DNA from: Stentor roeselii
Taxonomy: Eukaryota > Ciliophora > Heterotrichea > Heterotrichida > Stentoridae
Assembly (NCBI GenBank): GCA_006503475.1
Contig: RSEH01000060.1
Location: 62,001-126,000, forward strand
DNA length: 64,000 nucleotides
Direction: 5' to 3'
Of the stretch, positions 1-64,000 are shown piece after piece. Numbering within the stretch: the stretch's first letter is position 1; the number at the start of each line of letters is the position of its first letter. Position numbers and translations under genes: made by a program. The notes under the pieces are model-generated. The model had not been told where the DNA came from, ran no database searches, and saw only the letters and a list, made by a program, of their open reading frames with translations.

Positions 1-512
1 ATGTATTTTTTTGCGATTTCATGGCGATTTAAAGTCAGCTTTCCACTTATTGATATTATTCCTGTGTTGAAGTTTATTAGGATGTCTGTGAAAAATAAGC
101 AGTCGATTATCAGATCGGCTAACACCCACTCACTTGTTTGGAGGTAATTGAAACAGACTCGGTATGGTAAAACTGTTGCTGTGTAAAAAAGCAGAAAGGT
201 TATCATCAGGTTCCAAAACAACTTAAACTTGCCTTTTGGATGAAAAATCAACACTCGCAATTTTTCGTCTTTCAAACTTTTAAAGCTTTCGATAAATTCT
301 TGGTTTTTTGAAGTTCCAAATGTTTTTAGGTCTTTCTGGATGGTAAGAAAAACTCCTATAACAAATGCGAATACTTTTAGTTTAGCCCAAAAGAACCTTG
401 CCCTCGTCAGCTTTTTACGTGAATTTTTCAAGATTATTGAGAAGTCTCTGTTTCGGTTTTGACTAACCGACACTAAGATACTTGAAGTCTTGATCAGTTG
501 ATCTGAGATCAT
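1..512 (-). CDS. EAG/CNG-type voltage-gated K+ channel, N-terminal part (runs off left edge)
   Basis: An open minus-strand frame starts with ATG at 512 and is open for 170 codons to the window edge. After a basic N-terminal stretch it has the S1 hallmark of the EAG/HCN/CNG family: a 'HPKGKFKLFWNL' pre-S1 motif, an S1 helix containing 'LLFYTATVLPYRVCF', and an S2 segment 'LADLIIDCLFFTDILINF' followed by a Gly-containing linker and 'RHEIAKKY'. In this family these precede the S3-S4 voltage sensor, the pore and a cyclic-nucleotide-binding domain, all of which would lie outside the window. Such channels are abundant in ciliates and set the membrane potential that controls ciliary beating (established knowledge). 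Its start lies 372 bp from the divergent gene at 885. Family assignment is firm; gating and ligand cannot be judged. Confidence 0.85.
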   Translation of the reverse strand, partial: MISDQLIKTSSILVSVSQNRNRDFSIILKNSRKKLTRARFFWAKLKVFAFVIGVFLTIQKDLKTFGTSKNQEFIESFKSLKDEKLRVLIFHPKGKFKLFWNLMITFLLFYTATVLPYRVCFNYLQTSEWVLADLIIDCLFFTDILINFNTGIISISGKLTLNRHEIAKKY

Positions 513-884
513 CTTGTAAAATTATTAGAATTACTTGATTTCTAAATATTGAATTGATTTCTCAAGTTTTGAGATTTAACTTGGTTGATTTTGAGTTGAT
601 TTAAAAGCGATTCAAGGTTTTTTAGATAGTTTCTCTGAAATTAAATCAAGATAATTAGTGATTGGTTTTAATTTATTGTATTTTAAATAAGTAATGAAAG
701 TTTATCTGCTTATTTACTGGGAGATTTAGTTAAGAACTTGGAGTTTCTTGACAATATTTTGAGGAAAAGATTTAAAACCATTAAAGCCAGATATTTTCAA
801 ATTTTTATCTTAGATAAAGTAATTTAAAAGCAAGTCAATAAGTAGCAGTCAAGACTAAATATATCTTTAGTATTAATTATTTTG
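513..884. other. Divergent intergenic region
   Basis: AT-rich stretch between the divergent channel gene and the USP-like gene. The plus strand from about 541 to 880 is G-rich relative to C. I see no RNA gene or repeat in it. It presumably holds both promoters. Confidence 0.4.
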
Positions 885-2528
885 ATGAGCAGTAATTTCC
901 CAAGAGGCTACTCCACTATCAGCCCATCTCTTTACGATCAAAAATCTCGACTCAATGAACTAGAAACCTTAAAAAAGTTGAATTTCCAGAACTTCAAAAA
1001 TCTGATAAGAAATCCAATCAGAGAATCCGAAGTCTTGATTGTAGATGTTGCAATTATTTTACTCAGCTTTAAAGAAATCTCTGTCGCTCTCTTAGAAAAA
1101 ACTCACTCTTCTTCAATCTGTCAGAAAATCCCTTGCCAATTGAAAGATCTCTTAAAAAAACTCATCGCTGGAAGAGACCAAATATTACCTTCCATGCTCC
1201 TTAGAATATTTGAAGAAACTTATGCAAGCAGTTGTATTATCGACACATCTTTTGATATTTTCCAGCTTTTTTTGCATTCTTTTGCAACATTTCCTTGTTT
1301 TTCCTTATTTGATTTGAATTTAGACTTAAAGTTGAAAAATGAGTTTTCATGTCTTTGTGGTAGAAAAAAGGAAAGTTTTAATGAAGTTAATTATTTAGCA
1401 GTCCAGATCGAGCTTATCACAGATTTCATTTCAGATCCTTTGCATAGAGTGTTCAAAGCCAAGCTGAAGGATCAGGTCTTCGGGATTTGCTCAAATCCCA
1501 GATGCGAGCTGAAGAAATCTAAAAAAACCTTCGAAATAACTGAACTACCTTTTTTTCTTACATTCAAATTAATCTGGAATGAAGATTTTCACTCAACAGA
1601 TTTATTTCTAGATTCAATAAAACAAGAGTTAAATATAAGTGAATTCAGTAAAACTCTAAAAAGTCTCTTCAAAGTTTCTATCATTTTCCTTCAAAATGAG
1701 GTAATTTTCCATGAAAACGGTATCTGGATAACTAAAACTATAAAATATTCCAGCTGGGACCTGCTTTTAAGTCATCTAAAATCCAAAAATGCGAAAGTTT
1801 TAGCCGTAGTTTATTCAAAAAATGCTGAAAGTTCTCATTCAGCATCAAGTACATTAACCAGAGACCCTGCAACATTCCAAGAAAGTTCAAGATATTCAGT
1901 TCTCTCAAATAAATGTGTCTATTGCAAAGCTCCTTCTTTGCAACTCTGCAGATGTGAGAAGTCTCTCTGCACAATCTGCCGAAATGCAGTGATTCACTCG
2001 AACGGTCTCTGCATCTCATGCTCTAAAAAGTCTGAAATTTCCTCTCCAGAGACCAAATATTCTACATTCTCTGTTCTAAAATGCTCGAAATGCAAAAAAA
2101 CTCTACTTGAAGATGGTTTTTGCTCTTTTTGCACACTAGAAAAAAATGGCTCAGCGAAAGACATGAAAACAGCAGTTCCTGTAAATACCTGCAAAACCTG
2201 CTTGAAGGAAATAAAAGAAGCTTACTGCGTTGCATGTGATTCTTTTAGCACATTAGGAAAATGTGCAAGGTGTTCAGGAAAAAGTGGTTTTGATTGTGTA
2301 AAATGCAGAAATGACAGAAAAAGCAAGAGAAATTCCTCAAATTTCAACGTAAGAAAAAAGTGTTCAAACTGCACTAGAATGACCTTAGAAGTCGACTTGG
2401 TTTGTTTTTACTGTCACCAAAAAAAATGTAAAGGAACCTGCCCTCGTTGCAGGACAGGCCAGTCGCCAAAAAGAGTCTGCAATTCCTGCTCAATTGAAAA
2501 GCCTTCACCAATCCGTTCCCGTAAGTAA
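885..2528 (+). CDS. USP-like (probably inactive) protein with long cysteine-rich zinc-binding tail
   Basis: 547 aa from the ATG at 885; a TTG just upstream is in frame but is not a likely start. The middle (about residues 145-320) resembles the C-terminal half of ubiquitin-specific protease folds of the USP53/54 and plant UCH-related type: a 'CLCG' zinc-ribbon half-knuckle, 'TELPFFLTFKLIWNED', then 'LQNEVIFHENGIWI' and 'SSWDLLLSHLKSKNAKVLAVVYSK', which matches the strand pattern around the family's His-box. The catalytic His-box dyad (usually GHY...D) is not recognisable, so I infer a pseudo-protease or a diverged one. Residues about 340-540 hold at least a dozen CxxC pairs, suggesting several treble-clef or zinc-ribbon units. 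It is followed after 13 bp by the VOC gene on the same strand. Fold assignment is moderate; function unknown. Confidence 0.55.
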   Translation: MSSNFPRGYSTISPSLYDQKSRLNELETLKKLNFQNFKNLIRNPIRESEVLIVDVAIILLSFKEISVALLEKTHSSSICQKIPCQLKDLLKKLIAGRDQILPSMLLRIFEETYASSCIIDTSFDIFQLFLHSFATFPCFSLFDLNLDLKLKNEFSCLCGRKKESFNEVNYLAVQIELITDFISDPLHRVFKAKLKDQVFGICSNPRCELKKSKKTFEITELPFFLTFKLIWNEDFHSTDLFLDSIKQELNISEFSKTLKSLFKVSIIFLQNEVIFHENGIWITKTIKYSSWDLLLSHLKSKNAKVLAVVYSKNAESSHSASSTLTRDPATFQESSRYSVLSNKCVYCKAPSLQLCRCEKSLCTICRNAVIHSNGLCISCSKKSEISSPETKYSTFSVLKCSKCKKTLLEDGFCSFCTLEKNGSAKDMKTAVPVNTCKTCLKEIKEAYCVACDSFSTLGKCARCSGKSGFDCVKCRNDRKSKRNSSNFNVRKKCSNCTRMTLEVDLVCFYCHQKKCKGTCPRCRTGQSPKRVCNSCSIEKPSPIRSRK

Positions 2529-2541
2529 CCAAACCCTATAA

Positions 2542-2970
2542 ATGATAATCCGCATCCTTCTTTTCACTCCAAACATCATGAAAAGTTTAGGTTTTTTCAC
2601 AGAAGGACTAGGTCTAAAATGTATTCACATGTCAGAAACCTTTGCAGAGCTTCAAGACTCCAACAACACGACGCTTATTTTATCGAAAGCTCCATCATTA
2701 GTCTACACTTACAGCGGCTTCACTCCACTGATCATGTTTCAAACTGAGAGATTCGACGAATGCCTTGAAAAATCAAAAAAATACGGATGTATCGATGAAG
2801 CTGATACAGAATCTTCTGATATTGGAAGACTCGCTTATCTCAAAAGTCCTGAAGGCCTTTCTTTTGCCTTGAAAGAGGTGAAGTTCGAGACCCTCTCACA
2901 GGAGGCCCGACCAGCAGAGGACTCGACGACAGAAGAACTGAAAAGATTTATCAAAAAGTTAAACTTGTAA
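2542..2970 (+). CDS. VOC (glyoxalase/bleomycin-resistance fold) family protein
   Basis: 142 aa. The N-terminal 'MIIRILLFTPNIMKSLGFFTEGLGLKC' stretch is the typical beta-alpha opening of a vicinal-oxygen-chelate half-domain, in which a strand is followed by a helix ending F-x-x-x-L-G-L. The rest gives the other strands, ending 'GRLAYLKSPEGLSFALKE', like the 'f.DPdGn.iel' strand of the fold. Residues about 115-142 are an acidic, probably disordered tail. One such module normally dimerises to form the metal site; the usual His/Glu ligands are not obvious, so enzymatic activity is open. The ATG follows the previous stop by 13 bp, and the stop lies only 10 bp from the stop of the convergent kinase, leaving almost no room for separate 3' ends. 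Confidence 0.6.
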   Translation: MIIRILLFTPNIMKSLGFFTEGLGLKCIHMSETFAELQDSNNTTLILSKAPSLVYTYSGFTPLIMFQTERFDECLEKSKKYGCIDEADTESSDIGRLAYLKSPEGLSFALKEVKFETLSQEARPAEDSTTEELKRFIKKLNL

Positions 2971-2980
2971 TAAAAACTAT

Positions 2981-4462
2981 CTACTCTGCTGTTGACTTCC
3001 TTCTAACCATCTTCAACTTACGTCTTTCAACAGTCGAGCTTTTAAGTCCTGTGCGATTCACAATTTCAGTCTTTCCGAATACGAAACTTTCACGAACAGA
3101 TCTCGCTTTTGTAGTTTTTCTGCCGTCTGGATTCTGATTTTCTCTTTGAGGTGAAATTGAGACTGTCCTTTTCGCCTTTTTTGCATTTTGAGAATAGCCT
3201 CTGCCGAAGTTGTTTCTTTTCTTGGAGTCTAGGACGGAAAAGTTGAGTTTTTCTCTGATTGGAGTTATGCAACTGCTTACTGTCCTGCTGTGAGCCGACT
3301 CGGAACGCCCTGGGTAGATCGGCTTGAAGGAGTTGTCGAATGTTAGACGGAATAAGGGCGGCTGAGGGTCTAAAGGAAGGCTTATGCTCAGGTTTCTGGA
3401 ACGGGTCTGGACTCTTGTTGGAGTTGGGTTGTCGAATGATGCACTTCCTCCATTTTTGATATGTTTTTTTAAGAGAAGGTAGTAACCTGTTGTGTTTGAG
3501 TTGTGTTTATTCGCCTCAAGACACTGCTTCACGTTTTCGGAATTTACTTTTAAGGATTCTAGCTTGCGCAGGATCCCGGCGTCGACTGGGATCTGGTCAT
3601 ACCCAACTAAAATACCCTGATAAGACTCCTCAGCGACTTGACTGAACCAAGGATGTTTTCTAATATCAGCAATTCCCGCTCGCGCTTCAGGATCCACGAC
3701 AAGTATCGACTTGATCAAGTCTTTCCCTTCAGGCGAAATATACTTGGGGAACTTATACTCACAAGCCAATATTTTCTTATAAAGCTCTCCGGTGTTGGGG
3801 TCCTCAAAAGGCAGATACCCACAAATCATAGCAAAAAGAATAACCCCCGCGCTCCAAATATCAACTTTCAACCCTTTATAAGTCTTTCCCGCAATCATCT
3901 CAGGAGCAGCATAACAAGGACTTCCACATGCAGTTTTAAGTTCCTCTCCTGTTTTATAAGTATTGCTAAGTCCAAAGTCCACAATTTTTATGCGATTTTG
4001 ATGATCTAAAAGAAGATTTTCAGGTTTCAAGTCGCGATGCACGATGTTAAGTTTATGGATGTACTCAATTCCTGAGACGATTTGATGGAAAAACTTGCAA
4101 GCTTCCTTTTCCTTCAGTCGGGTGTTAGCGACTATGTGATCGAAAAGCTCTCCTGATGCGGCGAATTCCATGATTAGGTAGATCTTGCGAGGAGTTTCAA
4201 TTATTTCGTAAAGCTGAATAATCGTCGGGTGGCGAATCAACTTGAGGATGTGAATTTCTCTTGAAACTCGCTCGATGTCAGAAATATCGATGATTTTGTC
4301 TTTTTCAAGGACTTTTATTGCCACGTTTTCTTTCGTTGGGATGTGAACTCCCAGCTTCACCTTGCCGAAGGTGCCCTCGCCTATTGACTTCACGATGGAA
4401 TAGTCGCCGATTGTCTTGGGTGTTGTTGAGTCATGCTTCGAAGTCCTAAGTGAAGTTTACAT
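2981..4462 (-). CDS. SNF1/AMPK-type serine/threonine kinase catalytic subunit (two exons, start codon split by intron)
   Basis: Spliced product is 488 aa: exon 1 is just two bases (4461-4462, 'AT'), then a 15-nt intron (4446-4460), then exon 2 (2981-4445). Splicing gives MTSKHDSTTP followed by IGDYSIVKSIGEGTFGKV. The kinase domain spans about residues 15-270: Gly loop GEGTFGKV, VAIK lysine near 45, HRDLKPEN near 138, DFG near 157, T-loop LKTACGSPCYAAPE with Thr at about 172 (aligned with AMPK Thr172), DIWSAGVILFAM, and HPWF at the end. A UBA/AID-like segment may follow (about 285-325); the rest of the C-terminus is basic and low in complexity, without a clear beta-binding domain. SNF1 kinases are energy-stress regulators. 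Without the intron the frame lacks an upstream ATG, which supports the split start. All catalytic residues are present. Confidence 0.9.
4446..4460 (-). other. 15-nt intron interrupting the ATG
   Basis: Sense sequence GTAAACTTCACTTAG. It has GTA/TAG ends and an A at position 10. It sits after the AT of the start codon, so the unspliced message reads ATG-TAA while the spliced one reads ATG-ACT-TCG. Confidence 0.85.
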
Positions 4463-4566
4463 TTAAATGATTTTAAGAAATTTTTGAATGAAAAGAATTA
4501 GTTGAAGTCACGAGGATGATTAATGGAATTTGAATTTTTTCTTATAGAAGAGTTTATATTAAAGGA

Positions 4567-6237
4567 ATGATTCACCCTTTTCATCCACATTCTAATTCGC
4601 ATACGGAACTTAACCGGGTGCATAAAAGAAGACTTACGGACTTTTACCATCTTCAGGCTTCGAAATCGATTTCGCCTTCGAAGGCTTTTAAACACTTGCA
4701 GAAGACGAAGGAATTGAAAAATGATCGAAAGTCGTTTAAACCTGTGGAGAATTCAATTGAATGTCAAATGTTCAATAGGAATAACTTGATTAGGATGGAA
4801 ATTGAGAAAGAACCTGAAAGTTTTAAACATAAACATACAGTCAGTGAAGAAATTTCTAAAATAGTAGGCGCTTTTACTTCTAGATCTCGTCATTCACTTG
4901 ACTTTCAGTTTTTTCAGTCGTCGAAAAACTTAAAAAATGAGAAAAAACTTACAGAAAAAGTGGAAAAAAACCAGAATCAGATTAAGCAGCAAGAGAAATA
5001 CCTGATGACGGAAAAAATAGGTTTATCTCCAGTTAAATCAAAAATATTTGCACAATCTGGGTCTCCGAAAGCAGTCATCGAAAGTACAAAAAGGAATTCC
5101 TTAGAAGCAAGCGTTTTAAACGACAAAATCACAGTAAATTCGCAAACACTTGCTAAATCAGGGCCCCAGGTTCTTCAATACCTATGCCATCGTCTTACCT
5201 CTTTCGAAAAATCTGAACTTCTTGACTACCCAGAAGTATTTTTCACAGGTAACATCTTAAAACGACCTGAAATCCCTGTACATTCATTAAAACTAGACGA
5301 TGAACTAGGCAACCTAATCCTGTTACCCGGTGATCACGTAGCCTACCAGTTCGAAATCATTGAAAAACTGGGCCACGGGAGCTTTGGTCAAGTTTTCAAA
5401 GTTCTTGACCACAAGACATGCACATTAAAAGCCCTTAAAGTCATTTCTTCAGGTTCCAAGTTCCAAGACCAAGCTTTTGTGGAGGTGAAAATTTTAAGAT
5501 TTTTAAAAAAATTGGACAAAGATGAAACTTATTCAATTGTTCATATTGAAGATTATTTCTCTTTTAGGAAACATTTTTGCATCACTTTTGAATTACTTAG
5601 CTTTTCTTTGTATGATGTTCTCAAAAAGAATAACTTTCAAGGAATTAGTAACTCGTTGATTAGAAGATTCGCTTCGCAGATTTTACGTTGCTTGATGTTG
5701 CTTCATAGTCATAAAGTTGTTCATTGTGACTTGAAACCTGAAAATATTTTGTTGAAAAATCAGAACCGATCGGTTGTTAAGGTCATTGATTTTGGATCTT
5801 CTTGTTTTGAGAGGGAAAAGGTTTTTGATTATGTGCAGAGTAGGTTTTATAGAGCACCTGAAATTGTTTTAGGAGTTGAGTATGGGTGTGGTATTGATGT
5901 TTGGAGCTTTGGATGCATATTAGCTGAACTTTTCATCGGAAAACCTATCTTGCCTGCTCGAAATGAAGCTGATTTATTGATGAGAACTGTTGAGCTGATC
6001 GGAAATCCACCTGAGGAACTGTTGAGGAGGGCACGTAGAACGAAGGATTTTTGGGTTGGAAGAATATGGAGGGCTACTGAAAAAGTTAAGTTTAGAAGAC
6101 CCTTAGGGAGGAGTATTGAAAAAATTCTCTTTGGAGCAGATGAACCTTTTATTGATTTTGTAAAGTCATGCCTTAAATGGGATCCGAATGAAAGAATTTC
6201 TCCCAGTCAAGCTTTGGATCATCCTTGGTTGAAATAA
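4567..6237 (+). CDS. DYRK-family dual-specificity kinase
   Basis: 556 aa from the ATG at 4567. A basic, Ser-rich N-terminal region of about 230 residues precedes a DYRK homology box ('LDDELGNLILLPGDHVAYQFEI') and the kinase domain: GHGSFGQVFK, LKALKVI lysine, HCDLKPENILL near residue 390, IDFGSSCF, and the DYRK signature QSRFYRAPE. The activation motif reads FDY instead of YxY, so the first Tyr is replaced while the second, which DYRKs autophosphorylate, is kept. The domain ends with DPNERISPSQALDHPWL. Cys in place of Arg in HCD is normal for DYRKs. It is one of three DYRK genes in this window. It is divergent from the SNF1 kinase, with 104 bp between the start codons. Confidence 0.9.
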   Translation: MIHPFHPHSNSHTELNRVHKRRLTDFYHLQASKSISPSKAFKHLQKTKELKNDRKSFKPVENSIECQMFNRNNLIRMEIEKEPESFKHKHTVSEEISKIVGAFTSRSRHSLDFQFFQSSKNLKNEKKLTEKVEKNQNQIKQQEKYLMTEKIGLSPVKSKIFAQSGSPKAVIESTKRNSLEASVLNDKITVNSQTLAKSGPQVLQYLCHRLTSFEKSELLDYPEVFFTGNILKRPEIPVHSLKLDDELGNLILLPGDHVAYQFEIIEKLGHGSFGQVFKVLDHKTCTLKALKVISSGSKFQDQAFVEVKILRFLKKLDKDETYSIVHIEDYFSFRKHFCITFELLSFSLYDVLKKNNFQGISNSLIRRFASQILRCLMLLHSHKVVHCDLKPENILLKNQNRSVVKVIDFGSSCFEREKVFDYVQSRFYRAPEIVLGVEYGCGIDVWSFGCILAELFIGKPILPARNEADLLMRTVELIGNPPEELLRRARRTKDFWVGRIWRATEKVKFRRPLGRSIEKILFGADEPFIDFVKSCLKWDPNERISPSQALDHPWLK

Positions 6238-6411
6238 TGAAGTGCTCAAGAATTAAACAGATGCAGTCTTTATTTTCTAATATTCTAAACAATATGAAAC
6301 TTAACCATATTAAAATAAAATCTCCACCCAAACCTCTCAATTGAATAACCCTTCACCTCTTAATCCTAAAAATCAACATCTAAAATCCTAATTAAATCCT
6401 AATCTCCCTGA

Positions 6412-7077
6412 TTATTCATTAAGAACAGAGCCATTATTAGGCATCAAAACAGAGTTATACTGCAAAATCGATTTCCTTTCATTTTCCTTAAGTGTCAAGC
6501 TTTTAGCTCTTTGAACCCCGTCAATATTTCCAATTCGATTGATACAATTAGTGCATATTTTCACTTTCCCCCTATACCCAAGATCAGGGAGATTCGATAT
6601 AAACTTCATATGAGCCGTGCACATGACTTTCCCACAGTTCCTGCAATGATGTTGCCGTCTAAACAACTGAAAAGTCTTGTCACAGATACTGCAACTTCGA
6701 GTAGCAGGGTCTTCCCATTTCGGTCTGACTGCTTTTCTTAATTTATTCGCCCATTTTGCTGTGTTTTCTTTATTCGAAAATACCAGCTTCCAGAGGACGA
6801 CTTCGCCTCTTATGTTGACGCACTCGATACTCAGCTCACGTTTTTCTAGGTCTTCGTAAAGAATTTTAAATGTCTTGTCGATGGCTGCTGTTTGGGAAGC
6901 CTGCGTAGGGGTTACTGGCAAGTCTTTGTCTTTTGAGTAGCTCAGCTCGTTTTCTTTTAAGGTAAAGAATAGTCGTTTTGTTGTTCCTCGCTTGAAACTG
7001 TATTTTTCGACGAATCCTCGGCATTTTATGCTCTCTCGGTCGTATTCTTCATGACCCTTGCTTGAAGTATTACCCAT
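6412..7077 (-). CDS. PH-FYVE protein with predicted N-myristoylation
   Basis: 221 aa. The N-terminus MGNTSSKG is a strong myristoylation-type signal. A PH-like domain covers about residues 18-120 ('CRGFVEKYSFKRGTTKRLFFTLKENELSY' to 'TAKWANKLRKAVRP'), followed directly by a FYVE zinc finger (about 121-182): WEDP near the WxxD position, CSIC, the RRQHHCRNCG form of the R(R/K)HHCR motif, CTAH, and CTNC. FYVE domains bind phosphatidylinositol 3-phosphate on endosomes, and the PH domain and lipid anchor would add membrane contacts. It is convergent with the DYRK gene, with 174 bp between stops. Domain calls are firm; the exact cellular role is unknown. Confidence 0.85.
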   Translation of the reverse strand: MGNTSSKGHEEYDRESIKCRGFVEKYSFKRGTTKRLFFTLKENELSYSKDKDLPVTPTQASQTAAIDKTFKILYEDLEKRELSIECVNIRGEVVLWKLVFSNKENTAKWANKLRKAVRPKWEDPATRSCSICDKTFQLFRRQHHCRNCGKVMCTAHMKFISNLPDLGYRGKVKICTNCINRIGNIDGVQRAKSLTLKENERKSILQYNSVLMPNNGSVLNE

Positions 7078-7439
7078 TTTTAGAAATATTATAATGAATA
7101 ATACGCTTTGGATGACAAGTGAGAAGATAACTTAAATTGTATTGAAGGTTATTTATGGAAACCTGAACTTTTATATTTAAATCTTTTAATTTTACTTAAA
7201 AACAACAAAAAATCCTTTCTCCAACCCTAAAATCAATGAAACCCTTTCCCAAACACCAACCATCTACCTTTTCCCAAAACTTTCCTTTAATCTCCATTTT
7301 CCCTCATCCACCTCCAACTCCGAAGTTCCCTTAAAATCCCTTCCAATACCCCTAAATCAAAACCCCACGAAATCCTTAATCAATCCCTTAATCTTGCAAA
7401 TCCATGCGTATCCATATTCAAAATTAAGAAGGACTTATA
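7078..7439. promoter_or_regulatory. Divergent intergenic region, strongly skewed
   Basis: Divergent promoter region between the PH-FYVE and CAP genes. The plus strand from 7201 to 7380 has only 4 G by my count but is rich in C, with repeated short CCC/TCC runs. No gene or RNA recognised. Confidence 0.4.
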
Positions 7440-8213
7440 ATGTCCACATTTAAGGATCTAGTAAGCGATATCTACGAAGAAATAAACCAGCTCCGGGAGA
7501 ATCCGAAGCTCTACGCTGAGAAGTTGTCGAACGAGTTTGACAGCTATCGATCCAACAATGCGCGTCACAGGGCGAACACAGTTCCAGTGCTAACCCGTGA
7601 AGGTCTGAAGGCAGTGAAAGAAGCCCACGACGAGTTGGCGTCTCTTTCGCAGCTGCCCAAACTTGACTGGTCGGACGGTCTTGCAAGTGCCGCGATAACT
7701 CATTGTAATGACACTGGACCACTCGGCATAGTCGGGCACATTGGCAGTAGAGAAACGACTTTGCAGCAGAGAATTGAAAGGAATGGAAAGTGGAGTGAAA
7801 GCATTGCTGAAGCTCTTGACTATGGCTCTGTTACTGGATTCGAAGTTGTATTCAGCTTGCTTGTTGATGATGGACTCACTACAAGACCTCATCGCAAGGC
7901 TTTGCTTAATCCTAATTATTCGAAGGTTGGGGTCGGGGCTTCTCCGCATAGTGAGTTTAAAACTGTCTGCTGTGTCTTGTTCGCTGTTTCTTATGAGGAT
8001 AGTGATGACTTTGATAGAATTGATATCAGTGAGAATTTGGTTCCCAGAAACCCGGAAGTCTCGAATTGGCTTGATGGAGCTGTCAAACTCACTTGTGAAG
8101 TCAGGGTTGAAACTGAAAATGGAAAGAGTGTCAAAAAGGCGAAGAAGTACTGGGAAATGCATGATGGGACTATCCAGATCACTGAAGAAGTTATCACTCC
8201 CAAGGATGATTAG
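7440..8213 (+). CDS. CAP/SCP-domain protein (cytosolic type)
   Basis: 257 aa. CAP superfamily features: an N-terminal helix 'DIYEEINQLRENPKLYAEKL' (family pattern 'eiN..R..p..la..L'), 'LDWSDGLASAAITHCNDTGPLG' corresponding to the 'p.L.Wd..La..A..h...' region, 'GHIGSRETTLQQRI', 'WSESIAEALDYGS' in the place of the G-E-N-(I/L) motif, and 'RPHRKALLNPNYSKVGVGAS' corresponding to the 'GHy..il.p.y..vGvG' motif. There is no signal peptide, unlike the secreted CRISP/PR-1 members, so it should act inside the cell, as other protist and bacterial-like CAP proteins do. A C-terminal beta-rich region of about 70 aa follows. Its biochemical role is not established. Confidence 0.8.
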   Translation: MSTFKDLVSDIYEEINQLRENPKLYAEKLSNEFDSYRSNNARHRANTVPVLTREGLKAVKEAHDELASLSQLPKLDWSDGLASAAITHCNDTGPLGIVGHIGSRETTLQQRIERNGKWSESIAEALDYGSVTGFEVVFSLLVDDGLTTRPHRKALLNPNYSKVGVGASPHSEFKTVCCVLFAVSYEDSDDFDRIDISENLVPRNPEVSNWLDGAVKLTCEVRVETENGKSVKKAKKYWEMHDGTIQITEEVITPKDD

Positions 8214-8263
8214 TTAATAGCGTATCTTAAGCCTAAGAAATTACACGACTCTTAAAATCTCAA

Positions 8264-8797
8264 CTAAAACGTATTATAATTCCGATAAACCGACAACAAA
8301 GCCTTGAACATGACATCAATCCCTTCATTCTGCTGAGCCGACGTAAGAAAAACTTTCTGATTCGATTCTAAGACGAGTAACTCATGAACCTTATCCGCAT
8401 AAGCAGGTTCCACAGGAAACTTCATATCTTTCTTACTAAGCACAACTGAGACCTTATTCCACCCGAATTCCTTACAAGTATTAAACCACTTCCAATAGTA
8501 ATCCTGCAGTTGGCTGATGGGCATAGTAATGTCAGCCACAACAAGGGCAAAGTCCATTTCAAGACTAGGATTATTTTGAATTTCCCAGATTTCAATAGTG
8601 ACAGGCGTTGAAGACTCATTGACCAGGTAAGACTTGATCGCTACGAAGTTCTTCGTATTATGTTTGTAAGCCGATTTGAATTCATTGTTCGCGAATCGTG
8701 TTAAAATCGCGGTTTTTCCACTCACTGCGTCGCCGACAAGCGCGATTCTGACGGTGACTGACCGGATGACGGTTTCTTTAGATGAGCAGCTGCCCAT
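8264..8797 (-). CDS. Degenerate Ras-like small GTPase with lipidation signal
   Basis: 177 aa. MGSCSS at the N-terminus fits dual myristoylation/palmitoylation, like Arl or Rab23-style peripheral proteins. A clear P-loop GDAVSGKT is at residues 22-29, preceded by the beta-1 strand VRIALV. The rest of the fold can be followed, but the usual switch II DxxGQ motif reads EIQNNPS, the NKxD motif reads SKKD, and a final 'LTSAQQNEGID' matches the SAK/G5 region. Nucleotide binding may persist through the P-loop, but intrinsic GTP hydrolysis is doubtful because the switch II Gln is missing (inference). It is divergent with CSN4, with 55 bp between start codons, and convergent with the CAP gene, with 50 bp between stops. 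Confidence 0.7.
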   Translation of the reverse strand: MGSCSSKETVIRSVTVRIALVGDAVSGKTAILTRFANNEFKSAYKHNTKNFVAIKSYLVNESSTPVTIEIWEIQNNPSLEMDFALVVADITMPISQLQDYYWKWFNTCKEFGWNKVSVVLSKKDMKFPVEPAYADKVHELLVLESNQKVFLTSAQQNEGIDVMFKALLSVYRNYNTF

Positions 8798-8852
8798 GAA
8801 TAATAATAAACTAGTGATTAATTGTTTTATGAAAATGTTTAATAATAGGAAA

Positions 8853-10022
8853 ATGGCTGAACAAACAAAGCAAGTCTTGGCTTTAGCTGAACAATCACAG
8901 CGGTCTTCAGCGTTTCAGAAGGTTGTTAGTGAGTTCTTTACGAATTCATTGTCGAACTCGAAATCTTGCATCTCTGAACTTCTTAGGTCAGAACTTCCAG
9001 TGCCTGCTGTACGTGCTTTGTTGAGTATCACTGTAGATATGATGCCCAAGCTGAATAATAACTGGATGTTGGAAATTGGGAATCATTGCCTTGAAGCTCT
9101 TAGTGGAAGAAGTTCTTCGTTTGAGGAAGAAGAAGTGAAAATACGTGATCAGCTCTATGACGTCTACTGCGCTAAAAAAGAGTACCTCTCAGCTGCTCGA
9201 GTCTTATCAGCAGTAAACTTCGAAGGCATCAGCCGTAGTCTAACATCAGAGTCAAAATGCGACAAATACATAAAAATCGCTGAATGTTACTTAGAAATCG
9301 GAGAAAACGCCTTCGCTGAGCAATACAACTTAAGAGCAGGAGCTCTCATCGAGCAATGCAATGAAATAACTCTAAAGCTAAGATACAAAGTCTGCCACGC
9401 AAGAATCTTAGACTGCAAGAAAGACTTCTTACAAGCCGCTCGAAACTATTATTTCCTTTCCCAAGAAGGAAAGTTCGGAGTACTCGAAAGTGACCTTCTT
9501 CAATTATTGCAATGCTCAATAACCTGCGCGATTTTAGCCAAGGCAGGCCCTCAGAGGTCTCGTCTTCTGGCGACTCTCTATGCCGATGAGCGTGCTTGTC
9601 ACTTAGAAAACTACGACATGCTGACCAAGTTGTTTATGCAAAGAATCATCAGAAAACCTGACATGGAGAAATTCTCAGAGAAGCTTCAGGATCATCATAA
9701 AGCGCTTTTGTCCAGCGGAAGAACTGTTCTTGAAACTGCAATGATTGAACATAATATTCTCGCTATTTCAAAGTTGTACTGTAATCTCACTTTTCATGAA
9801 CTTGGAGGAATTTTAGATGTTTCTTCAGCTCAGGCGGAAAATTACTTGGCAGACATGGTACAGGAAGGAAGGATTGTCGCGGTTTTAGACCAAAGGGCAG
9901 GAATTGTTGAGTTTGAAGGCGAAAATGAAGGGCTGCAGGAATGGGAAAATCAAATTCATCTCTTGTGTAAAAGTGCGGAGGATCTTGTTAGGGATATTCA
10001 GGAAAGGATATTAATTCATTAG
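8853..10022 (+). CDS. CSN4: COP9 signalosome subunit 4
   Basis: 389 aa from MAEQTKQV, chosen because upstream in-frame Met codons overlap the divergent promoter; human CSN4 is 406 aa. The protein is alpha-helical and TPR-like, with family-typical 'RDQLYDVYCAKKEYLSAARVLSAVNFEG', 'YIKIAECYLEIGENAFAEQY', 'ILDCKKDFLQAARNYYFLS' and 'ITCAILAKAGPQRSRLLATLYADER'. The C-terminal PCI winged helix follows, with 'MIEHNILAISKLYCNLTFHELGGIL' then 'AENYLADMVQEGRIVAVLDQ'. CSN removes Nedd8 from cullin-RING ubiquitin ligases; subunit 4 joins CSN5/6 to the PCI ring. The next gene on the same strand begins 43 bp after the stop. Confidence 0.9.
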   Translation: MAEQTKQVLALAEQSQRSSAFQKVVSEFFTNSLSNSKSCISELLRSELPVPAVRALLSITVDMMPKLNNNWMLEIGNHCLEALSGRSSSFEEEEVKIRDQLYDVYCAKKEYLSAARVLSAVNFEGISRSLTSESKCDKYIKIAECYLEIGENAFAEQYNLRAGALIEQCNEITLKLRYKVCHARILDCKKDFLQAARNYYFLSQEGKFGVLESDLLQLLQCSITCAILAKAGPQRSRLLATLYADERACHLENYDMLTKLFMQRIIRKPDMEKFSEKLQDHHKALLSSGRTVLETAMIEHNILAISKLYCNLTFHELGGILDVSSAQAENYLADMVQEGRIVAVLDQRAGIVEFEGENEGLQEWENQIHLLCKSAEDLVRDIQERILIH

Positions 10023-10065
10023 ATCATGTGCCCCCTTTTTTAATGGATGGTTGGGTTTTCTTATA

Positions 10066-10977
10066 ATGGATTCTGCCTCTGATACGGAAATTTTAGAGGA
10101 AAAAGTTGAGGTGAAGGAAGATAAGGAGATCTTGTTAACCGACATCATCCCTCAAAAAAGAATGCGCGACTTTCCCTGGAGTTCAAGTATTCCAGAGTCA
10201 ATCCCACTAATGCTAGCGAAAAACCACAAAAATGAAGACCCATCAGGTTGGTGGATAAGTGAAAAACTCGATGGTGTTCGATGTTACTGGAACGGAAAAA
10301 CCTTCATATCCAGGACAGGTAAGCCTTACTACCCTCCAGATTTTTTCACATCAAACCTTCCTCCAGACATAAGCCTTGATGGTGAGTTATGGCTCGGTCG
10401 TAAGCAGTTCCAAGAATGTGTTTCAATCGCGAGATGTTCAGACAACGGTAAAAACGACATGCAACGATGGCACAAAATGAAATACATGATCTTCGACGTG
10501 CCTTGTCTCGACCTGCCATTTGAAGAAAGAATTTCTTTTTTGCATGCCGTTGTTCAGACCGTTCAAAACCCTTACTTAACAATTGTAGAACAGGTCAAAT
10601 GTCAAGGATTGGAACATATGTTTAAAGTGCTTGAACAAGTTGAAAAGAAGGGTGGAGAAGGCATCATGCTTAGGAAACCTCAAAGCTTTTATCAGGGGAC
10701 TAGATCAAATATTTTACTTAAGGTCAAAACTTTCATGGATGATGAGGCGACTGTCGTTGGGTATGAAGAGGGAAAAGGAAAGTACTTAGGTCAGATTGGT
10801 GCTTTAAAAGTAAGAAATCGGAAAGGAAAGGAATTCAAAATCGGATCGGGACTTAATGATCATGACAGGATTGAACCTCCTAAAATCGGAAGTCTTGTCA
10901 CTTTTAAGTACCAGGAACTAAGCAAGGATGGTATTCCCAGATTTCCTACTTTTTTCAGGAAATTCGAAGGGACTTAA
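10066..10977 (+). CDS. Small ATP-dependent DNA ligase (Lig E/bacterial-like)
   Basis: 303 aa from the ATG at 10066; a TTG at 10051 is in frame. It carries nucleotidyltransferase motifs: I is SEKLDGVR with the adenylated Lys near residue 67, 'FISRTGK' matches motif Ia, 'SLDGELWLGR' is motif III, 'YMIFDV' IIIa, 'GGEGIMLRKP' IV, and 'LLKVKTF' V. A C-terminal OB-like domain ('ATVVGYEEGKGKYLGQIGALKVR') is of the minimal-ligase type. There is no N-terminal DNA-binding domain as in eukaryotic Lig I, III or IV. The core matches compact bacterial, viral and kinetoplastid ligases, so ancient lateral transfer is possible (inference). The 40-residue N-terminal extension is acidic. It should seal nicks; which repair pathway it serves is unknown. 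Confidence 0.85.
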   Translation: MDSASDTEILEEKVEVKEDKEILLTDIIPQKRMRDFPWSSSIPESIPLMLAKNHKNEDPSGWWISEKLDGVRCYWNGKTFISRTGKPYYPPDFFTSNLPPDISLDGELWLGRKQFQECVSIARCSDNGKNDMQRWHKMKYMIFDVPCLDLPFEERISFLHAVVQTVQNPYLTIVEQVKCQGLEHMFKVLEQVEKKGGEGIMLRKPQSFYQGTRSNILLKVKTFMDDEATVVGYEEGKGKYLGQIGALKVRNRKGKEFKIGSGLNDHDRIEPPKIGSLVTFKYQELSKDGIPRFPTFFRKFEGT

Positions 10978-11060
10978 ATTATTAAAGATTCTGTCAAAAC
11001 TTAATATAAACCCACTCTCAACATTAAGAAAATCTTTTCACATAAAAAAATATCCAATTA

Positions 11061-11435
11061 TTAAGCAGCAGGATTTTCGATTTTCGCATCTTTCTTAGGT
11101 CTTCCCATTTTTTTCTTTTTCGAGTCGATTTCTTCCTGTATTCTTTTGGTATGTTCAATTTCCCTCAAAAGTCCATCTAAGTCAAGATTTTCTTCTTGTT
11201 CCATTGCTTTAACAGGTAAAGTAGGAACAGTGAACCCAGCTCGATCAAGTGCTTGGGCAAGTTGAGCGATGTAATTTTTGAAGATCACTTTTGACTTCTG
11301 GTACTTTTTAGTCGTTTCAAGCAACATGAACTCGAGTCGGTGAATATAAGCAGCAAGTTTCGCATTATGTTCAAGAAGTTCTTTGCTCTGGTCTTCAGTT
11401 CGTTTTCTTTTTTTGGCTTCTTCAGCTTCTGCCAT
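11061..11435 (-). CDS. Small coiled-coil protein with AT-hook-like motif
   Basis: 124 aa. A charged N-terminus (MAEAEEAKKRKR) leads into a predicted coiled coil at about residues 15-62, then a hydrophobic stretch and a second short helix. Near the C-terminus 'KKKMGRPKKDAK' contains the GRPKK core of an AT-hook, suggesting nuclear DNA binding, but this is a short motif and could be chance. It lies 13 bp downstream of the stop of the channel-like gene on the same strand. I do not recognise a family. Confidence 0.6.
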   Translation of the reverse strand: MAEAEEAKKRKRTEDQSKELLEHNAKLAAYIHRLEFMLLETTKKYQKSKVIFKNYIAQLAQALDRAGFTVPTLPVKAMEQEENLDLDGLLREIEHTKRIQEEIDSKKKKMGRPKKDAKIENPAA

Positions 11436-11448
11436 TTATAAAGTCTTA

Positions 11449-12675
11449 CTAAACCAGGGACCTTTTTTTGTTAATTAATTGAACAGCGACTGCAAGTTTT
11501 GAATGGACCCTGTCCATGTTTCTTCTCATTTTTCGGATTTTTCGCATTAGGTCTACGATGTCTAAATCACGGTGACGGGGCATGTCGAGTAAGTATTTTC
11601 GCTTGTGGCTGAATTGAGTTAGGTTCTTTTGGAAGTGTTTTAAAGCTTCTCGGCGACTGGATCCTCCTATTTTACTTGCGATGTAGAATTTTATTGAAGA
11701 TTTTATTGTATTTGCAGCTTCTATTGTTATCGAGATGTCGTTGAAAGCTTTTCTTTGCTTTCGGGTTAGGTATGTCTGGTTCTCCATGTTCACGAATATT
11801 AGAACGAAGAATAAGGTGCCGATTATGTAGGAAAATACGTTTGTGGTCTTTCCCATTGTGCTGAAAGGGTAATTGTCTCCGTAGACTCCTAACATCATTG
11901 AAGAGTAAGAAAACCAAATCGCGATTACTGGATTTTCCCAATCTTGTTGTGAAAGGTCAATCAAAGGGCGTTCATAAGTCCTTGTCATCATTCCACATGC
12001 AACAATAGAAGGAATTCCAATAAAAAACACAATCATCATCATAGGATCACTTCTAAACAAGCACTTAAACGAAAAAGCGATTCCATTCTTAACCCGATTT
12101 TCTAGCGTAGCTCTCCTAGCGACATGTCCAACAAAAGGCGAGTAATCCAGTACGATTTTCAAAACAAAGTAAAGCCTAAGCCACATGAACGAATAAACAA
12201 TTTCTGAATAATTGTAACAAATTTGTATATAATGTTCATTAATTCCATGATTTTCATAAACTTTGAAGTTCACCTTCGGATAAGGAAAAACCATGAAAAG
12301 TAAAATTTCCAAAACAGGTCTCAATAAAAATTTTTTGCTTGTTTTATACTCAGACGTTTGATCTATCAGTAAAATATAGTCCTCCCATTGATAGTGAGTG
12401 TAAGTCCCTAATAATACGAATACGATTCCTGCGAAGGAACTGAAACAAGTCACCCATCTTAAGTCTGAGTCTTCTGTGCTTCCATGTCTGCAGTTGTGGT
12501 ACTCCCGATATGGGGAAAAGTTGTACTCGTAATCTATTGTTGCTGATATCATGCTCAAGATTGCGAAAAATGCTGCTCCTAGCTCACTACTTCTCCATAG
12601 TTGAAGGAGGTTCACACTTTTATCTGTGGTTTCGTTTTCTTGGATTTCTGTGAGAGTTGACTTCACATAATGCAT
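11449..12675 (-). CDS. SK-like six-TM potassium-channel homologue with altered selectivity filter
   Basis: 408 aa. It has hydrophobic segments consistent with S1-S6, and a C-terminal helical region as in SK/KCa2 channels. It is clearly a paralogue of the protein at 53156-54577: shared landmarks include 'SATIDYEYNF'/'PAAIDYELSF', 'VFPYPKVNF'/'VNPYPYLEF', 'MTRTYERP'/'LMRIFERP' and 'YPFSTMGK'/'FPYTNIGR'. Where the paralogue has TVGYGD, this one reads LGVYGD (residues about 262-267). The Gly and Val of the filter are thus transposed, which should disturb the K+ binding sites. It may be non-conducting, regulatory or differently selective (inference). It sits in a three-gene tandem with 13-15 bp spacers. 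Confidence 0.8.
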   Translation of the reverse strand: MHYVKSTLTEIQENETTDKSVNLLQLWRSSELGAAFFAILSMISATIDYEYNFSPYREYHNCRHGSTEDSDLRWVTCFSSFAGIVFVLLGTYTHYQWEDYILLIDQTSEYKTSKKFLLRPVLEILLFMVFPYPKVNFKVYENHGINEHYIQICYNYSEIVYSFMWLRLYFVLKIVLDYSPFVGHVARRATLENRVKNGIAFSFKCLFRSDPMMMIVFFIGIPSIVACGMMTRTYERPLIDLSQQDWENPVIAIWFSYSSMMLGVYGDNYPFSTMGKTTNVFSYIIGTLFFVLIFVNMENQTYLTRKQRKAFNDISITIEAANTIKSSIKFYIASKIGGSSRREALKHFQKNLTQFSHKRKYLLDMPRHRDLDIVDLMRKIRKMRRNMDRVHSKLAVAVQLINKKRSLV

Positions 12676-12690
12676 TACTTGCTTATTATT

Positions 12691-14040
12691 TTATTTATTC
12701 TTTTTTGATACGAACTTTGGAACAGGCATGAGCCCTTCAAAATCTTCATCATCATTAACCACAGCAACAACCAAAGTCTCAACCCAAACCCCAGCCACAA
12801 CATCATTCAACAAGTCAAAATAAATCCTTTCAGCAAGAGTTTCCAAAATTTTCCCCTTCTGCGATTTTCCAACTTCCTTCTGCAAATTAGGAGGAAGTAA
12901 ATTCCAATTTCTTTCAATCCTTAAAGAATTGATGACATCTTCAGCCAGAACTTCAACCCATTCTTCTTCCACAATAGAGTCAATTAAAAAGTGGAAAATT
13001 TGCAGTACTTTTTCGCGATTACTGACTTCAGTTTCATGAACACACTCGACGACATATCCTTCCAAAGGCAGGAGTTGCAAGTATTCTCCAGCAATGACAT
13101 TAGCAATAAGATCCACATTTAACTGTTGTACAAGTCTTCTTAATTCCACTTCTCCCACTTCTCCAGCGATTTCATCTCTCAGCTCACTTGGCTCTTTTTC
13201 TTTTGACTCATTGTAAGCGGCTTTTGCAATTACAGGGATCAAGTCATCAAGAGCTTCTTTGATATAAGAGTAAAGAATTTTACTTGCAGAAAGTGTCAAA
13301 TAGGCTAAAAGAGCCTCGTCCACTGCTTCTTGACTCAGATCTTCAAGTGCTAAATTCACTCCAGAAGCTAAAAAAGATGTAAAGATTGATAAAGTCATCT
13401 GAGAAAGGCCTTCCTCGTCACTTTCTTCTGACTCTGAACTAGTTTCTCTGATTTCTTCAGTTTCAAGATACTCAGCTGCTGTTTTACCCTCAGACTTTAA
13501 AGTGGACTTCGCTGTTGGACTGATTTTTGGAAGAAGGATCTTTGAAGAGTGAGGTTCTGCTGATTTTGAAGTCACGTTTTGGGGATTTTCGCTTTTTTTT
13601 AACATGTTTCGACGATTTTCTCCAGGTTTTAAGCGAGTTTCAGAGAGTTTCGGACGAACGATCAGGGCACTTGGGGACTTTTGAGAGGTTAAAATGGTTG
13701 TCTTTGGTTTTGCCTGAGAGACTAGCTTTGGCCTTGATTTTTCGCTGAAGGAGGACTGGGTTTTCTTGATTTCCGTTATTTGATCTGTTTTTATGCTGAT
13801 GTCCGTCTCGTGCGTGTTTGAAACTCCTAAAGTTTCTCTTATTGGAGATTCTTCTGTCATGTTTGTCGCTGATTGGATCTTTGGAAGACGGTTTGGATGA
13901 CGAAGTTTTGGATTTTGAACACCTGCTGCTGACTTTGGCTTGTATTCAGGGATTTTACCGATCCAGAAACGAGAATTCCAGTCATCTGAATGAAGCGCCA
14001 TACTTGGTTTGTTTGTAATTTTTTGGAGTTTTTTTGACAT
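12691..14040 (-). CDS. Unknown protein with disordered N-half and helical acidic C-half
   Basis: 449 aa. Residues about 1-200 are basic, Ser/Thr/Pro/Lys-rich and probably disordered. After an acidic hinge (about 200-215, 'SSESEESDEEG') the C-terminal half is helical, with recurring segments in which hydrophobic positions alternate with Glu/Asp, such as 'NVIAGEYLQLLPL', 'IVEEEWVEVLAEDVI' and 'VVAGVWVETLVVAVV'. These look like degenerate copies of a ~50-60 residue helical unit. I do not recognise the family. The stop lies 15 bp from the ATG of the channel-like gene on the same strand. Confidence 0.6.
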   Translation of the reverse strand: MSKKLQKITNKPSMALHSDDWNSRFWIGKIPEYKPKSAAGVQNPKLRHPNRLPKIQSATNMTEESPIRETLGVSNTHETDISIKTDQITEIKKTQSSFSEKSRPKLVSQAKPKTTILTSQKSPSALIVRPKLSETRLKPGENRRNMLKKSENPQNVTSKSAEPHSSKILLPKISPTAKSTLKSEGKTAAEYLETEEIRETSSESEESDEEGLSQMTLSIFTSFLASGVNLALEDLSQEAVDEALLAYLTLSASKILYSYIKEALDDLIPVIAKAAYNESKEKEPSELRDEIAGEVGEVELRRLVQQLNVDLIANVIAGEYLQLLPLEGYVVECVHETEVSNREKVLQIFHFLIDSIVEEEWVEVLAEDVINSLRIERNWNLLPPNLQKEVGKSQKGKILETLAERIYFDLLNDVVAGVWVETLVVAVVNDDEDFEGLMPVPKFVSKKNK

Positions 14041-14718
14041 TTATTAGAAAATTTGGAAGAAAGGGTTTAGGAGAAGGTTTTTTGGGTTTTTTTTGAGTTT
14101 TTTATCAAGGATGCGATTTTTTTATATTTTTTTGTTTGTGGAAAATTGGGATTTTTATTGAAGTTTATTTTGAAATGGTTTTTATAAGAATGGAGGAAAT
14201 TTTGGATTTTAATGAAGATTGGTTTATTTTTATTTTTGTTGAACATTGTTATTTTTTAATCATTGTTAATGTGCTGGTTATTTTAGAAGTCTTAGTGATT
14301 TTGGATATTTTAATATTTGATCCTGGAGGGTAGAGGTTTTAGCTGTTTATTTGGATTTTGTTTTTTAATTTTCAGTATTTTTTGATAACTTGATATGCTG
14401 AGATGGTTTAATAATGTTGGATTTTTCAAATAATAAAGAATTTTAGAATACATGATAATATGTCATCCTTGATAGTGAAGAGAATTTTTTGTCGAATAAT
14501 TCTCTAGTTGATTTGTAAAATCGGATAACTATGAAACATCACAAATTCAAATAAACCAAAAAAACAATCAATCTTAAAATATCCTAAAATTTCAATTTTT
14601 TCCATCTCAACTCTTTCCAACCATTCCAAAAAATGATCAAAATCCCTAATTCCCCTCAAACCTTTTCAAATCCTAAAACTTTCCTATCTTCAATTCATCC
14701 ACACCTTCAATAAAATCA
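14041..14718. other. Divergent intergenic region with a sharp composition switch
   Basis: The first part (14041-14340) has only 8 C by my count on the plus strand, while 14581-14700 has a single G. The switch from G/T-rich to C/A-rich lies near 14500-14560. Only low-complexity open frames are present and none looks coding. It presumably holds the two divergent promoters. Confidence 0.4.
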
Positions 14719-15585
14719 ATGGAAAACAATAATGACGACTTCGGGCCAGAAGACTGGGGAGTCGAAGGTTACGATCCTCCTAAAACCTGCTTAGACGGTT
14801 CAAGGTCAACATCCATGGGAATTGGCAAACGTCAACTTTTCACCGAAGCCTTTATAAAACAAAAGCCAAACACCGAGCCCTGCAAATATTCTCAAACTCT
14901 TCAAAAGTCACAAAAAGAGTTCTGGTTAAGTAAAAACTTAAAGTTTCCTAAAGCAAAGCGTGAAACAAACACATCTTTAGCAATGAAAAGAAGCAGATCA
15001 ACTCCAGGTCCAGGTCATTACAGCAGCGATTCTCTGAAGCTGAAGCCGAAGAGCAAGTTAGGTTTTTTCAGGTACTTTTCATTTAGTTACGTCGACCGAG
15101 GGTGCTTTTTAGATGATGTCGTAGCGAAAAGTCAACAAGTTCCTTCTTCACATAAATATCGGCCGGTACTTCAACCGAAGCAAAAATTATCAGCGAACCC
15201 GATTTATCATAAACCTTATTTAAAACCTGCAGCTTTGAAGAAAGATGTCGTCGGTCCTGGTGTCTATCAGGTTGATGAAGCTATTTCTAAGTTTTGTATG
15301 AAAAAATCGTCTACTTTGAGTATCGCGAAATCGAAAAGAGATTGCTTTGCTCAGACTAAAGCGAAACAAAAAGGATTTGTACCTGGGGCTGGGACTTATT
15401 CTGTTGTTTTTAATAATATTTCGTTTGTTGCTGAGAAAAATAAAGTTTCTGAAGATAGGCAAAGGGTTATTAAGAAAAATTCGAAAGTTGTTAGAATTAC
15501 TGATAAAGTTGCGAAGGATAAAGATTGGGTACCTGGACCTGGAACTTATTATAATAAAAAGAAGGAAGTGCCTGATAATGATTAA
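14719..15585 (+). CDS. SHIPPO/STPGR (sperm-tail PG-rich repeat) protein
   Basis: 283 aa after removal of a 15-nt in-frame intron at 15072-15086. Four SHIPPO-type repeats are visible: 'STPGPGHYSSDSL', 'VVGPGVYQVDEAI', 'FVPGAGTYSVVF' and 'WVPGPGTYYNKK', spread from about residue 95 to the C-terminus. This family (STPG, ODF3/CIMAP-like) lines the lumen of axonemal microtubules and stabilises doublets (established knowledge). A role in cilia or the cortical microtubule bands is therefore likely. Splicing changes FFR-YFSFS-YVDRG to FFSYVDRG. The intron is invisible as a frame disruption because its length is a multiple of three. Confidence 0.85.
   Translation: MENNNDDFGPEDWGVEGYDPPKTCLDGSRSTSMGIGKRQLFTEAFIKQKPNTEPCKYSQTLQKSQKEFWLSKNLKFPKAKRETNTSLAMKRSRSTPGPGHYSSDSLKLKPKSKLGFFRYFSFSYVDRGCFLDDVVAKSQQVPSSHKYRPVLQPKQKLSANPIYHKPYLKPAALKKDVVGPGVYQVDEAISKFCMKKSSTLSIAKSKRDCFAQTKAKQKGFVPGAGTYSVVFNNISFVAEKNKVSEDRQRVIKKNSKVVRITDKVAKDKDWVPGPGTYYNKKKEVPDND
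15072..15086 (+). other. 15-nt in-frame intron in SHIPPO gene
   Basis: Sequence GTACTTTTCATTTAG, phase 2, with GTA/TAG ends and A at position 10. It keeps the frame open when unspliced, adding five residues. It fits the same template as the introns that are required elsewhere in this window. Confidence 0.75.
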
Positions 15586-15942
15586 GTTTTGGTGATAAAA
15601 GATTATAGAAGAAAAATCTTAGAATTTTTTAATTTTATTTTGATTTTGAAAAGATTTTGAATGGATTGATTAGGATGCTTTTAATATTTTCTTCGGTTTT
15701 GAGGATTTTGTTTGGGCTTAAGTATTAAATGTGATTAAACCCTTTAACCGCTATACCAAATTATTAAATTCACTCATTAAAGATTCAAACCTTAAACTTA
15801 ATGCTCAAACTATGATATCATGAAACCAAAAAAACTTAAATTCTAAATTAAACCTCACAATCCCAATATTCAATAAATAAAATCTCTGAAGTCTTTTTGA
15901 AGACTTTAAACAAAATGAAAACATAAAGTTTTGTTGTATAAA
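15586..15942. other. Intergenic region, skew switch
   Basis: Between two plus-strand genes. It is C-poor up to about 15720 and G-poor afterwards. No RNA gene or repeat seen. Confidence 0.35.
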
Positions 15943-16257
15943 ATGGGAAATTGGGAAGAAGGATTATGTGGTTGTCTTGGGAGTAAATGTTTTTGTCTTC
16001 TAGTTTTTGTTCTACCAGTTCTGTATCCTGTTTATCAAGGGTGGATCATTAGCAAAGCAACTGGAGAGTCATGCTGTTCAGCCTGTATATGCCCTTTTTT
16101 CTTATGTTGCATCGGGGCAGCTATAAACAGAGGCAAAATTCGAGACAGGTATTTAATCGATGGAAGTCCTTGTGAAGACTGCCTAATTCACTGTTTTTGT
16201 GGACTTTGCGCGCTATGTCAAGAATATCGAGAAGTTCGAAACAAAGAAAGACTGTAG
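15943..16257 (+). CDS. PLAC8-family cysteine-rich membrane protein
   Basis: 104 aa from the ATG at 15943; TTG codons just upstream are in frame. MGNWEEGLCGCLG suggests myristoylation next to palmitoylatable cysteines. The PLAC8 hallmarks are visible: 'WEEGLCGC', a hydrophobic segment 'FCLLVFVLPVLYPVYQGW', the core 'CCSACICPFFLCCIGAAINRGKIRDRY' and the final 'CEDCLIHCFCGLCALCQEYREV'. The last of these matches 'CgDclvHccCplCALcQEyRe'. Family members include plant cell-number/cadmium-resistance proteins and animal PLAC8/Cornifelin, mostly small membrane proteins linked to metal transport or lipid biology. The stop lies 18 bp from that of the convergent MORN gene. Confidence 0.9.
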   Translation: MGNWEEGLCGCLGSKCFCLLVFVLPVLYPVYQGWIISKATGESCCSACICPFFLCCIGAAINRGKIRDRYLIDGSPCEDCLIHCFCGLCALCQEYREVRNKERL

Positions 16258-16275
16258 ACTAAAATTAAGATTAGC

Positions 16276-17169
16276 TTAAGCCAACACTTTTTCACATTTT
16301 CCTTCCTTCCAAATACCTTTCTTCGTCTTTTCATTTTCACTTAAAATTCCTTCGCCATCAGGTTTTCCAGCTTTCCAAGTCCCCTGATAAATCCTTCCAT
16401 CACTAAAAGTCATTTTTCCAACTCCATCCTTCACCCCTTTAACAAACTGCCCTTCATAAACCCTTCCATCAGCATATCTAAGAATTCCCTTTCCATGCAT
16501 TTTTCCTTTTTTCCAATTCCCTTGATACAAATTTCCGTTTTTCCATGAAAATTTTCCCTTTCCTTCAATAACATCATTAAAAAACTCTCCTTCATAAAAG
16601 TTTCCATCAGTCCAGACGAATTTTCCTTTTCCATGTTTTTTGAATTCTTTGTTTTGTCCTTGATACTCGTCGCCATTGTCCCATTTCATGAAACAGTCTC
16701 CACTCGGTGAGTCTTCCAGCCAGTTGCCTTCATATGAAAAGTTTTCAGCTATGATGCGACCCTGGCCTTCTCGAAGGTTGTTTTTCCAGGACCCGTTGTA
16801 AGTACTTCCGTTTGAATATCGACATTCGCCTTGACCTTCTCGAAGACCGTCTTTGAAGCTGCCTTCGTATTCAAAGTCCTTGCCTTCTAAGTGGCCTTGC
16901 CCTGAGGGCTGGTTTGAATCGTTTAATTGTCCTTTGTATTTACCGATTGAGGTTTTCATTCGCTTTGATGAAGGCTTTTTCATGAATTCTTTTCGGCAGA
17001 GGTAACTTAGAACTAATGCTTGAATTGTTGCCGTTTGAAAGTCGAGATTTAGGTCTATTTGCTCTGGAAGGATTGGAATTTCTTGCATTTGGCCTTTGCT
17101 TGGTAGGCTGTTTCCGATTTCTACACTTGCGAGCTCCACGTTTTGGTCTTTGCAGTTTAAAATTCCCAT
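16276..17169 (-). CDS. MORN-repeat protein with N-terminal lipidation signal
   Basis: 297 aa. MGILNC at the N-terminus fits myristoylation plus palmitoylation. After about 85 residues, eight or nine MORN repeats of ~23 aa fill the rest (for example 'YEGSFKDGLREGQGE', 'YNGSWKNNLREGQGR', 'YEGEFFNDVIEGKGKF', 'YQGNWKKGKMHGKG', 'YEGQFVKGVKDGVG'). MORN arrays form rigid beta strips that scaffold cortical and membrane structures and are very common in ciliates and apicomplexans. The anchor suggests a role at the plasma membrane or cortex. It starts 30 bp after the stop of the upstream gene on the same strand. Confidence 0.9.
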   Translation of the reverse strand: MGILNCKDQNVELASVEIGNSLPSKGQMQEIPILPEQIDLNLDFQTATIQALVLSYLCRKEFMKKPSSKRMKTSIGKYKGQLNDSNQPSGQGHLEGKDFEYEGSFKDGLREGQGECRYSNGSTYNGSWKNNLREGQGRIIAENFSYEGNWLEDSPSGDCFMKWDNGDEYQGQNKEFKKHGKGKFVWTDGNFYEGEFFNDVIEGKGKFSWKNGNLYQGNWKKGKMHGKGILRYADGRVYEGQFVKGVKDGVGKMTFSDGRIYQGTWKAGKPDGEGILSENEKTKKGIWKEGKCEKVLA

Positions 17170-17199
17170 TTTTTATTATGTGAATTGATTATGGTTATT

Positions 17200-17841
17200 T
17201 CACTGCTTAATTTTCTCCTCATCAGTAATCTCATTAAAAGCCCTCTGCAACATATCAGAAGCCATTTTATACCTATTTTTGCTTTCCTTGACAAACCCTC
17301 TTTCATAATAAGACCTAGTCCACTTACTAAGAGTAGCTCTATCAATATCAAACTTCTCACAAATCCCAAAGCGAGTACTACACTTTTCAGCCTCCTGGAC
17401 CAGAAACTCTTTAGAAACAGCAGTAAACTTATCCTCAATAAACTTTTGTTTTTTTCCCTTTCTCAACCCCTTAAACAAAGAGTCACTTGTGACTAACTCA
17501 ATAGGTTCAGGTCCTCTAACAACTTCCTTTTTTTCTTTTCTACTCTTCACAGGTCTCGGATTTTTCCTTTTCCTTCTAGTAATACCTTGAGCTTGTTTTA
17601 AAATTAAAAAAATATTCTGGTCAATTCCAAAAACCTTATTCACAACAAGCAATCCTTTTTTTTTCCCAATCTTTAAAATTTCCTTTCGAATTTGTTTAAA
17701 AACCTCGAAGTTAAAAGCAGAAACTGCCAAATGAATGACTTTTTCTCTTGGAATTTTCAGGATTTTCGTTGAAAAATTAACTCCTTTAAAAAGTGTGATC
17801 AAGGCGATGTCCTGATCGGTAAGGCCCCCCTGATTGGACAT
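17200..17841 (-). CDS. HTH-like basic protein overlapping the upstream kinase by one base
   Basis: 213 aa from the ATG at 17841-17839. The start codon shares its A with the TAA stop of the DYRK gene upstream on the same strand, so the junction reads TAATG. An N-terminal region of about 100 aa is helical. A Lys/Arg-rich linker (about 90-115) and a C-terminal unit 'TRFGICEKFDIDRATLSKWTRSYYERG' follow. That unit reads as a helix-turn-helix like those of transposases and Brinker/CENP-B-type DNA binders. I do not recognise a specific family and see no catalytic domain. The frame is also open upstream, but without an ATG. It is followed after 30 bp by the MORN gene. Confidence 0.65.
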   Translation of the reverse strand: MSNQGGLTDQDIALITLFKGVNFSTKILKIPREKVIHLAVSAFNFEVFKQIRKEILKIGKKKGLLVVNKVFGIDQNIFLILKQAQGITRRKRKNPRPVKSRKEKKEVVRGPEPIELVTSDSLFKGLRKGKKQKFIEDKFTAVSKEFLVQEAEKCSTRFGICEKFDIDRATLSKWTRSYYERGFVKESKNRYKMASDMLQRAFNEITDEEKIKQ

Positions 17842-19355
17842 TATAAATCGTTTACTACATTTATATCTAAAAGAGATTTCATCAGCCTTCTTTTTTTCTT
17901 CGGTTTCGGCTGGGGTTGGAAGGAAGACTGGATCCAAGGGTGGTCTAAGGCTTCAGCAGCAGAAGGTCTCAATTCAGGAGCCCATTGAAAGATCTGAGTT
18001 AAAAAGTCAACAAAAAGTGCCACATCACTACCTAAAAAGCTTTCCAAAGGTCGACTTGCAGGTTGTCTTAATTTTCCCCGAGAATTCGGAACTATTCGAA
18101 GATTTCCTGAACTATCAAAAAAAACACTTTTTCTTGAACTTAGGTCTAAGAGGGGCTTTGGAGGTACTCCGATGACTTCAGCGATTCTTAAAAATTGCTC
18201 AGATTCATTTTCACCTGGGAATATCGGGTACCCCATGTAAAGTTCAGCTAAGATGCACCCGAAGCTCCACATATCAATTGCCTGGGAATAGGGAATTCCA
18301 AGCATAACTTCAGGGGCTCTGTAAAATCTTGACTGGATGTAAGTGTAAATCTTTTCGTCTTCGAAACAACCTGAGCCGAAGTCAATGATTTTTATTCCGC
18401 ATTTGTCTCGATGTTTTAAAAGAATGTTTTCTGGTTTCAGGTCACAGTGAACGATGTTTAAACTTTGTACGTATTGAAGACTTACAAGAAGTTGAATTGC
18501 GAATTTTGATACTAGACTCATTTGGAAACCTTGGAAAGAGTTTAGCTTTAGAAGGTCGTAAAGGCTTATTGAAAGAACTTCGAATACTAGGCATAGGTGG
18601 CTTCGGAAGGTGAAGTGGTTTTTTAGACGGACTATGTTGTAGTTGTCTTCGGGGTCTTGGTCTTTTAGAGTTTTTAGTAATTTTACCTCTACTGCTCCTT
18701 GCTTGTGGAACTTACGTTTGTTTCGTACGATTTTTATTGCGAAGACTTCTTTTGTTTTGTGGTCTGTGCATTTGCAGACTTGGCCGAAGGAACCTTTGCC
18801 GATTATGTTTATGATTTCGTAACGAAAATCTAGATGATCTCCAATCACAATCTTATAGTCCCCTTTATCATTATCATATCCAAAATTAGGTAAATTCGGG
18901 TCAGGACCAACTTTTTTACTTCCTATTCCAAGAAAATAAACTGTTTTAAATTCCATCATTTCCCGTTTTTCCAATTCACAAAGATAATCTCCATAACTTT
19001 CAATAGCTTTTTCAGCAGTTGTTGGTAAATTATTGAGTCTCTTATGAGGAAAAAAGAAAGAATCAGCTCTAGCCTTTGTAGTTTGAATGGAGTTATTCGA
19101 AGGGCTATACATGGAAAAATTGATTCTTTTTGAAGTACGAGTAGATAATAGTCCAGAAATTTTCCTTCTTGATGTGGCAGTATCTTCATTGACAAAGCTG
19201 TTGACTTTCACATGTAAATTCGGTATTTTCGAAGGATTTTGAGTGTTTTTAACGCGAGTCTCTTCAGACCTGTTCTTATTTCCCAGTTTAATTTTTGAAC
19301 TGGTGTTGTAAACCGCCTTCATCCGTTTCTCTCGAAGACTAATTTTGATAGACAT
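17841..19355 (-). CDS. DYRK-family dual-specificity kinase
   Basis: 504 aa. A Ser/Lys-rich N-terminus (about 1-125) precedes the DYRK homology box ('DYKIVIGDHLDFRYEI') and the kinase domain: GKGSFGQVCK, VFAIKIV lysine, HCDLKPENILL, IDFGSGCF, the intact DYRK activation motif YTYIQSRFYRAPE, and DALDHPWI near the end. A basic tail (KPKKKRR) may serve as a nuclear signal. All catalytic residues are present, so it should be active after Tyr autophosphorylation. The stop codon overlaps the start of the next gene. The upstream gene's stop is only 17 bp from this ATG. It is closest in layout to the DYRK at 57275-58810. Confidence 0.9.
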   Translation of the reverse strand: MSIKISLREKRMKAVYNTSSKIKLGNKNRSEETRVKNTQNPSKIPNLHVKVNSFVNEDTATSRRKISGLLSTRTSKRINFSMYSPSNNSIQTTKARADSFFFPHKRLNNLPTTAEKAIESYGDYLCELEKREMMEFKTVYFLGIGSKKVGPDPNLPNFGYDNDKGDYKIVIGDHLDFRYEIINIIGKGSFGQVCKCTDHKTKEVFAIKIVRNKRKFHKQGAVEVKLLKTLKDQDPEDNYNIVRLKNHFTFRSHLCLVFEVLSISLYDLLKLNSFQGFQMSLVSKFAIQLLVSLQYVQSLNIVHCDLKPENILLKHRDKCGIKIIDFGSGCFEDEKIYTYIQSRFYRAPEVMLGIPYSQAIDMWSFGCILAELYMGYPIFPGENESEQFLRIAEVIGVPPKPLLDLSSRKSVFFDSSGNLRIVPNSRGKLRQPASRPLESFLGSDVALFVDFLTQIFQWAPELRPSAAEALDHPWIQSSFQPQPKPKKKRRLMKSLLDINVVNDL

Positions 19356-19372
19356 AGTTATTTAAATATATT

Positions 19373-20233
19373 CTATAAGAATTTCGAGACTTCAGACTTT
19401 TTCTTCCCGTCTTGATTGAAAATTTCATTGTAAAGTTTTGGAGGAATAACAAGTTTTTCTGGTTGAGGACAAGAACTCATTGAATTACGAACCGATTTTG
19501 ATGAAAATTTGTGTTTTGAATGGAAAAATCGAGATTTTCTAGGTTTTGTTTTACAGGATTTAGAAGTAATTAGAGGAATTATCAGGTGCTTCACTGATAA
19601 CTTCTGACGAGTGTCTTTTAGTATCTTTGGAATACGCTTTTGAGAAGTTTCTTTCAGGAAGTTTGAACGGACTTGATAAGGATCTGTTAGGAGCTTGTTG
19701 AGGATTGATTGATTGAAGTTGATTAACTGGTATGAAGAGGGTTTTTCGATGTTGAAATGAGGATTCGATCTTAGGTTCAGCTCGTTTTTGTGAATTTTGT
19801 GTCTTCGACTTAGAATCACTGATTTTATCTCAGGATTCATCTCAGATATTGATTTTATTTTAATAAGGTTCTCGTTGAAGCAGTATTTGTAAACTTCTGA
19901 TGGTGCTTCGTATAAGTCTCGACGGAAACGGCATCTTGGGTATTTTGATATTATTTGGTTTATTAACACACGAAGAGACTTTGTTGCAATTATTTTTTCG
20001 TTTTGAGAAAAGGTTATGAACTCGATCTCGTTGTCGAGAAGAGATTGCTTTGAGTCGTTTGATAACTTGTGTGATCGGTCTTGAGATAATAAAATTGATG
20101 TTTGAGGTAAGAATTTTCTGATATATGGAGATGAATTTTGAGTGATTTCATTAGAACTTATACATGAACCTTTCTCTTCAGACCCATTTCGAAACTTATA
20201 AAGAGTCCTCGAAAAGTTCGATTTCGTGTCCAT
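19373..20233 (-). CDS. Unknown basic protein
   Basis: 286 aa, rich in Ser, Lys, Arg and Asn. A somewhat ordered centre (about residues 70-145: 'NEIEFITFSQNEKIIATKSLRVLINQIISKYPRCRFRRDLYEAPSEVY') is flanked by probably disordered regions. No family recognised. Its stop is 17 bp from the ATG of the DYRK gene downstream on the same strand. Its start is 46 bp from the divergent TTLL gene. Confidence 0.6.
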   Translation of the reverse strand: MDTKSNFSRTLYKFRNGSEEKGSCISSNEITQNSSPYIRKFLPQTSILLSQDRSHKLSNDSKQSLLDNEIEFITFSQNEKIIATKSLRVLINQIISKYPRCRFRRDLYEAPSEVYKYCFNENLIKIKSISEMNPEIKSVILSRRHKIHKNELNLRSNPHFNIEKPSSYQLINFNQSILNKLLTDPYQVRSNFLKETSQKRIPKILKDTRQKLSVKHLIIPLITSKSCKTKPRKSRFFHSKHKFSSKSVRNSMSSCPQPEKLVIPPKLYNEIFNQDGKKKSEVSKFL

Positions 20234-20279
20234 TTATTTCATTAATCAATCCAACTCCAGCATTAACATAAATAATCAA

Positions 20280-22130
20280 ATGGACTACTCAAAACTCCGA
20301 AACCAATCATTTTGCAAAGACCTTTCTCCAGTTTGCACAAAGATAAAAAACATCTCATGGGACATGTACACTTCAGTCCAGTCTCGAAAGGTAGCCAACT
20401 TGAAACTACAGCCGATTCCATCCAATCCATCACCAGAAGTCCAAAAGTCCTCTCAAGATAGACTAAGTAAATTATCAATTCACTCAAAATTCAGCAAATC
20501 AAAAAGAAGACTAGAAAAACTTCCTTCTCTTCCAGTTCCTCGCCTCTCAGACGTCTCCATTAAAATCCAAGCAGAAGAAAACAGTCTAACAGAAAAAACA
20601 GTTAAAAGGGAAGGAACTGATTCAGCATTTCATGAAAAAAACCAAAAATCGAATTTGAAGAAGTCGAATGTGAGTCAAATCGCGTCACCAAAGGCAACCA
20701 GTAAGAATAAATTGAAGACTTTACATAAAGTCTCTTACTATCAAGCTTCAAACTACCCTGAATGGTCGATCATCGCGAAACCTGAGATTGAAAAAATGTG
20801 GAAAAACTTGTTTTATGACTCGAATGGTCTTCTTCCTGTAAAGTTTAAATCCGGTTTTAAGTATTTTTTAGGAACTGGGCAGGTTTCAACTGTTGTTAGA
20901 AAAATTTTGGCTTCTAGGACCTGGTGGACTGAAACATCGGTTTTGGAAGAGGCGAATATGATCTGGGGAGATAAGAAAGAAAAACAGATTTTTGAGGTTT
21001 TGCCGAAAGTTTGTAGTAAGAATATTGAAATTGATTTAGAAAGTACGACTTTTGTGTTTCAGGTGCCTGTTAAAATTGATGAAGAGTATCGACTTGTAGA
21101 TCTTTCTGATCTTGGAATGGGAAAGATAAGAAATGCTGAAAGTTTTTTGAAATTGAAAGCAAGTGAATATAATCCAAGTCTTCAGAAAATTTATAATAAA
21201 GTTGAATTCAGTCAGTTTTTAACGAGTAAAAAGAAACTAATGGAAAATCTTAAATTTTACACCCAGGCCAATGGAAAGCAAGTTTTTAGTTACTGTCCTC
21301 CAACTTTTATTACAAAAAAAGATTTTCTTTGCACTAATTCAATAAAATTGTTTGTGAAAACCTTTTCTGATAAGTCTAAAAAAAAGGCAAAAAACTTTTG
21401 GAATGTTTTAAATGATAAGTTGCCAAGACATCTACAAATGATTAGGATGTGTAAAAACTTTACTGAAATTCAAGAAAACCTTGAAAACTTCAGAGAAGGA
21501 TCGACAATTGTTATAGAAAAGCATATAAATAATGTTTATCTGGTAAAAGATAGGAAAGTGATTTTGAAGTACTTTGTTCTTTTCACATTTTTCAATGGAA
21601 TTACTCAAGTTTACTTGTATGAACAAGGATGTGCTGAAACTTATCTTGTCAATTCAGCTAAAAATGATAAGAAAGTAAAAAATCTAGAAGAAGAAAACAA
21701 AAATATCTATGATGAAAGAAAAATTATGTCTTTTGATGAGTTTTCATCGAGTTTTAATGGAAAAAAGTCTTCATTTTTCGATTTGATTAATTTAAAAATA
21801 AAAGAAATCATCAAAGATACTATTTTAGCTAATAGAGAAAATATTGCATCACAAAAAAGACTTAATTGCATGGAAATCGTATTTTATGACTTCCTAATCG
21901 ATGCACAAATGAAACCATGGCTATTAGACATATCTCCAATAGAAACGCTAGACATAAACTGTACCTTCCTAGATGAAATCCTAACTAAACTAATAGAAAA
22001 TACCTTCCGAATAACTTTAGACTGTTTTTTTCCTCAATCAACATTTACAAGCAAAACCTTCGAGCCTATAGTAGAGAACAACTTTCATTTACTCTATCAT
22101 GATTCCAAACAAATCAATAAAACTGTTTAA
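20280..22130 (+). CDS. Divergent tubulin-tyrosine-ligase-like (TTLL) protein
   Basis: 616 aa from the ATG at 20280. A disordered N-terminus (about 1-165) precedes a TTL fold: 'ILASRTWWTET...ANMIWGDK' (family 'lrr.gw.e......l.W....'), 'CPPTFITKKDF' (the P-x-T-F motif), 'STIVIEKHINNVYLVKDRKVILKYFVLFTFFN' (family 'vvqkYienPlLi.grKFDlRvyvlvts'), 'VYLYEQGCAET', and 'IVFYDFLIDAQMKPWLLDISPIETLD' (family 'G.Dfmid..lkpwLlEvN.sPsl'). The KFDLR Arg reads Lys, and the metal-binding E-x-N of the last motif reads D-x-S, so catalysis is doubtful. TTLLs add Tyr, Glu or Gly to tubulin. This copy may be a regulatory or dead paralogue (inference). Confidence 0.75.
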   Translation: MDYSKLRNQSFCKDLSPVCTKIKNISWDMYTSVQSRKVANLKLQPIPSNPSPEVQKSSQDRLSKLSIHSKFSKSKRRLEKLPSLPVPRLSDVSIKIQAEENSLTEKTVKREGTDSAFHEKNQKSNLKKSNVSQIASPKATSKNKLKTLHKVSYYQASNYPEWSIIAKPEIEKMWKNLFYDSNGLLPVKFKSGFKYFLGTGQVSTVVRKILASRTWWTETSVLEEANMIWGDKKEKQIFEVLPKVCSKNIEIDLESTTFVFQVPVKIDEEYRLVDLSDLGMGKIRNAESFLKLKASEYNPSLQKIYNKVEFSQFLTSKKKLMENLKFYTQANGKQVFSYCPPTFITKKDFLCTNSIKLFVKTFSDKSKKKAKNFWNVLNDKLPRHLQMIRMCKNFTEIQENLENFREGSTIVIEKHINNVYLVKDRKVILKYFVLFTFFNGITQVYLYEQGCAETYLVNSAKNDKKVKNLEEENKNIYDERKIMSFDEFSSSFNGKKSSFFDLINLKIKEIIKDTILANRENIASQKRLNCMEIVFYDFLIDAQMKPWLLDISPIETLDINCTFLDEILTKLIENTFRITLDCFFPQSTFTSKTFEPIVENNFHLLYHDSKQINKTV

Positions 22131-22250
22131 AAACTAAAAAAGGGTAAATCTTCAAAACCACCAAAAATCTAATCATTAAAAATCAATCCTAAAAATCTCA
22201 TCATTAAAAACCTAAAAATTATCATCAAAAATCCACCCTTTATAAACACA

Positions 22251-23385
22251 ATGGAACTAGAAAATTCATTCATCCATCTTCATCAAACCTTTACATCTCT
22301 TCTAAAATCTTTGATATCTCGTCGTTTTTTCTTTACTTTCCTAAACATTCACTACGAAACAACTGTCTTCAAAGCTCAGCAAACCTCAGGAAAGCTAAAA
22401 CCTTCCGACTCTACTAAAGCAGAAGAGGTAAAAATCGACCCCAAGGTCGAAGAAGCCTTGGAAGCCGCTAAAAAGGTCTGGACTGGGACTCAGCCTTTAG
22501 AAAGCAAAAGACCTGGACTTAAAAAGCCTTCAGAGGTGAAAAGACCTGAACCAAAACGACCTGAAGTAAAAAGACCTGAGGTTAAAGGAAAAAAACCTGT
22601 TGTGAATCACCCGATGCCTGTAGTTTTAACAGAAATCAACCCTTTGGAGGTTTATTCTGTCTCGGCTATAATGGTCAACCCGGAACTTATGGAGAAATAT
22701 CAGGACATGAAAGGAAGATATTCAAGTTCTCTTGGATCTAACATGGGAGGGCTAAGTCAAGGCAGAAAAGCTGAAATGACTGCGAAAAAATCATTTTTTA
22801 CCAAACTCAATAAAAAGTTCACTAGTAAAAATATTAGAACTGATATTGACCAGATGGCTAGTGTTGCTTATACTGCATTTAAAGTAGTTGGAGAAATCGA
22901 TCTTATTGTTAATGATGAGGATATCATTCGCTCTTTCTTTGAACTCGCCTCTAAACCACTTCTTAACTTTAAAAAAAAAGAAGAAAGGGCAAAACTCTGC
23001 AGAGCTTGCTTTACTTTAAATATAATTCAGCAGTCCTTAGAAAGTATTCAAAAAATTAACTCTCAGGAATGTTTCGAAATCGCTGAAAGGTTTGGAAACT
23101 TGGTTGAAAATGGAGCTGGAAATTTCGAAGTGATTGAAAAACTCGACAGTTTTTCAGTTGAAAAAAGTATTTTGAATGAACTCGTCAAATGTTGCACCCG
23201 GGAAGAAGTTCAAGAAGCTGTTGAAAAATACCGAAAACTTGATAAATGGAGACTTGGAAATGAAATAAATAAGTTCGTGCAAGGAAACATGTATTCAACT
23301 AAATCTCTTCCAGGACTTCGAGTTATCCACAGCCTAGCCTGTAAAAAAGGCAGGTCTTTTTGCACATTCACTAAAATTTGAATAA
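22251..23385 (+). CDS. Unknown protein with KRPE-type repeats; possible 16-nt intron near the end
   Basis: Unspliced, it reads 376 aa and ends at a TGA (23379-23381). Splicing out a candidate 16-nt intron (23322-23337) gives 373 aa ending at TAA (23383-23385). Residues about 84-115 hold a short Lys-Arg-Pro-Glu repeat (KRPE/KRPEVKRPEV). Residues about 175-355 are helical and probably globular. The N-terminal hydrophobic/basic stretch (SLISRRFFFTFLNI) is not a clean signal peptide. No family recognised. It is convergent with the RING gene, with 26-30 bp between stops. Confidence 0.6.
23322..23337 (+). other. Candidate 16-nt intron
   Basis: Sequence GTTATCCACAGCCTAG. It starts GTT rather than GTA, so it is weaker than the other introns here. 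Splicing replaces a TGA stop with TAA two bases further on and changes the last 15-20 residues. Tentative. Confidence 0.3.
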
Positions 23386-23411
23386 TTTTCTATAGGTTAT
23401 CAATGATTACA

Positions 23412-24155
23412 CTAACTAAGAATGATATGCATCAAGCTTTGAACAGAAGTCCTGCACATAGGACACCTGGAGTCATAATGGCTTCTCATAATATTAGCAC
23501 ATTCATTACACAAGCACATATGATCACAAGGCACCACGACAGTCTCTTTCAAATTCGTCAAACAAACCACACACTCAGCAGTTTCTTCTTGATTCCCGAT
23601 ATGTCCGAATATTTCATTAAGATTAAAAACATCGGATCCATAAGTCAGCTTCTGTTTGATGACCTCAGCTTGCCACTGAGTCCCGCTGAGTCTAAACTTG
23701 ACATAAGTGCTTTCAATGATATTTGAAGACTCTTGATTTCGAAGTTCAATAATCATCGGATAAGTTTTGTTGTCATTAAAAGTAAGCTCTTGCAAAGAGT
23801 ACTTATTTAAGTCGTATTCAAGAAGTTCCCCGCAGTCTTGGTCAAGACCTTCGTTGAATTGTTTGGTTATCGGCGAAGGGTATCTTTGGGTGTCGATGTA
23901 GTAACATTCAGTCGCTCCTTTCGCGTTGATACTCTCGGCCGCGAAGAAGTAAATTGAGATTGAACCAGACTGAAGACTGTCAAATTTAAAGGTTATTGAA
24001 AATTTTGATTCGCTGGTCGTCACTGAAAATGTATTGGGGAGAAGGTGAGAGTTTAACTGGTGAGTTGGAACTGAGGTTAGACCTAATTCGGATTGATTTC
24101 TCTCGATTGGCATTAAGGGCTCAGAGGATGATCGAATTTGTTGTCTGTTTCCCAT
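23412..24155 (-). CDS. RING-type E3 ubiquitin ligase of the LOG2/MGRN1/RNF157 family
   Basis: 247 aa. It has an N-myristoylation-type start (MGNRQQ) as in plant LOG2, then the family's DAR2-like beta domain (about residues 40-185). A C3HC4 RING follows at about 195-235: 'CVVCLTNLKETVVVPCDHMCLCNECANIMRSHYDSRCPMCR', matching the MGRN1/LOG2 pattern 'CVICLs..rdt.vLPCRHlCLC..CA..LR.q...CPiCR'. Known members ubiquitinate membrane proteins at the plasma membrane and endosomes. It is somewhat short but looks complete. Start chosen at the first Met, which carries the lipidation signal. Confidence 0.88.
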   Translation of the reverse strand: MGNRQQIRSSSEPLMPIERNQSELGLTSVPTHQLNSHLLPNTFSVTTSESKFSITFKFDSLQSGSISIYFFAAESINAKGATECYYIDTQRYPSPITKQFNEGLDQDCGELLEYDLNKYSLQELTFNDNKTYPMIIELRNQESSNIIESTYVKFRLSGTQWQAEVIKQKLTYGSDVFNLNEIFGHIGNQEETAECVVCLTNLKETVVVPCDHMCLCNECANIMRSHYDSRCPMCRTSVQSLMHIILS

Positions 24156-24370
24156 CTTGGTATTATTAGGTGGATTTTTTTAGAAGGGAATGGTGAATTT
24201 TTGGCGTGATTTTGTAGTTATAGGTTTTTTTTATGTTGAGAAGACTTTTCAGTTGGTTTTTTTATTGATTATTAGGTTTTAAATTATTAAGGAATAAGGA
24301 TTTTTTAGATATAATTTTAGTATTTTTTAGGAAATTATCTCTATTTTGGGCATTTCTAGATAAGTAACTT

Positions 24371-25333
24371 TTATTCAATTGGAACTTGATTTATGGCTTT
24401 CAACTCTAATGGAATCGCGATACTTATTCCATCGTAAGGCTTCTCTGGGTTAAACCCTTGATACCATGGAGATACTAAAATCACAGGAGAATTTCCTAAA
24501 AGTCTTTCATTTAGAGGACAGATATTCCCTTCAAAAAAATCATCTTTCTTCAAAGAAAAATGTTCCTCAAAACTCGATACTGACCAGAGCCCAGGACAAA
24601 AAATGATACAATTGACAGTAATCCAAATCAAAGCAAAGCATTCTCGACAAGCCAAAAGCCCAGTGAAATTATCTTCAGTGACCCTAAGTTCAAACCACAA
24701 GTAAATTCCATTCACAACATGGAAACTGACAGTCGACAGAAACAAAAAATCAGTTAAAATCCTGATCAATTTTATCCTAAAAACTCCAAAATCCCTCCTA
24801 TTCACAGTACCCTGTTGCTCAGTCCTAAAATTTAGATACCCAAGTCTTCGAACCTGCAAAGAAACCGAAAATTTCAACCTCGAAATATACCAAATCATCA
24901 GAAACATAAGAATAATCGGCCCTTCAAAGTAACTTTTGTAGAAATAATAGAGATTGAAGCCGATGAACATCAAGCCCATCATAAAAGTCACTGTATTCAT
25001 GTCTCCCTCATCAAGAGAGTCTTGAGAAAGGCCGACTCCTGAGCTGATAACTAAAATCAACGAAAAAAGAAAAGTATCAGAAATTGACTCGGAAGATTTA
25101 AGGAAAAGATTCAGGTATTGGGTGTAGGGAGAAGATTCGGACTGGGTTAACAAAAGGTAAGAGAGACCTGATGTCAGAAGCTTTTGGATTAGGGTAAATG
25201 ATAGGATGTAATGAATTGGTTTTGAATTGTGACGATTAAAGAATTTGTAGTTTAGCATCCAAGATAGTGAGAAGATAGCGTAGTAGATGAAAGAGCAGAG
25301 GTAGAGTAAATAAGTGGAGTAATAATATACCAT
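24371..25333 (-). CDS. Multipass membrane protein, seven-TM-like
   Basis: 320 aa with about seven hydrophobic segments in the first 250 residues, then a soluble tail of about 70 aa. Order: TM at ~5-28, ~42-62, ~88-105, ~115-130, ~137-155, ~190-215, ~228-250. The layout and spacing faintly recall GOST/lung-7TM-receptor proteins, but no extracellular domain precedes TM1 and I see no diagnostic motif. Family assignment is therefore left open. The gene borders the large gene-poor stretch from 25334. Confidence 0.6.
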   Translation of the reverse strand: MVYYYSTYLLYLCSFIYYAIFSLSWMLNYKFFNRHNSKPIHYILSFTLIQKLLTSGLSYLLLTQSESSPYTQYLNLFLKSSESISDTFLFSLILVISSGVGLSQDSLDEGDMNTVTFMMGLMFIGFNLYYFYKSYFEGPIILMFLMIWYISRLKFSVSLQVRRLGYLNFRTEQQGTVNRRDFGVFRIKLIRILTDFLFLSTVSFHVVNGIYLWFELRVTEDNFTGLLACRECFALIWITVNCIIFCPGLWSVSSFEEHFSLKKDDFFEGNICPLNERLLGNSPVILVSPWYQGFNPEKPYDGISIAIPLELKAINQVPIE

Positions 25334-27779
25334 TATTATAGGTTAGAAATTAGAAAGATTAGTGATTGCATCTTTAAACATTGATGAGGAATATTTAGGA
25401 GAGTTGTGTGATTATAACAGACTTTAATAATTAGTAAATTTAGAGATTTTTTACCAGTTGCTTACAAATTAAATTTATTGTTGAAGCTCAGTGTCTTGAT
25501 TATTATATTTATTCCATCACTTAGGGTTAATAGAAATTATGATCAGATACTTCCTCAATACAAATGACACTAGTTATGTTGATAGTATATACAATAATAA
25601 GATCATGATTGGTAATTTAAAAATTAACAAGAATATTCCCAGAACTTCTACAAATGCTAAAATAGTTAAAAAAGAGCCTATATCAATGCTAGGAATAATT
25701 TTATATTGAGCAGAATCAAATCTTAGATTAAAAGTCGCATATATTTATATCATTAATTGTCATTCACTTGAATAGTGTTATATTTATTCTAAATTTAGAC
25801 TAAGACTTTCGATCATACTACATTTTTCATATTTTTGCATTTTTAATAATAGGACTAAGTTTGATTTTATATTCTTAGAGACTTTTTGTAAAAGAAATTT
25901 AAAGTTTAGATAATGTATATCTTTTGCTTCGGTAATAAATTTTCATGCTTATTCAAAGTTAATCCTAGAAATCAAAAAATCTTCAGAAATTAATGTAATA
26001 AATAGCAATTTTTTAAAAATTATAAACTAGCCTAGATGAAATATTAGGAAAAAGGATATGCTCAAACTAGTTACTGAAAAAAGCTTAAGTACTCTTAGCC
26101 TACATATTAGCTTTTCTATCAAAAGTTGATCATTACTTTAAATGAATATCATTTTTGATTTCTCTTTATAATTTCAAGGTAAATATTTCAGTACTTAGCT
26201 CTAATTGATTATATATTATTAAAAGTTATCTGAAGTTTGCGTATTTCTGTCAAGAAGCTGACGGTTTGGATTATCGCAATCGACTTATTCAACCTTTTGA
26301 TTTTTCACATCAAAAGACAAAGCACTTGCATGTTAAAATTTGATGAAGCATAAGCTACACGAATAAGGCTTCTGAGCAGATTTAAGGTATGGATACTCTT
26401 CAAATTTGCTTACTTGCAAAATCCTTTACGTAAAATCACAAGTGAGCCTATAGACTAAAAATGAGGAGTCTGAAGGTGTTTTTTTAAGTTCAGCATAAAA
26501 GAATAATCCTTTCCACAGTCATTTTTTATGCAGAAAGATTTTGTTATGAGTAGTTCCTGTACTCCTTTCATTTATTTCTGCTTTTTATATTTCCATTTTT
26601 CAAAGGAAATCCAAAACATATTTTAACTTGGAATTATATTAATATGAAATATATTCTAAGAAAGTACGAAGAATTTTAATTGAGTTTTATTTGGAATGGC
26701 CTTTTTTTAATAAAATTTAGATAATTAGGTTATAAGAAATGATTTCAAAGTCACGAATTAAAATTTTGGTTATTGAAATTTTTAATAGGAGGATTTTTAA
26801 GATTTTATGGATTTGGCTTTGAGGAGAAAATTTTCAGTTTTTTTGAAAATATTATTTAAAAATGAAGAAATCGTTTTTCGTTATCTAAATAAATGCTACT
26901 ATGTATGATTTCAGTATAACTGAGAGTTTACCAAATATTCATATATATTAAAACTTTATAATTTACAAAGAATTTTTGGAAATTAAAGTTCAATTTTATC
27001 TGCTATTATGCAATAGAAAATGAATTGTATTGAAATTAATTCAAAAGTGTTAAATACAATCATTTTATAATAAAGAATTCCAGACTTCAAAAAATCAACA
27101 TTTTTACCCTTTATAATCATTCAAAATTTCACCAAAAGGGAGATACTATCAATCATTACTTCAGATAATTTATCAAAACTTACTGATCAAAAAGCTACCT
27201 TTGAAAAATTCTCTTTAATTCCAAAAATTTCATAAAATTTCATAAAAATAAATACTCTTGCTTATTTTCACTCTTTCATCTTCATCATTACCAAAACCCA
27301 AGATTAAACTATTCCAAGTGCAGCATATTTATTTTGACACATTATTTGAATACCTTAAAAACAAATTTTTTATAAAAATGCTTATAAAGATCAGTCTTGC
27401 CAAAGAAAAAGAGTTTTATTAATCCCACTGAGCAATTTGTTTGTCACTTAAAAACTAAAAATTTGCAATTGATCAATCAGATGAATCAGAAGAATAATTA
27501 TAGAAACGGTAAAATTTTCAAATAGCTGGAGATCTGTATCATTTTGTATCTGATTTAGAGTTGACTCAATGTGCTTGGTTTGATTGATAAGGATGACTGT
27601 TGATATTTTTAAGCAATATATATCAGCTATTTAGGGTTAAATCCTTCAAATTCTCGTGAAATCTAGATTCAATCAACCTCGTGAAGTTCATTTTCATTAA
27701 CATTCATAAATTTTCATAAGACTCAAATTAAGACTAGCTAGACAATACCTAGTTTAACCTAGTTGAATTATACCCAGCC
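25334..27779. other. Gene-poor AT-rich region
   Basis: The longest stretch without an intact gene in the window. Apart from the decayed zinc-finger copy at 26285-26571 I see only AT-rich sequence with many stops in all frames. The decamer TTAGGGTTAA occurs at 25521 and 27631, but not in tandem. No tRNA-like T-loop/anticodon arrangement was found. Confidence 0.45.
26285..26571 (-). pseudogene. Decayed three-finger C2H2 zinc-finger gene copy
   Basis: Reading minus from an ATG at 26571, the first 40 or so codons parallel the intact gene at 27780-28091: 'FCIKNDCGKDYSFMLNLKKHLQTPH' against 'CCMHNNCGKNFTTRFNLKRHIEIVH'. An in-frame TAG follows, and finger 2 is then scattered over two frames ('YRLTCDF' in one, 'RKGFCK*ANLKSIHT' in another). 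Finger 3 appears in a third frame as 'KPYSCSLCFIKF*HASAL', with the two zinc His replaced by Asp and Gln. At least two frameshifts and three stops mark it as dead. It probably arose by local duplication of the neighbour 1.2 kb away and is slightly richer in G+C than its surroundings. Confidence 0.75.
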
Positions 27780-28091
27780 CTATATATCCATCATATCAAT
27801 GTTTCCCTCACTCTCATGCACTCTTCGATGCAAACACAAAAAACTCAAATGTCGAAAGCTCATATCACAAACTCGGCATAGGTAAGGTTTGGCTCCTGAG
27901 TGTAAATAAGAATGCTCAATCAAGTTCTTTTTACTAGCAAATAGCTTTTCACATGTTTCGCATCTGTATCTCTTATAATTTAAATGAACGATTTCTATAT
28001 GCCTTTTCAGGTTAAATCGTGTAGTGAAGTTTTTTCCACAATTGTTGTGCATACAACAGTACCTCACAATTCGAAATTCAGGAATGTCCAT
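27780..28091 (-). CDS. Small three-finger C2H2 zinc-finger protein
   Basis: 103 aa, almost entirely zinc fingers: 'CCMHNNCGKNFTTRFNLKRHIEIVH' (the first ligand is one of two adjacent Cys), 'CETCEKLFASKKNLIEHSYLH' and 'CRVCDMSFRHLSFLCLHRRVH', joined by near-consensus linkers (LNYKRYR, SGAKPYL). Fingers 2 and 3 match TFIIIA-type spacing, so sequence-specific DNA binding is likely. There is no other domain. C2H2 genes this small are unusual; here one intact relative (31015-31422) and one dead copy (26285-26571) lie nearby. Confidence 0.85.
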   Translation of the reverse strand: MDIPEFRIVRYCCMHNNCGKNFTTRFNLKRHIEIVHLNYKRYRCETCEKLFASKKNLIEHSYLHSGAKPYLCRVCDMSFRHLSFLCLHRRVHESEGNIDMMDI

Positions 28092-29036
28092 GAGCCAATT
28101 ATATTCATTTTTCTTGCTGGTTAAATGTCGTCAAGCGAAAAGTGAATCTAAATTTTTAACTTTTAGGCTCAGTCAGTTGGATTGTAAAGAGATGAGATGA
28201 TTTAGTTAGGATGATAATTTTGATGAATGAATAGATTTGCATTTGATTCGACTTGAGAATCATTGGAGGGGGTTTTAGATAAAATAAGGAATTTTTAGAA
28301 ATTTTGATATTGAGCAAAGGGCATTTTTTAGATCTTTAAGTACAGAGTTTAGGGAAAAAAAAGAAGTCTGGGTTTTTGCTTGCAGTGTTTAGAATTTTGA
28401 GAATTAATGTTTTAGTTGTTTGCTACCATACTTGAGAAATTTTTAAAACTCTCCATCAAAACCTGGTTTTATATACTTTCGAGTATACTTAAAATTCGAT
28501 TTATTCAAGTTTTGATGTTTCAATGATTTCGATACCTGGATGTTAAAATTGGGGGGGGTACTTGAAAGTGATTCAAAATTTTCATCTAATAGAAGAAATT
28601 TACCATAAGAATGAATAAATGAACCAGTATAAAGAATCAATACAAATCACCCTTTAAATCAAAAATTTTCTATATAAACAATTTTTTCATTTTACTTCAA
28701 ATATTTTCTCAGTTTAAACTGAGTCTTTCATGATTAAAGATATACCTCAAATCACCAACTATCCTTCCTGGTATTTATTAATATTCACTTTCTCAGGTAA
28801 AGCTTTAAAAATTAATTTACCTAAGTTAATTAAGGAAGTGTTCAAAAGTCTTGAGGGATCCATTTATTGATGATAAATTATAATAAGATTGACTTAAACA
28901 TAAAAATTCACAATATTCAATGGTTAATATAAAAAATTAATTTAAACACCCAAAGCCCCAGCTAAAAGAAATCACCTTCAGTATCAATACAATAAATATC
29001 TTAATATATAATTAAAATTATTCTCTAATTACTTAT
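28092..29036. other. AT-rich intergenic region with a G8 run
   Basis: No convincing gene. A 65-codon open frame (28443-28640) has no recognisable features. A run of eight G at 28551-28558 stands out in this AT-rich context. Confidence 0.35.
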
Positions 29037-29876
29037 CTATTGTCTATATATCTCGAATCTTTTATGCTTTCTAGTCCAAATGCTGTTTCTACAGCTGTTC
29101 AAATTTTCAAACAAAATATCTTTAACTAGTATTCCTTCGTTTTCATCAATTTGTTGAACATCGCCGATTGGATCAACCACAAGAGAATGTCCCCAAGCTA
29201 CATATTCTGCAGTAGTATCCCTCGCTTGAGAGCATCCAGCAACAAACACAAAATTATCAACAGCTCGACTTCTCATAAGTAATTCCCAATGTTTTGGCCC
29301 TGTTCGCATATTAAAGCATCCAGGGTAAACAATTATGCCAACACTTTCATCTCTACTAAGTGTCCATGCATATTCAGGAAATCTAACATCATAGCAAATT
29401 CCAATCCCAATCTTACAATACTCAGTCTCAACAACAGTAGCCTGAGACCCAGCAGTTAAAACATCACTTTCAAAAAAAGTGACTCCTCCAGGAACATTAA
29501 TATCAAACAAGTGAACTTTTCGATGTTTTCCAATAATCTCTCCAAGTGGGTTGAAGACAAGACAAGTATTATAAAACTTTCCAGCTTCCGATTCAGGAAT
29601 CGAGCCTCCGACGAGATAAACCGAGTTCGACTTGGCCATTTCTTTGAGGGCAGAGACTGAAGGAGAGGCTTCGTCACTTACATCTTCAGCGTAATTTGCA
29701 AAGTGCTTCGTGCTGTAGGGCGAGTTGAAGCATTCGGGCAGAACTATCACTTGACCACCTGCCTCTGCTGCTTGTTTCACTAATGAGGCTGCCTTGGATA
29801 GATTCGCTTCTTTGCTCATCCCGGCTGCGAACTGACATAACACAAGTCTGAAGTCTTTGAACATATTTAAGGACAT
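29037..29876 (-). CDS. NIT2: Omega-amidase NIT2-type nitrilase-superfamily enzyme
   Basis: 279 aa from the ATG at 29876 (MSLNMFKDF); a second Met five codons in is equally possible. Carbon-nitrogen hydrolase with the complete catalytic triad: Glu in VLPECFNSPY (near 48), Lys in KHRKVHLFD (near 120) and Cys in GICYDVRFPE (near 161). 'NMRTGPKHWELLMRSRAVDN' and 'CSQARD' are typical of NIT2, which hydrolyses alpha-ketoglutaramate and alpha-ketosuccinamate to 2-oxoacids and ammonia. Length equals that of human NIT2 (276). No targeting sequence is evident. The divergent lipocalin start codon is 13 bp away. Confidence 0.92.
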   Translation of the reverse strand: MSLNMFKDFRLVLCQFAAGMSKEANLSKAASLVKQAAEAGGQVIVLPECFNSPYSTKHFANYAEDVSDEASPSVSALKEMAKSNSVYLVGGSIPESEAGKFYNTCLVFNPLGEIIGKHRKVHLFDINVPGGVTFFESDVLTAGSQATVVETEYCKIGIGICYDVRFPEYAWTLSRDESVGIIVYPGCFNMRTGPKHWELLMRSRAVDNFVFVAGCSQARDTTAEYVAWGHSLVVDPIGDVQQIDENEGILVKDILFENLNSCRNSIWTRKHKRFEIYRQ

Positions 29877-29889
29877 ATTGGAGGGATAA

Positions 29890-30426
29890 ATGAAATTACT
29901 GATCTTGCTGATATTTGTGTCTGTCTTTGTCGCTGATGCTACCTTTTCATGGGGGTCTTGTCCTGATGTCACTTTACAAAGCAACTTTAACGTGACCAGA
30001 TACACAGGAACTTGGTATGAATTGCTCAGAAACAAAGACATGCCTTATGAAAAAGGCACCTGCAGCCGAGCTCTATATGGCCTGAACGCTGACGGCACAC
30101 TAAGTGTTCTCAACTCAGAAGTAAGAAAAGGTGTTTGGGAATCAGTTGACGGGTACGCTTATTGTGATAAGAAAAACCCAGCTCAATGTCACGTAAAATT
30201 CTCATGGCTCGCCCCAGCTGGTGACTATAAAGTGGTTTCAACAGACTATGTGAATTATTCACTTGTTTTCAGCTGCTTCTCAATCGGAATCGCTCATTGG
30301 AAATGGACCTGGCTGCTTGCCAGAAACACTAACTTCGATTTCGCACAGTTTGTACCTACAATAGAAAGCTGGGGAATTCCTAGCTCAGGACTTTACTACA
30401 CTCCTCAAACTAATTGCCCAAAGTAG
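29890..30426 (+). CDS. Secreted lipocalin, ApoD/Blc type
   Basis: 178 aa. The signal peptide 'MKLLILLIFVSVFVADATFS' is followed by the lipocalin first motif 'YTGTWYELLRNKDMPYEKG' (N..ry.GtWYEiar). 'VDGYAYCDKKNPAQCHVKF', the second motif region 'STDYVNYSLVFSC' (tDy.nYalV..C) and 'WTWLLARNTNF' (third motif, ..W.lsR...) follow. It closely follows the apolipoprotein D/bacterial lipocalin Blc pattern that binds fatty acids or lysolipids. Two N-glycosylation sequons (NVT, NYS) fit a secreted protein. It is divergent with NIT2. Confidence 0.92.
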   Translation: MKLLILLIFVSVFVADATFSWGSCPDVTLQSNFNVTRYTGTWYELLRNKDMPYEKGTCSRALYGLNADGTLSVLNSEVRKGVWESVDGYAYCDKKNPAQCHVKFSWLAPAGDYKVVSTDYVNYSLVFSCFSIGIAHWKWTWLLARNTNFDFAQFVPTIESWGIPSSGLYYTPQTNCPK

Positions 30427-31014
30427 AATATTAAATAGTTAGAAAATAAAATGAGTCTTTCTAGAGTTGGAGAAATAAAGAAATTTCTTAGTTTGAATTT
30501 TCTAGAAGGTCTTTTAAAAATCTTTGCTTTTATCATGAAAGTTATCAAAGATTTTGACTGTAAGTTTAGATTTAGTGAAGGACATGAAATATTTTAATGA
30601 AAATTAAAATGCAAATTTTTGATATGTTAAAAGATAATTTGTGGATTTATTTATTGGAACTTATGTTCTCAATGTGGCCTATGACTTTATTATTACTAAT
30701 AAAATTCAGAGAGATCTAATTGTAATCGATAATGTTGAAATCAATTTTTGTAATTTTCTTAAGAATTATTATTTGAAGTAAATCTTTATGATAATGATCA
30801 TAAGTTGATATAATTGAAAAACTCATCATTTATATTAAAAGACAACACAAAACTCAGTATTGAATATTTCCAAGGTAAGGCTTAAATTAATTAAAGATTC
30901 TAAAACTTGAAGAAAAACTTATTACTGATAATAAAATGCGCTAATTGATTCGTTTGTTAAAAATTTCTCATTTTTATTGGATATTTCTTTGGAATAAAAT
31001 GAGTTTATAATAAC
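30427..31014. other. AT-rich intergenic region
   Basis: Between lipocalin and zinc-finger genes on the same strand. No gene, RNA or repeat recognised. Confidence 0.35.
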
Positions 31015-31422
31015 ATGAACCCTGACCAAATCCCGATACCCGCACCAGAAACTAGGCAAAGTGCCAGAAGTATCAAACTTCCTGTCAAGTCGATGAAGTA
31101 CACTTGCGATCTCTGCCATAAAAGTTTTTCATCGAAGCATTGTTTGTCAGAGCACAACTACAAACATAATAACCTCAAGCCTTACAATTGTCAGAATTGT
31201 AATGAAAGCTTCAGGTATGCTAGTCAAATAGCTGTTCATCGAAGATCTTGTCAAGTGTCTTCGCCAGCTCCTGTTTCAGTCTCTCAAAATATGGTAAATA
31301 AGTACATCGAATTCCATTTACCTTCAACTCAGAAAGTTGAAATAGACCTGAATCCAATAACGTTTCCGCAAGAAGTAGTCTTGCCTGGTCTTAAAGATGC
31401 CTTTCCAGATATTTTTAGTTAA
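31015..31422 (+). CDS. Small two-finger C2H2 zinc-finger protein
   Basis: 135 aa. After about 26 residues, finger 1 is 'YTCDLCHKSFSSKHCLSEHNYKH' and finger 2 is 'YNCQNCNESFRYASQIAVHRRSC', joined by NNLKPY. Finger 2 ends H-x3-C, an accepted C2HC variant. The C-terminal 50 residues are not basic and may be an interaction tail ('FPQEVVLPGLKDAFPDIF'). Likely a DNA-binding regulator. It is related to the intact gene at 27780 and to the decayed copy at 26285, so this island seems to host a small local C2H2 family. Confidence 0.82.
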   Translation: MNPDQIPIPAPETRQSARSIKLPVKSMKYTCDLCHKSFSSKHCLSEHNYKHNNLKPYNCQNCNESFRYASQIAVHRRSCQVSSPAPVSVSQNMVNKYIEFHLPSTQKVEIDLNPITFPQEVVLPGLKDAFPDIFS

Positions 31423-32617
31423 GGTTAATTAAGTCTTAGTCTAAGTTTACTTGAAAATTTTCATCTATGTAATAAATTTTTTATATAAAGAAAATTTATC
31501 TGGTTTTATTTTAATCAGAAGCTGGAAAATTTTAGGAAAAGTAAAAGATTCTATTCCTTCATGTTCTTCAAGTCTCAGTAGAGTGAAATTCGAATTTATT
31601 GTTTGATTTATAACATATTTATGGTATTTATTTAATCATTTTGCCACTAAATTTAGATTTTGAATAAGAGATGAAATATTCATATTTGTGGTTTCATATT
31701 TAAGGAAACTTGAATTTCGCTTTTGCTAGCAAATTAAGTATTTTTGGAAAGTTTTGAAGGTAGATTAGACAGAGAACATGATAATGTGTGCTTGATTCTC
31801 AAAAGAAATAGTTTCATGATAAAATAATCTAAAATTCAAATACGGTTTATATATTTTATTACTTTAAGTTAAATAACTATGAAACTTTATAAAAAAATCA
31901 ATCCAGATTAAGAATTATATATTACTTCAACACATTTCACATCTTCTGTCCTTCTTCTGATTCAATATATTTTGTATAATAAAGAGGATCTCCTTACAGA
32001 TTTTTCATAAACAAAAATCTTAAAAATGCTTAATTCAGAGTTTATCGTGAACTTCTTTCACAATTGTACTCTTATATGTTCAAATTTTTGAAATAAATCT
32101 TGGCAGGTCAAAAATAAAAACCATTTAGGCCTTTAATATATATTCAGTGATTATAAATATTCACTTTTCTAGATAGATTTTAGTCTTTAAATCTATTCAG
32201 CTATCGATATTTCCTAATGTTTAGAGCTTATAGAAATTTTAAAAATCATTTTTATAAAAGGTTCAATATACTTCAAAAATCATTCCGTAATGATTTTCTT
32301 TAAAATATTCAAGCAAATAACTCTAATTCCTTTCCGAATCTTATTCGATTCGCTTAAGTTAAACATCAGGAATAACTTTTTAAGAGTTACAGAGGTGATA
32401 TAAAAAAAATTCAAATAAACTCTTCAAAAAATACAAAAAATTATGAGTTCCTTACTCAGGTGTAATATTAAGGCACATCACTTCTACAGCCTGGTCAATA
32501 AAAACAAACGAAACTAATGAAAAATACCTCTGAAACCATCTAATTTCAAAGAAAAATCATCCCATTTAAAATCCAAAGGACTTATCTAATCATCAAAAAA
32601 TCCAAAACCCTCATCAC
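31423..32617. other. AT-rich intergenic region
   Basis: 1.2 kb between convergent genes, with stops in every frame. I see no gene, structured RNA or repeat. The last 150 bp (about 32500-32617) are C-rich and G-poor on the plus strand. Confidence 0.4.
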
Positions 32618-35017
32618 CTACCTAATTACAAACCTAATCAACTTCTCATCCTTATCAGGCAGTACCCCATCCAAAAAACAGTTTTTACTAATCCCGATTT
32701 TCTGACAAAATAAAAAACAACTAAAAATCATCAAACTTTTCGAATCCTCCTCATCCACCTTCTCTAAAAATTCCTTTAAAAGCTGAATAGGCTGATGCAA
32801 GCCAAGCAAAAGCCGAGACCTGAAAACACTGACCCATTTTCCCTGAAATTCATAAATTCCCGCGAAAATCACATAACTCCTCAAAGCAGTCGCAGTTAAA
32901 ATCATTTGATGCAAGTCGAAAAATCCTTCAAAAGTTTTCAGTGCTTTCACAAAGAGACTCAAAAGGAAATCTTGAGGTTCCTTATGAAGAGCGTATGCGA
33001 AAAGTATTAAAAAACGAGTCAAACTTTGCAAGTTTTGACTGGAAAAATTTTCTTGAATCTGAGAATTTTTTTTAAATTCGATGAAAAAAGTTTCGAGTCT
33101 TTGAATGAAAAAATCGAAGCCGAGTTTTTGACTGATTTTTATTTTTTTTGTGATTTTTGTTGTTTTTATTGAGATATTTTGAAGGGATGGAAGGGGGAGT
33201 AAGGATAAAAACTGATTCGCTGAAAAAATTGGAATGTTTTTTTGGAATAATTTAGGAATATCTGCGAGTTTTTCGAGGATTCTTAGCATTTTGCATCCTT
33301 CGACTTGTTCTGCAAGGGAAATGATTAGATGAACAGGGAATTCGATTCCTAATTGCTCAGACATTACTATTAAAGTAAGTTGAACTGAAAGTTTCAGCTT
33401 AGAAAAGTGTTCTTTTACCAGATAAAGCATCAACTTGTTGATAGGGAGCTTGTGGTCGATAGGGATTAGAAGTGGTAGCAAGTGACAAAGTCCTGACTCT
33501 ATTTCTAGTTTTCCGAATAATTGTTTGTGTCCTCCTGCTTGATAAGGCAAAACAGCAATAGCAGCTGAGACAGGTGAAAACTTCAAAATACTTCCAAGTA
33601 ATTGACTTAAAATTCTTGCAAAAGTCCAGAGCTGGTTACTTGAAATAGTGAAATAAGAAGCCCATAGGTAATTATAAAGGTCAATATGAAGAGAAACCTC
33701 TGAAATAAATAAATCTGCAATAGTAAGACCCGGGTTAGAAGTAAATAAAAATAACCTAAAAGACCTGAGTTTTGTACTTTTCTTAGAAAGTTCATTCAAG
33801 TAGTCACTAAGCGATTTTTTCCTATTTTCAGCGATATGTAGAAGTTGATGAACTTTTGTCTATATAAACAATACTGTATCCAAATCATCCACTGCCTGAA
33901 TCAGAGGCGCTTCAACTTCAAACGGATTTTCCTTAATCTTGAAAATTCCATTCAGAGTTAAAATCTGAGCAAAATCTTCAAAAAGTATGAAAGAAAGAGT
34001 CTAACTAGTCCTTACTTTTCCCATCTCAACCCAACTTTTCCATATAATGCAAGTCTCGTGGCTGAGGTGAATCCATTCTGTGTAGTTCACATCTTTTTCC
34101 TTTTCCAAGCATCCTCCACAAATACAGAGTTTTTCATTGACTTCTTGGATTTCAAGTGTTTTTGTTTTGAAGAATGGAACTTGTGCTACGATTGTTATTC
34201 CAGGATCGATGCAGATTATTAAATTTTTCCATAAAAAGTAAAAATCGAACCCTTCTGGAACCCAGAAATTTGAGACTGTGTTGTTGAAATCGTGTACTTC
34301 GAATATTTTCATTCTTTGACCGGTCACGACTCCTACCATTTTCTCAGATTTCATTGGGCAGACGTTTCCGGTCCATAAGACTTTGGAAATTTCGCATTTT
34401 TCTTCTAAAATTTCTTTTGAATTCGTGCAGAATACTCCTTGCTTACTGAACAATAAGACCTGATCTTCTATTGTTTCAGTTTTGATTAAGTCAAACTGAA
34501 AATTAACTTTATTGATGAGATTTCCTTGAAATAAATCAATTACCCAGAGTGAATTTCTAAGACTTATAAGTAAATTGTTAGAAATCACATCAATTCCTAA
34601 GAAGTCCTTTCCTTTAACCTTGAATATACTGACCTCTAAGTGATTTTCAAAAGGTCTATCCCTATTTATCATGCATCCTCCAAGCATATCTAATAGACTA
34701 TCTTGTTTCGAGTCTCTCAAAAGTGAAAAAAAGCTTTTCGATATAAACTTTCTCCATTCAAGCGCAAGAGAATCATCAATCAAGCTCAAAACAGGTAAAA
34801 TTAAAACAGTTCCATCTACAGTCAAGATGATCAACTTTTCAGTGTACAAAGTCATTTGCACTACAGCCATTTCTTTGATCTTAAACCACGGAAGGACTTT
34901 TTGTATAGAAGAGTGATAAATCAACGAAGAGCCATCATAAAGAAACGTTCCTTTTCTATCACTGCAAGATTTTATTACTTGATGGTTTAATACTTGCAAA
35001 ATTTCATAGCTTTCCAT
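32618..35017 (-). CDS. Unknown 789-aa protein, propeller-like N-half and helical C-half (three exons)
   Basis: Two apparently separate frames are one gene once two 15-nt introns (34001-34015 and 33860-33874) are removed. Exon 1 (34016-35017) encodes 334 aa, exon 2 (33875-34000) 42 aa, and exon 3 (32618-33859) 413 aa, all in phase. The first 330 residues are strand-rich with repeating '..LLIS.RNSLWVIDL' and '..VLLFSKQGVFC' elements, like a WD40-type beta-propeller. Exon 3 is almost wholly helical and Leu-rich, like the solenoids of coat, tether or nuclear-pore proteins. That propeller-solenoid layout is suggestive only; I do not recognise the family. The downstream frame has no ATG of its own, which supports the fusion. 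The ATG at 35017 is divergent from the dynein gene. Confidence 0.8.
33860..33874 (-). other. 15-nt intron 2 of the propeller-helical gene
   Basis: Sense sequence GTATTGTTTATATAG, with A at position 10. It lies between codons, and its in-frame TAG would otherwise end the protein. Confidence 0.9.
34001..34015 (-). other. 15-nt intron 1 of the propeller-helical gene
   Basis: Sense sequence GTAAGGACTAGTTAG, with A at position 10. Unspliced, its in-frame TAG would stop translation at residue 338. Spliced, the frame continues through exons 2 and 3. Confidence 0.9.
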
Positions 35018-35389
35018 ATGTTTATATAAGCTCTTACTCTAAATCCTAAACAATGCCTCAAATACCTCCAAATAATCTAACTAAATTCAAAAGTTAAAAA
35101 TCCCAAATCCAAATAAACCAACTTTCTTTAAATCATTAAATTCCCGAAGCTAATAAAAATCCTTCAGAAATCAAAAAATTCCAAAAAATCCCAAAATCCC
35201 AAAATCCATCTCACTCAAAATCCCCAAACAAATTTAAAATAATTTCCCGGTAAAACTCAAACCCTTCCATATCCCAAAACAAAATCCCTTCCTCTCCAAC
35301 ATCCATCATCAGTGACTTAGTCAAAAACTCTAAGAGCAGATCGGCAGTTATGCAAACAATTGGAGGGAAATTTAATGGTTTATAAAATA
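35018..35389. promoter_or_regulatory. Divergent promoter region of dynein and propeller-helical genes
   Basis: The plus strand from 35101 to 35280 has only 5 G by my count, with repeats of AAAATCC(C). There is no gene. An overlapping minus-strand frame at 35211-35603 is an antisense shadow of dynein exon 1. Confidence 0.4.
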
Positions 35390-38300
35390 ATGGCAGGGCA
35401 GATGAACCCGAGACTGCTGTGGATGATCCAATGTATGGCCGATACATTTGGAAAGGAAGAATACAAAATCGAGGACTGGGCTCGTCGTCGAGAAAACTAT
35501 CAAGCAATTTCCAATTTCCTGAAAGGACTCGGCAGCCCAAAAATCCTGATTTACCGTCAGTCAAGTGAAGCGACTCCAGGCCAGGAGGACTACCTCGACC
35601 CAAGTGACGACATCGGTTTATTCATCCATTCAGGAGAAGTAAGCAAAATTCGCTCGAAAGGCATCTTTTTTTACAGGACTGTCACTGAAGGCAAAGCGGT
35701 TAACACCCAGGCTTCGAACGACTTGGAAGTCATGTATGGAGAAATTGGAGCTAATCCTATTTCAAGTCTTGATACAATCATTTCTTCAGTTTATGTTCCT
35801 CTTGTCAATTCCATGGATGACCCTGAATGGGGAGAGTGTGACAAGGAACAGAGAAGTGAACTGGTCACTGGTTTGAATAAGTTCGCGTCTGAATTGTCTG
35901 AAGCTATTAAAAGCATGTCAGGAGAAATCAAACTTAGAAGCCCTGATAGAGACTATGAAATTGAAAATACTCCTGAGAAGATCAGAGAAGCTTCGGAAAA
36001 TCAGGACTTTGTTAATCATTATGCCTTTCTTTTGCAGAACTGGATTGATACTATTAATAATTTCATTGATGAAAATCCTAAAGGAAGAGTAGATGTTCTT
36101 GAACCTGGTCCTCATACTGAACTGGAATTTTGGAGAGCACGTAACCAAAGATTGACATCGATAAATGAACAAACTAGGACGAAAGAAGTGAAAACTGTTC
36201 TTGCAGTTCTTCATATGGCAAATAAATCATCAATTGAGCATAATGCGAAATCAGATACAACGACTTTAATAACGAATTGGAAAAATGTTGATATAAAAAT
36301 AACAGAAGCTCTGAATGAAGCGAAAGATAATGTGAAGTACTTGACAACTCTGGAAAAATTCATTGAGCCTCTTTATACAGGGACTCCACAGTCAATTATT
36401 GATAGTCTTCCAGCACTTATGAATTCAGTGAAGATGATACATACTATCGCTCGTTATTATAACACTGTGGAAAAAATGACTCAGCTTTTCACTAAAATCA
36501 CCAACCAAATGATCACTACTTGCAAAAAAACTATTCTTCAGGGAAAGTCAGTTGATAAGCTCTGGCAGAGAGACCCGGATGAGTTGATTGAAACTATGCA
36601 AAGCTGTATTAAACTCAAAGATGCTTACCAGACCCAATACGAGTCGACTAAAGAGAAGCTTCAAGCGATGCCAAAAGGAAAACAATTCGATTTCAGCAAA
36701 AACCAGATCTTCGGTAAATTCGATTTATTTTGCAGAAGAATGACGAAATTGATTGAGCTTTTCACAATAGTCCGACAGTTCCGATCACTAGCAAAGCACA
36801 AACTAGAAGACATGGACGGCCTTCTAAACAAGTTCAACGAAGCCATCGAAGAGTTCAAAGGCGAGCGCCACGACCTTCTCGACTACTCAAACAACTACTT
36901 CGACCGAAGATACGTGAAATTCAACGTGAACGTGAGTGGTCTAGAAGAAGAACTTCAAAACTACATCAACAAGTGTTTCGAAAAAAACGTCAGCATAGAT
37001 AAATCTTTGAGACTTCTCAAAAAATTCGAAACTATTCTGAAAAGAGGCAACCTTCAAGCAGAGCTGAACAACAAGTATAACATTATCTTCAGCAACTATG
37101 GAAACGAAATGACTCAGATTAAAAATGAATACAACAGCTGCAAAGCAAATCCCCCACTTCAGAGAAATATGCCAACTGTCGCTGGAAATATCAAGTGGGC
37201 CAGGCATTTGTTTCATAGAATCAAGGACCCTATGGATAAGTTCCCTGAAGGCATTAAAAAGACAAGAGATAAAGATCATAAGGCCCATATTACTCTTTAT
37301 AATCGAATTGGACAAACTTTGACTTTGTTTGAATTCATGTATTTAAGGGCTTGGTGTGGAGAAATTGAAAAGTCGAAAACTGGACTTCATGCTTTGTTGC
37401 TTTGGCCGAATGAAGAGAAAAAACTTCATGTTAACTTGGATGATGAAATCTTTCAACTTATTAGAGAAGCTAAGTGTCTTGATCGAATGGGAGTTGAAAT
37501 TCCTGAAAGTGCTAGAATTGTTCTGTTGCAAGAAGAGAAAATTAAGCATTATTATAATGAACTGGATTATTTGCTTAAGGAATATGAAAGAGTTTTAGGA
37601 AAAATTAGACCGATTACTAAACCACTTCTGGCTCCTCATTTAGAAGACCTTGAGTACAAGTTAAGGCCAGGAATAGTAACCCTAACCTGGACCTCAATGA
37701 ACATCGATGGTTACCTTCACCACGTCCACTCAGGCCTTCAAAAGCTAGAGCAGCTGATTATCAGCATAAACGACATAATCGAGAACCGAATCGAAAACAA
37801 CTTAAAAGCAATAAGCAAAGTGATCCTAGTCGAAATGCCTGAAAACGGAAAGACCTACACCCAAGACGAATTCGTTGACCTGCAGCACAATTCCGCCAAC
37901 ACCCAAACAGCCTTCCTGAAATCAAAAAACATTGAAGTCGAACGAGCAGTAGACGACCTTCTTCAAACAATAAAGACCTACCCTCTAGACCAACACGTTG
38001 AACAAATAAACCCCGAAGAAGTCCACAAACTGAAAAAATACTACAACTGGACCATGTACCAGGCACTTCTTCACTGCACTAAAAACTCTTTAAACGCAAT
38101 GAAAGAAAGAGTCTGCGGAAAAAGAATCCGAGGAACTTCAGTCACAAGTCAACAGTCGCCGTTCTTCGAAGTCACTGTGCATCTGGAGACCTGGTCTGAA
38201 GGGGTTCAAGTCAAAATTTCTCCAAGTATCGAAGACGTTCAAGAGCACATCAACCGTGCGGCCATCGCAGTTCTTAAATGCTCGAAAAGTGTCATCAACT

Positions 38301-41300
38301 GGTTTCAACAGGACAAGCCAGATGATGAAGAAAAGGAAAGTTTTTATGATATGATTGCGCAAGATAAGGAAATCGTAAAAGTCATTCTGCTGTTAACTGG
38401 ATCTATTCATGGAACTAAGAATACTGTGACTCAGTATTTGGAAAACTTCAAGAAATATAATTGGCTTTGGGAGAAAAAAGCGGAAAAGTCACTTATTGAG
38501 TTCACGAAGAAGGACCCTGGACTTGATGAGTTTGAAGAGGAACTGAAGAAGTTCTCGCTTATTGAACAAAATATTGATAAAATTGAAGAAGTCTTTCAAA
38601 TTGGAGCAATGGCTCTTCGCACTCAGACTATTAAGGAGGGGCTTAAGGAATATGTGCATAATTGGAAAGCTGTATTTGCTAAGGATCTGCATAAAAGAGC
38701 GAAAGCGAGACTTGATGCTATCTTTGATTATATTAACTTGACTCATTCTAAACTTAATAAAAAAGCTGGAGGGATTGAAAATTTACATGAAGTTATGCTC
38801 AATATGAAAGAGGTTAGGCAAAAGGAAGGGGAAATTGAACTGGAAATCAAACCGATCATGGATATGTATAATATTCTTGATATGCATCTGGCAACAGGAA
38901 TGGAAAAAGACGAGCAAGACCACCGTCACATCCTAAAAAGCAAATGGAAGAGTCTAGTAGAAAAAGCCAACCAAAGACAAAACGAGCTTCAAGAGACCCA
39001 AAACATTTACAAAAAAGAGCTAATAGTAAGTGTGAGATCCTTAATCGTAAGTGTCGCCGACTTCCGTAAAGACTACGACAAAAGTGGTCCAATGGTTGTC
39101 GGAATTTCTCCAAAAGACGCTCAAGAGCGTCTTCGAAGTTTCAAAGAAAAATACGGTATTCAAGAGCGTACTCGAAACACCAACTTCGCAGGTGAGGTTC
39201 TTTTCAACCTTCCCCACCAGAAATACGTAGACCTAGACCAAATCAAAAAAGAACTTGAACTACTTGACATGCTTTACAACCTTTACGACAAAGTAAACCA
39301 AGACGTTGCCAAATGGAAAGAAATGGCTTGGAGCGACGCAGTTGAAAAAATGAACGAAATGACTGACCAAGTCGACAACTTCGCAGCTCAATGCAAAAAA
39401 CTTCCGAAACAGCTGAAGGAATGGGAAGCTTACAAAGAACTAAAAACTCAAATCGACCAGTTCTCAGAAGTCCTGCCGATTCTTAAGGACCTGAGCAAAC
39501 CTTCTATCAAACAAAGACATTGGGATGAGATAAGCAACTTGGCGAAACTTGAGGGAAAAGATAGATTTTCTATTACGACTGATGAGGTTTTTTACCTTTC
39601 AAAACTCATCGAAATCAACCTGCTCAACTGGAAGGAAGACGTGGAAGAAATCATCGAATCAGCTGATAAACAACTAAAAATTGAAGACCAGTTGAATGAC
39701 ATCAAAGCTAAATGGGATAATGAAATTTTCGACTTTGATACTTATCGAAATAGAGAATATTTCTGTAGACTTGGGTCAAAAGTCACTGAAATCCAAGAAG
39801 GACTTGATGATGCTCAAGCGGCTTTGACTACTATGAACGCTATGAAACATGTAACACCTTTTAAAGCTGAAGTCATGACTTATCTTAATAATTTCTCAGA
39901 AGTCAGTGAAATTATCGACTCTTGGCAAAAAGTGCAGATCATGTGGCAAAGTCTTGAACCTGTCTTCATGGGAGGAGATATTTCCAGAAACATGCCAACT
40001 GAAGCACGTCTTTTCCAAAATACCGACAAGATGTGGGTGAAAATCATGGAAAAAGCAGTAGAAACTCAAAAAGTCATTCCTTGCTGCCAGAATGAAATGC
40101 TTAAACAACTTCTGCCATCTTTAAAAGAAAAACTTGAGACCTGTCAGAAGTCTCTTGATAACTACCTGGAAAGCAAGCGAAATAAATTCGCAAGATTTTT
40201 CTTTGTGTCTGACTCGGTCCTTCTAAGCATTTTGAGTCAAGGATCAGAGCCCACTTCAATTCAGCCGTTTTTGGAAAACTTGTACGACGCGATTACAAAA
40301 GTTCAGTTTGACACAAAGGACAGGAAAATGATCATTGCCATGATGAGCAGCATTGGAAAGAGCGAAGAAAAAATCGAATTGACTGAACCTGTCAAAGCTG
40401 AAGGAAATATTGAAGACTGGCTTAAGAAGTTAGAGGAAGAAATGAGAAGAACTATTAAGGATATTTTAAGAAATGCTTCAAGGGACTGCATGTCGAATGA
40501 CTTTAAAGGATTTATTGAAAAGTACTGCGCTCAGGCTTCTTTGACTGGACTTCAGCTTTGTTGGACTTATCATGTGAATGAATGTCTTGAAAAGGCGAAA
40601 GATCGAAAAGTCGCTGAAAGTAAAAAAGAAAAAATGACTCAGATCTGGGAAGTTATAAGAGACTTGTGTTTAGGAGAACTTCCTAATGATATGATTCGAA
40701 TGAAAATCACAACTCTTGTGACCGTTCATGTTTACCAGAGAGATATTTTAGATGACCTTGTAAGTGGACTGGGAAAAGATGCTAGTACTAAAGGAAATGC
40801 TCAGAATAACTTTGAGTGGCTTAAGCGAACAAGACAGTATTGGAGAAATGATACTTTGAATATCAGTATCACGGATCAGGACTTTGAATATCAGTATGAG
40901 TATCTGGGAACTAAAGAAAGACTTTGTATCACTCCTTTGACTGATCGATGTTATGTCACTTTGGCTCAGGCACTTGGAATGAACTATGGAGGATCACCTG
41001 CTGGACCTGCTGGAACCGGAAAGACTGAAACTGTTAAGGATATGGGAAGGACTATTGGAGAGTTTGTTGTTGTTACTAACTGCTCAGATCAACATCGATA
41101 CAAAGACATGGCAAAAATCTTCAAAGGACTCTGCCAATCCGGTCTCTGGGGATGTTTCGACGAGTTCAACAGAATCAAACTAGAAGTCTTATCAGTGGTA
41201 GCAATGCAAGTAGCTGCAATAACAAAAGCCAAAAAAATGAAAGAAAAAACCTGTCAATTCCCAGGAGAAGTTCTTCAAGTAAGCCTGATTCCAACAACTG

Positions 41301-44300
41301 CTTACTTCATTACAATGAACCCAGGATACGCCGGTCGTCAAGAACTTCCAGAAAACATGAAAGTCTTATTCAGAGGAGTCGCGATGATGGTTCCCAACCG
41401 TCGAGTAATCATTCGTGTCAAGCTGGCAGCTCAAGGATACGATTCCTACGACCCCCTCTCTAAAAAGTTCACAATTCTTTACGCCCTATGCGAGGAGCAG
41501 CTTTCAAAGCAGCGTCATTACGACTTCGGCCTTCGCAACATAAACAGTGTTCTTCGAAGTGCTGGAAACATCAAAAGAGAAGCTCCTAAAGGCACAGAAG
41601 AAGAAATGTTGTTGATGAGAACTCTTCGAGACATGAACTTGAGTAAGCTAGTTGCAGATGACGAGCCTCTTTTCCTTCAGCTGTTAAACGATATCTTCCC
41701 TAACAAAGGAAAAGTGCAGAAAGTCCAATACGCTACAATAGAAAAAGGTTTGAATAAAGCGATTGCAGAAGAAGAACTGATCCAAGAGGACAAATGGATG
41801 TTAAAAATCATTCAGGTCTATGAAACTTCTCTCGTTCGACATGGTTTCATGTTAGTCGGTCCTACAGCATCAGGGAAGAGCACAATCATAAAAATCCTTG
41901 TAAAGATCTTATCAGAAAACGTTGTCCAGCACAAAGTCCAGAAAATCAACCCGAAAGCAGTCACATCTGAAGAACTTTACGGAAGGAAAATCGAACTCAC
42001 TGACGAGTGGATACCTGGAGTTTTTTCAAAACTATGGCAGAAGTTTAATAACAGGAACAACAAGTACAACACTTGGATTCTATGTGATGGACCTGTTGAT
42101 ACTCTTTGGATTGAAAGCTTGAACTCAGTCTTGGACGACTCGAAGATCTTGACCCTTGCGAATAATGACAGAATTTCTATGACTGATAATGTGAAACTCG
42201 TCTTTGAAGTTGAAAACTTGAAAAATGCGTCACCTGCAACTGTTTCTCGCTGCGGTATCGTCTTTTTAAGTGAACCTGACCTCGGCTGGACTCCTTTAGT
42301 TGACTCCTGGATTAAACGTCGAGTGTCTTCTCAGAAAGCACCTGTGACTGGGCGGTCAGAAGAAGCAGCAGCGACTAGAAAGATGTTTGACAAGTACCTA
42401 AATGACAAAGGAACGAATATCATGGTTCATATTGTGAAAGTTCTCAAATTCGTCCTTGTCATGCACTTCAACTACGCCCTTCAAATCCTTAACTTGCTGA
42501 CACTTTTAACAGCGATGCTTAACGAGTTCTCAGATGGAGACTTGAATGCAGTGGAGTTCGAAAAGCTCTTCTTGTATTGCATCGCCTGGTCCATCGGAGG
42601 ACTCATTGACCAGAACAACCGTCGAGCCTTCCACGAGTACCTCGCGTCTTTAGGAGGCCCGATGCCGCCTGCAGGCGAAGGCGAGACGATTTATGAATAC
42701 GGCTTCGACAGCAGTACTAAAAACTGGGTCAAGTGGCAGCCTCCTCAATGGACAGGCAAAGCAACTGGTAGCTTCGCAAGTCTTCTCATTCCAACATTGG
42801 ACTCCACAAGAGCAGAGTTCCTCATCAGCAAGATCTTCACCATCAAAATCAACGACGAGTTCAACAACAAGCAAGTCTTGATAGTAGGAGCTCCAGGAAC
42901 AGCAAAGACTTCTACAATTTTAATGTACACACAGTATAAACTTCCTGATAATACAATCATGAAAAAACTTAACTTTTCTTCAGCTACTCAGCCGAAGATG
43001 TTTCAGGATATTATCGATGATAGTCTTGAAAAAGGAGTAGGAAGGAATTTTTACCCTCCAGGGAAGAAGACCATGCTTGTTTTCATTGATGACGTCAGTA
43101 TGCCCTTCGTGAACACCTGGGGAGACCAGGTGACTTTAGAGATTGTTCGACAGCTGATTGAAGAGCGGGGTTATTACTTCTTAGAAAAAGACAAAATCGG
43201 TGATTTTAAAAAGATTGAAAATTTGATCTTCATCGCTGCAATGGGACATCCCACAGGTGGTCGAAATGACATCCCCAATCGTTTAAAGCGACAGTTCTTC
43301 ACATTTAACATGATCCTTCCCAGCAAAGAGTCGATTGACAACATCTACCTGGTCATCATCAACATGATCTTCCAGAAGAGCTTCACTGATGCCGTCGCCA
43401 AAACTGCCAGCATGTTGACAAGATCGACTCTTGAACTTTGGGACAAGGTCCAGATCAGGTTCAAGCCAACTCCCAGTCAGTTCCACTACCTCTTCAATAT
43501 GAGAGAACTTTCAAGAGTCTTTCAAGGAATCGTCGAATGTGTCAAGACTCGAGAAGGCAAGGAAGTCGTCAAATATGCGAAAAATGTTGGAACTTTGAAA
43601 CCTGAAGTCTTTTTAGTTGGACTTTGGAAACATGAATGTGAAAGAGTCTTTGAAGATAAACTTACTACTAAGGAAAATAAAGAAGAGTTTAAGAATTTCT
43701 TGAGGGATGTCACTGAAAGTGTCTTTGGAAGTGAATTTGAAGATCAACTCACTGAAGGACTCTTGTTTTGTGACTTTCAGAGGAAGGATAAACTTAATGA
43801 AGAAGGGGAAGTTGAGGAAGAAGCTCCGAAGGTTTATGAAGCTATTAAAAGTATTCCGGTTATTAAAAAGAGGATTGAGAAGTTCTTGGAGAATTATAAT
43901 GCGGACTCGAAAGGAAAGACTATGAACTTGGTTTTGTTTGATGATGCTATTCGACATCTGCTTAGGATTTCAAGAGTCATTCAGATGGATAGAGGAAATA
44001 TGCTGCTTGTTGGTGTTGGAGGGTCTGGAAAACAGTCACTTACTCGACTTGCTGCTTATATTGGAAAGCATATTTGTTATCAGATCACTTTAACTAAGAC
44101 TTATAATCAAAGAGCACTTTTCGAAGATTTATTGCAGCTTTATAAGTGGTCTGGACATGAAGGGAAGAAAACTACTTTCATTTTGACTGACTCTGAAATC
44201 AAGCAAGAGTACTTCCTTGAATTCTTCAACTCATTCTTATCCACAGGAGAAGTGGCAGGTCTAATCCAAAAAGAAGAAAAAGACATAATCCTCGCAGACA

Positions 44301-47300
44301 TGCGTGACTTATACGCAAAAGAAAAGCCAAACGTAGAGCCGGACAACCTTGCCCTAAACAACTTTTTCATAGAACGAGTTCGAAACAACCTTCACCTGGT
44401 TTTATCCTTCAGTCCAGTAGGCGATAAATTCCGAGAAAGATTCCGTAAATTCCCAGCAATTTTCAACGGTTGCACAATCAACTGGTTCCTGCCCTGGCCC
44501 AAAGAAGCTCTTATCAGTGTAAGCAAGTCATTCATTGAAAGTTTCTCAGTTCACTGCACGCCTGAAGTGAAAGAAAGTCTAACAAGTCACATGGGAAGAG
44601 TTCACAACTTAGTAAACGACGTCTGCAGTTTATACTACAACAAAATGCGAAGACATGTCTACGTCACTCCCAAGTCCTACCTTTCCTTCATCTCTTCTTA
44701 CAAAACTGTCTACAAATCAAAAGTCACTGAATTAGAAGACCAAGAAAAAAGAGTCGCTCTCGGCTTGAAGAAGCTAAAAGGCGCTGAAGAAGACGTGAAA
44801 GAAATGCAAATAAAACTCGAGACAGAAAAACAGAAAATCAACGAAGCTGAGCAGAAAACTGAAATCATGTTAAAAAAGCTGAAAGTCGAGAAGTCCAAAG
44901 CAGAAAAACAAAGTGAAGACGTCTCAGCCAGGAAGACTCAATGTGAGAAACAAGCGGAAACTATCAGAACTGACCAACAAGAAGCTGACAGAGACTTACA
45001 AGCCGCTTTGCCTTATCTTCAAAGTGCACTTGATGCAGTCGACAAGATCACAGGTCCTGACATCAACGAAATCAAAACAGCCAAGAAGCCAGCAGACATC
45101 ATCAAGCTCATCTTCGACGGAGTCCTGATCCTCTTCGGCCTTCAAATCAACGGAACGAACTTCAGGACTCACGGAATGCGAAAACTGACTTTTGAGTTCT
45201 TAAACGATTCTTTTGACGACTACGGCAAACCCATGATTAACGACCCGAAGTTCTTAGCGAAACTCATCCAGTTCTCAAGAGAAGAAAAAGATAAGATCAA
45301 TGATGAGACCTGTGAACTTCTATCGCCTTATCTCGAACTAGAGCACTTCACTTCTCAAAACGCAAAAGCCGCAAGTAACGCTGCTGAAGGTCTTTGCATT
45401 TGGGTACGCGCAATGGTCGACTACCATGAAGCCTCGAAGATCGTCAAGCCGAAAATGGACTTTTTGACGAAACAAAATCAAAAACTTGAAGCGGCCATGG
45501 CTGAACTTGCTGGAGCCGAAGCGGAACTTAAAGCTGCTCAGGATATTTTAACGAAACTTGAACAGGACTTCACTGAAGAGAATAATAAGAAGAAGGTGTT
45601 GGAGGAAAATATGAATAAATTGAAGAGGAAGACTGATCAGGCGAATAAGTTGATTGTTGGACTCACTGATGAAAAAGCTAGATGGACGGAAGACTCGAAA
45701 AACTTTGCTGATTTGAAGAGAAGGCTTATTGGTGATGTCGCTGTTTCAACTGCTTTTATGAGTTATTGTGGAGCTTTTAATTCAGAGTTCAGGAATATGC
45801 TTATGAAGGATTATTTCATTCAGGATCTCACTTCTAGTGCGATTCCTGTTACGCTTAGTTTGGATTTGACTTCTTTCTTGGTTGAAAAAACTACGGTTTC
45901 TGAATGGAACTTGCAGGGACTGCCGAAAGATGATCTTAGTACACAGAATGGAATTATGGTTACTAGGGCTAGTAGGTTCCCTCTTATGATTGACCCTCAG
46001 GGACAGGCTCATCGATGGATCTTGGCGAAGGAAAAGGAAAATTTGAAGATCACTGGAATGTCCGGCAAATTCATGGAGCACGTAAGATTCTGCCTCGAAA
46101 ACGGTATGTCAATCCTAATCGAAAACATCGAAAACGAAGTTGACCCTGAGCTAGACCCAGTTCTCGAAAAGCAAACAATCCAAAAAGGTCGAAACAAAGT
46201 AGTAATGGTTTCAGGTCAAAGTACTGAATGGACCGATTCCTTCAAGCTCTTCATGACATCCAGACTAGGCAATCCTCACTTTTCGCCAGAACTTGCAGCG
46301 AAAACAACAATCATAGACTTCACAGTCACAATCGGAGGACTCGAGCAACAGCTTCTCGGCCGAGTTCTAAGCAAAGAGCAAAGGTCACTCGAGGAGTCCC
46401 TTCAACAGCTGCTCGAAGAAATCACAGCAAATGCAAAATCTCTCGAACAATACAACAAGAACCTTCTAGAGCGACTCAGCAAGACCGAAGGCAACTTGAT
46501 TGACGACACTGAACTTATCGAAGTGCTAAACAGCACAAAAGCCAAAGCGAAAGAAGTCCAGCAGAAACTGTTCGAAGCCAAGGAAAAACAAGAGGACATC
46601 GGCGAGAAAAGAGAAATTTACAGACCAGTCGCCACGCGAGGTTCACTTTTGTATTTCGGAATCGTTGAAATGAGTTTGGTTAACTGGATGTACAACACGT
46701 CTCTCACTCAGTTCTTGCAAAAATTCGATGAGTCAATCGAACTTGCTGAAAAAGCAGCGACTCCTCAAGAGCGAGTCAAAAACATCACCATGAAATTGAC
46801 TTATATTGTTTATAGGTACATCAATCGAGGACTCTTTGAAAAGGATAAACTCACCTTTTTACTCATGATTTGCTTGAAGATTTTACTTATCGGAGGAAAA
46901 ATCACACAAATTGATGCGGACTTACTGCTGAAAAGTGGAAGAGGACTTGATAAAAACTCTATTCCGCCACCGAAACTCGATCTTGATGTTGAGGTCTGGA
47001 AAAATGTCATTGCCTTGTCGAAGCATTACTATGGAAAAGAACATCTCTGCATCTTCGGAGATCTGCCCAGCGACATGGATGAGAAAAAGAACGAGTGGAA
47101 GACATGGCTTGAAAGCACTGCTCCTGAAAAGCTAAATGTTCCGAAGTACCAAGAAGCCATCAACTCTGAACGAGAAATCGGGAAGTTTATTCATTTCACT
47201 CTTGTCAGGGGACTGAAAGAAGATAGAACTATTGTTTGCGCTATTGATTTCATTGAAAATCTGCTTGGAAAGGACTTTGTTAGTCCTGTCACTGATTCTA

Positions 47301-49243
47301 TGGAAGAGATCTGGAGTGAAAGCACAAATCGAGTACCTGTATTGTTCTTGTTGTCTGCTGGAGCTGATCCCACTTCTGCTATTGAAGAACAGGCAAAGAG
47401 GAAGAAAAAAACTAAGATTGGAAGGGTTAGCATGGGAGAAGGGCAGGAAGTTTATGCGAAAGAGGAAATGAAAGCAGCTTTTGCTAATGGAGGATGGGTC
47501 ATTCTTTATAATTGTCATCTTGGGCTTGAGTTTATGGCACAGATGGAAACTTTACTGGGAAGGGATGTGGAAATTGATCCTGACTTTAGACTTTGGCTTA
47601 CTTGTGAACCGAGAGAAAGCTTCCCGATCGGTCTTCTCCAAATGGCAATAAAAGTAACAAACGAGCCTCCAAAAGGTCTAAAAGCCGGAATGGCTCGAAC
47701 CTTTTCCACAATAATCGACAACGATTTCCTAGAAAAGCACGACATGGCAAAGTGGCGTTATTTAGTTTTCATTCTATGTTTCCTTCACTCAGTAGTGATC
47801 GAGAGGCGTAAATTCGGTGCCTTAGGTTGGTGCATTCCATACGAGTTCAACAACTCAGACTTAGAAGCTTCATTAACCTTTATCGACCGTCACATTTACC
47901 AAGCAGAGACAGTGAACCAAGAGCCGAACCCCGAGATTATAAAATACATGGTTTGCGACGTGCAATACGGTGGAAGAATCACAGACGAAAAGGACTTCGA
48001 ACTGATGCAAGCCTTCGGAAGTGTCTGGCTCGAAAACAACATGATGAAAGAAGGTGTAAACCTGATCCAGGCCCAGAACGACAAAGACAAAGACAACGCG
48101 GACTACAAGGTTATTGACAGCACTGATGTCCAGAGATACAGAGACTATATCCACAACTTGCCGAACTTCGAAAAACCAAGTCTTTTCTACCTCAACAACA
48201 ACGCCGAGGTACAATTCAGGAGAAGGGAAGGAAATGACTTGCTTAACACCATTCAGATGACTCAACCAAAAGACTCTGATACTGGAACTGGAAAAACAAG
48301 AGACGATGTCGTTTTTGAATACGTTGTTGATACACTTCAGAAACTTCCTCCTGATTATATCGAAGGCGACGTCAGAGACATGATTAAAAAATTACCAGGT
48401 CCTCCTAAACTTGCTGATAAAGGTTTCAATGTCCCTCTGAACATTTTCTTATTCCAAGAAATCATGAGACTTCAAAACATCTTAGGAATCGTCAGGAAGA
48501 CCTTGGAAGACTTGAAACTTGTAAGGGCCGGAGCTATTATTTTAACACCTGAACTTCAGGACGCTGCTGACGCGATTTATGACTCAAGGGTGCCGAAGCA
48601 GTGGCTTTACGATGCTAACGGTTCTGAGATATCTTGGCTTGAGTTTACTTTAGGAAATTGGATTACTGGTTTGTATGACAGAAACACGCAGTTGTCAGGG
48701 TGGCTGAAGGAAAGACCAGTCAACTACAACCTTGGCTTCTTTTTCAATCCTCAGGGCTTTTTGACGGCTTCAAAGCAGGAAATCACGAGAGTCAATCAGG
48801 CAAACCCTGTCAACCCTGGAGAAGTCTGGTCTTTGGATGACGTCGAGGAAAATACCATGGTCAGGGATAAACCTGAGAAAGGAGTTGGAAATGATAGAGG
48901 GGTCATTATTAAAGGACTTTATTTGGATGGAGCAAAACTTAGCAATGCCAAAGGAAATAATAACAGTGGCATGGAGTTTAGACTCGAGGATTTAACACCC
49001 AAGGATACTGTTTATGAAATTCCTTGCATTTTTGTTGGAGCCAAACTTAGGGATAAAAATGTCAAGGCTGATGCGGACTTCTCGAATTATGTTTGCCCGG
49101 TTTATAAGTATAGGCAGAGGACTGATAAGTACTTCATTTTCAATGTCAAACTTAAGGCGGGAGATGGAGCTAGCAGTGGATCTGGATCGGCTTCTAGTTG
49201 GAAATTGAAAGGAGTTGCTGTGCTTTGCCAGAAACCAGTTTAA
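35390..49243 (+). CDS. Axonemal outer-arm dynein heavy chain, gamma/DNAH5-8 type
   Basis: 4617 aa from MAGQMNPR (an alternative ATG lies 15 bp upstream); human DNAH5 is 4624. The N-terminal tail carries 'GPHTELEFWRARNQRL' and 'ALNEAKDNVKYLTTLEKFIEPLY...VKMIHTIARYYNT', the pattern of Chlamydomonas gamma chain and DNAH5/8 rather than beta/DNAH9. Motor: AAA1 GPAGTGKT at about 1872 followed by 'NCSDQHRYKDMAKIFKGL', AAA2 GPTASGKS at about 2157, AAA3 GAPGTAKT at about 2500, AAA4 GVGGSGKQ at about 2875. The stalk coiled coils and microtubule-binding domain lie near 3110-3420, then AAA5-6 and the C-terminal domain ending 'CPVYKYRQRTDKY...'. It powers the ciliary stroke and is anchored in the outer arm by its tail. 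No intron is needed over 13.9 kb. Codon third-base usage changes in blocks along the gene. Confidence 0.95.
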   Translation: MAGQMNPRLLWMIQCMADTFGKEEYKIEDWARRRENYQAISNFLKGLGSPKILIYRQSSEATPGQEDYLDPSDDIGLFIHSGEVSKIRSKGIFFYRTVTEGKAVNTQASNDLEVMYGEIGANPISSLDTIISSVYVPLVNSMDDPEWGECDKEQRSELVTGLNKFASELSEAIKSMSGEIKLRSPDRDYEIENTPEKIREASENQDFVNHYAFLLQNWIDTINNFIDENPKGRVDVLEPGPHTELEFWRARNQRLTSINEQTRTKEVKTVLAVLHMANKSSIEHNAKSDTTTLITNWKNVDIKITEALNEAKDNVKYLTTLEKFIEPLYTGTPQSIIDSLPALMNSVKMIHTIARYYNTVEKMTQLFTKITNQMITTCKKTILQGKSVDKLWQRDPDELIETMQSCIKLKDAYQTQYESTKEKLQAMPKGKQFDFSKNQIFGKFDLFCRRMTKLIELFTIVRQFRSLAKHKLEDMDGLLNKFNEAIEEFKGERHDLLDYSNNYFDRRYVKFNVNVSGLEEELQNYINKCFEKNVSIDKSLRLLKKFETILKRGNLQAELNNKYNIIFSNYGNEMTQIKNEYNSCKANPPLQRNMPTVAGNIKWARHLFHRIKDPMDKFPEGIKKTRDKDHKAHITLYNRIGQTLTLFEFMYLRAWCGEIEKSKTGLHALLLWPNEEKKLHVNLDDEIFQLIREAKCLDRMGVEIPESARIVLLQEEKIKHYYNELDYLLKEYERVLGKIRPITKPLLAPHLEDLEYKLRPGIVTLTWTSMNIDGYLHHVHSGLQKLEQLIISINDIIENRIENNLKAISKVILVEMPENGKTYTQDEFVDLQHNSANTQTAFLKSKNIEVERAVDDLLQTIKTYPLDQHVEQINPEEVHKLKKYYNWTMYQALLHCTKNSLNAMKERVCGKRIRGTSVTSQQSPFFEVTVHLETWSEGVQVKISPSIEDVQEHINRAAIAVLKCSKSVINWFQQDKPDDEEKESFYDMIAQDKEIVKVILLLTGSIHGTKNTVTQYLENFKKYNWLWEKKAEKSLIEFTKKDPGLDEFEEELKKFSLIEQNIDKIEEVFQIGAMALRTQTIKEGLKEYVHNWKAVFAKDLHKRAKARLDAIFDYINLTHSKLNKKAGGIENLHEVMLNMKEVRQKEGEIELEIKPIMDMYNILDMHLATGMEKDEQDHRHILKSKWKSLVEKANQRQNELQETQNIYKKELIVSVRSLIVSVADFRKDYDKSGPMVVGISPKDAQERLRSFKEKYGIQERTRNTNFAGEVLFNLPHQKYVDLDQIKKELELLDMLYNLYDKVNQDVAKWKEMAWSDAVEKMNEMTDQVDNFAAQCKKLPKQLKEWEAYKELKTQIDQFSEVLPILKDLSKPSIKQRHWDEISNLAKLEGKDRFSITTDEVFYLSKLIEINLLNWKEDVEEIIESADKQLKIEDQLNDIKAKWDNEIFDFDTYRNREYFCRLGSKVTEIQEGLDDAQAALTTMNAMKHVTPFKAEVMTYLNNFSEVSEIIDSWQKVQIMWQSLEPVFMGGDISRNMPTEARLFQNTDKMWVKIMEKAVETQKVIPCCQNEMLKQLLPSLKEKLETCQKSLDNYLESKRNKFARFFFVSDSVLLSILSQGSEPTSIQPFLENLYDAITKVQFDTKDRKMIIAMMSSIGKSEEKIELTEPVKAEGNIEDWLKKLEEEMRRTIKDILRNASRDCMSNDFKGFIEKYCAQASLTGLQLCWTYHVNECLEKAKDRKVAESKKEKMTQIWEVIRDLCLGELPNDMIRMKITTLVTVHVYQRDILDDLVSGLGKDASTKGNAQNNFEWLKRTRQYWRNDTLNISITDQDFEYQYEYLGTKERLCITPLTDRCYVTLAQALGMNYGGSPAGPAGTGKTETVKDMGRTIGEFVVVTNCSDQHRYKDMAKIFKGLCQSGLWGCFDEFNRIKLEVLSVVAMQVAAITKAKKMKEKTCQFPGEVLQVSLIPTTAYFITMNPGYAGRQELPENMKVLFRGVAMMVPNRRVIIRVKLAAQGYDSYDPLSKKFTILYALCEEQLSKQRHYDFGLRNINSVLRSAGNIKREAPKGTEEEMLLMRTLRDMNLSKLVADDEPLFLQLLNDIFPNKGKVQKVQYATIEKGLNKAIAEEELIQEDKWMLKIIQVYETSLVRHGFMLVGPTASGKSTIIKILVKILSENVVQHKVQKINPKAVTSEELYGRKIELTDEWIPGVFSKLWQKFNNRNNKYNTWILCDGPVDTLWIESLNSVLDDSKILTLANNDRISMTDNVKLVFEVENLKNASPATVSRCGIVFLSEPDLGWTPLVDSWIKRRVSSQKAPVTGRSEEAAATRKMFDKYLNDKGTNIMVHIVKVLKFVLVMHFNYALQILNLLTLLTAMLNEFSDGDLNAVEFEKLFLYCIAWSIGGLIDQNNRRAFHEYLASLGGPMPPAGEGETIYEYGFDSSTKNWVKWQPPQWTGKATGSFASLLIPTLDSTRAEFLISKIFTIKINDEFNNKQVLIVGAPGTAKTSTILMYTQYKLPDNTIMKKLNFSSATQPKMFQDIIDDSLEKGVGRNFYPPGKKTMLVFIDDVSMPFVNTWGDQVTLEIVRQLIEERGYYFLEKDKIGDFKKIENLIFIAAMGHPTGGRNDIPNRLKRQFFTFNMILPSKESIDNIYLVIINMIFQKSFTDAVAKTASMLTRSTLELWDKVQIRFKPTPSQFHYLFNMRELSRVFQGIVECVKTREGKEVVKYAKNVGTLKPEVFLVGLWKHECERVFEDKLTTKENKEEFKNFLRDVTESVFGSEFEDQLTEGLLFCDFQRKDKLNEEGEVEEEAPKVYEAIKSIPVIKKRIEKFLENYNADSKGKTMNLVLFDDAIRHLLRISRVIQMDRGNMLLVGVGGSGKQSLTRLAAYIGKHICYQITLTKTYNQRALFEDLLQLYKWSGHEGKKTTFILTDSEIKQEYFLEFFNSFLSTGEVAGLIQKEEKDIILADMRDLYAKEKPNVEPDNLALNNFFIERVRNNLHLVLSFSPVGDKFRERFRKFPAIFNGCTINWFLPWPKEALISVSKSFIESFSVHCTPEVKESLTSHMGRVHNLVNDVCSLYYNKMRRHVYVTPKSYLSFISSYKTVYKSKVTELEDQEKRVALGLKKLKGAEEDVKEMQIKLETEKQKINEAEQKTEIMLKKLKVEKSKAEKQSEDVSARKTQCEKQAETIRTDQQEADRDLQAALPYLQSALDAVDKITGPDINEIKTAKKPADIIKLIFDGVLILFGLQINGTNFRTHGMRKLTFEFLNDSFDDYGKPMINDPKFLAKLIQFSREEKDKINDETCELLSPYLELEHFTSQNAKAASNAAEGLCIWVRAMVDYHEASKIVKPKMDFLTKQNQKLEAAMAELAGAEAELKAAQDILTKLEQDFTEENNKKKVLEENMNKLKRKTDQANKLIVGLTDEKARWTEDSKNFADLKRRLIGDVAVSTAFMSYCGAFNSEFRNMLMKDYFIQDLTSSAIPVTLSLDLTSFLVEKTTVSEWNLQGLPKDDLSTQNGIMVTRASRFPLMIDPQGQAHRWILAKEKENLKITGMSGKFMEHVRFCLENGMSILIENIENEVDPELDPVLEKQTIQKGRNKVVMVSGQSTEWTDSFKLFMTSRLGNPHFSPELAAKTTIIDFTVTIGGLEQQLLGRVLSKEQRSLEESLQQLLEEITANAKSLEQYNKNLLERLSKTEGNLIDDTELIEVLNSTKAKAKEVQQKLFEAKEKQEDIGEKREIYRPVATRGSLLYFGIVEMSLVNWMYNTSLTQFLQKFDESIELAEKAATPQERVKNITMKLTYIVYRYINRGLFEKDKLTFLLMICLKILLIGGKITQIDADLLLKSGRGLDKNSIPPPKLDLDVEVWKNVIALSKHYYGKEHLCIFGDLPSDMDEKKNEWKTWLESTAPEKLNVPKYQEAINSEREIGKFIHFTLVRGLKEDRTIVCAIDFIENLLGKDFVSPVTDSMEEIWSESTNRVPVLFLLSAGADPTSAIEEQAKRKKKTKIGRVSMGEGQEVYAKEEMKAAFANGGWVILYNCHLGLEFMAQMETLLGRDVEIDPDFRLWLTCEPRESFPIGLLQMAIKVTNEPPKGLKAGMARTFSTIIDNDFLEKHDMAKWRYLVFILCFLHSVVIERRKFGALGWCIPYEFNNSDLEASLTFIDRHIYQAETVNQEPNPEIIKYMVCDVQYGGRITDEKDFELMQAFGSVWLENNMMKEGVNLIQAQNDKDKDNADYKVIDSTDVQRYRDYIHNLPNFEKPSLFYLNNNAEVQFRRREGNDLLNTIQMTQPKDSDTGTGKTRDDVVFEYVVDTLQKLPPDYIEGDVRDMIKKLPGPPKLADKGFNVPLNIFLFQEIMRLQNILGIVRKTLEDLKLVRAGAIILTPELQDAADAIYDSRVPKQWLYDANGSEISWLEFTLGNWITGLYDRNTQLSGWLKERPVNYNLGFFFNPQGFLTASKQEITRVNQANPVNPGEVWSLDDVEENTMVRDKPEKGVGNDRGVIIKGLYLDGAKLSNAKGNNNSGMEFRLEDLTPKDTVYEIPCIFVGAKLRDKNVKADADFSNYVCPVYKYRQRTDKYFIFNVKLKAGDGASSGSGSASSWKLKGVAVLCQKPV

Positions 49244-49572
49244 TCGATAATAGATTATTAAAAGTCTTGATATTTACAATTAAGTTTATATTCTGATCTT
49301 ATTTTCTTCTATATTTTAGAATTTCATTTTAGACTTTATTTTCTGATAGTAATAAATTAGCTAAATTTTCATTCATGATTAATAAAGGACATCTGGAAAT
49401 ATCCTCATCTTTAATATGACAAACTTATCTTATATATTCAAATCATTTAACTGCAATAGAATCATAAAATAATTAATCCTAAGGACATCTGAAAATATCC
49501 TCATCTTTAATATAACAAACTTATCTTATATTCAAATCATTTAACTGCAATAGAATCATAAAATAATTAATC
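49244..49572. other. Convergent 3' region holding a tandem duplication
   Basis: Between the dynein stop and the phosphatase stop. The first 140 bp are AT-rich with nothing recognisable; the rest is the duplication at 49385-49574. Confidence 0.5.
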
Positions 49573-49574
49573 CT
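49385..49574. repeat. Tandem direct duplication of about 95 bp
   Basis: Copy 1 is 49385-49480 (96 bp) and copy 2 is 49481-49574 (94 bp). They differ by two substitutions (CTGG/CTGA and TATGAC/TATAAC) and one 2-bp deletion within TATATATT. Copy 2 ends inside the stop codon of the phosphatase gene (minus, CTA at 49573-49575), so the unit is that gene's 3' flank copied once. Confidence 0.95.
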
Positions 49575-50565
49575 AAGAACTTCTCAAAACTTGATCCCTT
49601 ACTTTCATAAACCACTTCATATCATCATATATACTTCCACTTTCTACCCCACCAACAACTTCATTAAAGCAAGAAAGGTCAACAATTCTATAACTCATCA
49701 TTTTAAGTACCTCAGGACAATAAATCATCAAAAACTCTTTATCCAAAAAGCATTTCTCCCCAGCCAAATAAACAGTAGCATCACACTGACAACTAAAAAT
49801 GAATTCCCTTAAAACTTCACTAAAATACCATATCGACTTAACAGGTTCTTCTCCACCAGACTGAAAATTTCTGATCGAAGCCCATTTCGGTTTTTCCACA
49901 ACATTCAAAAAAACCTCTCCTCCCACAACAATCTTCGAAAAATCATCAGGAGTAGCTGAAAACTGAACTTTTGCTAAAAAATCATCAAAAAAAACCTTGA
50001 CCCAAAACAAAACAACTCTTTTTTTTCCAGTCACGAAATCACTTTGTTTGAGTTGAAGTGTTTCATAAAAAGGTGTAAAAACTTGTTCTCCTTGAGAGAA
50101 AAGAAAAAAATTTTCTGATACTTCCAGTCGATGTCGACCGATTCTGTCTAAGACCTGAGGACGAATGGTTAAAATAGAGTCCATTGTGCATTCCGCTGAT
50201 TTTCCACAGAGACGAAGGAGGTTATAAAGAAAGAAACCTGTTCTATGAATCCCTGCAGCACAATGAATTAAAAGATTATGTCCTTCTTGCAGCAGTTCTT
50301 TCGCCTTTACTAGTTGAGAAAGTACTGAAGTTCTAACCGAGTCATTTTTGTATATTTCCCAGTTCACTGCTTTTATCGGACACCAAATCCAAGTGATTTC
50401 AAGTTCTTGGCATTTGGACTGGATTTCTTCCACACTTTCAGTCTCCCATTGTAAGGTGATGACAGTGTCGATGAAGCCTTGAATCGATTTCAAGAACTTC
50501 CGACTTGGTCTCGGGCCAGCCATGATTCCTCCTTGAAGCAAAGAGTGAAACTCGTAGTCAATCAT
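49573..50565 (-). CDS. Dual-specificity-type protein phosphatase
   Basis: 330 aa from the ATG at 50565 (MIDYEF); a later Met (MAGPRPSR, 50523) is also plausible. The N-terminal half is a cysteine-based phosphatase domain with 'NLLIHCAAGIHRTGFFLYNLLR', i.e. HCxxGxxR(T/S) with catalytic Cys and Arg at about residues 103 and 109. An acidic 'WIWCPIKAVNW' lies upstream where the general-acid loop usually is. The C-terminal 180 residues (beta-rich) are not recognised. It resembles small DSPs. The substrate (protein, RNA 5' end or phosphoinositide) is not determined. It starts 32 bp after the TMEM222-like gene on the same strand. Confidence 0.8.
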   Translation of the reverse strand: MIDYEFHSLLQGGIMAGPRPSRKFLKSIQGFIDTVITLQWETESVEEIQSKCQELEITWIWCPIKAVNWEIYKNDSVRTSVLSQLVKAKELLQEGHNLLIHCAAGIHRTGFFLYNLLRLCGKSAECTMDSILTIRPQVLDRIGRHRLEVSENFFLFSQGEQVFTPFYETLQLKQSDFVTGKKRVVLFWVKVFFDDFLAKVQFSATPDDFSKIVVGGEVFLNVVEKPKWASIRNFQSGGEEPVKSIWYFSEVLREFIFSCQCDATVYLAGEKCFLDKEFLMIYCPEVLKMMSYRIVDLSCFNEVVGGVESGSIYDDMKWFMKVRDQVLRSS

Positions 50566-50597
50566 GGAATATAAACATTTCAAACCTCTTAAACTAA

Positions 50598-51110
50598 TTA
50601 TTTCGAGGGTGTTAAAAACGATATCAAAAATATCGCCATGATTATCAAACCGAACCAAATGTAAGTCTTGATAAACCCGCTGAAACTAGTGTATTTTCCC
50701 TTACAAACCAGCAAAAAAGCAATGTTTACCATGTTCCAACCTCCTTTTTGGTAACCGGCTTGGTTCAGCACGTATGCGCAGTGACTGTGGCAGTTGTTGC
50801 AGAAAAGGTTGTGGTCTTGAGTCCGGTACATCTCGTCACCTGATTCAATGTGCGAGTTCCAACTTGTCTTGTTTTGAACTTCGAGTCGCACGTATTTTGT
50901 CGGGTTGCCGAAAGCCATGTCGTCTACTGTCACACAGCAGGAACCTGAAAAGTCATGAATTATGCCTTCAGATGTACAGATACCTGTGTGACCGATGAAG
51001 GGAAAAAGAGCTGTGATTAGAGGAAGTGGCGTCCATACTAAGCAATAAGGGTATCTGTTGGTTTTCACGTCGATTTCACCATCGTCTTCTTGTTCCATAT
51101 AGGGTCTCAT
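50598..51110 (-). CDS. TMEM222/RTE1 (DUF778) family membrane protein
   Basis: 170 aa. The family signatures run throughout: 'NRYPYCLVWTPLPLITALFPFIGHTGICTSEGIIHDF' (RfPycivWtpip.lswf.PfiGHmGI), 'DDMAFGNPTKYVRL', 'HNLFCNNCHSHCAYVLN' (hn.CcdNCHsHva..Ln) and 'GGWNMVNIAFLLVCKGKYTSFSGFIKTYIWF', ending in a C-terminal hydrophobic anchor. Members include vertebrate TMEM222 and plant RTE1, which acts at the Golgi/ER and activates the ETR1 ethylene receptor, possibly by haem or cytochrome b5-linked redox. The family is conserved but its biochemistry outside plants is unsettled. Confidence 0.9.
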   Translation of the reverse strand: MRPYMEQEDDGEIDVKTNRYPYCLVWTPLPLITALFPFIGHTGICTSEGIIHDFSGSCCVTVDDMAFGNPTKYVRLEVQNKTSWNSHIESGDEMYRTQDHNLFCNNCHSHCAYVLNQAGYQKGGWNMVNIAFLLVCKGKYTSFSGFIKTYIWFGLIIMAIFLISFLTPSK

Positions 51111-51333
51111 TATCAGAAAATTTTAAGGGTTGATTGGAATTAAGGAGATTTTTATGGAAATTTATATTTTATGTTATTTTTGGATTTAAAGGATTTGAAG
51201 GACTGGGAATAGTAAAATGAAGGTTTTCATAAATTTCATTTCAAGATAAGTTTTTAAATTTTTTTTAATGGGTTGAGAATATTTAAAGAAATTGTAATAA
51301 TTGTTTGGTTAGATAAATGGTAGTTAAAATGAT

Positions 51334-53022
51334 TTAGTTCTTTTTTTCAGCTAGCAAGTCTTTAAACAGGTCATCTGCAAACTCACTTAAAATAATCAGA
51401 TACTCTGAAGCCCTCTGACTGACTTCGCAGTCTTCACTAAACGAAAAGTGGTTCAACAAAAACACACAAGTTTTCCTGGTTTGTGGTATTTTTAATCCAA
51501 CTTTAAAAGCCATATTCACAAGATATAAGATCTGAGCAATATTGAAATTCTCTTCTACCATTTTTTCAATCATTTTTTCTAGTTCTGAAGGTTCTATACT
51601 TTCGGGGTACTCTCCAATTGCCCAGAAGGCAAGGCATGGTAAAGAGTTGTGTCGGAAGCCTGAGTTGATACCATAAAAGAGTTTCTTAGTCGCATATTCT
51701 TGAATATCTTTCGTGTTTCTAATCAAATTTATGCAAGTAAAAATCATTTGCTCTGGTACAGAACTGGCTAATATGCATACTCTGATGACTGTATCCAAGT
51801 GCCACATCGGTTGAATCACTTTCAAACTCAAGGAGTCAGTGATTTTCTCTACAATCATCAAATGAAGAGAAGAATCAACACTCATCAAACAGTTTAAATA
51901 AGATTTCAACATATTTTGCACATTATCTTCATTAATAAGTTTAGAGCTAAGCGAAAGTGCCAAGTTTCTCAGCTCTACGTTGGGGTCTGCAAGACAAGCT
52001 TCGATATCAATTGAAACTTTCAGTCTTTGTGTGTCCCAGTCAGCGATTTTATTACAAACTTTTAAACCTGAGTACTTCAAGTTGCTGTTGGGGCTGTTTA
52101 TGAATGATTGAAGCACATTGTTCCCGAATCTTATCAAAAAATTGTTCTTGGATTTTATTAAGAGATGAGCTATTTCGTATTTTATTGGACTTTTAGTTGA
52201 AGCTGAGATGTTTTTGCTAATTTCTATTAATTGGGATTCAGTATCACTTGAAAGTTCTGATGCAAAGTAAGACATGAACTTTAGGTTATAAGCCAAAGTC
52301 ATAGAATCTCCACTCCCTTCCACCTGTTTATTATGAACAAGTCGATTAACCGATGAACAAACAAGAGGAACATAAAGTTTAAGTTGTTGTCTAAATCCAT
52401 AATTTCCCTTCAAAACTTCAATGAATAGCACAACGACACTTCTAAACAAAGTGCTAGTGCTTTCCATCAGCGCCTCATTAATATTGCTCAAGACATCTCC
52501 AGTAGTTTCAGGACAAAGTCTTACCATCGAGATCGAAGCGGCAACAGCTCGATACCTAACCAGATTATTCTTATGAAAAAACAAAGAAACAACAGAAGGT
52601 TGAATAGTGATCAAAATCGTTGCATCAGATATATTCGCTGCAGTAATCAAAGCCAAAGAAACAATATTCAAGTCTTCAGAACTCAAGTCCTTCTGCAGTT
52701 GACTCGTGCAGAGCATCAACAAATCCGGGCTTTTGGTGCATAAACAACTGATGCCCAGGTAACCGACTCTCTTGCTTTTGAAGTCCGCTGAACTGATCAA
52801 CTTGATGCATTCAAAATAAGCGAAACTTGAGTCATGGCCTAGCATGTCGATAAGAATCAGTTTGGAAACAATGAGAATCTTTTCTGTTTGTTTTGTCTTT
52901 GAATTTGAAATCGACCCTCGGATCTTTGCTTTTTCGTTTTCAATGATTTTTCTTTCTTCAGCTGCAGTCTTGCTTCGACGGATATCAAGGATCAGTCTTC
53001 TGAGTTCCTGGGACTTTTTCAT
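51334..53022 (-). CDS. Clathrin adaptor large subunit (gamma/epsilon-adaptin-like), trunk only
   Basis: 562 aa from MKKSQELRRL; an in-frame TTG lies just upstream. The N-terminus 'LRRLILDIRRSKTAAEERKIIENEKAKIR' is the gamma/epsilon-adaptin opening ('LRdLIr.IRa.kTaaeERavI.KEcA.IR'). Armadillo-like helices follow: 'SKLILIDMLGHDSSFAYFECIKLISSADFKSKRVGYLG', 'DLNIVSLALITAANIS', 'RYRAVAASISMVRL', and 'LAFWAIGEYPE'. It ends about where the trunk of AP-1 gamma does and lacks the hinge and ear (appendage) that recruit accessory proteins, which make up the last ~250 residues in the family. AP-1 and AP-4 form coats at the trans-Golgi network. Whether the ear is encoded elsewhere is unknown. Confidence 0.85.
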   Translation of the reverse strand: MKKSQELRRLILDIRRSKTAAEERKIIENEKAKIRGSISNSKTKQTEKILIVSKLILIDMLGHDSSFAYFECIKLISSADFKSKRVGYLGISCLCTKSPDLLMLCTSQLQKDLSSEDLNIVSLALITAANISDATILITIQPSVVSLFFHKNNLVRYRAVAASISMVRLCPETTGDVLSNINEALMESTSTLFRSVVVLFIEVLKGNYGFRQQLKLYVPLVCSSVNRLVHNKQVEGSGDSMTLAYNLKFMSYFASELSSDTESQLIEISKNISASTKSPIKYEIAHLLIKSKNNFLIRFGNNVLQSFINSPNSNLKYSGLKVCNKIADWDTQRLKVSIDIEACLADPNVELRNLALSLSSKLINEDNVQNMLKSYLNCLMSVDSSLHLMIVEKITDSLSLKVIQPMWHLDTVIRVCILASSVPEQMIFTCINLIRNTKDIQEYATKKLFYGINSGFRHNSLPCLAFWAIGEYPESIEPSELEKMIEKMVEENFNIAQILYLVNMAFKVGLKIPQTRKTCVFLLNHFSFSEDCEVSQRASEYLIILSEFADDLFKDLLAEKKN

Positions 53023-53155
53023 TGTCTTAAGCAAATATGAAATAAACGTGGTTTAGATAAAATCAGTGAATTTATAAAATTTATCTCTGGTATTTTTTAT
53101 GATAAAGAATAATCAAACTGATTAACTCGAATCATTAACTCTAATCGTTATCTAC

Positions 53156-54577
53156 CTAAAGAAAAGCGCTATCAACTTTATCATGCAAGTCATTCAGCAA
53201 CTTCTTGATTTTTTCTGTTTTATTCTCAAGTTCAAAGAGTCGAATCGAGATATTTGCAGTACTTTCTGAGAGCTGGTCAGTGTTCAGCAGGTCTTGTTTA
53301 TATTCTTTCAAAACAATGAGTCGTTCTCGAACTTTTCCCCAAAGGTTTTTGACGTCTTTGACTTTTCCTCTTTTGTTTGAAACGACTGAAGAAATTGCAT
53401 CACAAGCGACACTTGTAATGAGAATACTATTTAAAGCTTTCTGCTCATTTACCTTTAGTTGAAGGAAAGTGCTCATTGTAGAAAAGGTCAAACTGAGGAT
53501 AATCCCGCCCCAGAAGGCGCTCGCTGCCACGATGAGTCTTCCGATGTTCGTGTAAGGAAAAGTATCTCCGTACCCGACTGTTGTCATCGTGATTATTATG
53601 TTCCACCAGGCGTTCGGCGCGTAGTCGAAGTCCATGTTAGGCATTCTCATTGGTCTTTCGAAGATTCGCATTAACAGACCGAATACGAATACTGCTGGGA
53701 TTAGGAAAAGGAATAAAAGCATTTGAAGACTTTTTCGGTTCACGAAACATTTTATTGCGAAGTTTGAAGTCACCCTAACTCCATGTCTCTCCCCAATCCT
53801 CATAGCAATAGGGTTATAATATTTCCCATAGTTAAAAATCCCAGTGACAAGTAAGTAAACCCTAAAGTACATAATAGCATACAAGACCTCTGAAATGAAA
53901 TAACAAGTTTCAACAGTCTGATAATTCATCTGCTGATCAATACAAAAAGCGAATTCCAAGTAAGGATAAGGATTAACAAGCAGTAGTAAAATCGTCCAAG
54001 GCACTTCATCACCAAAGTAATCCTTAAACTTGGGTGGTTTTCTCATATTGATCCATTCCAAAAGACTCAAAGGTCTCATAGGAGGTAGTTCATCACAAAT
54101 CTTCGGCAAGAACCTCTTCCATTCAAAGAGATAAAACCTATAAACAATCAACTGAACAATTGCCATGAAGCTCATGGCGACAGTTAAAATTTTCCAAATA
54201 GGACTGACATCTTCATTTTGAGTGCAATGATCTGGAGTCCTCGAAGCTGAATTATCAAAACTCAGTTCATAGTCAATCGCCGCTGGAATGATAGCGAGAA
54301 CAGCAAAGACTGAATAAATGAATCGATAAAAAAGCCAGTTATCGAACAACTTCTTAGTATGCGCGATTACATTGACTTGATCGCTTTGGTCAGCTACAGC
54401 AGCAGGAGCAGGCAATTCATCGATTTCGCCAATGTTAACATCTGGGATTCCATCTGGATAATCTTCGTCATTACTAGTAACACTGCCAGTTTCATAGTAG
54501 TTTTTATCGTATTCCGCCTTGCTAGGCAAGGATGAGTCACCCAGCAGATGATCTTTTATTGCATTGCTGCCATCCAT
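53156..54577 (-). CDS. SK-like (KCa2-type) potassium channel
   Basis: 473 aa from the ATG at 54577. A long acidic N-terminus (about 1-85) is followed by six TM segments and a canonical pore: 'AWWNIIITMTTVGYGDTFPYTNIGR' with TVGYGD at residues about 333-338, then S6 and a helical C-terminus where SK channels carry the calmodulin-binding domain ('SILITSVACDAISSVVSN...' to the end, with coiled coil). It is a paralogue of the protein at 11449-12675, which has a scrambled filter. SK channels are Ca2+/calmodulin-gated, which would link ciliary Ca2+ signals to repolarisation (inference). It is divergent with the LRR gene; the starts are 78 bp apart. Confidence 0.88.
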   Translation of the reverse strand: MDGSNAIKDHLLGDSSLPSKAEYDKNYYETGSVTSNDEDYPDGIPDVNIGEIDELPAPAAVADQSDQVNVIAHTKKLFDNWLFYRFIYSVFAVLAIIPAAIDYELSFDNSASRTPDHCTQNEDVSPIWKILTVAMSFMAIVQLIVYRFYLFEWKRFLPKICDELPPMRPLSLLEWINMRKPPKFKDYFGDEVPWTILLLLVNPYPYLEFAFCIDQQMNYQTVETCYFISEVLYAIMYFRVYLLVTGIFNYGKYYNPIAMRIGERHGVRVTSNFAIKCFVNRKSLQMLLFLFLIPAVFVFGLLMRIFERPMRMPNMDFDYAPNAWWNIIITMTTVGYGDTFPYTNIGRLIVAASAFWGGIILSLTFSTMSTFLQLKVNEQKALNSILITSVACDAISSVVSNKRGKVKDVKNLWGKVRERLIVLKEYKQDLLNTDQLSESTANISIRLFELENKTEKIKKLLNDLHDKVDSAFL

Positions 54578-54655
54578 TTCCAATTTTAAACTAAATCAAA
54601 AGCCTTGTCACATTAGAATCTCAGCTTATTCAAGTAACGACTGAATAATTTAAAG

Positions 54656-56245
54656 ATGACCAGCATGTCGAAAAGTTTCAAAGATTTAGATGAAATCGAC
54701 AAACCCGCTGCCCTTGTTTCCTTGATTTTCGCGAATAGGGGAAAAAGTCAATTGTTTGGCCTGGAAAGGTTTAAAAACTTGGTAAATGTTAAATAGATTG
54801 AACTGGATTTATCAGGAAATGTTTTGACTGTCGCTGTTCCTGAACTTTTGTTATTAAAGTACTTGAAAAAGCTGAATTTATCGAAAAACTCGATCTTGGA
54901 AATATGGGAAATACCAACGAGCATTGAACAGCTGAATCTCTCTGAAAATAAGATCTGTTCATGTGAAGGGGTCTTGCCTGGACTGGTGAAGTTACAGTCG
55001 CTTAATATTTCGAGCAATTTTCTTACTTCTATCAAACCTCTGAGTTCTTTAACGAGACTCAAGACCTTGAATGCCAGTTTCAATCAACTTGAGTCCACTG
55101 TTGGACTTGAATGTTGCAAAGATCTTATTGATTTGAACTTAGAGTCAAATAATATATTGTCCTTGACGGGATTTTTAGCGGAAACTTCAGTCTGTTTATT
55201 TAATTTAAAAAATAACCCTTGCAGTACTCAAGGATGTTTTAGTGACTCTGGAGGGTTTGAACAACTTGGATTTTTCATGCAGGATGATGGAGTTTTTGTT
55301 AGAAATGCTGCGGAAGCGAAAGCTTATCTTAAGGCTAAACTCTCTGGACGTAAGTCGAAAAGAGAAGAAAAAAAGAAACCTGGCCCGAGTTTTCGATCTC
55401 GGAATACAAGTATGCAAGAGATTTATGATCAGGTCATCAATGAAGACCCTGAAATGGAAGAGTCTTTCAATCAAAGTGAAAGTGAAGAAAATTTCACACA
55501 TTCAGAAGAACAAGCCAAAAAAAGTATTGTACCTGTTGCAAAGCTACAACTTGAGAAAATTTTAGATAAACAAAACGACAAAGTTTCTGCTGAAAAGTGG
55601 AGCACAAAACCCGAGAGCATTGAAATGATGTTAGAGGATTTTATTCAGTTTTGTGGATTGAACGAGTTTAGTGATAAAGGAAGCTCTTCCGATAAGTATG
55701 AAGCGCTTTTTAGGGTTTTAAAACAACGTGAAGAGGAAAGGAAAAGTATTCAAAAGGCTTATGATGAACTATTACAACAATCAGAGGAACTGAAGCAGCA
55801 AGTTTTTCAGTTTCAGGTTGATCAGAGGGAACAGGATGGGCTTATTGAATGTCTAAGGCACGAGAATAATAAAGTACAATGTGAAGTTGTTACTTTAAGA
55901 AAACAAGCAAGTGACTTGAATTCTTCTTTGATTGATATCAAACTTAATTTCGAGAAAAATGAAGTAAAACTTGTAGAAAGGATTAAGACTCTAGAAGATG
56001 AAAGAAACTCTTCTCGGTTCAACTTTTCGTATTCATGTGAAAGTGAGGCTAGTCTGATGACTGACTACAATGACACTGAAATCAGAAGTTTTGTAAATAA
56101 TAATCAAGTTCTCGTTCCAGTGGAAGTAGGAGAGTACATCCAAAAACTCTTAAATAAAATCTCAAGTCTTGTGACCAAAAACAAAAAACTACGTTCCCAA
56201 ATCGACAAATACAGAAGCCTACTGAACTCTAAACCAAAAAACTAA
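54656..56245 (+). CDS. Leucine-rich-repeat plus coiled-coil protein (two exons)
   Basis: 524 aa: exon 1 (54656-54781) adds 42 residues, MTSMSKSFKD to FGLERFKNL, joined across a 15-nt intron to exon 2 (54797-56245). Residues about 43-180 hold LRRs of the SDS22-like class ('LKYLKKLNLSKNSILEIWEI', 'SIEQLNLSENKICSCEGV', 'LVKLQSLNISSNFLTSIKP', 'LTRLKTLNASFNQLES', 'LIDLNLESNNILSL'). Basic and acidic linkers follow, then a coiled coil (about 300-415) and a second short one near the C-terminus. This plan occurs in ciliary and centrosomal proteins such as LRRCC1 and CEP97-type LRR proteins. A basal-body role is plausible but inferred. Confidence 0.85.
54782..54796 (+). other. 15-nt intron in LRR gene
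   Basis: Sequence GTAAATGTTAAATAG, phase 0, with A at position 10. It contains the TAG that otherwise separates the first 42 codons from the rest of the LRR frame. Confidence 0.9.
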
Positions 56246-56272
56246 ATTTTTGTTATTAGCTAACCATTTATT

Positions 56273-57181
56273 ATGTTTTCCTTAGAACTAAGGAACACCC
56301 TCCCTGCACCGCCAGGGCTGTCTTCATCAATCGCAGATGCAACTTCTCTATTTTCAGCTCTTTGCATGGAAGAGCTATCAAAAGTAGATGAAGACTACTT
56401 CAAAAGTAAAGAAAAACCATCTGAATGCTTGAAGTGCAACCAGACTTCAAGTCTTTGCGACAAGCTTTTTTCTCACAAGCAAAAAGTTCTGTCTTGTCTG
56501 GTGGACACTTTTAACCTTGTACAAAAGGAATCTGTAAATAGGATCAGGGCTGAAAAAGAACTGGAAGAATTGAAAAATGAAAAAATCATCAGCGAAGAAA
56601 TGAGTGGACCTTATCGAAAAATCAGAACTTTGATGGTCGAGATAAAAAAAAAAGAGAAAATTGTGAATGATTTGATATTGGAAAATAGAGAATTATGCAA
56701 AAATAGGGTTTATGTTGAAAAACTCTCGAATCAGCTTAGAAAAGAAATTGCTTTAAAGAATGATGAACTTTTAGAGGAAAAAAATAAAAAATGCAAAGAA
56801 TGTTTTGAGAAAGAAAAAGAAATTAAAGGGAAAGTGGGAAAGATTAATGAATTGCAGGAAAATTTACAGGTGTTGAATTGTAAAGTTAATGAATTATTTA
56901 GAGTTAGTGCGGAAAAAGAAATTTTAACTCAGAAAATTATTAGTTTTGCTGAAATTATTAATTTGTTGCCTGATATTAATGGAAGAGAGCTACGTATGTC
57001 GATTCATAAGCAGATTTGTGATATAGAAACTGATTTTATTGAACTTTCTCCCAATCAGCAAAGCTTTGAAACCATAAAAGAAAAGTATTTACAACTTCCA
57101 TATCTCCTAAAGCCGATCTTCGACCTAACAAAGCAGTTCGAGAAGTCAATATCAGAGCTTCGAAAATTATTTTGCTCCTAG
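56273..57181 (+). CDS. Coiled-coil protein of unknown function
   Basis: 302 aa. A short N-terminus has a CxxC-x-C-like cluster ('CLKCNQTSSLC', about 54-64). It is followed by nearly continuous coiled coil from about 75 to 225 (heptad-rich Lys/Glu/Leu). The C-terminal 70 residues are helical with few charged runs. It starts 27 bp after the LRR gene on the same strand. The two proteins share a coiled-coil makeup, so a shared structure is possible, but nothing in the sequence proves it. Confidence 0.65.
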   Translation: MFSLELRNTLPAPPGLSSSIADATSLFSALCMEELSKVDEDYFKSKEKPSECLKCNQTSSLCDKLFSHKQKVLSCLVDTFNLVQKESVNRIRAEKELEELKNEKIISEEMSGPYRKIRTLMVEIKKKEKIVNDLILENRELCKNRVYVEKLSNQLRKEIALKNDELLEEKNKKCKECFEKEKEIKGKVGKINELQENLQVLNCKVNELFRVSAEKEILTQKIISFAEIINLLPDINGRELRMSIHKQICDIETDFIELSPNQQSFETIKEKYLQLPYLLKPIFDLTKQFEKSISELRKLFCS

Positions 57182-57274
57182 TTGTGAATATGTTTATAAT
57201 AACTAGCCATAGATACATTAGCATTACCCAATCCATGAAAAATTCTAATATATGAGACTATTGAATACATACTA

Positions 57275-58810
57275 TTACACCTTCGAATCCCTCCTCGATT
57301 TCCTAGGACTGGGGTTCAAAGCACTAGCAAACCAAGGAGACTGCAAAGCGATTTCAGGGGTCAAGCGACAATCAGGGTTCCACTGAAGACATCCTGTCTA
57401 ATCCTTACCAACAACTAGTTCAAAAAAATGTTTATCGCCAGAAGGCAGAACTTGCACCAACGGGCGAGTAGCGGGGTACCTGACCTTGCCTTTTGAATTT
57501 GGCAGCATTCGAGGATTGTTGCTGCTGTCGAAGAAGATTTTCCTCTTCGTGGCTTTATTCAAGACCTCAGCAGGCGGAACTCCAATCGCCTCCATGATAA
57601 GCTGCAATTGTTCAGCTTCAGACTCTCCAGGAAACAAGGGTTTTCCATTGACAAGTTCAACAAGAATACACCCAAAAGACCACATATCAATCGCAGTAGT
57701 GTAAGGAATACCTAGAATAATTTCAGGAGCTCTATAAAACCGACTTTGAATATACGTATAAATTCTTTCTTCCAACAAACATGAAGACCCAAAATCAATA
57801 ACTTTAATTCCAGACTTGTCAACTTTTTTAAGTAAAATATTTTCTGGTTTCAAGTCGCAATGAATAATATTTAAACTTCGAGTGAACTTCAAAGCGATTA
57901 AAATCTGAACGGCGAATCGGTTCACAAGCCGATGAGAAAGTCCTTTAAACCCGTTATTTTTTAGTAGTTCATAAAGACTGATAGAAAGTAATTCAAAGCA
58001 AATGCAAACATGTTTCCGGAAGTAAAAAAAATCAGCAACATGAATAACATTGTTACTTTTATCCTTATCCTTCTTTTTCAAACTTTTCAGTATTTTTATC
58101 TCGATTTCAGCCTGATGATGGTACCTTCTTTTATTTTTAATCAATTTGATCGCAACAAAATCTTTAATTTTATGATCGAAACATTTGCAGACCTGCCCAA
58201 AAGATCCTCTTCCAAGCAACTGCAAGATTTCATACCTATAGTAAATATGATCTCCTTTATAAAGCTTGAAATTCCCATTTTCATCATCAAAGTTATTCCC
58301 ATTGTCTGCCTTAGGACACTTAAACCCCATATAATAAATTTCTTTTACCGCCTGCAACTCGTTCTGCTCAAAATTTGAAAGATGCGGCTTGAAGACCTTC
58401 AAAGCTGTTGACGGGGTCACTGGAAGTGAAAGTTTTTCAAACTCTTCTTGAAGGTTCTGAATTTTTACCTCTTGCTTCGGCTCTTCTCGAGATCTTGACG
58501 GAGGCTTCGGGGTCAACTTTTGACTTGAGTTTAAAGAGTTAAGAGAAGTGTTTAATGAATAAGTCACAAAGTTCTGACGCTGAGAACAACTTGAACTTTT
58601 CGCTGTTTGGGGAATGAGGGGCACTGACGGCTTGAATATTACTAAAGTGTTGTTGTTTGAGTTTGACTCGGAATTTGAGACTATTGAACTGATTGCTGAG
58701 ACTAGAGTTGATGCTGTTATTTTCTTTTTATGTTGAAGGGATGTACTGCGAAGAGCTTTTAGTTCATCTACTCTTGAACGTGGTGTCATTCTTATACTAG
58801 TTGAACTCAT
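57275..58810 (-). CDS. DYRK-family dual-specificity kinase (two exons)
   Basis: 506 aa: exon 1 is 57409-58810, then a 15-nt intron ending CAG (57394-57408), then exon 2 (57275-57393). Without splicing the kinase would end early at 'HFFELVVGKD'. With splicing it continues 'CLQWNPDCRLTPEIALQSPWF', the expected end of a DYRK catalytic domain. Features: Ser-rich N-terminus (about 1-145), DYRK homology box ('NFKLYKGDHIYYRYEI'), GRGSFGQVCK, VAIKLIK, HCDLKPENILL, IDFGSSCL, and the activation motif YTYIQSRFYRAPE, all intact. It is closest in layout to the DYRK at 17841-19355. A basic C-terminus (PRKSRRDSKV) may be a nuclear signal. Confidence 0.93.
57394..57408 (-). other. 15-nt intron ending in CAG
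   Basis: Sense sequence GTAAGGATTAGACAG, phase 1, with A at position 10. It shows that a CAG 3' end is used here as well as TAG, because splicing restores a textbook kinase C-terminus. Confidence 0.9.
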
Positions 58811-58916
58811 TTTTTATTGAGTTTGGTGAAGAGGTTTAGATGATTTTCTAGGGTTTTTTTGAGATTTAATGATGATTATTTTTAGGTTATTGTCGCTGAG
58901 AGAAAGAAGGTTTTTG

Positions 58917-59336
58917 TTACTTTTTTATGTTTAGTCTCCCGCTTAAGAGTTTTAAGTGTTTTACTTTCTTTTCTGTTAGTCTTTTCGATCGTGCTTGAGT
59001 AAAAATATCTCGAAATTTTGGCTCAATTTCATCGTACTTGTGAAGTCCGAATGGCAGCTTCTTTATTAGAGGGACTTTTATTGACTGCAAGTCTGAGACC
59101 TTTGATGTGATTACTTGGATTTTATTGCCTAGGGCTTTGTAAGGTATCGCCAGACCCACTAGTTTAGATTTATTCAGCAAATATAATTCAAAATCGTCAA
59201 AGGAAGAAGGTGATTCTCTTGTGTTAGAAACAGGAGAATTGCTGAAGCTTTTTGGAACTGCTTGACTTGAGCCTCTAGAGTGAAAAACAGTTACTTGATG
59301 ATTTGGCATGATTTGTCTTAGTTCAAAACTTTTCAT
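58917..59336 (-). CDS. Unknown small basic protein
   Basis: 139 aa from MKSFELRQ; a second Met at codon 10 (MPNHQV) is also possible. The first 50 residues are Ser-rich and probably disordered. Residues about 50-139 look structured, with a strand-helix character ('YLLNKSKLVGLAIPYKALGNKIQVITSKVSDL') and a basic C-terminus. No family recognised. It lies 106 bp upstream of the DYRK gene on the same strand. Confidence 0.5.
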   Translation of the reverse strand: MKSFELRQIMPNHQVTVFHSRGSSQAVPKSFSNSPVSNTRESPSSFDDFELYLLNKSKLVGLAIPYKALGNKIQVITSKVSDLQSIKVPLIKKLPFGLHKYDEIEPKFRDIFTQARSKRLTEKKVKHLKLLSGRLNIKK

Positions 59337-59670
59337 TTATTAGCGAAAGAAACTGAACATAATAATCATAATTATCCTGAACTAATAAAAATTCTCGAAA
59401 TTCAATCATAAAAAACTCAACTTTTTCTAAATTATCTAAAATTTCTCAATCTTTCATCAAAATTCAAACTTTCTATCATTTTTCTGTTTTTTCTCTAAAC
59501 TCCAAACATTTACCTAAAGATCGGCTTCATTCCCACCAAACTTCCTAAAAATCACAAAAACCAGGGCGATTTCCTTAAAATAAACCTTTTTCTTCAAGAT
59601 TTTCTTCTTCTAGAAGTTTCCCTCAGTTGAAAGAAAGTGAAGTAAATACACCAATTTCTTAATTACTTAT
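59337..59670. other. Tandem intergenic region
   Basis: Between two minus-strand genes. AT-rich; C-rich runs with few G on the plus strand from about 59400 to 59580. Nothing recognised. Confidence 0.35.
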
Positions 59671-59973
59671 CTATTTCAAAGGGTTCTGAGGAAGACTCAC
59701 CACAAAACTATCGACAATACTTCCAGGTTTGCTGTGAATAGAAATTTTCCTCTCTGACTGAAGTAAAGTGCTCAGCATCCCCACCGAATCACTGAAAGAT
59801 TTTGATCCTTTTGATTTGATCGCCCTCCACTCTTCGATGTCCTTTACAGGAATTTCACTGTCGGAGCTCAGTGACAGGTCAAAAAACTCAGGATTGTCTC
59901 GAAGGCCTCTTTGTCCTTGCAGGGCGAACTCTAGTTTATTCATTTCGACATAATTACACACGCAACAACCCAT
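59671..59973 (-). CDS. Small lipid-anchored-type protein (MGCCVC start)
   Basis: 100 aa from the ATG at 59973. An upstream GTG is in frame, but only this ATG gives MGCCVC, a strong dual myristoylation/palmitoylation signal. The rest is hydrophilic and rich in Ser, Asp and Glu, without a recognisable domain. It is probably a membrane-attached adaptor or regulator (inference). Confidence 0.5.
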   Translation of the reverse strand: MGCCVCNYVEMNKLEFALQGQRGLRDNPEFFDLSLSSDSEIPVKDIEEWRAIKSKGSKSFSDSVGMLSTLLQSERKISIHSKPGSIVDSFVVSLPQNPLK

Positions 59974-60326
59974 TATTAGCTTCCATTCTTGAAACTTCAC
60001 CTGATTGAGTCTGGGTTAGAATTTTTTTGTTGTTTTTTTGAATTGGGAGAAGTGAATTGTGGGAAATTTTATGGATATAAATTTTTGGATTTTGGGAATT
60101 TAGGTGGATTTGGAATTTCTATAATACTTTCATATTTCTAATATTTTTTGATTTTTATTCTTGTTCCTTTTTCATATTCAACTCCATTTTCAAGCTTACG
60201 TCGTAAATATGAGTGACTGATAATCATTCAGAAACCTACTCAGCTTTAATTTAATTCAACATCCTAAATTCAAAACTGAAACCTAAAACACTTAATAATA
60301 AGATAATATAAATATCGTAACAGAAC
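59974..60326. promoter_or_regulatory. Divergent intergenic region, C-poor near the minus gene
   Basis: The plus strand from 60001 to 60120 has only 3 C by my count, changing to a mixed composition by about 60240. No gene or RNA seen. Presumably two divergent promoters. Confidence 0.35.
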
Positions 60327-62006
60327 ATGGATATTTTTGAACTGTTGTCCACAGTAACCTTTATCTAGGGCGACGAAGAAGACTGCTCCCTTGACGGACT
60401 ACTATTCGACCTAGATTCGCATCGAAATGAAGTGATTGAAATATCTCCTAATGAGAGGTACCACAAGGTAAGACTTATTCAGTTCGCTGAGGTCCTCGAA
60501 AAAACCGTTTTAAAAACTTCATATCGAGCAATCGACATTGAATTGGGATGTGAAGTCGCTTGGACTGAAATTTCTTTGAAAAAATTGAGCAGGGATGAAA
60601 TTAGTCAACTTTCGACCCGAGTGATAATGAATAGAAAATTCCAGCATAAACACTTGAAGTCTGTTGTTTCTTCGTGGGTCCTGCAGAACTCGAAGATTTT
60701 AGTCTTAATTAGTGAAATCGTCACTGGCGGGTCGCTTTTAGAGTATCTTAATAGACTTCCTCAGTCTACTTTGAGACTTGCACAGGTATGGGGAAAAGGG
60801 ATTTTGATGGGGTTGGACTACTTGCATGGACTTGTCCCACTAATTGTCCACAGAGGAATTACAACAAAAACCATAAGAATAATGTCAAGTGACGGTACAA
60901 TAAAACTAACCGATTTCTTCATAAACCAAGTTTTCACAGCAGATCCTTGGGAAGTAGAAGACCCGTGGTTCAGTGCCCCTGAGACCTTCGAAGGAAGATT
61001 CACTCAAAAGTCTGACATATACAGTTTCGGAATGGTTCTTCTGCAGATCTTAACAAAGACCTGTCCGTACTCTGAGTGTCAGAAACTAGAAGATATATAT
61101 GAATGTATATTGAATAGAACTTTGCCCAAATCTCTTGAAAAAATCGCTGACCCTAGCATCAAAAGTCTCATCAAAGCTTGTCTTGCAGAGCCCAGTCAGA
61201 GACCTTCAGCGAAGGACTTGCTGAGCCATTCGTTTTTTGAAAGCATTTCAAGAGAGCCAACGAAAAATTTGCAAGACTTTGAAAGTGAGACAAGTCGAAA
61301 TGAGATTTTTGAAAAAGTCTTCAAAAAAGATAAAAATAATGGAAACTCAGAAAATCAAGAATTTTATGCAAAAAATAAAGAATTTGATATGAAAAATAAA
61401 GGATTTATAAAAAATAATCAAGAACTTGATACAAAAAAAGGATTTTACACAAAAAATAAAGGATTCAATGAATTTTATTTAGAATTCGATGAAGAAAGTC
61501 AAGGCCAGGAAGACCTTATCAAGAAAATTTCATTAATTATTTTAGACTCAAACAACAAACCAAGAAATGTATCTTTTGAATACGACACAACTATCGACAC
61601 ACCTGAAAAGGTAGCTCTTGAAATGGTTGAAAGCTTTCAAATGGGAAAAAAAGCAGTCAGCCTAGTCGCCGAGCAAATAAAAAAAAAGTTAGTCTTTGAA
61701 GAAGTATTACAAAAAAGCCCTAAAACTAGGGGAAAATTAGGATTTGAAGATGTAGAAAAACCTGTACTTAAAACCTCTTATTCGTTTGATGAGCTTAACA
61801 GTAGAGCCAACGATTCACTTGAAAGAAAGTTTAAGAAGATGTTGGCAACTTACTACACCCTGGGGGTAATTGATGAGGAGTTGATGGATGATCAATTTTA
61901 TAGAATGGTTAAGAATTTCCAAAGAGATATTGGGGTTGTTTCTGATGGAAACATAACTCATAATCTATATAGAAATCTTAAAGAAAGGGTTAGTAAGTAC
62001 TTTTAA
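60327..62006 (+). CDS. WNK-like pseudokinase with OSR1_C/PF2-type domain (two or three exons)
   Basis: About 549-554 aa. Exon 1 (60327-60353) encodes MDIFELLST. A 15-nt intron follows, and the main frame starts at 60369. A second, in-frame 15-nt intron (60468-60482) is predicted. With it removed, 'RYHKFAEVL' lines up with WNK 'RFLKFDIEI'. The kinase fold (about 45-310) keeps the WNK Lys in the Gly loop (LKTSYRAID) and the WNK 'EVAW', but HRD reads HRG, the following Asn is lost and DFG reads DFF. It should therefore be catalytically dead. 'FSAPETFEGRFTQKSDIYSFG' keeps the APE/D-x-Y-S-F-G fold core. Near residues 395-450 'FEYDTTIDTPEKVALEMVESFQMG...AEQIKKK' matches a PF2-like domain. The C-terminal 70 residues are unassigned. 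WNKs control ion transport and osmotic responses through SPAK/OSR1. Confidence 0.8.
60354..60368 (+). other. 15-nt intron 1 of the WNK-like gene
   Basis: Sequence GTAACCTTTATCTAG, with A at position 10, after nine codons from the ATG at 60327. The frame beyond has only a GTG as a later start (60432). Confidence 0.85.
60468..60482 (+). other. Predicted in-frame 15-nt intron 2 of the WNK-like gene
   Basis: Sequence GTAAGACTTATTCAG, phase 0, with A at position 10 and CAG at the end, as in the proven-style intron at 57394-57408. It has no stop, so it would add VRLIQ if kept. Removing it gives the better alignment with WNK kinases. Confidence 0.6.
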
Positions 62007-62084
62007 GCTAATAAGCTTTAATTACTCGATGTTTATTATTTTTTATTTAAATTTTAATCACTTAGGCTATTCTTTATATTCTAA

Positions 62085-62609
62085 TCATTCTGTGTTTAGT
62101 ACAAAATAAGGATCTACTCTAAATTTCGCCTCAAACCTCAGAAGCCATTTGTCAAGAACGTCGCAGGGAAGAACTAGCAACTCTTGTTGGGAGGTGTTTT
62201 TGTTGAAGCTTTCCATGAACCGGAATAGGTTAAGGGCTACTTTTTTAGCGTAGACTTGCCTGATGTCAGTATTTGACTTGTTGTAAACTAATGTTGCTAT
62301 GTTTGATATGGACTCCATTGAAATCAGCAACTTTACGCTGTTTGAACTCACTTCTTGTTTGAAACCCCAGCCTGTGTGGATTATGTCGCTTGGTCTTTCA
62401 TTCGCTATCGCCCCTATAAACTCGATTGATGTGAAAGGGTAGAAAGAAGCTGATAATGCTAAGGCAAGACCTTCAGGAAGAGGACTTTGTAAAAAAAAAG
62501 TTAAGTTGTTAACGCTAGATCCATTTGGTAGCTCGTGTGTCCATTGCGTCTCTGATATTTGCTGAAAATTGTAAAGGACTGGCTGACCTTCGAATATGAT
62601 TCCAAACAT
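62085..62609 (-). CDS. HIKESHI: Hikeshi/OPI10 homologue (nuclear import factor for Hsp70)
   Basis: 174 aa, nearly the same length as human Hikeshi (197). 'MFGIIFEGQPVLYNFQQISETQWTHELPNGSSVNNLTFFL' parallels the Hikeshi N-terminus (MFG.lvaGr...tn.qqv.e..fvf.lp....inh..vFl), followed by 'LPEGLALALSASFYPFTSIEFIGAIANERPSDI' and the C-terminal 'FNKNTSQQELLVLPCDVLDKWLLRFEAKFRVDPYF'. Hikeshi carries Hsp70 into the nucleus on heat stress. The frame ends at TGA (62085-62087), the only clear TGA stop in the window. Its end falls where the human protein ends, which supports TGA being a true stop. The ATG is 37 bp after the stop of the methyltransferase gene. Confidence 0.85.
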   Translation of the reverse strand: MFGIIFEGQPVLYNFQQISETQWTHELPNGSSVNNLTFFLQSPLPEGLALALSASFYPFTSIEFIGAIANERPSDIIHTGWGFKQEVSSNSVKLLISMESISNIATLVYNKSNTDIRQVYAKKVALNLFRFMESFNKNTSQQELLVLPCDVLDKWLLRFEAKFRVDPYFVLNTE

Positions 62610-62646
62610 ATTGATTTCTAGAAAGTTTAATAAGAATAAATGTATC

Positions 62647-63819
62647 TTACTTTGTTATAAAAAAACTTGTGTTTTTGAAGTCATCAAATAAAGGCCTGTA
62701 CCCAGTCTTGAGCTGAGTCCAGTTTTCTTTAGCAAATTCTTCCATAAACATATAACTTTTCATCACTCTTCCACTGTTCCCTCCATGTACCCTTGAAATC
62801 TGTTGCAACAGTCTAAAGTTAACAGGAAAGAAAATATCAACATTTCCGAATTCCATCAAATAGCTCTCAAAATCCTCTTTTTCATGAGACTTTTCTCCTT
62901 TTTTAGTAACAATCGGGGCGAAAAGTCCCTTAATCTTTCCATTAGGCAACGAGTCAAAATCAGAGATGATAAAAGACGGATTTTTAAAATACTTATGAAC
63001 AACTTCAAACATTTTAAAGCACATCGTTGGCAAAAACATGTTATCAGCTTTTGACTGGTCTCTGAAAAAACTGATAATTTTATAAATAATCCCTTCTCTA
63101 TTTTCAGCTTCTATCTCAGTTTGGGTCATTTCAGGCATTTTCAAGTAACATTCAAGAGTTTTTAAGATAAGCTCATCTTTCAGGTCTTCTTTGATTTCTT
63201 TCAGATCTTTGCTCACTCGAGTTTGAAGAGTCCATTTTTCATTATTTTTCCAAATACGATCATGGGCGAAGTTGTCAAGGATTTCAAGGGCAATTATAAA
63301 GGTTTGCTCGTTAACTGGAGTATTCCAGTCGAATATTGACTTGTTTATCACTTTGAGCTGGTTACGGTCAAAAAGGTTTCCATGCTCAGCTTTTAGTCTT
63401 GTTTTGCAAATGGCTGAGAGTGGAGGAGAGATTTCACAGATTGTGTAGTCAACTGAAAGGTAGTTTTTGTAACTGTGCTTTTTCAAGAAGTCTAAAATGC
63501 TTAGGGCACATGTACCGGTTCCTCCTCCTATTTCAACAATTTTTAGATTGGAATGAGTGAGGTGGTTTAAGCAATAATTCGCAAGTGAGTGTCCATACCA
63601 AGGCTGAAAGATTTCAACTGGTGTCAAAAATGCGAATTTTGGGTAGTTGTTGCCAAGTACTTGAGTATAATTATAAATACCTGACAAGTTGTGATATTGA
63701 AGTGGCTGTGATAAAGCTCCAAGCTGATGAGTTTCCTTCATGAAATACCCAACATCAGATGAATACAAACTAGAATGAATGAAATCTCGAGTCAAACAAG
63801 GAAACTTAAGCTTATTCAT
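62647..63819 (-). CDS. SAM-dependent methyltransferase of the MidA/NDUFAF7 superfamily
   Basis: 390 aa. 'DVGYFMKETHQLGALSQPLQYHNLSGIYNY' and 'FLTPVEIFQPWYGHSLANYCL' precede the SAM-binding glycine motif 'LKIVEIGGGTGTCALSILDFL' (motif I, about residues 92-112). 'YTICEISPPLSAICKTRLKA' (motif II) and a helical C-terminal insert follow. The layout fits the Methyltransf_28 family, to which NDUFAF7 (complex I arginine methyltransferase, mitochondrial) and yeast YKL162C belong. The N-terminus is not an obvious mitochondrial presequence, so localisation is open. It lies between FBPase (56 bp) and Hikeshi (37 bp) on the same strand. Confidence 0.8.
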   Translation of the reverse strand: MNKLKFPCLTRDFIHSSLYSSDVGYFMKETHQLGALSQPLQYHNLSGIYNYTQVLGNNYPKFAFLTPVEIFQPWYGHSLANYCLNHLTHSNLKIVEIGGGTGTCALSILDFLKKHSYKNYLSVDYTICEISPPLSAICKTRLKAEHGNLFDRNQLKVINKSIFDWNTPVNEQTFIIALEILDNFAHDRIWKNNEKWTLQTRVSKDLKEIKEDLKDELILKTLECYLKMPEMTQTEIEAENREGIIYKIISFFRDQSKADNMFLPTMCFKMFEVVHKYFKNPSFIISDFDSLPNGKIKGLFAPIVTKKGEKSHEKEDFESYLMEFGNVDIFFPVNFRLLQQISRVHGGNSGRVMKSYMFMEEFAKENWTQLKTGYRPLFDDFKNTSFFITK

Positions 63820-63875
63820 TATTCCAAATTACTAAAAATCTCATAAAAATCAATCAAACAACAAACCTTAATTAT

Positions 63876-64000
63876 CTACTCACTTCTCTGCAAGAACTCT
63901 AAAAACTCATCAACATCTTGAGAACTTCCTAAAATACAAGGAAACCTCTGATGAATACTTTCTACTCTCAACTCTAAAGTTCTCTGTCGTCCATCTGTCG
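63876..64000 (-). CDS. Fructose-1,6-bisphosphatase, C-terminal end (runs off right edge)
   Basis: The last 40 codons of a minus-strand gene end at TAG (63876-63878). 'TDGRQRTLELRVESIHQRFPCILGSSQDVDEFLEFL' matches the conserved end of FBPases ('ATdG.qrvLdi.Pt.iHqRvPl.iGS.edV...e.fl'). The His-Gln-Arg and LGS are diagnostic. The enzyme hydrolyses fructose 1,6-bisphosphate in gluconeogenesis. The metal and active-site residues lie outside the window. Confidence 0.85.
   Translation of the reverse strand, partial: TDGRQRTLELRVESIHQRFPCILGSSQDVDEFLEFLQRSE

What the first reader, a model, noticed from the sequence alone, without database searches (positions are those of the whole stretch)
4446..4466. 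A start codon split by an intron (AT/G) in a SNF1-type kinase
The only way to give the kinase a Met upstream of its Gly loop is AT + 15-nt intron + G. Unspliced, the same ATG is followed at once by TAA, so the unspliced mRNA yields no protein at all. Splicing therefore acts as a perfect on/off switch for this energy-sensing kinase. Introns inside the initiation codon are rare.
Basis: partly seen in the sequence, partly recalled or inferred. Interest (0 to 1): 0.75.

Follow-up and report, generated by a model that had tools for sequence, protein, structure and literature searches.

The report
Tiny intron splits a kinase's ATG
A ciliate kinase gene appears to have one of this genome's usual 15-base introns inside its ATG start codon, so it only gets a start after ordinary splicing; this is unusual for one gene but expected a few times in such a genome, and nothing shows that it is used as a switch.

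Summary
On the minus strand, AT (4462-4461) + GTAAACTTCACTTAG (4460-4446) + G (4445) gives an ATG in frame with a 488-aa SNF1/AMPK-like kinase. The first genomic in-frame ATG (4171) lies beyond the Gly loop, and no other GT..AG shorter than 140 nt supplies a Met. The 15 nt fit published Stentor coeruleus introns: 15 nt, GTA, branch-point A at position 10. Five other introns of this class are supported in the window; one completes a truncated kinase domain. Leader shuffles rescue a Met in 0.02% with the published features and 0.46% with any 15/16-nt GT..AG. Unspliced, ATG is followed by TAA, as stated. The 'perfect on/off switch for an energy-sensing kinase' is not supported: AT|GTAA makes ATG TAA automatically; all 6 supported introns carry an in-frame stop if retained; a 396-aa fragment could still start at 4171; no AMPK regulatory domain was found; no RNA data were available. 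Introns in start codons are rare but known. Most likely an ordinary, constitutively spliced tiny intron that falls between T and G of the start codon.

The parts
4461..4462 (-). first two bases (AT) of the split start codon; end of the first exon (5' leader)
   Evidence: in-frame TAA directly upstream at 4463-4465
4446..4460 (-). 15-nt phase-2 intron GTAAACTTCACTTAG, A at position 10
   Evidence: published Stentor features
4445..4445 (-). G that completes the start codon; first base of exon 2
2981..4445 (-). exon 2: SNF1/AMPK-like protein kinase, 488 aa in the spliced form, stop TAG
   Evidence: Pfam Pkinase 3.8e-80; PDB AMPK alpha-1 7.3e-89
4379..4381 (-). first codon of the Gly-rich loop (GEGTF); no genomic in-frame ATG upstream of it in the ORF
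4169..4171 (-). first in-frame genomic ATG (MEFAASG...), after the Gly loop and the VAIK lysine; could only give a 396-aa truncated product
4463..4566 (.). 104-nt space between the kinase start and the divergent gene at 4567; no ATG on the kinase strand (68% of shuffles have none either)
60354..60368 (+). comparison intron, 15 nt, phase 0, supplies the Met of the 60369 ORF
54782..54796 (+). comparison intron, 15 nt, phase 0, supplies the Met of the 54797 ORF
34001..34015 (-). comparison intron, 15 nt, phase 0, first intron of gene 35017-32618
33860..33874 (-). comparison intron, 15 nt, phase 0, second intron of gene 35017-32618
57394..57408 (-). comparison intron, 15 nt, phase 1, CAG acceptor; removal completes a protein kinase domain
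   Evidence: Pkinase profile 1-212 unspliced, 172.6 bits; 1-263 spliced, 189.9 bits

Best explanation
A Stentor-type heterotrich ciliate gene for a SNF1/AMPK-like kinase carries one ordinary 15-nt spliceosomal intron between T and G of its initiator ATG. Normal, constitutive splicing joins AT and G; the scanning ribosome then meets this AUG first and makes the 488-aa kinase. If the intron is retained, the first AUG is followed by UAA and no full-length kinase can be made, as with the other supported introns of this window. Shown: sequence, frame, motif, the only short-intron solution, the same intron class elsewhere in the window. Inferred: that it is spliced, that splicing is constitutive, where transcription starts, and the organism.
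For: Only GT..AG under 140 nt that gives an in-frame Met. 15 nt, GTA start, A at position 10: in S. coeruleus 8173 of 8806 annotated introns are 15 nt and 8005 have the branch A at position 10. Of 31 ORFs of at least 200 codons, 4 have no ATG up to codon index 45 (the cut is mine; the next latest first ATG is at index 40). Two of the 3 others are given a Met by one full-motif 15-nt intron at the boundary, as this one is, and the third is the last exon of a two-intron gene. In 229 ORFs of at least 60 codons, the motif at length 15 rescues 3 ORFs, all late-ATG and long; at the 20 other lengths from 10 to 30 it rescues no late-ATG long ORF, and one other ORF each at 12, 18, 19 and 29. Motif count in the window 11, against 4.07 expected, 0 of 100 shuffles as high. 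A neighbour's intron is backed by homology. The predicted N-terminus has the length of AMPK alpha-2: ORF residue 6 aligns with residue 5 of chain 5iso_A (552 residues, which I take to be full-length alpha-2), and the new Met is ORF position 4. A frame-and-motif gene chain gave the same model. Trp supplied by TGG in 112 of 9412 codons of 12 ORFs fits the standard code of Stentor and not Blepharisma, where UGA is Trp.
Against: No transcript data. GTA..TAG spacing without the A is not enriched at 15 nt (18, against 22 at 13 and 18 at 19 and 22). With no motif demanded, GT..AG of other lengths also rescues late-ATG long ORFs now and then (1 at 17 nt, 2 at 26 nt, against 3 at 15), and split ATGs occur in 0-2 of 229 ORFs per length, including one other at 15 nt in an ORF within the span of the giant ORF. 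The lack of an ATG in the leader is itself unremarkable (68% of shuffles have none). A+T of this intron is 67%, below the published 75.6% mean. Two of 29 ORFs of at least 250 codons end at TGA; read as Trp, one stays open for the 50 codons looked at and the other for about nine (not followed). No genome is held for the window and no second Stentor could be compared.
Confidence: 0.88

Rival explanations
1. Regulated splicing of this intron switches kinase synthesis on and off, possibly helped by ribosome stalling on the AUGUAA start-stop of the retained form.
For: Retention does abolish the full-length product. AUGUAA in the 5' leader of Arabidopsis NIP5;1 causes ribosome stalling and mRNA decay (PMC11915504, start of abstract in the listing).
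Against: AUGUAA arises automatically from AT|GTAA. All 6 supported introns in the window carry stops on retention. Nothing seen here ties splicing to a signal; the abstract of the Stentor intron paper says SR proteins are noticeably undetected.
Confidence: 0.05
2. No splicing here: translation starts at a non-AUG codon in the ORF, or downstream at 4171.
For: Near-cognate AGG, AAG, ATC, GTG and ATA codons exist between 4447 and 4384.
Against: It needs an unusual start although an intron with the published features gives AUG at the right distance. A start at 4171 loses profile positions 1-76 of the kinase domain. The stretch has no CTG, TTG or ACG codon in frame, and its one GTG (4393) is four codons from the Gly loop (that CTG and ACG are the better non-AUG starts is recalled).
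Confidence: 0.05
3. The gene lost its start (pseudogene) or the assembly has an error at the 5' end; the intron fit is a coincidence.
For: Only DNA was seen; a loose GT..AG rescue occurs in 0.46% of shuffles.
Against: The 491-codon frame is intact with a complete kinase domain; with the published intron features a rescue occurs in 0.02% of 20,000 shuffles.
Confidence: 0.02

Closest known systems
15/16-nt spliceosomal introns of Stentor coeruleus (PMC9505925, passages and section 2.1)
   Same: 15 nt, GTA donor, A at position 10, AG acceptor
   Different: position inside the start codon; the paper reports a bias to the 5' end of genes, and the phrase 'start codon' does not occur in its main text
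[quoted passage not shown]
   Same: intron inside or at the initiator ATG; phase 2 here
   Different: Yarrowia introns are much longer (median 196 nt over all introns); [quoted passage not shown]
AUGUAA start-stop element of Arabidopsis NIP5;1 (PMC11915504, start of abstract only)
   Same: the unspliced leader would hold AUGUAA
   Different: in NIP5;1 the AUGUAA lies in the 5' leader and acts in a boron-dependent way; here it exists only in unspliced RNA

Membership tests
Stentor-type tiny intron | length 15 or 16 nt | tested here: met
   15 nt; the only GT..AG under 140 nt that gives a Met
Stentor-type tiny intron | GTA donor and AG acceptor | tested here: met
   GTAAACTTCACTTAG
Stentor-type tiny intron | branch-point A at position 10 of a 15-nt intron | tested here: met
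Stentor-type tiny intron | removal confirmed in RNA | not testable with these tools
   no transcripts held
Start-codon-splitting intron | joined codon is ATG in frame with the protein, and no other ATG start upstream of the conserved domain | tested here: met
SNF1/AMPK-alpha kinase | kinase domain closest to AMPK alpha/SNF1 | tested here: met
   Pkinase 3.8e-80; best solved chain AMPK alpha-1 7.3e-89, MARK4 5.6e-82 (best 60 of 625 shown); no tree made
SNF1/AMPK-alpha kinase | AMPK-alpha C-terminal regulatory domain that binds beta and gamma subunits (recalled) | tested here: not met
   no Pfam match in the C-terminal 219 residues up to E 10; a divergent domain is not excluded
SNF1/AMPK-alpha kinase | activation by low energy | not testable with these tools
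   needs biochemistry

The most novel reading that the evidence does not exclude
Splicing of the start-codon intron is regulated, and the retained form, whose first AUG is an AUGUAA start-stop, stalls ribosomes and triggers decay, so that the level of this SNF1-like kinase is set by splicing of its start codon.
Probability: 0.04. Interest if true: 0.7.

Novelty: new member of a known kind. Interest (0 to 1): 0.27.

Why it matters
It is a clean case where an ORF caller that demands a genomic ATG would lose the start, or begin 92 codons late and drop the ATP-binding loop. It suggests a rule for annotating heterotrich genomes: look for AT|GTA.{6}A..TAG|G and A|GTA.{6}A..TAG|TG at the 5' edge of ORFs without an early ATG. 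As a regulatory device it is unproven.

Tried and rejected
Own-genome search for paralogues and other split starts: no genome is held. A first codon-score scan for introns used too strict a cut and returned nothing; a second gave 22 candidates of 15/16 nt, mostly chance by my reading. Rfam and tRNA scans of the window: nothing. NCBIfam gave 18 models, all below their cut-offs. Paper searches for the exact phenomenon: 'initiation codon interrupted' with start codon, intron and split (0 papers), 'within the start codon' with introns and phase (3), 'split start codon' with intron (2, one listed, a ribozyme tool), 'interrupts the start codon' with intron (0), 'split by an intron' with start/initiation codon (3,521 papers at 2 of 3 terms; the phrase has 0 occurrences in each of the 15 listed). 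These cover only open-licence PMC papers; the S. coeruleus genome paper itself is not held.

Rejected: a longer first exon with this intron (in-frame TAA at 4463-4465 blocks it); introns of 140-188 nt (24 combinations), whose donors lie at 4521 or further upstream and which do not fit 15/16-nt introns. Considered and not favoured as the organism: Blepharisma, because Trp is supplied by TGG (112 of 9412 codons) while UGA is Trp there.

Full report
What is there. The kinase gene lies on the minus strand. Its genomic frame opens at 4456, right after ATG TAA, and ends with TAG at 2981. The frame has no ATG before codon index 95 (4171), which lies after the Gly loop (first codon 4381-4379) and after the VAIK lysine. 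Taking out GTAAACTTCACTTAG (4460-4446) joins AT to G and gives MTSKHDSTTPKTIGDYSIVKSIGEGTFGKVKLG..., 488 aa. The codon upstream is TAA, so with this intron this ATG is the earliest possible start.

Is it chance? GT..AG stretches of 10-199 nt between 4700 and 4381 were removed in turn: 25 intron/Met combinations give an in-frame Met, and only this one is shorter than 140 nt. Shuffling the leader 4566-4446 20,000 times gave a rescue with GTA.{6}A..TAG in none, with GTA, A at 10/11 and AG (15/16 nt) in 0.02%, and with any 15/16-nt GT..AG in 0.46%. The TAG end of the strictest form was set after seeing the candidates; the second form uses published features only. The motif occurs 11 times in the window against 4.07 expected, 0 of 100 shuffles as high. 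The string ATGTA.{6}A..TAGG occurs once, with 0.08 expected and 7 of 100 shuffles holding at least one. Results on the other side: raw GTA..TAG spacing shows no peak at 15 nt; with no motif demanded, a split ATG turns up in 0-2 of 229 ORFs at each length from 10 to 30, and lengths 17 and 26 rescue 1 and 2 late-ATG long ORFs against 3 at 15; a leader of this make-up lacks ATG in 68% of shuffles anyway.

Internal controls. Of 31 ORFs of at least 200 codons, four have no ATG up to codon index 45 (the cut is mine, the next latest is at 40). Three of these (54797, 60369 and this kinase) are each given a Met by one full-motif 15-nt intron at the boundary. The fourth (32618-33859) is the last exon of a gene with two such introns, 34001-34015 and 33860-33874; a test of one intron at a time misses it. 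With the motif held but the length changed to any of the 20 other values from 10 to 30, no late-ATG long ORF is rescued (one other ORF each at 12, 18, 19 and 29); with the donor changed to the other 15 GNN forms, none either (one other ORF with GAA). A sixth intron, 57394-57408 (phase 1, CAG acceptor), is backed by homology: without splicing the kinase match stops at profile position 212 of 263, with splicing it runs 1-263 and rises from 172.6 to 189.9 bits.

Which organism. Trp by TGG (112 of 9412 codons in 12 ORFs) and 15-nt introns with A at position 10 fit Stentor coeruleus, which uses the standard code: 8173 of 8806 annotated introns are 15 nt, 8005 have A at position 10, and GUA is stringently conserved (PMC9505925, passages and section 2.1). 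Heterotrichs in general have about 95% 15-bp introns (PMC11441545, passage). Blepharisma has 15/16-bp introns too but reads UGA as Trp (PMC9942806, passages). Two of 29 ORFs of at least 250 codons end at TGA, and both stay open for some way if TGA is read as Trp; this was not followed. The name remains an inference; no genome is held for the window.

What the protein is. Pfam finds a complete Pkinase domain (3.8e-80). The nearest solved relatives, by the 60 of 625 shown, are AMPK alpha-1 (7.3e-89), SNF1-like kinase ssp2 (8.4e-84), AMPK alpha-2 (6.4e-83), then MARK, yeast Snf1, SIK, CIPK and MELK chains. The alpha-2 alignment starts at residue 5 of the 552-residue chain and ORF residue 6, so the junction Met (ORF position 4) sits about where alpha-2 begins. 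No Pfam match was found in the C-terminal 219 residues up to E 10. SNF1/AMPK-like is fair; energy sensing is not shown.

What it does. Splicing is needed for an AUG start of the whole kinase, but that does not make a special switch. A 15-nt GTA..TAG intron in phase 0 always ends in an in-frame TAG, and a GTAA donor in phase 2 always gives an in-frame TAA. All 6 supported introns in the window, this one included, carry an in-frame stop when retained; stop-free 3n introns would mostly be missed by this route (15072-15086 may be one), so the figure is biased upward. The unspliced RNA is also not fully silent in principle: a 14-codon ORF starts at 4434 and an in-frame ATG at 4171 could give a 396-aa fragment without the ATP-binding loop.

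How rare. [quoted passage not shown] PMC13309789 (passages) counts 42 introns in Yarrowia with the 5' splice site directly after A, T or G of the start codon, and reports that genes with introns in this region have the highest expression and the lowest variability over 12 conditions. For S. coeruleus, 8806 introns times 2 positions inside ATG over a median intron-gene length of 1230 nt gives about 14 expected by position, more with the reported 5' bias; this is my arithmetic on figures in PMC9505925. So the case is unusual for one gene and expected in the genome.

Verdict. A well-supported split start codon made by what looks like an ordinary tiny intron; the regulatory story is untested and not favoured.

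Noticed in passing
57275-58810 (-): A second kinase whose domain is completed only by removing a 15-nt phase-1 intron with a CAG acceptor (57394-57408).
   Followed up: yes
4567-6237 (+), 17841-19355 (-), 57275-58810 (-), 60327-62006 (+): Four more protein kinases beside the SNF1-like one in 64 kb; the last has an OSR1_C match.
   Followed up: partly
35375-49243 (+): A 4,622-codon ORF in which the gene chain found no intron; in 2-kb steps the AT skew is positive from about 36 to 48 kb (0.07 to 0.22). Not identified.
   Followed up: no
10066-10977 (+): A small ATP-dependent DNA ligase (303 codons; DNA_ligase_A_M plus DNA_ligase_OB_2).
   Followed up: no
15072-15086 (+): A full-motif 15-nt intron candidate inside an ORF that stays open if retained, a possible stop-free 3n intron.
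   Followed up: partly
4463-4566: Only 104 nt separate the start codons of the SNF1-like kinase and a divergently oriented kinase, so the two probably share one promoter space.
   Followed up: no
25343-32617: AT-rich stretch (down to 27% GC) with few long ORFs and three intron-motif matches (26885, 27734, 27759) that join no frames of 60 codons or more.
   Followed up: partly
22173-23381 (+) and 17200-17952 (-): The two ORFs of at least 250 codons that end at TGA; with TGA read as Trp the first stays open for the 50 codons looked at, the second for about nine.
   Followed up: no
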